DNA of 33,115 nt from a virus. Shown here piece after piece: positions 1-33,115 of the stretch. The position numbers and the translations under genes are program-made. The stretch covers positions 1 through 33,115 of IMG/VR virus record IMGVR_UViG_3300030101_001681; one strand, 5' to 3'. Below the pieces are notes generated by a model. That model had not been told where the DNA came from, ran no database searches, and was given only the letters and a program-made list of their open reading frames with translations. Position 1 is the stretch's first letter. Every line of letters starts with the position of its first letter.

Positions 1-1454
1 TCTATATTTGATTCAGTACCATCGTAGTTGCCTTTTTCATCCTCTGCTGAATTGTCTAATTTGTAATATGCAAGGTTTGTTGTGGGATAATCATTATCAG
101 TTGTAGTTGCAGTATGTACACAAGCGGTTTCTGCGTAAAGTGTGCCTACTTCTGTTGAATCTAACGCTTTGTTGAAGATTCTGATTTGGTCTAAACTACC
201 CGTAAAAAAAGAACTTCCATTTTTACCCCAATTATATGTTTTATTCCCCGTTGGTCTGCCTGAAATTGTTGCAGAATCAGCCAAAGTCCCATTTTTGTAA
301 ATAGCCATATCCTGACCACTAAGCGTAACTGCTATGTGAATCCAAGTGTCATCCTCCCAAGTAGCAGAAACAGAATTTGCGTAGTTATTATCAAAATAAC
401 TAATACTGTTTAGAGGTACTCTACCATCAGTAATGTAATTTTTATTTATAAATATGCAGTTTCTGTTAATACTTCCATCACTTGCAACATTATTTCTATT
501 TCCACCCTCCGAATCACTTCTTGCATTTATCCAAAAAGATATGGTAAGTGTTGTCCAATCTATTGATGGTAAAACTATTTTACTACTACTTCCATTAAAC
601 CTTGCACCTGTATTTATTTGACCGCCTACTCCAAAGTCAACATCAGTAGGTGTGCCATTATAATATCCACTTGCATCACTTGCATCATAATCCAAAGAAT
701 ATAAAGCTACACCTGCACCTTCACTTAATGGATTGGTATTGGATGCGGTATCTGAAGTTTCAGCAAAAAGTGTTGCAACACCCTCATTAGTAAGTGCTCT
801 ATTAAATATCCTAACTTGGTCCATTTTTCCATCATAATGATAAGCTGTGGAAGCTTCAAAAGAACCTAAATATATAGGTTCTGACGTACTAAAATAACTG
901 TTATTGGTTTGGGACTGCGGAGTTCCTCTTTGCACCCCATCAATCCAAAGTATAGGAGGATTAATACCATCAGAACTGTATGCAATATGATGCCAAGTAT
1001 TATTAGACATAAGTGTAGTAATGGAAACTGATGTTGCATTACCGTTGTTGCCATTGTAATAAATGCTTGCGGTTAATGTTCCTCCAAACATATAAATTGC
1101 AAACTCTCTTGTTGAGCCATACTTTGTAATTAATCCTGCTTGATCAGTTATATCAGGCATATTAACCCAAAAAGATAGACCAACTTGACTTAAAGTTGCA
1201 AAGCTATTTATTTCTATTTCACTGTTGCTCCCATTAAAACTAGCAGCCTGTCCAATATATGCACCAGTAGATGAGTATGTTATGTTTGTATCACCACCGT
1301 TGTAACTGCCTATAGGGTCGTTTGAATTACCATCAAGTTGATATAAAGCTATATTGCTACTGTATGCATTATCAGCACCAAATGCTTGTACTGATTCAGT
1401 ATTACAAACTGCATCTGCTGCACCTGTATTAATTAATCTTTTGCCTAAAGCCAT
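1..1454 (-). CDS. LamG-domain tail/adhesin protein, N-terminal part (runs off the left end)
   Basis: Two LamG (concanavalin A-like) domains are visible. Each has an ALYxLD opening, a central (A)xFNGSxS strand and a closing strand of the type KxDQ(V/I)RIFN(R/K)AL followed by LFAET or LYAET. A third domain begins at about position 170 and is cut by the window end. Such domains bind glycans or form trimeric fibre heads, so a receptor-binding or tail-tip role is inferred. The start ATG (1452-1454) lies 2 bp after the stop of the upstream gene, which indicates translational coupling. The frame is continuous with the C-terminal part at the right end (31376-33115) if the map is circular. The partial state is due to the window limit, not to a mutation. 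Confidence 0.85.
   Translation of the reverse strand, partial: MALGKRLINTGAADAVCNTESVQAFGADNAYSSNIALYQLDGNSNDPIGSYNGGDTNITYSSTGAYIGQAASFNGSNSEIEINSFATLSQVGLSFWVNMPDITDQAGLITKYGSTREFAIYMFGGTLTASIYYNGNNGNATSVSITTLMSNNTWHHIAYSSDGINPPILWIDGVQRGTPQSQTNNSYFSTSEPIYLGSFEASTAYHYDGKMDQVRIFNRALTNEGVATLFAETSDTASNTNPLSEGAGVALYSLDYDASDASGYYNGTPTDVDFGVGGQINTGARFNGSSSKIVLPSIDWTTLTISFWINARSDSEGGNRNNVASDGSINRNCIFINKNYITDGRVPLNSISYFDNNYANSVSATWEDDTWIHIAVTLSGQDMAIYKNGTLADSATISGRPTGNKTYNWGKNGSSFFTGSLDQIRIFNKALDSTEVGTLYAETACVHTATTTDNDYPTTNLAYYKLDNSAEDEKGNYDGTESNI
94..170. repeat. 77-bp exact direct repeat, left copy
   Basis: These 77 bp are identical to 33039-33115. They encode the end of one LamG unit and the linker to the next (KALDSTEVGTLYAETACV). 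Shorter identity extends to positions 1-25, which match 32931-32955, with diverged sequence in between. Both copies are read in the same frame. Either the gene carries several near-identical LamG units or the two ends are one locus in a circular genome. Confidence 0.9.
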
Positions 1455-1456
1455 AT

Positions 1457-2014
1457 TTATTCTTTTTCAGATGGAGGGAAAAATTGTACGTTGTATTGCA
1501 ATGCAGTCTTATAAGACTTCTTAGCATTTACTTCAGCTTCCAATCTATCTGCTTCTGCCAAAATACTTGCTCTTTCTGTTGCAACATCTGAACCAATAGC
1601 AATATCTCTCTCTGATTTTCTTATAACTTGCCAATCTGTAGCCTCTAATAGTTTACCTGCCTTAGATTTTATCTCTGCAATCTTACTTGCTTTGATGTCG
1701 GCTATCTTGTATCTTTTTTCTGTTTCGCCTGTTGGTTTTCCATCTTCATCGACAATATTTACCTCTTGGCTAAAGTCTATATCAGTAACATCATAGGTTA
1801 CTATCTTCTTATCTGCATCAAAGTACAATCCACCCTTGGTTTGTGTTAGTGAATCAAAACTTGGTTTTACTACATCGTAAATACCAATAGCCTCTAACTC
1901 TTCTTTAGATAGATTATTAGCCCCTCCTAAAATATATTTAGTGGGAGTCTTTAGTGAGTTAGGTAAACTCTTGTATGTGGTTACTATTCTACCGTTTTCT
2001 ACTGCTGCTTTCAT
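1457..2014 (-). CDS. putative tail fibre-associated protein
   Basis: A 185-aa soluble protein with a mixed N-terminal domain and a Lys/Glu/Ala-rich helical stretch in the second half (about residues 105-170), ending in a short QYNVQFFPPS segment. The layout (globular N-terminus, helical stem, short tail) and the place directly before the LamG gene suggest a tail-fibre chaperone or fibre-attachment protein. I recognise no catalytic motif. Its stop lies 2 bp before the LamG start and its own start 2 bp after the preceding stop, so it belongs to the same translational unit. Confidence 0.7.
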   Translation of the reverse strand: MKAAVENGRIVTTYKSLPNSLKTPTKYILGGANNLSKEELEAIGIYDVVKPSFDSLTQTKGGLYFDADKKIVTYDVTDIDFSQEVNIVDEDGKPTGETEKRYKIADIKASKIAEIKSKAGKLLEATDWQVIRKSERDIAIGSDVATERASILAEADRLEAEVNAKKSYKTALQYNVQFFPPSEKE

Positions 2015-2016
2015 AA

Positions 2017-2448
2017 TTATATACTTTGTGAGATTGATAGGAAAAATGTGTTAGCGGCAGTACAAGCAACTTGAATGAAATTTACTGCTCCTGCGGTAGC
2101 ACTATAACTACCTGCAATAGTGGTAACTGTTATTCCACTGTTAAGTGTCAATCCAGAGGTTCCTCCTGAATCTGTTATGATAATGTCTTTCACATCGCCT
2201 ATTGAGGCGTTTGTGAAATTCAATTCAATAGATATACTTGAGGTTATTGTAAATACCGCTGCGGTATCAAAATCTAAACTTAATGTTGATGCGGGAGAAA
2301 CAGCAGAAGATCCTCTTAAGCTGTCTCCAGTCCCACTCTGACCGTAAATGTCAGTAGTCATATTGTTAACCTTTACAAAGGCGGCTCTGAGCGTATCCCC
2401 AGTTCCATCATCCGGGGCCGACCCAACTCCTATTGTTTCTCGTGCCAT
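2017..2448 (-). CDS. putative tail fibre / minor virion protein
   Basis: The N-terminus carries the motif GSAPDDGTGDTLRAAFVKVN, which recurs in phage fibre and baseplate-decoration proteins. The rest is rich in Ser, Thr, Ile and Gly with alternating beta-strand character and few charges, as in a beta-structured fibre or spike segment. 143 aa. It sits in the cluster of short fibre genes between the head connector and the LamG protein. The exact role is inferred from composition and context only. Confidence 0.7.
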   Translation of the reverse strand: MARETIGVGSAPDDGTGDTLRAAFVKVNNMTTDIYGQSGTGDSLRGSSAVSPASTLSLDFDTAAVFTITSSISIELNFTNASIGDVKDIIITDSGGTSGLTLNSGITVTTIAGSYSATAGAVNFIQVACTAANTFFLSISQSI

Positions 2449-2460
2449 AATTCTATTTTA

Positions 2461-2652
2461 TTATATTAATGTTTGATCTGCTGTTATTAGTATTGTGTCT
2501 GCTTTATATGCTGTGCTATCTACCGATAATTCAAGTATATCTGATACCCAACAAGTCGGAGCTGAAGGTACATAAATAGCATCTGTTGTGTCATCTACAT
2601 CTCCCCACCAAGAAAAACAATATATCCTACCCCAATTTATCCCGTTAGCCAT
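2461..2652 (-). CDS. small conserved-type virion-region protein
   Basis: A 63-aa protein rich in Trp and aromatic residues at the start (NWGRIYCFSWWGD) followed by a Ser/Thr/Val/Asp-rich part. The tight spacing to both neighbours supports it as a true gene. I do not recognise a family with a known function. A small structural or fibre-adaptor role is a guess from location. Confidence 0.65.
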   Translation of the reverse strand: MANGINWGRIYCFSWWGDVDDTTDAIYVPSAPTCWVSDILELSVDSTAYKADTILITADQTLI

Positions 2653-2653
2653 A

Positions 2654-2737
2654 TTACTTCTTTATTCTTTTTAGATAGTTAGTCAATTTTATTATGTTAG
2701 CCACTTTAGGCTTGTATGTTTTAATTATATTACCCAT
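2654..2737 (-). CDS. very small basic peptide
   Basis: A 27-aa ORF with 9 Lys/Arg residues, sequence type MGNIIKTYKPKVANIIKLTN followed by YLKRIKK. Its ATG overlaps the end of the connector gene and its TAA is followed immediately by the ATG of the next gene, so it fills an otherwise empty 72-bp gap in a tightly packed operon. Amphipathic and basic, so nucleic-acid or membrane contact is possible. Expression is not proven. Confidence 0.45.
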   Translation of the reverse strand: MGNIIKTYKPKVANIIKLTNYLKRIKK

Positions 2738-3237
2738 CCGCCATATGTTGGGTCTTTATCTGGATACATACCAGTATCCTGCGCTCCGGTATACTCCGGA
2801 TAGTCTCCACTCTTCTCGTCTATGAAATCAAAAAACCGATTTACATAGAAATCAGCAAAGTCTTTTGCCCTTGCTGTTAAAGAATCAAGCTCACTCTTTG
2901 TAAGAGTATCACTAGATTCAGTAGTATGTTTAAATATACCTCCGTTGCTGATTTGATAAGCAGCAAAAGGAATATAACTATACTGACTATACCATATAAG
3001 CATAGGTTTAATATGACTATTCAGTAACGTCTTGTATGCAGCATTGGCGGAATCGTCAAGAGTTCCGCCAGTGATCAAACTTTGTATCTTCTCGTATAAC
3101 TTAGTACCCAAAAAGTTCTGTATGTGTATGTCCTGGGCCACCTCAACAAATTGAATTAGCTTATCTGTGTCTAAAGCTCCGTCTATTATAGACTTCCGCT
3201 TTAACTCCGTCATTGTTATAAATAATGCCTTACTCAT
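2725..3237 (-). CDS. head-tail connector / adaptor protein (DUF6712-like)
   Basis: A mostly helical protein of 170 aa whose N-terminal half has the pattern DTDKLIQFVEVAQDIHIQNF followed by LGTKLY, typical of the DUF6712 head completion/connector proteins found next to phage portals. The start used here, an ATG inside the last codons of the portal gene (8-bp overlap), gives the N-terminus MSKALFITMTELK. The longer reading upstream is Arg/Ser-rich because it runs antiphase through the portal C-terminus. It probably forms the ring below the portal to which the tail attaches. Confidence 0.75.
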   Translation of the reverse strand: MSKALFITMTELKRKSIIDGALDTDKLIQFVEVAQDIHIQNFLGTKLYEKIQSLITGGTLDDSANAAYKTLLNSHIKPMLIWYSQYSYIPFAAYQISNGGIFKHTTESSDTLTKSELDSLTARAKDFADFYVNRFFDFIDEKSGDYPEYTGAQDTGMYPDKDPTYGGWVI

Positions 3238-4477
3238 CTTCTTCGGTAGGTTTTTCCTCAACAACAGCCTCAGAAACGCTCTCAGAAGCCTCCTGCTGAA
3301 CGATCTCCTCTTCTTGGACATCCTCTACAGCAGAAAGTTTTTCTCCCGTCTCCTCTTCTCTCTTGATCTTAGTCTCTATGTTGTCTAGTTCTGTAAATTC
3401 TATTGGTTGTAGGGTAACAAAGTATAAATCCAATGAAATGTCGTTATATAGCAACAATTCTTTGAATGCATCGAGTAGCATCTGCTGAAATGGTCTAATT
3501 ACCATATTATCCATCAAAATAGATGCTGTTCTAAGCTCTTCAGCGTTATTTCCGAACCCAGTGTTGTCTTTTATTCCTAAAAGGATAGGAGATACTACTC
3601 CGTGACCTATCATTATCTTTTCTCGGCTTTCTTTGGCCAAAAACTCATATTGAGCGTGTGCATCCGGAAGATTTATTGGGTCTATGTTAGATTGGTTCTC
3701 TGAACCATCATTAAAAGCCAAAATAAACCGTCCTGCGTTGCTAGTACCACTAAATTTATCGTAAATCTTACGTTCAATCAATTCCTGGACCTCTTCATTA
3801 GGTATTCCGTTATTGAAATTGATCAACATACTTGGCTGAAGGCCATTTTGTATGTTTGACAAGTGATAATTGCTCACTTCTTCCTCCAAAGTAGCATATT
3901 GAAGGCATCCTTGGTAATCTACGGGTGAATAATAGTAAAAACCAGCCTTGTAAGGCTTAATGACATATAATTCAATACGCTGAGACCTCGTACCATTGCG
4001 ATAAGTAGGTATCTTCTTAGGTTTGTCACTAGGTTTAATGTTTTTCCAGTCACTATGGTAATAATACGCTTTAATTTTGCCATCTTCTGCTTTCTCAGCT
4101 CGCAATGTTTCCATTGGGAAGTGATACAGTCCGGCTATTTCTTTTTTTCTGTTCTTATAGACCACTTGAATGGCTGCTTGGCCAAGCATTTTGTAGTCTG
4201 TCACTATTTTTCTTACATCAGTGGCATTTAAAATGCTCTTCATTTGAGCGAACATAAGAGGCTTTTCCTTAGAATCAGTAGCCTCAAGACCTCTACCATA
4301 AATCATATCAGAAATACCATTGATACATCTACTATTGGTCGGACTTCCTAGATATCTCTCAATTAACTCACCAAAATAGTTATTATCTTCACCATACTCG
4401 ACATAAGCATTTTTGCTCTTCTCGACTATTTTAGGCACTTCGTACCCGGTTAGATTTACTACTTTTACATTCTTCAT
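3230..4477 (-). CDS. portal protein
   Basis: 415 aa, in the size range of compact siphovirus portals. The N-terminal wing region is followed by a long mixed domain and a helical stem/crown region with FLAKESREKIMIGHGVVSPI, the segment that in this portal type precedes the conserved GFGNNAEELR helix. The C-terminus is very acidic (poly-Glu, residues about 385-415). The portal forms the dodecameric DNA channel at one capsid vertex. The start overlaps the preceding stop (ATGA) and the stop overlaps the connector start. It lies downstream of the capsid gene rather than upstream, which is an unusual order. Confidence 0.85.
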   Translation of the reverse strand: MKNVKVVNLTGYEVPKIVEKSKNAYVEYGEDNNYFGELIERYLGSPTNSRCINGISDMIYGRGLEATDSKEKPLMFAQMKSILNATDVRKIVTDYKMLGQAAIQVVYKNRKKEIAGLYHFPMETLRAEKAEDGKIKAYYYHSDWKNIKPSDKPKKIPTYRNGTRSQRIELYVIKPYKAGFYYYSPVDYQGCLQYATLEEEVSNYHLSNIQNGLQPSMLINFNNGIPNEEVQELIERKIYDKFSGTSNAGRFILAFNDGSENQSNIDPINLPDAHAQYEFLAKESREKIMIGHGVVSPILLGIKDNTGFGNNAEELRTASILMDNMVIRPFQQMLLDAFKELLLYNDISLDLYFVTLQPIEFTELDNIETKIKREEETGEKLSAVEDVQEEEIVQQEASESVSEAVVEEKPTEEDE

Positions 4478-4830
4478 ACCATTATATATTGTTGACTACT
4501 GTCACCAGAATCACTCTCTGTATATTTCCCGTCATTTATGGTGTATACTGAGTTCGATAAATATGAGTCAGTACAATAAGCTTTGTCCCTAAAAAGTAGG
4601 GTTGAACCATTGAATATCTCATAGTTGTAAATACTGTTATCCGATAGAATACTGAAAGTGCAACTAAGGTCAATAAAGTTTCCATTGACAGTAGAGGATA
4701 AACCAGTCAAAGTCTCTGACTTATTGGTCCCGTCTTCTGTTATCTTAAGAGATAATCCAGTCTGAGCTGTATTAACCCTAGGCAAAACTTTTATTGTTTG
4801 AGCATCAGTACTCGGAAGTAGTCTTATCAT
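4474..4830 (-). CDS. small structural protein, unknown
   Basis: 118 aa, beta-rich, with alternating Ser/Thr/Leu/Ile and two Asp/Ser-rich segments near the C-terminus. It resembles small beta-sandwich decoration or adaptor proteins in composition only. It is the first gene after an intrinsic terminator, starts with the motif GTTATATTAGTATG shared with three other virion or packaging genes, and overlaps the portal start by ATGA. Confidence 0.65.
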   Translation of the reverse strand: MIRLLPSTDAQTIKVLPRVNTAQTGLSLKITEDGTNKSETLTGLSSTVNGNFIDLSCTFSILSDNSIYNYEIFNGSTLLFRDKAYCTDSYLSNSVYTINDGKYTESDSGDSSQQYIMV

Positions 4831-4843
4831 ACTAATATAACTA
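4828..4843 (-). promoter_or_regulatory. shared start-site motif, copy 1
   Basis: On the minus strand the bases before the ATG read TAGTTATATTAGT. The same element precedes the ATG at 10313 (one mismatch), 17728 and 22076. It touches the start codon, so it is more likely a translation-initiation or mRNA-processing element than a promoter. Confidence 0.5.
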
Positions 4844-4866
4844 AAAAAAGGGTTGAGTGTTTTATA

Positions 4867-4891
4867 TAAAAAAAGGGGCCTCTTGGCCCCT
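4867..4891 (-). terminator. intrinsic terminator
   Basis: A perfect 7-bp stem AGGGGCC/GGCCCCT with a 4-nt loop (4874-4891), followed on the minus strand by a run of Ts (4867-4874). It lies just after the stop of the 54-aa gene and before the 118-aa gene. Confidence 0.85.
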
Positions 4892-4896
4892 CTATT

Positions 4897-5061
4897 CTAG
4901 TAAGTATCTTTATGCTCGTCCAGGTGTTCCCCTATCTTATCCCAAATTAACTCTCGAGCAATATGCTTCTGAAATTTATTCAGTTGTGTCGATTCGGATA
5001 CTTGTCCTAATTGACGAAACAATTTTGATACTTTTTTGAGTGTTTTTGCTGAAGCAGTCAT
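4897..5061 (-). CDS. small helical protein, unknown
   Basis: A 54-aa, Lys/Gln/Glu-rich, probably helical protein (starts MTASAKTLKKVSKLFRQLGQ). It is flanked on both sides by strong intrinsic terminators, which brackets it as its own short transcription unit. No family was recognised. A head-assembly or DNA-contact role cannot be told apart from sequence alone. Confidence 0.6.
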   Translation of the reverse strand: MTASAKTLKKVSKLFRQLGQVSESTQLNKFQKHIARELIWDKIGEHLDEHKDTY

Positions 5062-5129
5062 AATAAAAATATTTAAAGGTTAATAATATTCAAAACTACT
5101 TCGCTTATGCGAACTCTAAATTCGCACAT

Positions 5130-5154
5130 AAAAAAAGGGGCCATATAGGCCCCT
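5130..5154 (-). terminator. intrinsic terminator
   Basis: Stem AGGGGCC/GGCCCCT (5136-5142 with 5148-5154), loop ATATA, then a T run on the minus strand (5130-5136). It ends the transcript of the 184-aa protein gene. The stem bases are the same as in the terminator at 4867-4891, so the two terminators share a sequence origin or have been copied. Confidence 0.85.
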
Positions 5155-5174
5155 CTCTATCACCAGGTAAAAAC

Positions 5175-5729
5175 CTATGCTGGATCTCTCTGAGTAGTTT
5201 CAGTAGCAGTAGCTGAAGACATTCCCGCAAAAGGGTTTGCATCAGTTGCTCCATCTACAAAATTAGGTAGAGTTGTTTCGTTGGCTGTTAAAGTCAACGT
5301 ATATCCATTTAGATCTCCCATCGCTGTCCCGGTAACGGCAGTACCTCCTGTAACTTCCGCTCCGTGTTCTCTTCCAACCAATAGAACTTTATTGTCAAAT
5401 GTCTGTACGAAAACGTGAGGTCTTCCATAAGTCATTAGCTTAAGTTCTTTGTTGTCCTCCTTAGTCATCTTATGAAGAGTAAGGTTTGTTACTTGCTCAA
5501 AGAATGTTGTTCCATTCTCAATAGAGCTATTAATATTTGATTCAAGAGAAGAATTACCCTTAACGTCATAAGTGCTATAATTGAAAGTACCACTAATATC
5601 TGTTATTTCATCATTTGACCCAACCGTTACAGTCGCTAAATCACCAAAATCAACAAAATGTACTTTTACTACGCCACCTACAGCATCTTTACACGGTTTT
5701 TTTCTTCCCCCGGTTAAATCACAAGCCAT
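5175..5729 (-). CDS. putative major tail (tube) protein
   Basis: 184 aa. N-terminus MACDLTGGRKKPCKDAVGG, then a beta-rich body with a central LHKMTKEDNKELKLMTYGRP and a C-terminal Gly/Thr-rich part. It reads as an abundant virion protein. It stands alone between two terminators right after the capsid gene, which fits a highly expressed structural gene. A tail-tube role is inferred from fold-like features and position; a capsid decoration protein is the main alternative. Confidence 0.6.
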   Translation of the reverse strand: MACDLTGGRKKPCKDAVGGVVKVHFVDFGDLATVTVGSNDEITDISGTFNYSTYDVKGNSSLESNINSSIENGTTFFEQVTNLTLHKMTKEDNKELKLMTYGRPHVFVQTFDNKVLLVGREHGAEVTGGTAVTGTAMGDLNGYTLTLTANETTLPNFVDGATDANPFAGMSSATATETTQRDPA

Positions 5730-5743
5730 ATTTTTATAGTATT

Positions 5744-5779
5744 AAAAAAGGGTAGGCAGGCTCAAGGCTCACCTACCCT
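5744..5779 (-). terminator. intrinsic terminator after the capsid gene
   Basis: Stem GGGTAGG/CCTACCC (5750-5756 with 5772-5778) around a 15-nt loop that can fold further, with the A/T pair at 5749/5779 and a T run on the minus strand. It follows the capsid stop codon by about 20 bp. Confidence 0.8.
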
Positions 5780-5799
5780 CTTATATTAAACAATTGTTC

Positions 5800-6723
5800 T
5801 TATGCGTACAATACGATGTCTCCGCCAATGGCGTGCTGGATTCCAGCAGTAAATCTGACAACGACTCTCACATTCTGACTTCCATCGATGTCAGCCATAT
5901 CAATGACTTTTACTTCGTTAGTGTCAGACAATAGACCAGTTCCAAAGAACAAGTTTGACTTCTCAGCAGCTACCATTTTGTCGCTACCCATTCCGCTTGC
6001 AAGCTCTATGTTGATGCCATCAAAAGTTAAAGCACCTCCGTTGAACCACTGAGTTCCTTTAGAATCTGTACCAGCAGCACCTACGTTGCTAGCAAATCCA
6101 CCCAAAGCTCTTACATAAGCTCTATAGATATTAGGAGCAGCATAGATAGTTAAGTCTTCAGCACCGTAAACAGCAGAAGGAATTGCATCCACTACAGCTC
6201 CGATTTGAGCGATTACATTAGAAGAAGTAACAGTTGTAGCAGTTACGTCATTAACGTCACTGTCAGCACCTAGAGTAGTTTGGAATCCGTCAAACTGACC
6301 TTCTGTGGCGTTAGTACCAGCCCAGATGTTAGTTTCGATTCTTTGTGCTACTTTAGAAGAAACGTGTGCAAGTAAGAAATCAGAGAAGCTAGCAGGAAGA
6401 TCAGAATAAGCTGAATACCCCATAGAAATTGCTTCCCAATCGGACACAAAATCCTTCTTACAAAGTTGTAGGTTAACTTGAAATTCTTCTGGTTGAAGAA
6501 CTCTTTCAGTCAATGTCAAAGTAGATGTAGCAGTAAAGTCACAAGTGCCATTCTTGACGATATCGTCAGTAGCCACTTTCTTCATTACTTCTTTATACTT
6601 TACATTAGGCTTGATCGTGATCAACTCTTTTGAAAGAGTAGATCCGCTTAGTAAAGCAGCAGAGATATACTTCCCTGCAAACTCACCAGCATAAGTAGTA
6701 GTAATTGATGTAGTTGTTGCCAT
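5800..6723 (-). CDS. major capsid protein
   Basis: 307 aa with the N-terminal region of an HK97-type capsid protein (MATTTSITTTYAGEFAGKYI), a middle part rich in small residues (residues about 140-240, with AEDLTIYAAPNIYRAYVRAL) and a C-terminus typical of P- and A-domain strands (VRVVVRFTAGIQHAIGGDIV). It follows a scaffold-like acidic protein by 8 bp and is followed by a strong terminator, as expected for the most abundant virion protein. No protease-cleaved delta domain is obvious; the scaffold is separate. Confidence 0.85.
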   Translation of the reverse strand: MATTTSITTTYAGEFAGKYISAALLSGSTLSKELITIKPNVKYKEVMKKVATDDIVKNGTCDFTATSTLTLTERVLQPEEFQVNLQLCKKDFVSDWEAISMGYSAYSDLPASFSDFLLAHVSSKVAQRIETNIWAGTNATEGQFDGFQTTLGADSDVNDVTATTVTSSNVIAQIGAVVDAIPSAVYGAEDLTIYAAPNIYRAYVRALGGFASNVGAAGTDSKGTQWFNGGALTFDGINIELASGMGSDKMVAAEKSNLFFGTGLLSDTNEVKVIDMADIDGSQNVRVVVRFTAGIQHAIGGDIVLYA

Positions 6724-6731
6724 TTTTGTGT

Positions 6732-7214
6732 TTATTTATTAAATTTGCTCATATTGTTCAATACTCGATCCAGGGTAGTCTGAGTTCTTCTTTGAGCAAA
6801 AAGATTCATTTCTACTTCTGGCTTTGCTTCTGGGCTGTGAACCATAGGCTCAACTTCAGCCTCTACAGCAGCTAATTCCTCTTTAGGAACTTCACTGTTA
6901 TACTTTTCAGAGGTAGATTTTATTTCACCCATAAGGCTTTCTACCATAGCTTTAAGTTCAGCAAATTCTTCTTTAGTGGCATATAGCTCCTCATTAGCGT
7001 CTACCTTTTCGTTTTCTAAAGACTCGTCTGATGAATCTTGATTTAGTTGTTCACCTTCAGATAACACAACTTCCTCCCCTTCTGGAGTTTCGTCTACTTT
7101 CTCTACCACTTCTTCAGCAGCGGAAAGTTCTTCTTGAGCTACTTCTTGATCCTCAATTTCTTGAGAGCCTAGAAGAACCTCTTTTAGTTTTTCTACAATT
7201 TCTGTCGCTTTCAT
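6732..7214 (-). CDS. scaffolding-like protein
   Basis: A 160-aa, strongly acidic protein (long Glu/Asp-rich stretches in residues 15-80), predicted coiled coil in the middle (residues about 80-115, ATKEEFAELKAMVESLMGEI), and a short C-terminal Arg/Gln/Asn-rich tail that could dock on the capsid protein. Acidic helical proteins directly before the capsid gene are typically internal scaffolds. The upstream protease is likely to remove it. Confidence 0.7.
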   Translation of the reverse strand: MKATEIVEKLKEVLLGSQEIEDQEVAQEELSAAEEVVEKVDETPEGEEVVLSEGEQLNQDSSDESLENEKVDANEELYATKEEFAELKAMVESLMGEIKSTSEKYNSEVPKEELAAVEAEVEPMVHSPEAKPEVEMNLFAQRRTQTTLDRVLNNMSKFNK

Positions 7215-7263
7215 AGTTTAAAATATATTAATATTACCAAATTTGAATCTAGTTGTTGTATTT

Positions 7264-8817
7264 TTAACCTAAGTCTTCTATTACCCAATAATATCCTGCA
7301 TCACTATTATTATCAATCATAGTTTCTTGATTAGGACTTGATACCGCAGTCCCCGCTACGCTAGTGATCCCTGTAAATACCATTTTATAACTTGTCCAAT
7401 TGGAAGCATTACCTCCATATGGACTTGATGGTACGCTGCTTAAATCATCGGGTGTGGTGTAAGTAAATGTTCCTGTAATTGACCTGTATTGTGCTAACAA
7501 AACGTCAGAAGGACTGTAAAAAGATATTCTTGCGTTTCCTAAGTTAAACGTAGAACCAGCACTCGTAGTCTGTCCCGCTATTACATCCCCTAACTGACTC
7601 ATTAAAGCTAATGCATTTGTTTTACCCGTAACAGGGTCATTAGCGTAAACGCTAAAAGCATATGTGCTAGTACCAGTATTTATTATAGGCTCTAGTTCTA
7701 CATAGGTACCAGATGATGGTGTTTGTTGGTTAAAATACAATATAGGTAATTGTGTATCAGTTGTAGTACAAGCAATTGTTTGACCTGAATTAGTATATCC
7801 ACTTGGTACAGTTATATTAACTGTAAGTGTGCGAGTTGTTTCAGTTGTTACAGTTGCAAAACTTCCAGGACTCATACTATCAATAGTACCAATGTCTACT
7901 GATACAGCAGATGAATTGTACCTACCGCTTGCATAAAGATCAAATCCTGAAATAGTAACCTCACTACAATCAAGAACATTGTAGGGAGGTTGTGTTGCAG
8001 TTGTCGTACAAGTTAAAGTGCTGCCTGTATTGAAATATCCAGCAGGAACTGTAATATCTAAGCTTAATGTTCTTGTAGTATTTACTGTAACTGTGGCAAA
8101 TGATGAAGGACTACTTGATGTTATAGTGCCTATATCTACAGCAGGTTGCGTTATTGCACCATTTTCATCGACTGCAAAACCGCTTATAGTTATGTCTGAA
8201 CACGCTAAGGTAGGAGTCAACGGCTGTGTAGCCGTTGTGGTACAATTAAGTGTTGCTCCTGTATTAAAATATCCAGCAGGAACTGTAATATCTACATTTA
8301 AAGTTCTTACAGTATTCACATCTACTATTACAAATGAGGTTGGACTTGTGCTAGATATTGCCCCTATATCAGCAGTAGGAAGTGTAATTGTTCCATTTTG
8401 AGCTACTGCAAATCCAGATAAAGTTATATCACTACAAGAAAGCGTAGGTGTTGCTGGTTGAGTAGCTGTGGCTGTACACTGTATTGTTGTCTCTGCATTA
8501 CTATATTTTCCAGGGACTAAGATAGAAACTGTTAAAGTCCTTTCAGTAGAGGTATCAACAGCAGCAAAAGAGGCTGGTGTTGTAGCAGTTATAGTACCTA
8601 TGTCTGTAGTAGGCAATGTAATTGTACCATCTGTTGCTACACTAAAACCACTTAAGGTTAAGTCTTGACAGCCTAAGGATGGGGCAGACACACTTCCAAT
8701 CCCCTGGTTAATCAATTCACCATCACAGCACTTCCTTGAGTATGTCTTGCCATCTTTACATAGACACGCTCTTCTTGATCCTCTAGGGCTTGAATAACTT
8801 CCTCTTTTGCTTCTCAT
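7264..8817 (-). CDS. Ig-like repeat virion protein
   Basis: 517 aa. The first about 45 residues are basic and Cys-rich (RRACLCKDGKTYSRKCCDG). Four tandem repeats of 78 aa follow (residues about 50-355), each opening with a Cys (C50, C128, C206, C284) and closing with a second Cys 64-66 residues later, with conserved DIGTI, SFA and RTL/ITVP strands. A unique 160-aa C-terminal domain ends the protein. Such beta-sandwich repeats decorate phage heads or fibres and may bind glycans. One copy of the same repeat is fused to the tail protein at 15452-16027. It starts by TAATG overlap with the protease gene. Confidence 0.75.
   Translation of the reverse strand: MRSKRGSYSSPRGSRRACLCKDGKTYSRKCCDGELINQGIGSVSAPSLGCQDLTLSGFSVATDGTITLPTTDIGTITATTPASFAAVDTSTERTLTVSILVPGKYSNAETTIQCTATATQPATPTLSCSDITLSGFAVAQNGTITLPTADIGAISSTSPTSFVIVDVNTVRTLNVDITVPAGYFNTGATLNCTTTATQPLTPTLACSDITISGFAVDENGAITQPAVDIGTITSSSPSSFATVTVNTTRTLSLDITVPAGYFNTGSTLTCTTTATQPPYNVLDCSEVTISGFDLYASGRYNSSAVSVDIGTIDSMSPGSFATVTTETTRTLTVNITVPSGYTNSGQTIACTTTDTQLPILYFNQQTPSSGTYVELEPIINTGTSTYAFSVYANDPVTGKTNALALMSQLGDVIAGQTTSAGSTFNLGNARISFYSPSDVLLAQYRSITGTFTYTTPDDLSSVPSSPYGGNASNWTSYKMVFTGITSVAGTAVSSPNQETMIDNNSDAGYYWVIEDLG
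7750..8670 (-). repeat. four in-frame tandem repeats of about 234 bp
   Basis: The repeats encode the 78-aa units of the Ig-like protein. Units two and three are the most alike (VPAGYFNTG and CTTTATQP both present), unit four the most diverged (inserted residues near YASGRYNSS). The pattern is one of internal duplication with drift and makes unit number variable by recombination. Confidence 0.8.
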
Positions 8818-10313
8818 TACTTGCTAGACTTCGGATGTTTCTTTGGTAATAAATCGTAATCTGTTGTGTACTTTGGATTTTGAGGTCTGCCGTTTTTAAT
8901 TAAGTATAAAAAGGCATTAGTGCGTGCAAAAGCCCACTGAGAAGCTGACTTAACATTAGGACTGTGACTTGTATTAAAAGCTCCAAGCCCACGCTGAAAA
9001 ACAGAGGCAAGCATACCAACAGTGACACCATAACCCAGTTTTTCTTTATATTTTTCATTAAATTCATTTGCTTTCTTTTGAAGTGTTTCTCTGTCTTTTG
9101 CAGAGACTTTAGCTCCAGTTTTACCCGAAGCATCACCTTTAGCCGTACCCTTGCCCTTTGGGCTAGGGTTAGGCGTATCGGACTTAGGGGCTTTAGGGCT
9201 TTTTCTAACCCCTCCCTTTGGTCCAATCTCGGCCATATTGTGTTTCTCGCAAGGCATATACCAAGTATCGCCTTCGTAGTCGTGGGTGTGATATCCTTCA
9301 CACCCTATATCTTTAGCTGCTTCTTCTGCCTCTTCTATTGTAGAGTATGCAGCTCTTCCGTCTATAATTGTAGATGAAGCCTCTATTGCGTTTAGTCCTT
9401 TGAGTTTAGAAGTAACCCAAGTCAGCATACTTTTGCCTCCCCATAGTAAATAAGAAATGGTTCCGCAAGCTTCTGAGTTGCTAGAGTCGTAATATGTTTC
9501 TGCTCTAGATAAATAACTGTAGATCCTCTTGAGAGTAGGTAGTGTAAATTTAGTATTTCCCTTTGCAATTTGTTGTCCTCTGACTTTTCCCACTTGGGTA
9601 GCACAACGATTTCCAACTTTTTCATTTAGCTCTATACCTCTTTTAGCATTGTTGACCGCAGACTTTGGATATCCTCCATAAGATTCTAGCTCTACCTCAT
9701 CAGAAAGTTCTGAAATGGCTTCTAGCAATTCGTATTCTGCATTTAGCTCATCAACGCATTCATCATAAAAAGACTCTGGTAAAATATCTTGAGGGCCTTC
9801 ATCAGCATTATCTGCAAAATAGCCTTCTATAGAAAAGCCGTGAACTTCTCCGGCTTTTACTTTTTTCCATACGTCATCATTATATACCTTCATAGAAACC
9901 ATCCAAGTTCCTACTGGTACATCAAATCCATATTTTCTAGATTTATCTTTCTTTTCGTCTTCTACAAGCCAGCTTTCCACGACAGTCATTCCATCAAGCT
10001 TTTCGTTATGCTCTAATGTAGAGTTCGATTGATAACCTCTTTTAAGGAAAAGCTCTGAAGCTTTTCTTACAGTGTCTACAGAGAAATAAATAAAGTAATC
10101 TCCGTCTTCTCCCCTTCTTAATATTTTCTTGTTAGGGACCAAAGCTGCTCCCATCAGTATACGCTTTTCACCGTCTACTTCAGCAAGCATAACTGGCTCT
10201 TTCTTGAGAGCAATAAAGTCTTCCTCTATAGCTGGGTTTTCTACTACTGAGATAGCTTCTATCCCGCTAAATTCGTTTTCTTCGTCTATAATGAGTTCTA
10301 TTACTTTCTCCAT
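8817..10313 (-). CDS. prohead protease (XkdF/S78-like) with extra C-terminal domains
   Basis: 498 aa. Residues 1-170 carry the S78/XkdF protease pattern, with a His at position 102 (STLEHNEKLDG) and a nucleophile Ser at 161 in VHGFSIEGYF, separated by the usual GTWM strand. Residues about 215-310 form a second domain of the type ANN..RGIELN...GNRCATQVGKV. The C-terminal third has a Pro/Ser/Lys linker (about 370-410) and a small basic domain. It matures the prohead by cleaving scaffold. The fusion of protease to further domains is common in this phage group, as I recall. The start is preceded by the shared start-site motif. Confidence 0.8.
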   Translation of the reverse strand: MEKVIELIIDEENEFSGIEAISVVENPAIEEDFIALKKEPVMLAEVDGEKRILMGAALVPNKKILRRGEDGDYFIYFSVDTVRKASELFLKRGYQSNSTLEHNEKLDGMTVVESWLVEDEKKDKSRKYGFDVPVGTWMVSMKVYNDDVWKKVKAGEVHGFSIEGYFADNADEGPQDILPESFYDECVDELNAEYELLEAISELSDEVELESYGGYPKSAVNNAKRGIELNEKVGNRCATQVGKVRGQQIAKGNTKFTLPTLKRIYSYLSRAETYYDSSNSEACGTISYLLWGGKSMLTWVTSKLKGLNAIEASSTIIDGRAAYSTIEEAEEAAKDIGCEGYHTHDYEGDTWYMPCEKHNMAEIGPKGGVRKSPKAPKSDTPNPSPKGKGTAKGDASGKTGAKVSAKDRETLQKKANEFNEKYKEKLGYGVTVGMLASVFQRGLGAFNTSHSPNVKSASQWAFARTNAFLYLIKNGRPQNPKYTTDYDLLPKKHPKSSK

Positions 10314-10326
10314 ACTATTATAACTG
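10311..10326 (-). promoter_or_regulatory. shared start-site motif, copy 2
   Basis: The minus strand reads CAGTTATAATAGTATG, one base different from the copies at 4828, 17726 and 22074. It directly precedes the first gene of the head module. Confidence 0.45.
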
Positions 10327-10347
10327 TTTATTTTAACTGTTGTTTTA

Positions 10348-11913
10348 TTATCCTATTGTAGCAGAATTTATAATCTTGTTATCTAAGTCTTGTTGACTGG
10401 TAACTTCACTACCGACAACAAATGCTTTCAAAGGCTGATTTCTGCCTCTGGCAATAGCTTCCCCTATTTGATTTACGTTAGATTGGCCTACTACATTGAA
10501 TATTGGGGCCGCTTGACTTGTTCCAGCCCCTTTAGACGCACTTAATGTACCTGCCCCCTTTGACCCTGGGACTTTGACGGCTAGTATATTCTTAACGTTA
10601 GCTAACCCCTGCACAACCGCTGCCGCTGCTAAAGCAAATCTAGCTACAGTAGGTAATGTTTTGTCAGTTAATGCTGCGTTTGCCCCAACATAAGCATCCA
10701 TTGTGGCTGTTGCAATTGCAAAAGCCTTACCCGCTGCGCTTTGTTCCCCTAGAAAATTAGCCATACTATTAGTAAATTCAGCGATAGCAGCTATTTCTTC
10801 TAAGTAATTATTTTTCTTATTTTCTGTTACGCGGTTATCAGATTCGATGAGTTCTGCATTTAATTCTGTCTTAAATTTTACAAGATCAGAAAACCCTTGA
10901 GCTTCTATTTCATTTGCAGTTTTTTGCCTCTTCCTATCTAACATACCAAAAGCTTCATTAGCAGAATTGTTTTTTTCTAAAAAGGAAAACAATAAACTTG
11001 CTCTTTTATTATTGGCATCTTCTTGTACTTTAAATTCGTCTATCGTATTTTGTATTCTTTTCTTTCTTCTATTTTCAGCTTCTTCGTCAGTTCTCCTAAC
11101 AGCCTCCCCTCTATTGTTTGTGAATAATATAAAATCATCCGCTAAAGACTTTTCCGCTTCAGAAACAGCCTCTTGTTTCCTTAAAGAAATATCTAATGCT
11201 TCAACTTCTAGTTTTTCTAGTTCCTTTCTGATAGCTTGAGCTTTTGCTAATTTTCTTAGTGATTTTATTTTATCCTCTATTGCATCTCTAGAAGCCTGTG
11301 TTAATTTGCCATTCTCGTCTACTTCTGGATTTAAATCCTTATATCTTTTGGTTATTGCAAAAAGTGTTCTTTGTAATTCATCTCCACTTAAATTCCCTCT
11401 ATCGACTAGCTTAACAAAAATATCTAAATCTGCTGCGGTCTCTGTAAAAGAACCTTTTAGTGCATCTAAAGACTTTTTAAGCTTCTTACTATTCATTTCA
11501 CTTTTTTCTAATTTAGCAATGAAAATATTAAATAGAACAATAAGTCCCAATGGGCCTAGGAAAGCTTTCCCTAACTGCTTGATTCCACCAACTACACCCC
11601 CAGAAGTGGCAATAAGAGTAATGAATAATGTTGACAATTGGCTTATGTTGTTAGCCATTGCTGTAAAGCCATAGTTGGAGTCAGATATAGTTCTACTAAG
11701 TTCTACAAGGGTTGCTCCAGCAAGACCAGTCTTATCAATCATATTCTTTGAAGACTTGCTAGTCTTGTTCATCTCAGCGGCTTGCTTTTTTAAATCAACA
11801 TTGACTTTATTGATAGCGGTATCTAAGCTTACAAAGTCTTTGGTTAACCCTTGGACTTTAGCCTTACCTGCATCATTTATTTCAAATATGAATCTTATTC
11901 TATTGTCGGCCAT
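10348..11913 (-). CDS. tape measure protein
   Basis: 521 aa. The N-terminus (MADNRIRFIFEINDAGKAKV) is a classical tape measure opening, followed by long helical and coiled-coil stretches (residues about 20-70 and 130-330), two hydrophobic segments (about 80-125, IATSGGVVGGIKQLGKAFLG) and an Ala-rich region with GANAALTDKTLPTVARFALA (about 405-435). It sets tail length and probably forms a channel for DNA. The modest length implies a rather short siphovirus tail. It is separated by about 5 kb from the tail assembly chaperone gene, which normally sits next to it. Confidence 0.8.
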   Translation of the reverse strand: MADNRIRFIFEINDAGKAKVQGLTKDFVSLDTAINKVNVDLKKQAAEMNKTSKSSKNMIDKTGLAGATLVELSRTISDSNYGFTAMANNISQLSTLFITLIATSGGVVGGIKQLGKAFLGPLGLIVLFNIFIAKLEKSEMNSKKLKKSLDALKGSFTETAADLDIFVKLVDRGNLSGDELQRTLFAITKRYKDLNPEVDENGKLTQASRDAIEDKIKSLRKLAKAQAIRKELEKLEVEALDISLRKQEAVSEAEKSLADDFILFTNNRGEAVRRTDEEAENRRKKRIQNTIDEFKVQEDANNKRASLLFSFLEKNNSANEAFGMLDRKRQKTANEIEAQGFSDLVKFKTELNAELIESDNRVTENKKNNYLEEIAAIAEFTNSMANFLGEQSAAGKAFAIATATMDAYVGANAALTDKTLPTVARFALAAAAVVQGLANVKNILAVKVPGSKGAGTLSASKGAGTSQAAPIFNVVGQSNVNQIGEAIARGRNQPLKAFVVGSEVTSQQDLDNKIINSATIG

Positions 11914-12049
11914 ATTTTCTACGTTTAACTGTTTCTCTCATCTCTTTAAATGTTTCTGGAGCCTTATGACTTCCTTTTGCAAACTGAATTAATTCGTTTG
12001 CATCATAATAATCCATAAGTTGTAACCCCTCTATAACTTGCTTTATCAT
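11900..12049 (-). CDS. small conserved-type protein before the tape measure gene
   Basis: A 49-aa basic protein (MIKQVIEGLQLMDYYDANEL ... KRRKYGRQ). It overlaps the upstream gene by ATGA and the tape measure start by 14 bp, so it is well embedded in the operon. It is helical in the first half and Lys/Arg-rich at the end. The function is unknown; a tape-measure cofactor is a guess. Confidence 0.6.
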   Translation of the reverse strand: MIKQVIEGLQLMDYYDANELIQFAKGSHKAPETFKEMRETVKRRKYGRQ

Positions 12050-14406
12050 ACTGTTCTGGTTGTTAAATCTACTGTTACTGCTGTTGTGTCAACCCTAACA
12101 ACATCTTTAGACACGTCTGTCGCTATATCAGAGAAGTTGTCGTTGTGAACAAAAGGTTCTGATGTCCCGTCAGGATTAAGAACCTCGTCTGTTCTTTTAT
12201 TCAACAATTCAAGCTGAGTAAGCCCAGTCACAAAATTTGTTGTCATTTGATTTATCCGATATTCAGTATCAAATATTATAATAGTGTCATTAAGTTTTAT
12301 TTTTATTAACTCATCAGCTGGTATATATGCTTTGAATTTAAATAGACGACTTTCTATATCGAATATATCTGTTATGTAATTTCTATAATGTTCATTGAAT
12401 AATGTCTTCTCAAAGGGGACTAGGGCAAATTCATTTTTCTCTGCGTGAAAATTAATATTATTACTATCTGTGAGTAATACAGAATTTGAAGGCATATTAA
12501 CTGTAGATATTAATTGACTAGACCCCGTTTTTACAACTTCAATTTGAGTTTCAGAACCAAAACTTAAGTCTGTATTGTTTACGTTATAAAACAATAATGG
12601 CTCTCCCACTACAGGATTTTCGTTTTCATCAACAGAATATCCCCATTGCACTCTAGTTTTGTTATTTGGATCTGAAGCATCGTCTTGATCAAAAAGCCTA
12701 TTAAACAATTGATGTTCTATAGGAACACTAACAGTATATTCTTCTCCTATTGAGTTTTCTTCAAAAACCTCTTGGTTGTTTGCCGCTGGCCTAGTGTACT
12801 TTATAGTACCCCATCCTTTTTTATTTACATCCTCATAATTTTTAGCAAGTATTGTATTCCGGCCTTCGTACTCAAAAGTTACACTTTTAAAAGGGTATGT
12901 TGGAGTTATATTGTGATCTGTTGTATCTACATATTTTGTTATATCTATTTTAGACCCTTCAGAATAAAATTGGTCTAGTGTTTTTATATTAATCTTGTCT
13001 GTAAGTGGATCTATTTGAGCTGTAAGATTAAACATTTTAAACAAAGATGTTAGTATATCTAATATCTTCATTTTATTAGGCAGAAGTTGTGTTATGTTTA
13101 TTTTCTTAGTTGTAGTAATACTGATCGAGGCATCATAAGAAACAGCTCTCGTGGCTACCAATATATTAAATATATTTATATTAGGAGCCCTATTTTTTTG
13201 TATTTTAAAGTTTATAGTAAAGTCATTAGCACTAAAGGTTTCAATGTAGAATGTATAACTTCCTGTTGCAAGACCATAAGTACCAAAAGTCCTTGGCATA
13301 ATCGTTGTTGGAATCGTTGATCCGGATAGATTGTCAAATCTTCTAAATTCTTCATTGTCTTTGTAAACAACAAAACTGTAAGGTGCCGTGAGATTAGTTG
13401 GCGTTATCCTAGTTTCTAAATAATATTCTACTTGTTTTTCATCAAAGATATGTAAAGCTCCATTGTTTGTGGGAGGTAGATAAAAGTCTGTTAATCCTTC
13501 TTCGCTGGTGTCACCTCTAGCAGCAGTAAATTCGCTACCTTTAAGTTTGTGAGAAATAGGTTTAAATTGCTCTCTATCCTTCATCTGGCCCTTCTCTTTG
13601 TTTAACCATAAAAATAGATTATAGTATTGCGGATTAGAGTCCCTGAAAAAAACATTACTAACTGAAAGGGCTGATCCTGTGTCTGTAGTTTTAGCAAAAT
13701 TTATATTAGTGAATTGAGCTTCGATTGCATTTATAATAGCATCAACTCTTATGGCTGGTTTAACATCATTAATATCTAACCCTTTTTGATTGTTATTGGG
13801 ATATAAATTATTCTCTTTACTTGGAGAAATCGAATCATACTTTAATGCTTTAGACACAGCTATTAAAGGAACTAATAAAGCACCAGTGTTTGTTACTGAA
13901 TTTATGGTTATATCTTGAGGAGTCTGAAGTAATGAAAGTAAATTGTCTTCAGTAAAATCAAAATCTACATCTGACAAAAAAGTTAATTCATCTAATTTAG
14001 CCTCCCCTAAAGAATCGCTTAAAGTTATGGTGCTGCCAAAAAAAGTAAGCCCATAGGAATATGGTTTACCATTTTTCATATTAACAGAATCTAATTGTAT
14101 TCGGCCTTTTTTAAATAGCCTATAGTTTATATGTAATTGGGCATCTATCCTTTTAGAAGAATCAAAAGTTAAACCTAAACTAGATGGTAAATCCCTTCCT
14201 ATATTAGGATTATAAAAGTGTTTAAAAGCCTTGTTATTTGTTTTGCTGGCTGGAACCGTAAAAGACTTGCTATAATCTGCGAATACAGCTTTTATATCCT
14301 TAACGTTTTGAATCGTTTGAATTAATTCAATGCTCTCAAAATCGAATAACTCAATTTGAGTGTTTGAGGAAGTCTCTGTTATATATAACTGTAAATCTAT
14401 TCTCAT
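12046..14406 (-). CDS. large tail / baseplate-like protein
   Basis: 786 aa, the longest complete gene here. The N-terminus contains the segment DYSKSFTVPASKTNNKAFKH, which I associate with a family of tail proteins in flavobacterial phages. The middle is beta-rich (residues about 300-450, with a jelly-roll-like pattern), and the C-terminal third resembles the tail-hub beta domain (residues about 440-740). It probably forms the distal tail hub or a baseplate plate. It overlaps both neighbours by ATGA, suggesting fixed stoichiometry. No lytic domain was seen. Confidence 0.65.
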   Translation of the reverse strand: MRIDLQLYITETSSNTQIELFDFESIELIQTIQNVKDIKAVFADYSKSFTVPASKTNNKAFKHFYNPNIGRDLPSSLGLTFDSSKRIDAQLHINYRLFKKGRIQLDSVNMKNGKPYSYGLTFFGSTITLSDSLGEAKLDELTFLSDVDFDFTEDNLLSLLQTPQDITINSVTNTGALLVPLIAVSKALKYDSISPSKENNLYPNNNQKGLDINDVKPAIRVDAIINAIEAQFTNINFAKTTDTGSALSVSNVFFRDSNPQYYNLFLWLNKEKGQMKDREQFKPISHKLKGSEFTAARGDTSEEGLTDFYLPPTNNGALHIFDEKQVEYYLETRITPTNLTAPYSFVVYKDNEEFRRFDNLSGSTIPTTIMPRTFGTYGLATGSYTFYIETFSANDFTINFKIQKNRAPNINIFNILVATRAVSYDASISITTTKKINITQLLPNKMKILDILTSLFKMFNLTAQIDPLTDKINIKTLDQFYSEGSKIDITKYVDTTDHNITPTYPFKSVTFEYEGRNTILAKNYEDVNKKGWGTIKYTRPAANNQEVFEENSIGEEYTVSVPIEHQLFNRLFDQDDASDPNNKTRVQWGYSVDENENPVVGEPLLFYNVNNTDLSFGSETQIEVVKTGSSQLISTVNMPSNSVLLTDSNNINFHAEKNEFALVPFEKTLFNEHYRNYITDIFDIESRLFKFKAYIPADELIKIKLNDTIIIFDTEYRINQMTTNFVTGLTQLELLNKRTDEVLNPDGTSEPFVHNDNFSDIATDVSKDVVRVDTTAVTVDLTTRTV

Positions 14407-15161
14407 CTTACTGCATTGATCTTATCAGAAGAAAAATCAAATTGAACGGTATAATTAATTGTTTTGTCATTTACACTGGTAGCATATTGCAATTGCTTTG
14501 TTGTGGGTATTGCGGATAAAACACTCCCTTCATATGTAATCCAACAATCTTCACTTAACAATAGCTCTTCTATTGTTTGATTAAAATCCTCGTTAACAAA
14601 ACCAGTATTTAAGGTCATTGTTGTTAAGCTGCTTAAATTGAATCTTTGGAATTGACCCTCATTAACATCATAAGAAGCATTAGAGTTTATTATATTTTTC
14701 TTATATCTATCATCCTCTATTGTTAGGTTTTCTGTAGACTTCTTAAAGAAATACATACACTGAATTACTCCAAACTTATTTATAAATTGGCATTTAATTG
14801 GTGTGAACTTAGGTTCACAAACAGGAATTAGGCTTATACTTTTTAATAGTGTAGTTTGACCATTATTATATACGTTTATAGTATATGATGAATTATTTGT
14901 GTTTGGTGCAAACGTTACATACTTAACAGCACTTGCAGCAGTATTATCAAAATCTGCTGCTAAATCTACTGTAGTGGGAGTCCCATTTACAGTATATAAA
15001 ATCTCTATATCGTCTTCTGTAAAGAAAGGGATATCTATAGATGTTCCCTCCGGGGTATAAACATAATTCGATGATATAAGCGCGTGTCTACTAAGTTCAG
15101 GATTAGCTCCTTCATTAAAATAACCATATCCGTCAAATGCTAAATAATAAGATGTTGCCAT
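14403..15161 (-). CDS. distal tail protein-like
   Basis: 252 aa, beta-rich, with an N-terminal MATSYYLAFDGYGYFNEGAN and a second domain around CMYFFKKSTENLTIE. The position before the large hub-like gene and the ATGA junction with it suggest a distal tail or adaptor ring protein. I see no enzyme motif. The role is inferred from context. Confidence 0.55.
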   Translation of the reverse strand: MATSYYLAFDGYGYFNEGANPELSRHALISSNYVYTPEGTSIDIPFFTEDDIEILYTVNGTPTTVDLAADFDNTAASAVKYVTFAPNTNNSSYTINVYNNGQTTLLKSISLIPVCEPKFTPIKCQFINKFGVIQCMYFFKKSTENLTIEDDRYKKNIINSNASYDVNEGQFQRFNLSSLTTMTLNTGFVNEDFNQTIEELLLSEDCWITYEGSVLSAIPTTKQLQYATSVNDKTINYTVQFDFSSDKINAVR

Positions 15162-15162
15162 A

Positions 15163-15450
15163 TTATGTTGTTATTGTGGACTCTAATTGAACCCATTTTA
15201 TATAATTTTTATTGCTATTTAGTGGTGTGTCTACGTTTTTTTCTAAATGTGATTTTATTATATCAGAAAGCTCTAAAATAACATAATCATTCCCTGGCAG
15301 AGGCTGCTCTTTTATTGTAAGAATGGCAGTTCCTTTATCTGTGGTTTTTGTTCCTGAATATACATAAACTTCAACCTCAACCTTAGTCATACCGGATTGA
15401 CTAAACTTTACAAAAAACGGGCTTCTGGTATTTATTTTAGTTTCTGGCAT
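15163..15450 (-). CDS. tail protein, paralogue of the N-domain of the upstream protein
   Basis: 95 aa, starting at MPETKINTRSPFFVKF. It aligns over its full length with residues 1-90 of the upstream 191-aa protein, sharing SGTKTTDKG, NDYV, TPLNSNK and KWVQ. The upstream protein carries an extra Ig-like repeat that this one lacks. The start used lies 1 bp after the stop of the upstream gene; a longer reading into it is antiphase and unlikely. The two are a tandem duplication. Confidence 0.7.
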   Translation of the reverse strand: MPETKINTRSPFFVKFSQSGMTKVEVEVYVYSGTKTTDKGTAILTIKEQPLPGNDYVILELSDIIKSHLEKNVDTPLNSNKNYIKWVQLESTITT

Positions 15451-15451
15451 A

Positions 15452-16027
15452 TTACGATGAAGGTTGGTCTGCTGTAAATACGCAGGTTTTTGTGTCGGTT
15501 CCTTGAAATCCACTAAATCCGCTAGGAATTTTTATATGTGCTGTTAGCTCTCTAGATATAGGGCTTCCACTTGTATTTGCGGCAAAGCTTGCTGGCGTTG
15601 TTTCTGATCCCGGAATAAAATCACTATCTTCTCTAAACACAAATTTAGTTATGCGCGTGTCTGAAGATGATGAAACAGGAAGCGTAACCGTTCCATCTTG
15701 GGCTACAGAAAACGAACTCAAATCAGTACAGTCTGGAACATATTCTTTTTCAATAATTTCTTCTATTTGCACCCATTTTACATAATCTTTATTAGAGTTT
15801 AATGGTGTATTAGAATTGGGCGTTATGTAATCTCTAATCAATTCAGAATAGTCTATTAAAACATAATCGTTGTTATTTACAGGGAATTTTCTTAACTGAT
15901 ATCTGGGACTTCCTTTGTCCGTAGTTTTTGTGCCTGAATAGATGTATAATTCTATATGCACACTAACTAGGTTTGTGTGCTGATATTTTTTAACAAAAGG
16001 ACTTCTTACATTTATCTTAGTTGACAT
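15452..16027 (-). CDS. tail protein with C-terminal Ig-like repeat
   Basis: 191 aa. Residues 1-92 form a beta domain shared with the next gene (SGTKTTDKG motif). Residues 96-191 are one copy of the Cys-flanked repeat found four times in the protein at 7264-8817: C100 opens it, FSVAQDGTVTLPV and TPASFAA follow, and C182 closes it before FTADQP. This looks like a modular decoration added to a core tail protein. The start follows closely on the gp10-like gene. Confidence 0.7.
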   Translation of the reverse strand: MSTKINVRSPFVKKYQHTNLVSVHIELYIYSGTKTTDKGSPRYQLRKFPVNNNDYVLIDYSELIRDYITPNSNTPLNSNKDYVKWVQIEEIIEKEYVPDCTDLSSFSVAQDGTVTLPVSSSSDTRITKFVFREDSDFIPGSETTPASFAANTSGSPISRELTAHIKIPSGFSGFQGTDTKTCVFTADQPSS

Positions 16028-16502
16028 TCTTACTTGTTGAGTTTTTAAGGTGCTGTTCTACGTCTTTGATGTAAGCCTCTGATGAATCAGACAAAATAGC
16101 TCTCACTATTCTTAACATTGCTAATTCAGATATATTTCTTCCTTGATATCCAAATCTTTTTATAGTTCCCTTTTTCCCTATTGACCGAGCAATTAAGAAT
16201 GCTGTTTGTTTAGTATTCATCCCTGGGAAGTCTGATATATTTTTTTGCTTCATCCATCTAGCAATAGGCCTGTATGGAGGCTGAGTTTTTCCAGCTGTTC
16301 TCCCAAACTGTAAAATATCAAACACAAAGCTTTTTTCTATGCCTATACCTATAGAGTCAGCAGTTTCGCCTACTTTAGCAAACACACTCCTAGCTGTCTT
16401 GCCTGTAGCATAAAGCTCATCACTTATCATCTGGTCTCTTATGGCCCTCTGTATCTGAGGCGCATATCTATTCATTACTGCTTTAAGATTTTTTCTATTC
16501 AC
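16017..16502 (-). CDS. HK97 gp10-like tail completion / neck protein
   Basis: 161 aa, basic, with the pattern ATGKTARSVFAKVGE, then GRTAGKTQPPYRPIARWM, then ARSIGKKGTIKRFGYQGRN, as in neck or tail completion proteins of the gp10 type that act between head connector and tail. The start is GTG (16500-16502) inside the last codons of the preceding gene, an 8-bp overlap. No ATG is in a better place. Confidence 0.65.
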   Translation of the reverse strand: MNRKNLKAVMNRYAPQIQRAIRDQMISDELYATGKTARSVFAKVGETADSIGIGIEKSFVFDILQFGRTAGKTQPPYRPIARWMKQKNISDFPGMNTKQTAFLIARSIGKKGTIKRFGYQGRNISELAMLRIVRAILSDSSEAYIKDVEQHLKNSTSKNVN

Positions 16503-16962
16503 AAGTGCTAAAATTATCGTTAGGCATTTGTACAGACAGCGTTATTCCCCATCCAGCTAATTCATTTTCAAAACGATCCTGGAAAGGCTCAGCTGTAACT
16601 TCTCCAGCTACTTGGAGGTCACTATTTTCTAATAGCGTACCTCTTCTTAAATGGCTCTGTAGATCATTTACAACAGCAAGCTGAGTATTTAATATATCTT
16701 GCAGGTTATCATTACCATAAAATGAATCATAAGTATTTTCATTCTTGTTTTTGTCGACAATATCCATAGACAATACACTAATGTCTGCTGTCATAACGTA
16801 GTCACTAAAGACTACGTTTCCTATGCTTATGTGTGACAATGGAAATATAGTTGTCTTAGTTAAGTCAACCTCCATTATATCACCAAAGGTTACAGTATTA
16901 GTGATATTATTGGCTCTTAGCCTGTCTTTAATCTTGTCTAATAAGTCGTATACTTCTTTCAT
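16495..16962 (-). CDS. tail terminator-like protein
   Basis: 155 aa. Helical start (MKEVYDLLDKIKDRLRANNI), then a beta-rich body ending in FENELAGWGITLSVQMPN, a layout typical of small tail terminator or tail completion proteins. Its ATG overlaps the stop of the -1 frame of the tail assembly chaperone gene (ATGA), evidence that this -1 frame is translated. Confidence 0.55.
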   Translation of the reverse strand: MKEVYDLLDKIKDRLRANNITNTVTFGDIMEVDLTKTTIFPLSHISIGNVVFSDYVMTADISVLSMDIVDKNKNENTYDSFYGNDNLQDILNTQLAVVNDLQSHLRRGTLLENSDLQVAGEVTAEPFQDRFENELAGWGITLSVQMPNDNFSTCE

Positions 16963-17213
16963 TTTATTTTCTTAATAGCCGCAGCTTCTAATTGATTCTT
17001 TTCTTTCTCAAATTCAAGCCAACTTAAGGCTTGCGTAACTTTGAGTTTTGTAACTTCTTCAAATTTGAGGAGGTCTCCTTTAGCGATTGCATAAATTGAC
17101 TGATACCAACCCCATTTTCTGCCAAAGCTTGCCTCAGCTCCGAGTCCTCCTTCTGAGCCTCCTTCTGTAAATAACCCATCAAATAAACTGACAGTTCTTT
17201 CCCTAAACGATAA
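16959..17213 (-). CDS. -1 frame extension of the tail assembly chaperone
   Basis: An 84-codon open frame reached by a -1 slip on the T9 run at 17212-17220. The encoded part contains SLFDGLFTEGGSEGG, then KWGWYQSIYAIAKGDLLKFE and FEKEKNQLEAAAIKKIK. It has no start codon of its own near the slip, shows protein-like composition, and ends at 16959-16961 in an ATGA overlap with the next gene. The fused product would be 256 aa, and the first about 190 nt are read in two frames. It corresponds to the T part of the lambda G/GT system, which recruits the tape measure protein. Confidence 0.75.
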   Translation of the reverse strand, partial: LSFRERTVSLFDGLFTEGGSEGGLGAEASFGRKWGWYQSIYAIAKGDLLKFEEVTKLKVTQALSWLEFEKEKNQLEAAAIKKIK

Positions 17214-17728
17214 AAAAAAACCACAGCCCCCAGTGCTACATCAATAGGCATATCTTTCATTACCTCTGAGTATTTATCTGAGCTTTCGTAGTTTTCTATA
17301 AGGTACATTCCTCTTTTCTCGAAAGTAATCGGTCTGTATAATACAGCCATAGCTTTATGCATATCACTCCAGTCAGCCATATAAGTGTCTAAGTCAACAA
17401 ATTCTCCTAAAGAGATGCTATCGAGCTTGGGTATAAACCCAAACTCTACCTCATCACCATTTGGGTCCTTTAATGAGAACCTGCTTATCATAGGAGTCTC
17501 TACTTTAAACAACTCATTAAGGTGGTTTATTACAAAGTTGAAGTCAGTAAGCTTCATATTATAGGCTTCCTTTAGAGTCAGCCCACAAAAGACCTCCAGC
17601 ATTTTAAGATTAAGAAACTCTGGGTCTTGAGCGTCCTTATTATCCTCGGACAACTTATAGAACTTTTGATATTCTGAAAGCTTAATTCCTCTTAGCGACT
17701 TGGGGATGTCTATCTTTAACTGCTTCAT
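17024..17728 (-). CDS. tail assembly chaperone, frame-0 product
   Basis: 234 aa, starting at MKQLKIDIPKSLRGIKLSEY. A mostly helical protein with DWSDMHKAMAVLYRPI and DMPIDVALGAVVFFYRLGKE in the second half, the pattern of tail assembly chaperones in this phage group as I recall it. Frame 0 continues past the slip site for about 62 codons, rich in Lys, Glu and Gln. The start is supported by the motif GTTATATTAGTATG; upstream in-frame codons read into the non-coding leader. It is the first gene of the tail module, separated from terminase by the foreign island. Confidence 0.75.
   Translation of the reverse strand: MKQLKIDIPKSLRGIKLSEYQKFYKLSEDNKDAQDPEFLNLKMLEVFCGLTLKEAYNMKLTDFNFVINHLNELFKVETPMISRFSLKDPNGDEVEFGFIPKLDSISLGEFVDLDTYMADWSDMHKAMAVLYRPITFEKRGMYLIENYESSDKYSEVMKDMPIDVALGAVVFFYRLGKELSVYLMGYLQKEAQKEDSELRQALAENGVGISQFMQSLKETSSNLKKLQNSKLRKP
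17212..17220 (-). promoter_or_regulatory. -1 ribosomal frameshift slippery site
   Basis: Nine Ts on the minus strand. In frame 0 the codons are GTT TTT TTT TAT, which contains the canonical slippery heptamer T TTT TTT at 17219-17213. A one-base backward slip opens the 84-codon -1 frame that ends at 16959. Confidence 0.75.
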
Positions 17729-17743
17729 ACTAATATAACCAAT
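17726..17743 (-). promoter_or_regulatory. shared start-site motif, copy 3
   Basis: The minus strand reads GGTTATATTAGTATG before the chaperone ATG. An inverted relative (TTAGTTATATTAATATAG on the plus strand) lies about 50 bp upstream near 17790-17806. Confidence 0.5.
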
Positions 17744-17931
17744 ATTTAGTATCGGTGTACCATAAGCAGACCAAAACAAAAGATGGAAAAATTAGTTATA
17801 TTAATATAGAATTGGAATTTTGGGAGTCCCAAACGAACAAAATAGACAATTCGATATCCTTACTGGGTATTAATAAAGAGGTTGAGGGTAACTATGCTTT
17901 TATCTGAAAGCTAATCCTCTTTTCTAAATCG

Positions 17932-18029
17932 GTTGATTTTATTAAACCTGATATATACACCCCACCAAAACCCGTTTTACGTTGATTTTATTAAAGTGGA
18001 TATATACAACCCCGATTAATGCGTTTTAC
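17932..18029. repeat. two tandem 49-bp direct repeats
   Basis: Units 17932-17980 and 17981-18029 both begin GTTGATTTTATTAAA, share GATATATACA and CCCC in the middle, and end CGTTTTAC. A fragment GTTAAA follows. The 49-bp period is close to five helical turns, as often seen for protein-binding iterons. Confidence 0.85.
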
Positions 18030-18090
18030 GTTAAAGCTCTGAGCGGGGCGCAAATCTCCGGATAGGGGTAGGGTACCTGTCCTATGTTTA

Positions 18091-18127
18091 AGGCCCTTAG
18101 ACGCGCTGTGAGCGCCTCCTGGGGCCT
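18091..18127. other. GC-rich imperfect hairpin
   Basis: Outer stem AGGCCC/GGGCCT (18091-18096 with 18122-18127), symmetrical 6/6 internal loop, inner stem GCGCT/AGCGC with a GTG loop (18103-18115). A second, weaker pair ATAGG/CCTAT lies immediately upstream (about 18062-18085). There is no T run, so it is not a standard terminator; a structured RNA or protein-binding site is possible. Confidence 0.55.
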
Positions 18128-18169
18128 GTTCTCGTTTGGTTGATTATTTTTAAGGCGCGCGTATACCAC

Positions 18170-18200
18170 AAAAAAAAGCCTCACTAATTAGCAAGGCTTT
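18170..18200 (-). terminator. intrinsic terminator of the island operon
   Basis: Stem AAAGCCT/AGGCTTT (18175-18181 with 18194-18200), loop containing the palindrome CTAATTAG, followed on the minus strand by a run of eight Ts. It lies about 30 bp after the last island gene and insulates the island from the tail operon. Confidence 0.85.
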
Positions 18201-18228
18201 ATAAATTTATTCAATTATTATTTTTGTT

Positions 18229-18420
18229 CTATTTTGTTAGGTTTATAAATTCAGTTTGTTTAATTCTCTTATAAAATGTTTTATCGTCTGTTATATAATA
18301 TTCAGCGGGGGCGGTTATATCATATTCAATTATAGACAAAGCCTTTTTAATTGGGTAAAGCTTTTTTATTTCTTTGCTTTGTTTTCTGTAGTGTTCAAAC
18401 TGTTGTTTTGATTTGCTCAT
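18229..18420 (-). CDS. small basic protein of the island, unknown
   Basis: 63 aa, Lys-rich N-terminal helix (MSKSKQQFEHYRKQSKEIKK) and a C-terminal part with several Tyr/Thr residues. It overlaps the end of the GP88-family gene by 26 bp and is the last gene before the island terminator. It may be a partner of that protein. No family was recognised. Confidence 0.55.
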   Translation of the reverse strand: MSKSKQQFEHYRKQSKEIKKLYPIKKALSIIEYDITAPAEYYITDDKTFYKRIKQTEFINLTK

Positions 18421-19168
18421 TTTGTTTTGTGTTTAATATTTGGAATAGATTAGTGTTTATAATAAAACCGGTTTTGTCCTCCTTGGCTTTTCGTCCCTTA
18501 GCCCTGAGGCCCAATATAACGCCGGCGTGATTTAGCATAACTAGGTCGCTGGTATCACCGTCAACTACTTTAAAGCCTTTGTATCGGGTCGGCAGTTGAT
18601 CCGAGAAAACCGCGGACACATTAGCCCCGAGGCTTAAGGCCTCGAGGGCCTCGCGCTCATTGTCTTCAGCCCTGGAATAAGTCACAACATAATTAAGCGC
18701 GTTAATATACTTTTTTACTTTGCCTAATATTTTGGTATAATCATAGAAGACCGCGACCGGGGCCAGGTCTTCAATATTAAGGCCCGCGTATTTTTTCAAT
18801 AGATAAATAAAATCCTGGTCGCTGGTCCCGTTTAAACGAAAAGCTATTTGCTCCCCTTTCTTTTTAGCTTTGGCCGTTTCTTTTATTATTTCGCCCGCTA
18901 GCTTTTTAATGAATAGGCTTTTATCCTGTATATAAAAATTAGTTTTATTTATGCGCGCATTTTGTACGCTATTAAAAGCCCCCCGGCCGGCGTTATATAA
19001 ACAAGCCAGCGCGCAACCTTTTGAGGCTTTCGGACATAGGTTTACACCGGTTGAATTTTGGGTATGCGGGGCCAGGTATAAAATAAAGGTTTTAATCTCA
19101 TTCTTTGCCGTTTTCGCATTGGTATGGCCCGGGCTTAATAGCCGGGCCGGGATAGTATAATTTTTCAT
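18395..19168 (-). CDS. GP88-family phage protein (function unknown)
   Basis: 257 aa. Near the N-terminus it has NLCPKASKGCALACLYNAGR (C45, C52, C56), followed by AFNSVQNARINKT, then FRLNGTSDQDFIYLLKKY, YSRAEDNEREALEALSLGA and a C-terminal GLRAKGRKAKEDKTGFII. This combination matches the family known from mycobacteriophage Gene 88, present in many unrelated phages, with no established function. The Cys triad could bind a metal or cluster; the regular alternation of strands and helices would suit a TIM-barrel-like fold, which is inference. Codon use (GCC, GCG, CCG, CGG) is clearly GC-richer than in all flanking phage genes, indicating recent acquisition. It starts by ATGA overlap with the preceding gene. 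Confidence 0.7.
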   Translation of the reverse strand: MKNYTIPARLLSPGHTNAKTAKNEIKTFILYLAPHTQNSTGVNLCPKASKGCALACLYNAGRGAFNSVQNARINKTNFYIQDKSLFIKKLAGEIIKETAKAKKKGEQIAFRLNGTSDQDFIYLLKKYAGLNIEDLAPVAVFYDYTKILGKVKKYINALNYVVTYSRAEDNEREALEALSLGANVSAVFSDQLPTRYKGFKVVDGDTSDLVMLNHAGVILGLRAKGRKAKEDKTGFIINTNLFQILNTKQNEQIKTTV

Positions 19169-19383
19169 TGTATTAATTTTAATAGTTTACGTTCAATAAA
19201 TGTATAAATAAATTCAGCCGGCAAATCAAAGCTTTTGCCGTCCGCTGTAATTGTGGCCTGTATTACTTCGGCATCATTGGCCCCGGGCGTTTCATTGTCA
19301 CCGGTCCAGTCTGTTAATAATAAGGTGAAATCTAGCTGGTAGCCGTCCCCTATAAAGGTCTCATATTGTTTACGTTCTTTCAT
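19165..19383 (-). CDS. small acidic protein of the island, unknown
   Basis: 72 aa with an Asp/Thr-rich middle (DWTGDNETPGANDAEVIQAT) and a hydrophobic C-terminal helix (FIYTFIERKLLKLIQ, amphipathic). Codon use is like the GP88-family gene. The ATGA overlap with that gene implies a coupled pair. The function is not recognised. Confidence 0.6.
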   Translation of the reverse strand: MKERKQYETFIGDGYQLDFTLLLTDWTGDNETPGANDAEVIQATITADGKSFDLPAEFIYTFIERKLLKLIQ

Positions 19384-19393
19384 TTCATTTAAT

Positions 19394-19528
19394 TTAATTA
19401 TCGTCTAAATATTCAAGGATTTGATTATATACGCCAGGAAAATCTCTGTGTAAAATTGCGACAATTTCCCCGTCTGCGTGTTCATTATATATTCTTACTT
19501 TTTCCTGGTCCTGGTTAAAATTTATCAT
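19394..19528 (-). CDS. small acidic protein of the island, unknown
   Basis: 44 aa (MINFNQDQEKVRIYNEHADG ... LEYLDDN). It starts by ATGA overlap with the gene before it and ends 10 bp before the next start, so it is a convincing operon member despite its size. Acidic, no transmembrane segment, no family recognised. Confidence 0.55.
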   Translation of the reverse strand: MINFNQDQEKVRIYNEHADGEIVAILHRDFPGVYNQILEYLDDN

Positions 19529-19875
19529 CTGTTAATTATTTTATTTAGTTTATTAATATTCTCAATTGCTTTGTCGATACGCTCCATTGAGTCCGCAAAT
19601 GTATCATTGAAAAATTTATATTCTATCCCGTCAATTTTTGCGGATATAATCCGCTCAAATTTGATTGCCCTATATTGTTTTTTTGACATATTAAACAAAA
19701 CTAAATTCTTAGCCTTGATTGGATCATATTTTAACGATCCACCTTTTAAATAAGATTTAACGCCAAATCTAAATTTTCCCGCGCCTAATGATTTGTCCTC
19801 GCGTGAATAAGTAAGGGAAAAGATTTTTCCGCCTTTTGTCTTTTCTAGTAATTCAAAATAATTTAAAGTTTCCAT
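19525..19875 (-). CDS. unknown island protein
   Basis: 116 aa from METLNYFELLEKTKGGKIFS. Basic, mixed alpha/beta, with FRFGVKSYLKGG and a C-terminal helix (DSMERIDKAIENINKLNKII). A longer in-frame reading to 19941 exists but overlaps a separate 27-aa membrane peptide, so the shorter start is preferred. It lies downstream of a promoter-like sequence and is the first soluble protein of the island operon. No function recognised. Confidence 0.55.
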   Translation of the reverse strand: METLNYFELLEKTKGGKIFSLTYSREDKSLGAGKFRFGVKSYLKGGSLKYDPIKAKNLVLFNMSKKQYRAIKFERIISAKIDGIEYKFFNDTFADSMERIDKAIENINKLNKIINR

Positions 19876-19885
19876 TCTGTAATAA

Positions 19886-19969
19886 TTAAAGGTTAATAAA
19901 ATAATTGATAAAATGCCCGATGATATAACCACCAAAAGCAAATAAGTAAAGGTTTGTAATTAGTTTCAT
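19886..19969 (-). CDS. 27-aa membrane peptide at the head of the island operon
   Basis: MKLITNLYLFAFGGYIIGHF then INYFINL, a single hydrophobic helix. The ATG is about 20 bp after the predicted transcription start of the promoter-like element at 19995-20025, and the stop is 10 bp before the next ATG. It could be a real small membrane protein or a leader peptide. Confidence 0.4.
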   Translation of the reverse strand: MKLITNLYLFAFGGYIIGHFINYFINL

Positions 19970-20325
19970 TTGATTAAATGTTTTAAAGTTTCTACAAATA
20001 TAAACATTTTATTAACACATACAACAAATAAAGATAAAAATCAAGCACCCCCCCTACTTTTTTTTTAATTGTGGGCGGGGGATCTTTACAAAATGAATTC
20101 TAAACTGTATATAATAGGAACGGGCGCGCGTTATTTACAAAACATTTTTAACATATCCAAGCCCAAAACCTTATCAATAATAAATCTAAATAGTGGATTT
20201 GCGGGGGGTACTGCGTTTAAGAGGGTACTGCGTTTAAGAATCCAGTTGCGAGTTCCTGGGCCTACTGCGTTTAAGAATTTCGGGGCCACTGCGTTTAAGA
20301 ATCTACCCCTACTGCGTTTAAGAAT
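19942..20325. other. mostly gene-free region upstream of the island operon
   Basis: About 380 bp between the island operon and the terminase stop. It holds the 27-aa membrane peptide, one promoter-like element reading towards the island, a poly-pyrimidine segment (about 20045-20068) and five copies of the CTGCGTTTAAGA repeat. The possible plus-strand reading through the repeats has no support. Confidence 0.55.
19995..20025 (-). promoter_or_regulatory. Bacteroidota-type promoter of the island operon
   Basis: The minus strand has GTTG (20025-20022), a 19-bp spacer and TATATTTG (20002-19995), matching the -33 TTG and -7 TAnnTTTG boxes of Bacteroidota. Transcription would start near 19988, about 20 bp before the first ATG. 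Confidence 0.55.
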
Positions 20326-20330
20326 CTACC
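20209..20330. repeat. array of five CTGCGTTTAAGA repeats overlapping the terminase end
   Basis: ACTGCGTTTAAGA occurs at about 20210, 20227, 20264, 20288 and 20311 with irregular spacing (17, 37, 24 and 23 bp). The last two copies extend to ACTGCGTTTAAGAATCTACC, and the final copy contains the terminase stop codon (20326-20328). A sixth copy, ACTGCGTTTAAA, is at 29583. In the transcript orientation the core reads TTAAACGCAGT. Confidence 0.85.
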
Positions 20331-21537
20331 GGATCACATAAGTGCCACGCTTGGCATTGATCTCTGCAAACTGAAGAGCATATCTCATTGCATCGATACA
20401 GTGATTCCACTTGTCTATTGGCCGCTCATTGCGAGCGTGCCATACATAATTGTTCAGCTCTTTGATTATATTCTCTGACTTAGCATCTACTATAATCTCA
20501 TAGTCCTGCATAAGGGCTATCCCTGAAAGGATAGACCCTTTACCTTTCTTTGCTCCTTTTACATTACAGCCATAAACCTCCCGGAGTTCCTGTATCATCC
20601 TAGGCTCATTGTTGTCTGTTATAATTATAGAGTCCAAGGCGTGTCTTATATTCCTTTCCCCTATTTCTTTTGTAGATAGTCCAGGCTTAACGAAACACTC
20701 CTGGACCCACATAATCCTATGTTCGGTGTCTACAGAGCATCTAATAAGCGTTGTTGGGTCTGTAGAGAATCCGTAATCTTGTCCGTATACAATTTGATGG
20801 TAGTCTTTGAATTGGCCAGTCCTCCAGTTGGTGATCACCACACCTTCAGCCTTGTCAATCCACCCACCCATTATCTGGTGCAGATACTTCCTGGGGTTCT
20901 TCTTGCGCATTATCTCTACCTGCTCTACAAATGACTTAGACAAATGTTCTTTATTATCTATATAGCTGGTGTGAATATATGTTACATTATCTTTCCAAGA
21001 ATTAGATCCTGCTTCTACTCGCTTGGCAGCGAAGAAGCGTTGGTATATCCAATGTTCCTTTGTAGTAGGGTTGAGGATAAGTATACACCTATTTTGTTTA
21101 TCCTTATCTCTTACAGACTGATCTATCTTATCAAAGCTGTCTTCGTCTATAAGTTCTTCTGCTTCATCCAAGACAAAGGTTGTAATACCTTGTAAGGACT
21201 TAAGCGCAGCGGTTTGGTTACCGCTGCTGGTCTTGATACCTTTAAATATTATTGAGCTTCCAGTAGCTGTGTTTAAGATTTCGTCCTTGGTTATCCTGAA
21301 GTGTTTAGCAATACCAAACAGCTCAAGCTTCTCCAGGAACTCTGGTATAATAGAAGTAGCAGCAGAGACCATAGTATACCTAGTGAACAGTATCTTATGG
21401 CCCTTCTCCATTGTAAGGAAAGCTAGGAAGGTATTTACTGCAAAGGACTTGCCGGATCCCCTACCACCCGTCACTACAAAGTAACGGGTGTCATTTCCTA
21501 AAGCTTGGTATTTATCGTGAAGTTGAGGACTTGCCAC
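20326..21537 (-). CDS. terL: terminase large subunit
   Basis: 403 aa. The ATPase domain has Walker A GGRGSGKS (residues 24-31) and Walker B FVLDEAEE (121-128). The nuclease domain shows D254 (YGQDYGF), D308 (IIITDNN) and D382 (HCIDAMRYAL), the expected acidic triad of the RNase H-like fold. This is the Terminase_3 (PBSX/SPP1-like) type. The enzyme cuts concatemers and drives DNA through the portal. The start is GTG (21535-21537) inside the end of a 54-aa gene; no better ATG lies upstream in frame. Confidence 0.9.
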   Translation of the reverse strand: MASPQLHDKYQALGNDTRYFVVTGGRGSGKSFAVNTFLAFLTMEKGHKILFTRYTMVSAATSIIPEFLEKLELFGIAKHFRITKDEILNTATGSSIIFKGIKTSSGNQTAALKSLQGITTFVLDEAEELIDEDSFDKIDQSVRDKDKQNRCILILNPTTKEHWIYQRFFAAKRVEAGSNSWKDNVTYIHTSYIDNKEHLSKSFVEQVEIMRKKNPRKYLHQIMGGWIDKAEGVVITNWRTGQFKDYHQIVYGQDYGFSTDPTTLIRCSVDTEHRIMWVQECFVKPGLSTKEIGERNIRHALDSIIITDNNEPRMIQELREVYGCNVKGAKKGKGSILSGIALMQDYEIIVDAKSENIIKELNNYVWHARNERPIDKWNHCIDAMRYALQFAEINAKRGTYVIR

Positions 21538-21676
21538 TAGATTCTTTTGGGTTAAGAACCCCTCTTGGGGATAATTTAGCTGGCTTTACATAATAGCCTA
21601 GTATTGGATTAACAAGATAATTCCAAAAATCATCTGGGAAATCTTTTGGATCATTGATCTGTCTCTTCTTGTTCAT
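21512..21676 (-). CDS. small basic protein between terminase subunits
   Basis: 54 aa (MNKKRQINDPKDFPDDFWNY ... KSSTSR). It begins inside the end of the small-subunit gene (26-bp overlap) and ends 26 bp inside the large-subunit gene in another frame. It fills the only gap between the subunits. Composition is protein-like (DDFWNYLVNPILGYYVKP). It may be a packaging accessory factor; function unknown. Confidence 0.6.
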   Translation of the reverse strand: MNKKRQINDPKDFPDDFWNYLVNPILGYYVKPAKLSPRGVLNPKESSGKSSTSR

Positions 21677-22076
21677 CTTGTTCTGGTGTTATATCTATTG
21701 TGTTATCTATCTCAGGAGCCTGCTGAGTTCCAGCAAATATGTTTGTGATGGGTATATCTAGCTTTTGACCTCCGCTAGTATAGTCTACACTTTCTGTAGG
21801 CTTGCCATACTTATATTCAAAGAGCAATTTCATATGGGCGAAAGAGGACTTGGCTTGCTTCGCTAACTCGGCCCAGGCCTCTTCTTCAGAGCCAAAGACC
21901 TCCTTCATTGCGTTCAGAGCATAGATACCCATTCTATCCTTCTTAGCTTCATTAATAGCAGCAGGAGTAGCGTTAACCTTATTGGCTAAGAAATGCTTAT
22001 CTCCCTTCTTCCTACCATTGTTCCTACGACCATCGTTCTTCTTAATGTACTTAAACTCTTTCGGCTTTCTACCCAT
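21651..22076 (-). CDS. terminase small subunit-like protein
   Basis: 141 aa. Very basic N-terminus (MGRKPKEFKYIKKNDGRRNN), a helical middle (residues about 35-95, GIYALNAMKEVFGSEEEAWA) with KYGKPTESVDYTSGGQKLDI, and an acidic C-terminal tail (EQDEQEETDQ). This is the usual plan of small terminase or its DNA-binding partner: DNA recognition, oligomerisation, contact with the large subunit. The start carries the shared start-site motif. Position immediately upstream of the large subunit supports the call. Confidence 0.75.
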   Translation of the reverse strand: MGRKPKEFKYIKKNDGRRNNGRKKGDKHFLANKVNATPAAINEAKKDRMGIYALNAMKEVFGSEEEAWAELAKQAKSSFAHMKLLFEYKYGKPTESVDYTSGGQKLDIPITNIFAGTQQAPEIDNTIDITPEQDEQEETDQ

Positions 22077-22089
22077 ACTAATATAACTA
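22074..22089 (-). promoter_or_regulatory. shared start-site motif, copy 4
   Basis: TTAGTTATATTAGTATG on the minus strand, identical over the core to the copies at 4828 and 17726. Confidence 0.5.
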
Positions 22090-22090
22090 A

Positions 22091-22351
22091 TTATCTATCA
22101 GCGTGTTTATCATACAAGAAATTATAAATCTCCCATATTTTATTAGACACTCCTATCTTCGTATAAACCTTATTAGACCTTTTTTTATGTGCACCCCTCT
22201 GTATAATTATATTAAAAGAAGTGAATACATTCTTTACTTTATCTACGCCAACAGGATATATTTTATATCCGTTATTTATACACCAGGAAGCCTTCTTTTG
22301 ACTTACTAAAGAGTAGTCAATTTTTTCCTTTACCTTTTTCTTTTTTGCCAA
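22091..22351 (-). CDS. small basic protein, unknown
   Basis: 86 aa with a Lys-rich start (MAKKKKVKEKIDYSLVSQKK) and an aromatic-rich C-terminal part. The start is TTG (22349-22351); no ATG occurs in the frame near the N-terminus. It follows a 23-aa membrane peptide by 2 bp. Basic charge suggests nucleic-acid contact. No known function. Confidence 0.6.
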   Translation of the reverse strand: MAKKKKVKEKIDYSLVSQKKASWCINNGYKIYPVGVDKVKNVFTSFNIIIQRGAHKKRSNKVYTKIGVSNKIWEIYNFLYDKHADR

Positions 22352-22353
22352 GG

Positions 22354-22425
22354 TTAGTCTATAAATAACATTACTAATAAAATAAGTACGCCTATTAGAA
22401 ACATTGAAGCTATTATCTCAAACAT
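22354..22425 (-). CDS. 23-aa membrane peptide
   Basis: MFEIIASMFLIGVLILLVML then FID, almost entirely one hydrophobic helix. It starts 8 bp inside the end of the DnaA-like gene and stops 2 bp before the next start. Operon placement supports it, but such short peptides can arise by chance. Confidence 0.45.
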   Translation of the reverse strand: MFEIIASMFLIGVLILLVMLFID

Positions 22426-22819
22426 ATTCTTTAGTTACAAGGGTTCTATACTGATTCAGTAGGGTTCTATGCTCGACCAATAGGTCGGCATACTTATTTC
22501 TATAATACTTCTCCGGGTTAATATCCCGCTCTGTTGTCTTGGTGCATTTAGCGATAAGCTTATTGAGTTTATCATATACCTCATATAAATTTATCTCATA
22601 CTCGACAATAACTTCATCAAATATTTTGATTCCGTGAAGCACTGAAGCGTGATCTCTACCTACAGACAGACCTATCTCTCTAAGAGAACAGAGAGTGTGC
22701 TGTTTACATAACTTAAAATATACAGCTCTAGCATACACCCTAGCTCTTAACCTGCTAGGATGATTTAAGTCTAGTTCAAGCTCTCTTTCCACAAGGTTTT
22801 TTATTTCTTTAATTTTCAT
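22418..22819 (-). CDS. stand-alone DnaA domain IV-like DNA-binding protein
   Basis: 133 aa. Residues 22-68 follow the C-terminal DNA-binding domain of DnaA: Arg-rich helix RLRARVYARAVYFKL, then LCSLREIGLSVGRDHASVLH. The GRDHASVLH segment is the DnaA signature that contacts the DnaA box. There is no AAA+ ATPase domain. The C-terminal part (70-133) is a helical extension. It may recognise a phage origin or the host origin, or act as a regulator. It overlaps its neighbours by 11 and 8 bp. Confidence 0.8.
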   Translation of the reverse strand: MKIKEIKNLVERELELDLNHPSRLRARVYARAVYFKLCKQHTLCSLREIGLSVGRDHASVLHGIKIFDEVIVEYEINLYEVYDKLNKLIAKCTKTTERDINPEKYYRNKYADLLVEHRTLLNQYRTLVTKEYV

Positions 22820-23063
22820 ATATATCCTTTTGTTTTTCTAATTCTAATTCCACTCTATTAACTTCTAATTGTATTTCTTTTATAGTACACTTATCCGCTT
22901 GCTCTAAAGCTTTCTTAACTCCATCACAAGCTTCATATAATTCCAAAGCTTCAAAGTCTTTCATTTGATTTGATATTTCTTGATAGGTAACACCCATAAC
23001 TAAATCTACCAAAGCAAGGTAGTAATAATTTAAAACCTCAAAGTTGTATTCTTCTTTAGTCAT
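22809..23063 (-). CDS. small helical acidic protein, unknown
   Basis: 84 aa from MTKEEYNFEVLNYYYLALVD. Mostly helical and acidic, coiled-coil-like C-terminus (IQLEVNRVELELEKQKDIYE). The start overlaps the exonuclease stop by one base (TAATG), preferred to a slightly longer start at 23084. No family recognised. Confidence 0.6.
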   Translation of the reverse strand: MTKEEYNFEVLNYYYLALVDLVMGVTYQEISNQMKDFEALELYEACDGVKKALEQADKCTIKEIQLEVNRVELELEKQKDIYEN

Positions 23064-23863
23064 TATATACTTCCGTGTATGCAACGATTATAAACTAAAT
23101 TCTCAAGATCTTTATTAGATCTACCCACAAAATCTTCTTTGTATCTATCTGTACAGATTTTAACTTTTTCTCCTCCCGATTCGAAGCACTCTTCAGAGGC
23201 TTCGTATATACCTATCTCTCCGGTAATCTTTTCAATAACCAAGAAAGTAAATCGCTCTACATTAAACAATTGTCTATATATAAAAGCTTGCATATCATAA
23301 TGCCACTTCTTTTTAGCGGTATATTCCCAACCTTCTAAAGAGGATGTTGTTTTAAGATCTATTATATGATTATTTCTTAAGTAATCAGCCTTGCCCCTAA
23401 AGGGTATTCCATTTATAAGATCGATAGCAGGGACTTCTCCAAGACCATCCTGGAGTAAGCTATTTGCGTACTCACATTTATCTATGTTTTTCTTTAGTGA
23501 CCTCATAAAGTAAAACTCCTTCTGTAGAAACACTTCTTTGTCACTAGCTTCAGTGGCATCCTTAAATAACTTTAAGGTTCTCTTTTCTACATCCACAAAT
23601 TCATACTTATGTTCTATCTTCTCTGGTTCTAAAACTAAAGTATGGAATAACCTACCCTCCCTAAGGGCTTGGGTATCTGTTTGTTTCTTTTGTAATGACT
23701 TGTAATATGCCTTAGAAGATCTTAATAGATCTTTGCAGGAGGATGAAGATAATGCCCCAGAACTTAAATATCCATAATAGAATAAATCTGATTCCATATT
23801 AGATATTAGTTCATCTTTATTCCAAGGTATTCCGTCAAGTAAAGTTATTGTATCGTTGCTCAT
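23063..23863 (-). CDS. RecE-like PD-(D/E)XK exonuclease
   Basis: 266 aa. The motifs of the DUF3799/RecE-like nuclease group are in order: H74 in GRLFHTLVLEPEK, D160 in FRGKADYLRN, D169 and K171 in HIIDLKTTSS, and the YDMQAFIYRQ helix (residues 189-198). It should resect double-stranded DNA ends 5' to 3'. With the ERF annealing protein at 28079 it forms a single-strand annealing recombination pair, although the genes are more than 4 kb apart instead of adjacent. Confidence 0.8.
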   Translation of the reverse strand: MSNDTITLLDGIPWNKDELISNMESDLFYYGYLSSGALSSSSCKDLLRSSKAYYKSLQKKQTDTQALREGRLFHTLVLEPEKIEHKYEFVDVEKRTLKLFKDATEASDKEVFLQKEFYFMRSLKKNIDKCEYANSLLQDGLGEVPAIDLINGIPFRGKADYLRNNHIIDLKTTSSLEGWEYTAKKKWHYDMQAFIYRQLFNVERFTFLVIEKITGEIGIYEASEECFESGGEKVKICTDRYKEDFVGRSNKDLENLVYNRCIHGSI

Positions 23864-23902
23864 ATATTTTATTTCAAAGCAAGATAATAAACATTTTGTT
23901 AA

Positions 23903-24151
23903 CTACGAAATAGATTTAGGTTTTTCTTCGTAATAAGCCTTTAGTAGATATCCATCTATAGGGCTAATGTTTGATATGGATTTATATATAAGCTTACTAA
24001 TAGATTTAACATCCTTACGTTCGGTTGCGGTAGAATCTGTCCCTAGATTTGTATAGAGGTTACAATCAATCTCTAACAAAGCATCTACCTTTCTCTGGAC
24101 AGACCAAGTCTTATAACCTACAATCTTTTGTATTCTGTCTCTAATGTTCAT
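23903..24151 (-). CDS. small protein, unknown
   Basis: 82 aa from MNIRDRIQKIVGYKTWSVQR. The start overlaps the MazG-like stop by ATGA, preferred to a longer start at 24220. Mixed helical, with Ser/Thr-rich middle. It has no recognised motif. Confidence 0.6.
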   Translation of the reverse strand: MNIRDRIQKIVGYKTWSVQRKVDALLEIDCNLYTNLGTDSTATERKDVKSISKLIYKSISNISPIDGYLLKAYYEEKPKSIS

Positions 24152-24408
24152 ATTTGTTTTTTTAACTTCTGTACATATAGAGCTGCATCGAGCAGCTCCT
24201 CCTGGAGTTCTGTTAGCCAAAAATGAAGTCCCTCAGAATTATCCTGTAGGGTTGTCCCATACTCCCTTATCCCACGCTCACTGCGTTCACTTATAATATC
24301 TTTAACCTCTTCAACAACAGGGTCTGTTTTGATTGGATCTCTCCTAGCTGTTGTGTTGGTGGTATACTTTTCTTTGTCTAAAAAATACTTACTTACTGAA
24401 TCTCCCAT
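24148..24408 (-). CDS. MazG-like nucleotide pyrophosphohydrolase-like protein
   Basis: 86 aa. Residues about 40-83 carry ERGIREYGTTLQDN and WLTELQEELLDAALYVQKL, a pattern of small phage MazG-like or dATP/dGTP pyrophosphohydrolase-like proteins, in which the ExxD of EELLDAALY binds magnesium. Only one of the usual two metal-binding ExxD pairs is evident in this short version, so a complete active site is uncertain. It may control nucleotide or alarmone pools during infection. Confidence 0.6.
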   Translation of the reverse strand: MGDSVSKYFLDKEKYTTNTTARRDPIKTDPVVEEVKDIISERSERGIREYGTTLQDNSEGLHFWLTELQEELLDAALYVQKLKKQI

Positions 24409-24411
24409 AAT

Positions 24412-24843
24412 TTATAAATATAAATAGCAATGCCTATCGTGAATAGACATATTGCTTACTATCTTTTCTATTTTTGTTGTGTTCTCAAATTGCGTTGTCT
24501 TGTTGTGTTTTTGCACAAACCACTTAGGTTCAACCTTAAGTAGATTGAAACAGTATATCCCCTTTGGAGTTGAGCATATATACATAGGGACCTCTAGGTT
24601 CTCGTGGGCCTTATCTATCATATAGTCGTACTTACTCTTCTCTATAAGCAAAGTATCATAGTGTGTGCCCCTGCATTTAAGTTCTATTCTATGATTAAAA
24701 TGACTTGAATAACAATCCCACCTACTCATTTTATGCTCTGACCTTATTAAATCAACATAATTAGAATACTTAATTTGATTAAATAAGTCAGACTCTTTAT
24801 AATCCTTGAGAGGCTTATTGATTATGTTATCCCAAATATTCAT
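24412..24843 (-). CDS. PD-(D/E)XK-like protein, putative nuclease
   Basis: 143 aa from MNIWDNIINKPLKDYKESDL. In the N-terminal half, a Trp-Asp pair (SRWDCYSS) is followed by RIELKCRGTHYDTLLIEKSK, giving the D-x(n)-E-x-K layout of the PD-(D/E)XK fold. The context (replication and recombination genes) fits an endonuclease. The second half shows PMYICSTPKGIYCFNL, a strand pair typical of this fold. The family is not certain. The start is 17 bp inside the preceding gene. Confidence 0.5.
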   Translation of the reverse strand: MNIWDNIINKPLKDYKESDLFNQIKYSNYVDLIRSEHKMSRWDCYSSHFNHRIELKCRGTHYDTLLIEKSKYDYMIDKAHENLEVPMYICSTPKGIYCFNLLKVEPKWFVQKHNKTTQFENTTKIEKIVSNMSIHDRHCYLYL

Positions 24844-25243
24844 TATACACATCCTCTAGTTTATTGTAGACTCCGTTTATAAAACAGCTACTACAACCAG
24901 ACATTTCTCTTTTGTCATTAAATATCCTATTATAAATGTCCAACAACTCTCTCTGGATTGTTGGGCTTATAGTAGAACTTGATTTTGCAAAGAATGCTTT
25001 GAGGTAATCAAACTCAGGTTCTGTTAAACAATTAGGTTTCTGATAAGGAAACATCTTATTTAACTTTTCCTTTCGGTCATCACATCCGCAGTCCTTACCA
25101 TTTGCAAACATTTCTACTACCTTCTTTATACCGGTAGCCTTAGTAATCTTCTCTACTGTATCACCAAGGCCTTCTGAGGCCTTTTGGTGATTCTTAACCC
25201 ATTCTTTATAGGCTTTAGTTCTTTTATCCTTAGGTGCTTCCAT
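24827..25243 (-). CDS. Cys-containing protein, unknown
   Basis: 138 aa. A conserved-looking block GDTVEKITKATGIKKVVEMF is followed by GKDCGCDDRKEKLNKMFPYQ. Cysteines at C52, C54, C72 and C117/C120 (GCSSC) could form a zinc site. I recall the CGCDDRKEKLNK-type block from several flavobacterial phage proteins without established function. Placement directly after the sigma factor gene (2-bp gap) hints at transcription control or packaging. Confidence 0.55.
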   Translation of the reverse strand: MEAPKDKRTKAYKEWVKNHQKASEGLGDTVEKITKATGIKKVVEMFANGKDCGCDDRKEKLNKMFPYQKPNCLTEPEFDYLKAFFAKSSSTISPTIQRELLDIYNRIFNDKREMSGCSSCFINGVYNKLEDVYNEYLG

Positions 25244-25245
25244 AA

Positions 25246-25818
25246 TTAAATTTTATCAAAATCTCCATTTTTAAAATCCTCCCAATCCTCCAGGAGTTCA
25301 TTAGCAATCTTATTCTTGTAATTTTTACAACTATTGAATATTGAAGTCAAAGATATGTTTGTCTTTGCTGCAATATCCCTCATAGACATATCACTTAAAT
25401 AATACAATCCAAATAACTTTCTGTCATACCAATAGTCCCAATCATCAACAAGATTCACAATCTTATCAAAAAGCCTATCGTGAGCCTCTATAGCTTCTAT
25501 TTCCTTGGAGTCATATGTGACTTGATTATTAATATGTAAATAATCTATTGAGTAGTCAGACAAATCTTCTAAGTAAATAGTTCCATTCTTAGCTTTGTAA
25601 GTCTTTGCACTCATCCACATATTTCTTATAGTGGTCCAAACATAGAATCTGTTAATTGTACCGGTATCTTTATAGTAAACCTTGCTTTCATCTTTCACAT
25701 ATTTATGGAGCCGAAGATACATCTCCTGAATTAAATCTTCAGCAAGAGAGGGTGGTACTCCCATATTCAACGCCATCGCCACCCAAAGCTCGTGTTTCCT
25801 GCCAAGGTCTTCTAGCAC
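25246..25818 (-). CDS. phage RNA polymerase sigma factor (sigma-70/ECF-like)
   Basis: 190 aa. Residues about 5-75 show region 2 features (LAEDLIQEMYLRLHKYV, then FYVWTTIRNMWMSAKTY, the -10 recognition helix). The C-terminal part has a helix-turn-helix like region 4 (YLSDMSMRDIAAKTNISLTS, residues 145-165). No N-terminal sigma region 1 or 3, as in ECF sigmas. It probably redirects host RNA polymerase to phage late genes. The GTG start overlaps the preceding stop by one base (TAGTG), direct evidence for this start. Confidence 0.75.
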   Translation of the reverse strand: MLEDLGRKHELWVAMALNMGVPPSLAEDLIQEMYLRLHKYVKDESKVYYKDTGTINRFYVWTTIRNMWMSAKTYKAKNGTIYLEDLSDYSIDYLHINNQVTYDSKEIEAIEAHDRLFDKIVNLVDDWDYWYDRKLFGLYYLSDMSMRDIAAKTNISLTSIFNSCKNYKNKIANELLEDWEDFKNGDFDKI

Positions 25819-25970
25819 TAAGTTTGTATTGGAACGTAAAGAGCAAAGAAACCAAGTTGGACTCTAATGATATCAATAGTCTCTAAATCCTCCCCTCCTT
25901 GCACATCAATGTCTGTAAGATAATCTACGCCAAAAGCGAAACCCATTATCCATTCAAAATCTATTCCCAT
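25818..25970 (-). CDS. 50-aa acidic protein, unknown
   Basis: MGIDFEWIMGFAFGVDYLTD ... FFALYVPIQT, acidic middle. It overlaps the preceding membrane peptide by 10 bp and the sigma factor start by one base, so it is likely translated. Possible small regulator of the sigma factor, by location only. Confidence 0.6.
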   Translation of the reverse strand: MGIDFEWIMGFAFGVDYLTDIDVQGGEDLETIDIIRVQLGFFALYVPIQT

Positions 25971-26077
25971 AATCTATCAAATATTTTTATTGCAACCGTA
26001 AAAAATACTACACTCCATATTACGGATACTGTTAAACAAATCATTCTAATTAACGTATTCGTTAAGAATCTCTTCAT
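25961..26077 (-). CDS. 38-aa single-span membrane protein
   Basis: Basic start (MKRFLTNTLIRM) followed by a hydrophobic helix (ICLTVSVIWSVVFFTVAI). It overlaps the next gene and sits 27 bp after the RusA-like gene. A small membrane protein of unknown role. Confidence 0.5.
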   Translation of the reverse strand: MKRFLTNTLIRMICLTVSVIWSVVFFTVAIKIFDRLWE

Positions 26078-26104
26078 TTTGTTATAAATTTAACATATTG
26101 TTGT

Positions 26105-26518
26105 TTAATAAACAAATTTTACCTTTATGCAATCAGAATCGCTGTAGTACTTCTTCATTTGTTTTATCTCTACAATGTTTTGATCCTGTTCATAAATGAG
26201 TCCCTCTAAAGCATCAAAGAATGCTTTATTGAGGTTATCCTGTAAGTCTGGCTTGGTTGTTTTAGGTATCTTACCTATCCTCCTTTTCTTCGGAGTAGCC
26301 TTAGGATATGCGTAACTATATTCAATGTATTCCACAAAAATTGGTGTTCCCGCTTCTATTATAACGAAATTATCAGGTAACTGTTCCGAAACTAATGTAA
26401 CAATGTACTTCTGGTAATCAACAATTTTCTTTGGTTTATATTTGATTCCATTCCTTCCAACCCTAAATGATTGGTGGGGTTGAGCCTTGGTATTAAGTTT
26501 AAATTCTAGAGTGTTCAT
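26105..26518 (-). CDS. RusA-like Holliday junction resolvase
   Basis: 137 aa with the RusA core at residues 89-123: KPDLQDNLNKAFFDALEG and YEQDQNIVEIKQMKK. The Asp residues D91, D94, D102 and D112 are those expected to bind magnesium. It resolves four-way junctions that arise in replication and packaging. It starts by ATGA overlap with the helicase gene. Confidence 0.85.
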   Translation of the reverse strand: MNTLEFKLNTKAQPHQSFRVGRNGIKYKPKKIVDYQKYIVTLVSEQLPDNFVIIEAGTPIFVEYIEYSYAYPKATPKKRRIGKIPKTTKPDLQDNLNKAFFDALEGLIYEQDQNIVEIKQMKKYYSDSDCIKVKFVY

Positions 26519-27345
26519 AAGTTTATATAATCTTCTTGTCCAGAGAGGTCAATTTGTTTATCTATATAAGGTATCCCATTTTTTATTCTAAAACTAAACT
26601 TATCAAAAGGCTGACCTCTACTTCTCATACAATTAACAATAGTAGTCCCATCATCCTCCTCATCAACCTTAACTGATATCTGGGTTTCTGTCTTCTTTTC
26701 AAGAAAAGACCCTAAATGACCCGTAGGCTTCATTGAGTTATAATTAGAGTGAATAACAGTAATGATATGAATCTTTAATTCCTTAGTCCATTTCATTAAG
26801 CACTGAACAAGTTCATTGCTGGCATTAATGTCATTAACATCATTTACTAGATCTGCTATTCCATCTATAATAACCAAACCTAGATTGTCTACTCTATTAA
26901 TATGCCAATCTATGAACTCAAGCCTGTCCTGGGGAGTATATTCTCTTAGTGAGTAGGGCTTGTATGTTTCAAGCCCTCCTGACATTTTATCTATTCTACT
27001 AAAAACCCTTTGAGAATGAAATTCGCCTTGTTCGGTATCATAATGGATAGTAACCCTATCATCACTATGCCCAAGCATTCTTTCAGCGTACTTATTAGTA
27101 CCGGAAATGTAAGCACTTGCCATAAGAGAAACCAAGAAAGTTTTACGGCTCTTTGGGGGAGCCTGTATGAAGCTAAAATTACCATAAGTACCCACGCATA
27201 TAGGAAGGTCCCTTTCGCCGCCTGTAGACCCCATAGAAATGGCTACAGGAGGGTATTCAACTTCCTTCTTAGGATCCACATAGGCATCCTTAAGAATTTG
27301 CTCAAACTTCTTGTTGTGATTTAGCTCTAATTCCTGGTACGGCAT
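26515..27345 (-). CDS. RecA-fold replicative ATPase (RepA/DnaB-like)
   Basis: 276 aa. Walker A at 62-69 reads APPKSRKT, where the canonical glycine before Lys-Thr is Arg. Walker B at 157-161 is LVIID, followed by a GIADLVND block. A glutamate in DTEQGEF and a terminal VIHSN motif complete the RecA-fold set of RepA or AAA_25 hexameric helicases. It probably unwinds phage DNA. The start overlaps the preceding gene by 44 bp; the next Met would cut into the core. Confidence 0.75.
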   Translation of the reverse strand: MPYQELELNHNKKFEQILKDAYVDPKKEVEYPPVAISMGSTGGERDLPICVGTYGNFSFIQAPPKSRKTFLVSLMASAYISGTNKYAERMLGHSDDRVTIHYDTEQGEFHSQRVFSRIDKMSGGLETYKPYSLREYTPQDRLEFIDWHINRVDNLGLVIIDGIADLVNDVNDINASNELVQCLMKWTKELKIHIITVIHSNYNSMKPTGHLGSFLEKKTETQISVKVDEEDDGTTIVNCMRSRGQPFDKFSFRIKNGIPYIDKQIDLSGQEDYINL

Positions 27346-27751
27346 TTGGCCTTGTATTGTCTTTTATAATCCCTTCTACTAATTGTCTGATAAAGCCTTG
27401 GTGTTCTTCTACAGAATCCCCATCGGGATTCATAAGAAATAAATCAACTGCCAGGGTCTGCTCCCACATTGACCTGTCGGTTCTAATTATTTGCTCTATC
27501 TTAGAGATGACACTATGCACAAAGAAGCTTGCTGTAGGTTGTCTATCAACAATCCTTAAAGTAAATACTTGAGCAAAGGCCCAAGTAACAAACCTATATA
27601 GAAATTTGTTTCTTTCATTATCTATAACCTCTGTATAATTAATGTATTTTATTATCTCGTTTAAGGCAGCTAAATCTCTATGGGAAGGGTTTATTTTATC
27701 TTGCTTTAGTCTATATGTTAAGTGGTCTAGACTTTTGTAAATTTGGTTCAT
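27302..27751 (-). CDS. unknown replication-module protein
   Basis: 149 aa, mostly helical, starting MNQIYKSLDHLTYRLKQDKI. It overlaps the ATPase by 44 bp, the largest overlap of the module, hinting at a fixed pair. It could be a helicase loader or primase partner, but I see no signature. Confidence 0.55.
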   Translation of the reverse strand: MNQIYKSLDHLTYRLKQDKINPSHRDLAALNEIIKYINYTEVIDNERNKFLYRFVTWAFAQVFTLRIVDRQPTASFFVHSVISKIEQIIRTDRSMWEQTLAVDLFLMNPDGDSVEEHQGFIRQLVEGIIKDNTRPNAVPGIRAKSQQEV

Positions 27752-27766
27752 ACTTTTGTGTTTAAT

Positions 27767-27797
27767 AAAAAAAAGGGAAGACTTTCGACTTCCCTTT
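27767..27797 (-). terminator. intrinsic terminator after the SSB-like gene
   Basis: Stem AAAGGGAAG/CTTCCCTTT (27772-27780 with 27789-27797), loop of 8 nt, T run on the minus strand (27767-27774). It separates the ERF/SSB unit from the helicase unit. Confidence 0.8.
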
Positions 27798-27813
27798 CCC
27801 TTAAGATTATTAA

Positions 27814-28071
27814 TTAAAAATCAAGCCCTCCGGTTTCAACTTCTTCCTCCTTGTTTTCTTTTTCTACTACATTAATAGTACCGTCAGTCCAAACAACTTT
27901 ACCATTGCCCAAGAAATTTCTCTCTTCCTTAGCATCTCTTTGCTCTTTGGTTTGTTCTGCCCAAACAGAAACATTCTTTCCATACTCATTAGTGTTGTCG
28001 TAGATTTTAACAGTAACATTTTTATACTTACCGTCTTTACCTTTTAATCCTAGTGATAGTAATGCACTCAT
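27814..28071 (-). CDS. putative single-stranded DNA-binding-like protein
   Basis: 85 aa. Beta-rich N-terminus (LGLKGKDGKYKNVTVKIYDN), then acidic residues and a C-terminal EEEVETGGLDF. The acidic tail ending in Asp-Phe resembles the tail with which bacterial SSB recruits partners. Position directly after the ERF annealing gene supports the idea. It is too short for a full OB fold of canonical SSB, so this is an inference. Confidence 0.5.
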   Translation of the reverse strand: MSALLSLGLKGKDGKYKNVTVKIYDNTNEYGKNVSVWAEQTKEQRDAKEERNFLGNGKVVWTDGTINVVEKENKEEEVETGGLDF

Positions 28072-28078
28072 AGTTTAT

Positions 28079-28633
28079 TTATTTAATTAGTGATTTAAGA
28101 TCTTTTAATAGATCATTATTAATAGTGTACTTTCTCATAACAGCAGCAACGTTGCCTCCTCCATCAAGGTAAGATATTACCTTTTTATATTCAGCAGAGT
28201 CTTTTACTAGAGCTGGCTTACCAGGACTAGATTTACTGTGATCGTTTGTAGCATCAGCATCTTTAGTATCATCTATAAGTAACAAATTACCTATAGCATA
28301 CTTTTTAGCGTAGCTAGAAGCAGCTCCAGTTCTCTGGGGCTGTTGCATCCCTTTAGCATCAAAGTCTATAATTGCTTGAGCATTAGACTCAATCTGCATA
28401 CTAGGGTCTTTAGCATCAATAAGTTTAGCAGTGGATTCAACATACAAAACCCCTCCAACTTCTTTAATCTCATCAGTCATTTTAAGCACGGCTTCGTGCT
28501 TCATAGCTAATGGTTTAACAGCCTCCAAGATATCCTCGGCAGATCTGTAATTGTACTTCCCAAAGGCATTCCTTTGGTTCTTCGGAGCCTTAAGCTCCGT
28601 TTGAATCATTAATAGTTTCTGTGTAATATTCAT
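28079..28633 (-). CDS. erf: ERF-family single-strand annealing protein
   Basis: 184 aa with the ERF signature in order: GKYNYRSAEDILEAVKPL (residues 26-42) and TGAASSYAKKYAIGNLLLID (102-121) followed by DTKDADATN. It anneals complementary single strands for recombination-dependent replication, probably with the RecE-like exonuclease. The C-terminal part is variable. It is second in its operon after a 63-aa protein. Confidence 0.85.
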   Translation of the reverse strand: MNITQKLLMIQTELKAPKNQRNAFGKYNYRSAEDILEAVKPLAMKHEAVLKMTDEIKEVGGVLYVESTAKLIDAKDPSMQIESNAQAIIDFDAKGMQQPQRTGAASSYAKKYAIGNLLLIDDTKDADATNDHSKSSPGKPALVKDSAEYKKVISYLDGGGNVAAVMRKYTINNDLLKDLKSLIK

Positions 28634-28636
28634 AAA

Positions 28637-28828
28637 TTAATATTTAGTAATTTCTCTTAATACAACTTGCTTGTATTCAATAGGGCATTCATCATCACAA
28701 AGCTCAACAACATAAGATATTAATCTATCTATCTCATCTTGCTTTTCTGCATTGTATTTGGTTAGTGCCTCAATCCTCGCCTTGTAATAATCGGTCTGAT
28801 TGTAAAATGGTCGAAGTGTGTTCTTCAT
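28637..28828 (-). CDS. 63-aa helical protein, unknown
   Basis: MKNTLRPFYNQTDYYKARIE, then a helical region and VVELCDDECPIEYKQVVLRE. It is the first gene of the early-like operon. Two Cys close together. No family recognised. Confidence 0.55.
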   Translation of the reverse strand: MKNTLRPFYNQTDYYKARIEALTKYNAEKQDEIDRLISYVVELCDDECPIEYKQVVLREITKY

Positions 28829-28845
28829 ATTAGTTAATTTTTATG

Positions 28846-28875
28846 CAAGGTATAAAAAATAATTAACTAAACAAA
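28846..28875 (-). promoter_or_regulatory. promoter-like element of the ERF operon
   Basis: The minus strand has TTTG (28875-28872), 19-bp spacer, TACCTTG (28852-28846), a partial match to -7 TAnnTTTG. It lies about 18 bp upstream of the 63-aa gene start. Confidence 0.45.
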
Positions 28876-28883
28876 TAATTAAC

Positions 28884-28913
28884 AAAAAAAAGGAGCTGTA
28901 GAAATACAGCTCC
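28884..28913 (-). terminator. intrinsic terminator after the second M15-like gene
   Basis: Perfect 9-bp stem GGAGCTGTA/TACAGCTCC with a GAAA loop as written on the plus strand (28892-28913), followed on the minus strand by at least eight Ts (28884-28891). Confidence 0.9.
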
Positions 28914-28969
28914 CTCAACCAAATTAACTAAACAATTAACGAATGAAAAAAAATAACTTAAAAGTTAAA

Positions 28970-29001
28970 CAAATATATATTTTATTATTAATATAACCAA
29001 A
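28970..29001 (-). promoter_or_regulatory. promoter-like element inside the end of the second M15-like gene
   Basis: TTTG (29001-28998), 20-bp spacer and TATATTTG (28977-28970) on the minus strand. The predicted start is about 50 bp upstream of the terminator at 28884-28913, so a transcript would have to pass it before reaching the ERF operon. Confidence 0.45.
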
Positions 29002-29353
29002 TCATATCTGGTTTTTGATCATCATTATCTACATAGATAGTCTTCTGATCCCTAGATATAGCTATTCGGCTAAATCCAACTTCCATTAAAGAAGCTATCA
29101 TTTTATATCTCTTCTTAGAGTTCTCACAACGTATTATCGCAGCCTTACCTATAAGGTGGCTGCTTACACTAGAGTCTTCCCACCGTCTATTCTCAGTGAT
29201 AGTTCTATATCCAGACACTATCAGAAATTGCAGCTTGCACAAATGTGCTGCTGCATCTATCATAGATAAAAATTCTCTATCCATATACCTCTCACCAGAC
29301 CCAGGACTATTTGGACTGTCGAACTCTGTAATAAGAAAATGTCTTAATTCCAT
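28988..29353 (-). CDS. degenerate M15-like protein (probably inactive paralogue)
   Basis: 121 aa from MELRHFLITEFDSPNSPGSG. It aligns along its length with the M15 peptidase at 30466-30825: SGYRTI, SSHLIGKA and the C-terminal WLY/WTY. Of the three zinc ligands only H66 remains. The Asp after GKA is Ile (I73) and the second His is Tyr (Y107, TIYVD). The frame is intact, so it is expressed but unlikely to hydrolyse peptidoglycan. It may bind the wall or regulate the active enzyme. A longer start at 29386 is possible; alignment with the paralogue favours 29353. Confidence 0.75.
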   Translation of the reverse strand: MELRHFLITEFDSPNSPGSGERYMDREFLSMIDAAAHLCKLQFLIVSGYRTITENRRWEDSSVSSHLIGKAAIIRCENSKKRYKMIASLMEVGFSRIAISRDQKTIYVDNDDQKPDMIWLY

Positions 29354-29386
29354 ATTGCAATATAATAATTTTTTATACATTTGCAA

Positions 29387-29408
29387 AACGTAGCAGTAGA
29401 TCTACGTT
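29387..29408. promoter_or_regulatory. operator-like inverted repeat
   Basis: Seven-bp perfect arms AACGTAG and CTACGTT around an 8-nt centre, 34 bp upstream of the second M15-like gene. No T run, so a protein-binding site or mRNA hairpin is more likely than a terminator. Confidence 0.4.
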
Positions 29409-29553
29409 AAAAGCTACCAAACTTCAATAGAGATATTGTTGGATCAGATAACATTGAAAGTTTGTTTTTCTAGGGGGCTTTTTCTTTTCTTTCTTTTTCT
29501 TTTACCCTTTTCTTTTTCTTTGTTTTCTTTTATTTAAACATAGCAAGGTAATC

Positions 29554-29579
29554 GGTGGCCCATTCAAAATGGGGCCACC
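29554..29579. other. GC-rich imperfect hairpin
   Basis: GGTGGCCC-ATT pairs with AAT-GGGGCCACC with one bulged G. It is not followed by a T run on the minus strand. It sits 3 bp from the isolated ACTGCGTTTAAA copy, and GGGGCCAC also precedes one copy of that repeat at 20282-20289. Confidence 0.5.
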
Positions 29580-29619
29580 AGCACTGCGTTTAAATATGTA
29601 ATGTGTTTAACAAAGTAGT

Positions 29620-29754
29620 CTATCTACCCTGACCTCGATACTTCTTAGTGTAGTTCTTAGAGCTTTTTAGCACGCTAGTCTTAGACTTAGCGTGCGTACC
29701 AGGTCGCTTAACTCTTTTCTTCTTCTGGAATGTAGATTCTGCTCTACGGGCCAT
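29620..29754 (-). CDS. 44-aa very basic protein
   Basis: MARRAESTFQKKKRVKRPGT then HAKSKTSVLKSSKNYTKKYR and GQGR; about 40 percent Lys/Arg. The ATG overlaps the holin stop by one base (TAATG). I recall similar short basic proteins in many marine phages. It may bind DNA or RNA or neutralise charge in the capsid. Function unknown. Confidence 0.7.
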   Translation of the reverse strand: MARRAESTFQKKKRVKRPGTHAKSKTSVLKSSKNYTKKYRGQGR

Positions 29755-30170
29755 TACTGATGCATTTTGTTACCAAACACCTTCTCGACTCCTCGGCTGC
29801 CAAAATACCCACCAATTACAATAGTCAATAAGCCTGTAATAGAGTCTAGTGGATAACCTAAGTACCACCCGACAACATAACTTACAGTTAAAAATACTAA
29901 TGTAAGTGGCCGCACATTTTGTGCGAGCCACCCACTTCTGCTATCAGCAACCCATCTACGGGTCACTCCGTCCATCTCAGCTCTCTCTAGTCGCAGTTTC
30001 TCTAATGCTATGTCCTTATCTTCGCTGGACATATCAGAACCGCCTATAATCGCCTCTATTACATTTCCTACCGGAGTGTCCTCTGCTATAGCACCTACAA
30101 CTTTAGGTATCTTTTTCAGTAAGAATGATCCTACTGCTGTATCTTTAAACTTCTTTTTATTGCTTGACAT
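29754..30170 (-). CDS. putative holin (3TM-type)
   Basis: 138 aa. Basic and mixed N-terminal half with an RLERAEMDGVTRRWVADSRS region, then NVRPLTLVFLTVSYVVGWYL and GLLTIVIGGYFGSRGVEKVF, the pattern of the 3TM phage holin superfamily with a conserved Arg-Pro before the first helix. It should permeabilise the inner membrane at lysis. It is near the M15 endolysin and the lipoprotein, which forms a lysis cassette. Similar proteins have also been annotated only as membrane proteins, so the role is not proven. Confidence 0.7.
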   Translation of the reverse strand: MSSNKKKFKDTAVGSFLLKKIPKVVGAIAEDTPVGNVIEAIIGGSDMSSEDKDIALEKLRLERAEMDGVTRRWVADSRSGWLAQNVRPLTLVFLTVSYVVGWYLGYPLDSITGLLTIVIGGYFGSRGVEKVFGNKMHQ

Positions 30171-30327
30171 TTACAATTTCGTTATATAGTATCTGGGCTA
30201 ATTTAGCTTCATTATGATTATCTATGCAAACGTCTTTAGTTAATTCTTTAAACCTCTTTATTTTTTCCTTTCTTGCACTTGCACAACTCATCATCGTTGC
30301 AACAAGTAATATTGTTATTACTCTCAT
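30157..30327 (-). CDS. small lipoprotein, putative outer spanin (Rz1-like), nested
   Basis: 56 aa: MRVITILLVATMMSCASARK. A basic start, a hydrophobic core and a lipobox-like MMSC (C14), then a mostly charged helical part (EKIKRFKELTKDVCIDNHNE) ending before the holin gene. It overlaps the 63-aa gene upstream by 80 bp in another frame and the holin by 14 bp. Size, lipobox and nesting match outer-membrane spanins such as Rz1. No classic inner spanin partner with a TM-coil is beside it, so the role is tentative. Confidence 0.6.
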   Translation of the reverse strand: MRVITILLVATMMSCASARKEKIKRFKELTKDVCIDNHNEAKLAQILYNEIVNVKQ

Positions 30328-30439
30328 TTTGTCTGTTTGTTTGTTGAAGTAGTAAAACTTCAGTTAGTTTGTCGATACTTTTGCGTATCTCCTTTAATTC
30401 ATTTCGAAGTCCATTAGACTTCACTTTTATTTCATTCAT
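30248..30439 (-). CDS. 63-aa helical protein with Cys-rich tail
   Basis: Helical N-terminal part (GLRNELKEIRKSIDKLTEVL), Asn-rich linker, then TCCNDDELCKCKKGKNKEV with four Cys. No transmembrane segment. It lies 26 bp after the M15 gene and overlaps the nested lipoprotein. Similar Cys-rich tails occur in the membrane protein at 30815-31225. Role unknown. Confidence 0.55.
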   Translation of the reverse strand: MNEIKVKSNGLRNELKEIRKSIDKLTEVLLLQQTNRQNESNNNITCCNDDELCKCKKGKNKEV

Positions 30440-30465
30440 CTATTAAGGTATTGCCTACTGTTGCA

Positions 30466-30825
30466 CTAATACGTCCAGACAACATTTTGGTCCTTGTAGT
30501 CATCTGAGTCAACGTGGATGAAAGTGTTGGCAATGCCAAACCTTGTGAACCCTGCGTGTATAAGGGCTTCAAGGATAAGCCATCTTTCTCTTGAACCCTG
30601 TATTGCGATATCAACTGCCTTTCCCACAAGATGGCTTGAGTTCGATTTTCCTCCAACTTTTTGGTTATGTTCGATAGTTCGATATCCGGAGTTAATTTTA
30701 AAGGGAATCCCTGCAATGTGACGTGCGTGATCGAGCATTGAAAGGAACTCAGAATCCATATACTCACCAGAGTGAGGAACATCCGGGGATGCAAATTCTT
30801 CATATTTGAAATGTTTAAGACTCAT
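30466..30825 (-). CDS. M15-family peptidase, putative endolysin
   Basis: 119 aa from [20 protein letters not shown]. It carries the Peptidase_M15_3 pattern: [22 protein letters not shown] (H65 and D72) and FIHVDSDD (H104), the three zinc ligands of D-Ala-D-Ala or L-Ala-D-Glu peptidases. No signal peptide; it needs the holin. The start lies 11 bp inside the preceding gene; a longer reading to 30873 is antiphase through it. Confidence 0.85.
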
Positions 30826-31225
30826 TACTACATTCGTTTTTACATCCACACTTACCAGATTTACAGTCGTCATATTGAAGCGTCTTATTCAGTAGTAATC
30901 TATCTATAGTGTCATCTTGTAACTTAATAAGCATATTTTCAAGCATATCCTTAGCACTTATAAGCATTTCAATCTTCATCTCTAAGTTACTAATTTTTTT
31001 CTTAGCAGCTTCTAAATCGTCAGGATTACGACCAGTTATGGAAGCTATTACCATAGCGATTGAAGCAGCTATCATACCTATTAAAGTATTTACTATTTGA
31101 CTGTTTTGTTCAGGTATAGTATATTTAGTAAGATAGTATAGGATAATTATTACAAGGAAGAAAACAATTAAGCTTCCTACATAATGTCTTATATCTTTAG
31201 CTACTCCGTTTGAGGGCATCTTCAT
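30815..31225 (-). CDS. membrane protein with coiled coil and Cys-rich tail
   Basis: 136 aa. Two hydrophobic segments (about residues 16-36, [16 protein letters not shown], and 44-64, [16 protein letters not shown]), then a coiled coil (72-115) and a tail with [18 protein letters not shown]. It is in the lysis module and overlaps the M15 gene by 11 bp. It could be an inner spanin-like or holin-regulating protein, since it has a transmembrane anchor and coiled coil. This is inference. Confidence 0.6.
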
Positions 31226-31374
31226 TTCTTTAACGCTTTATAAATCTGTATTACAGTAAATGTCAAGGTTGCACCCATTACAAGCATTTGTAAGTATGCA
31301 TTAATCTCACTTACACTAAATGCCAAAGCAAATAGGTTTGCTGCGTATAGTCCAAATATCTTCAAATCTTCCAT
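31222..31374 (-). CDS. 50-aa small membrane protein
   Basis: [20 protein letters not shown], then a second hydrophobic stretch [20 protein letters not shown] and a short basic end. Two membrane spans. It starts 1 bp after the LamG stop and ends in ATGA overlap with the next membrane protein. It is holin- or antiholin-like in size. Longer in-frame starts run antiphase through the LamG gene. Confidence 0.6.
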
Positions 31375-31375
31375 T

Positions 31376-33115
31376 TTATTTAAATGCCATAAATAAATAT
31401 GTGTCACCATTTCTATTAAACTCATTGTCAGCACCATACTTTAGTCTAAAACCATCACTTTCAAAATCCATCAACCAAAATGTTGTAGATGTGTATTCTG
31501 CCGTACTTGCATTTGCTAATATTGTATGGTAAGATGTGTTTACTGGGTCTCTTGCAGTATCGTGAATTAGCCAACCAGTATTAGTTCTGTCTATATTTTT
31601 AAGCATTACAAAACTTGGCTTAAATCCATTTGAACCTGTTGATGTACCATCATCAGTTGTGTAAATTTTATTGTCAGTTGTACCATTACCTTCATAGGTT
31701 GATATTCTGCTTAAACCACTTTTTTGAGCAAAACAATACGCTATAAATTCATTTGTTGAATTAGTTTCAAAATGATTACCTAAAGTAAATGTATTTGTCT
31801 GTACACTTTTAACTCTATCTCTTGTTTGCCTTAACTCTCTCTCGTTTAAGTATAAGTTTTGTCCATCTCCAACAGTGCTACCACCTACGCACCAATAATT
31901 ATTACTATCTAAATCTTTCACTATAACTATATTAGGTGCAACACCTAATCCGTGTCCTACTGTAGCATTATCAGTATTATTACCTGTATATTTCACAATA
32001 CTAAACCCTGCGGCAGTATTTGCTGAAACTATACAATTAGCACCATTAATAGTACCATCATTATTTTGTTCTGTCTCTCCACCGCCTTTCCAATTCCAAG
32101 CGACATAATCATCTCCGTTTATATTTACATAATTACCTCCGCTACTATTATTTCCAACAAAGAAACCATTAGCTTCTAAACTTGTTAATTGGTCTGTGTA
32201 GGTTGTGGTGTCAACAGTAGCAGTATTACTACTTAAAACCTTTCCTACACCTCTTACTGAATCTATAAGTGCGTGAAAATAATTACTTGAACTACTTCTG
32301 TTTTTTATCCATACCAACCCTCCGTTAGTTTCTAAATCTATTCCTACATTAGAAATGTATTGATTTGCACCTGTACCCTCATACAACACCGCTTTAAAGT
32401 TAGATGTATCTACTTCAGGTTTTTCGTTGTAAAGTTGAGTAACTTGACTTGATGAAAGGGCAGTTGAATAGATGCGTACTTGGTCTATTTTTCCATTCCA
32501 ACTTGGAACACTTGATGCTTTTGGCACATTTCCTATTTCAAAATCTTGACCATTATTAAACGTAGTGTTTGTGGTTGAGTTTGTGCCAACAGAATATCCA
32601 TTAATATACACCACATAACTACCACTATTCATAGATACTGCAAAATGTGTCCAATTGCCTATTGAAAAATCTCCTGTACTTCCGACTGTATATTCCCCCC
32701 CTGACTGACCATCAAAATTTAAAATAATTTGACCACTTGAATTAACGTAAAAATAAAAATCTTCAGTTGTACTATTCCAATTGCCAAAAACCCAATTTCC
32801 ATTAGAATGTAAACTTGATGGGTTAAGCCACATAGAAATAGCTAAATTATTTGTAAATGATGCAATACCTGTTTCTATTCGACTACTTCCATTAAACACC
32901 GCAGCTTGACCAAACCGCCCAAACCTGTATTCTATATTTGATTCAGTACCATCGTTAGTGCTTACTGAATCCTCTGCTGAATTGTCTAATTTGTAGTAAG
33001 CGACTGCATCACTACTACCATCTGCTAAAGGAAAGTAGTTATCAGTTGTAGTTGCAGTATGTACACAAGCGGTTTCTGCGTAAAGTGTGCCTACTTCTGT
33101 TGAATCTAACGCTTT
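31376..33115 (-). CDS. LamG-domain tail/adhesin protein, C-terminal part (runs off the right end)
   Basis: At least 579 residues in frame to the right end. From the right, a LamG unit end (KALDSTEVGTLYAETACV), another full LamG domain (FNGSSRIETG to KIDQVRIYSTAL), then a Gly/Asn/Thr-rich C-terminal domain (ALIDSVRGVGKVL, TVGHGLGVAPNIVIVKDLDS, DPVNTSYHTIL) of the DUF7483-type seen in phage tail proteins. It is the C-terminal part of the gene starting at 1454. If joined through the 77-bp repeat, the protein would be about 1007 aa; longer if further LamG units exist. Confidence 0.8.
   Translation of the reverse strand, partial: KALDSTEVGTLYAETACVHTATTTDNYFPLADGSSDAVAYYKLDNSAEDSVSTNDGTESNIEYRFGRFGQAAVFNGSSRIETGIASFTNNLAISMWLNPSSLHSNGNWVFGNWNSTTEDFYFYVNSSGQIILNFDGQSGGEYTVGSTGDFSIGNWTHFAVSMNSGSYVVYINGYSVGTNSTTNTTFNNGQDFEIGNVPKASSVPSWNGKIDQVRIYSTALSSSQVTQLYNEKPEVDTSNFKAVLYEGTGANQYISNVGIDLETNGGLVWIKNRSSSSNYFHALIDSVRGVGKVLSSNTATVDTTTYTDQLTSLEANGFFVGNNSSGGNYVNINGDDYVAWNWKGGGETEQNNDGTINGANCIVSANTAAGFSIVKYTGNNTDNATVGHGLGVAPNIVIVKDLDSNNYWCVGGSTVGDGQNLYLNERELRQTRDRVKSVQTNTFTLGNHFETNSTNEFIAYCFAQKSGLSRISTYEGNGTTDNKIYTTDDGTSTGSNGFKPSFVMLKNIDRTNTGWLIHDTARDPVNTSYHTILANASTAEYTSTTFWLMDFESDGFRLKYGADNEFNRNGDTYLFMAFK
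33039..33115. repeat. 77-bp exact direct repeat, right copy
   Basis: Identical to 94-170. The window ends exactly at the last matching base, which suggests that the assembly stopped at a repeat. The length 77 is also a common assembler k-mer, an inference from general practice. Confidence 0.85.

Follow-up and report, generated by a model that had tools for sequence, protein, structure and literature searches.

This locus raises the question of whether a gene interrupted by a run of nine Ts gives rise to one protein or two and, if two, which machine switches between them and what the products do. The window, the whole 33,115-nucleotide stretch of viral DNA analysed here, carries the gene on its minus strand. 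A sequence-only reading had called it a tail assembly chaperone gene with a programmed -1 frameshift, and the gene coordinates, slippery run, 84-codon -1 frame and ATGA overlap that it described were all recovered:

17024-17728, minus strand: frame-0 open reading frame ('G-like' product), 234 aa, from the ATG at 17728 to the stop at 17026-17024
17212-17220, minus strand: slip site, a nine-T run, read in frame 0 as GTT TTT TTT TAT at 17221-17210
16959-17219, minus strand: -1 frame ('T-like' domain), 86 aa, from the run to the TGA at 16961-16959
17027-17212, minus strand: dual-coding stretch, 186 nt, whose 62 post-slip frame-0 codons are also read in the -1 frame according to open-frame tests and codon-position divergence
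16962-17023, minus strand: -1-only stretch, the end of the T-like domain, diverging mostly at -1 third positions
16495-16962, minus strand: next gene, 155 aa, whose ATG at 16962 overlaps the -1 stop (ATGA); phrog_30964, function not assigned there

The -1 frame is open for 86 codons from 17219 (84 without the two Phe codons), and the T TTT TTT heptamer is phased as a -1 slip requires. The same ATGA overlap with the next gene, which judging by its genomic place is probably a tail completion or terminator gene, was present in 125 of 218 homologues. Runs of nine Ts are not rare in the window by dinucleotide shuffling (2 seen versus 3.7 expected); T9 alone is therefore not significant, and the case is carried by conservation.

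The frame-0 protein as sole query matched 31 viral contigs, and the -1 peptide as query found a relative encoded in at least 592. Conservation was assessed over 218 distinct homologous sites. Three Bacteroidota MAG contigs are among them, as are the isolates Nonlabens phage P12024L and P12024S; the sampling was not random, comprising the best 80 per scan, found via conserved -1 motifs. Of these sites, 200 have T9 and 18 have T10, with none shorter, and all 218 keep both the run and an open -1 frame, as the earlier claim of programmed frameshifting requires of related phages. Contigs from the frame-0-only search, which are unbiased as to an intact -1 frame, showed the same T run in every case where it was covered; three of them lacked a -1 match because the frame-0 match was cut short. 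The run is found in three codon phases (NTT TTT TTT Tnn, ATG TTT TTT TTT n and (G/A)GT TTT TTT TTG), each occurring in several places scattered over the tree. In 658 other genes of these contigs, runs of at least nine Ts were never seen, versus about 15.6 expected, and runs of at least nine As were seen 5 times versus about 51 expected.

The DNA beyond the run was examined for selection on both frames. In an open-frame test on 76 diverged representatives, the -1 peptide was held and synonymous codons were redrawn; a frame-0 extension of at least 45 codons was observed in 72 of the representatives, versus 6.5 expected. For the window itself, synonymous reshuffling gave a probability of 0.0002 that frame 0 stays open for at least 62 codons given the -1 peptide, and the probability that the -1 frame is open across the overlap given the frame-0 peptide was 0.0017. 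For the representatives at their observed lengths, the median P was 0.0085, and 0.0015 in the reverse test. The third frame contains a mean of 5.8 stops and is open in none. Codon-position divergence was measured over 59 disjoint pairs of relatives. Ahead of the run, divergence at frame-0 positions 1/2/3 was 0.101/0.058/0.292; the overlap gave 0.090/0.150/0.129, and the part beyond the frame-0 stop 0.066/0.228/0.087. Frame 0 thus holds the third-position signal before the run and the -1 frame holds it after the frame-0 stop; in between it is flattened, the pattern of double coding expected where both readings matter. In the overlap, -1 third positions diverged 0.66 times as much as downstream (95% CI 0.56-0.77), least of all near the run. 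Selection keeps each of the two frames open, and the dual-coding stretch of about 190 nt that had been proposed, 186 nt by our count, is real in both readings. Taken together, comparisons among related sequences leave us highly confident that recoding is combined here with dual coding.

The frame-0 extension past the run measures 47-84 codons outside the deepest branch, and 16-26 codons in that branch, which consists of P12024L, L119, L120 and L122. The 71 long-overlap rows lie on the opposite side of one well-supported branch (100/97). Depending on the root, either the long overlap may have been gained or the short overlap may represent a loss.

The conserved -1 sequence (FFLxFRxR...KWGWYQSIYALAxGD...; 75 rows in the domain alignment) has its first residues exactly at the run. 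No open stretch longer than 45 codons occurs in the -1 frame upstream of the run, and ahead of the conserved core this frame contains no ATG, GTG or TTG in 152 of the 218 homologues and an ATG in only 9. A conserved domain continuous with the run and preceded by few internal starts supports the -1 fusion product that had been proposed. Relatives in which both halves are joined in a single open reading frame, colinear with the two parts found here, occur in a Flavobacteriales genome, in viral contigs and in Polaribacter phage Leef_1 (L268-L279 and Leef_1 gp2):

L268:967-1701; L269-L279; L280:511-1290: fused single-ORF version

The C-terminal part of the fused family matched the -1 profile with an hhalign probability of 80 and E of 1.3e-5 (single comparison); its N-terminal part matched the frame-0 profile with E of 2.6e-4 but a probability of only 42%, the order of the two parts being right. 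In L268 the fused open reading frame is followed by genes sized like those downstream in the window. Since distant Flavobacteriales relatives are fused in one frame, we read the -1 peptide as the C-terminal domain of the frame-0 protein. A hidden slip site was sought in the fused family: some tandem Lys codons are conserved, and no conserved run or stop pattern was found. These relatives consist of one open reading frame without T9, and a separate short product is thus not evident in them. L267, a 43-bit genome match, was dropped, as it held a convincing gene of this kind in no frame.

The AlphaFold2 model of the frame-0 protein has a confident core (mean pLDDT 89.6); the dual-coded tail starts within a long helix (162-204) and ends as a low-confidence helix. 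The modelled -1 domain is small and helical (mean pLDDT 79.9). Foldseek searches of predicted viral structures returned several proteins of 226-267 aa that were common to the matches of both models, and matches to annotated tail or tape-measure chaperones were weak (E about 0.1), as was a match to PHROG_166, 'tail protein' (E 0.016). Searches of Pfam, NCBIfam and the PDB with both halves gave nothing useful, and FERM-domain matches in the PDB fold search were set aside as chance. In both the window phage and P12024L, the gene comes after the large terminase and ahead of the tail genes. Its G/GT-like arrangement, this genomic place and the fused relatives make a tail assembly chaperone the probable function, as had been suggested, although no annotated family matched strongly. 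The locus is most likely a two-product tail assembly chaperone gene of a Bacteroidota-infecting siphovirus family.

The position of the gene relative to the tape measure had been called unusual. The tape-measure gene (10348-11913) is indeed some 5 kb away, with five genes in between, and the chaperone gene does not occupy the typical place between the major tail protein and the tape measure; but the tape measure of P12024L is likewise not adjacent, at about 6 kb, and such separation is normal for this phage family.

Several further features of the region were recorded. The structural module spans 3230-21537 and holds terminase, chaperone, tail genes, tape measure, protease, a possible scaffold, capsid and portal, with portal and capsid coming after the tail genes. 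A candidate tube protein is encoded at 5175-5729. A GP88-family gene (18395-19168, minus strand; PF17338, E 2.3e-36) sits between the terminase and the chaperone gene, and P12024L has no gene at this position. The noncoding gap directly upstream of the chaperone gene contains two tandem 49-bp repeats that are 78% identical (17932-18029). The overlapping neighbours 15163-15513 and 15452-16027 (minus strand) carry a duplicated tail-region domain with 49% identity over 90 residues. Elsewhere in the window, the gene at 28988-29386 (minus strand) is a paralogue, at 46% identity, of the Peptidase_M15_3 gene at 30466-30873; two residues that should serve as metal ligands, the Asp and the second His, are missing from it (SSHLIGKAAII...IYVD, where 30466-30873 has [11 protein letters not shown]...IHVD), and it is probably a catalytically dead copy that has been kept in frame.

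Several other accounts of the split gene have to be weighed. Homopolymers are error-prone, and in-frame fused relatives exist in other phages, as would suit a sequencing or assembly error, or a frameshifted pseudogene, that splits one open reading frame; but the 218 distinct sites, which come from many samples and two isolate genomes, all have the T9 or T10 run out of frame, the post-run part of frame 0 is itself under selection, and no clade member has the in-frame version, so that we give artefact or decay next to no credence. Phase variation was considered and rejected, the in-frame version never having been seen in the clade and both frames being selected. It is also highly improbable that the -1 open reading frame stands as a gene of its own, with ribosomes starting internally or reinitiating once they have passed the frame-0 stop. 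P12024L has a -1-frame ATG that overlaps the frame-0 stop (TAATG), and its record annotates a hypothetical protein of its own there, gp41; against this, the most conserved -1 residues begin at the T run itself, start codons ahead of the core are scarce, the -1 peptide of the window contains no Met, and fused single-ORF relatives are known. Either slip mechanism would be compatible with a two-product phage structural gene whose role is other than that of a tail chaperone, such as one for a head-tail joining or scaffold-like protein. No strong match to annotated tail chaperones was obtained, and the gene lies in the neighbourhood of the terminase, some 5 kb from the tape measure; yet the PHROG and structural matches, weak as they are, point to tail proteins and tail or tape-measure chaperones, tail genes follow downstream and the architecture is of the G/GT type, and we regard this alternative as unlikely.

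The nature of the slipping machine is more finely balanced. The same two products could be made by -1 ribosomal frameshifting on T TTT TTT, through slippage of tandem Phe tRNAs, with the extra Ts kept by amino-acid needs only. This is the mechanism that the sequence-only reading assumed, and for known tail chaperones it is the route that has been established (PMC5009743). The heptamer stands in the right phase in every homologue, and the third position of its second Phe codon is always T, despite the fact that TTC accounts for 23% of upstream Phe codons and would, in the usual phase, be synonymous there in both frames. Seven Ts suffice for a ribosomal slip, however, and 7 or 8 Ts were found at 0 of the 218 sites; where a non-T base precedes the heptamer (GGT in L122, AGT in L198), the run is lengthened on the opposite side and nine are still kept. 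Across the homologues no conserved downstream RNA structure was found, and SD-like motifs, tested as stimulators, were few. The run of nine or more that is always kept in three codon phases, the avoidance of T9 elsewhere and the missing conserved RNA structure lead us to lean to RNA-polymerase slippage, which these data fit at least as well as a ribosomal slip.

In many bacterial genomes, A/T runs are selected against once they reach nine nucleotides, and the U run of mxiE gains a nucleotide (PMC1088944). Slippage by bacterial RNA polymerase requires at least seven Ts, mxiE having T9, and insertions are more frequent with poly(T) than with poly(A) (PMC6260861). On the other side, amino-acid constraint may hold the two extra Ts (a hydrophobic residue before; Leu after, in the -1 frame), and runs of seven Ts are also under-represented in the other genes (31 versus 80), such that slipping at the level of the heptamer may matter too. 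On the comparative data, a transcriptional rather than purely ribosomal slip appears somewhat the better choice; purely ribosomal frameshifting is a serious contender that we nevertheless consider less probable.

The chaperone function, the product ratio and the slipping machine are what we infer in the scheme that follows. Unslipped expression would yield the 234-aa frame-0 protein, a 172-aa core with a 62-aa C-terminal tail. In a minority of events, a slip by one at the nine-T run would join the same core to the 86-aa -1 domain, giving about 255 aa in total. The DNA after the run specifies two alternative C-terminal tails at once, both of them selected. The slip is more likely than not the work of RNA polymerase, inserting an extra U at the T9 run in the manner of Shigella mxiE; some ribosomal slippage at T TTT TTT may add to it. 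If the pair works like lambda G and GT, the common product would keep the tape-measure protein coated or soluble, and recruitment of the tail-tube subunit would be an added task of the rare fused one. The full reading is that RNA-polymerase slippage on an invariant T9, and not the ribosome, sets the tail-chaperone ratio in a widespread Bacteroidota phage clade, which has also evolved a conserved module of about 60 dual-coding codons; to this we assign a probability of about 0.48.

Frameshifts in tail chaperones are textbook translational recoding, and neither frameshifted tail chaperones nor transcriptional slippage at T9 is new. A literature search that left subscription papers outside its scope found no description of transcriptional slippage in a tail chaperone, nor of this gene family. 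A large and mostly unannotated phage family (the at least 592 contigs of one scan) may achieve by transcription what those frameshifts achieve in translation, and it packs two selected protein ends into about 190 nt. The single-coding flanks on both sides of the overlap serve as internal controls and make the locus a clean natural system for the evolution of dual coding, to which the short-overlap relatives, as a separate branch, and the fused relatives add value. The analysis also supplies an annotation for hundreds of 'hypothetical proteins'.

Among known systems, phage lambda gpG/gpGT resembles this gene in making a common product and a rare product that acquires a second domain through a -1 frame change, in lying in the tail gene region and in the overlap of the end of the -1 open reading frame with the next gene. 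The canonical X XXY YYZ heptamer of G/GT-type genes is in phase at 218 of 218 sites, and comparative evidence points to a longer product made from the same start by a -1 change. The lambda slip site is GGGAAAG, whereas here it is T9, and 62 frame-0 codons follow the slip site here versus 5 in lambda, the one system with which this length was compared, in agreement with the earlier claim of an overlap beyond that of lambda. Unlike in lambda, the gene is not beside the tape measure and the slip is possibly made by RNA polymerase; a sequence or fold match to the lambda proteins was not detectable. Polaribacter phage Leef_1 gp2 (Leefvirus) and L268-L279 have an N-terminal half like the frame-0 core and a C-terminal half like the -1 domain, but as a single continuous open reading frame without the T9 run. 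The Nonlabens phages P12024L (gp40 and gp41) and P12024S (gp38 and gp39), of Inhavirus, have a homologous pair that shares the T9 run and the -1 domain; they differ in a frame-0 extension of about 25 codons, and their records annotate two hypothetical proteins and miss the frameshift. In Shigella mxiE, as here, a T9 run joins two overlapping open reading frames, and an inserted nucleotide leads to the longer product (PMC1088944, PMC6260861). The two features of such a system, an A/T run of at least nine conserved at the junction of two open reading frames and avoidance of T runs of this length elsewhere in the genome, were both found here, at 218 of 218 sites and over 658 genes. The mxiE product is a transcription activator, whereas this gene belongs to the tail region of a phage, where the run is accompanied by long, selected dual coding conserved over hundreds of phages.
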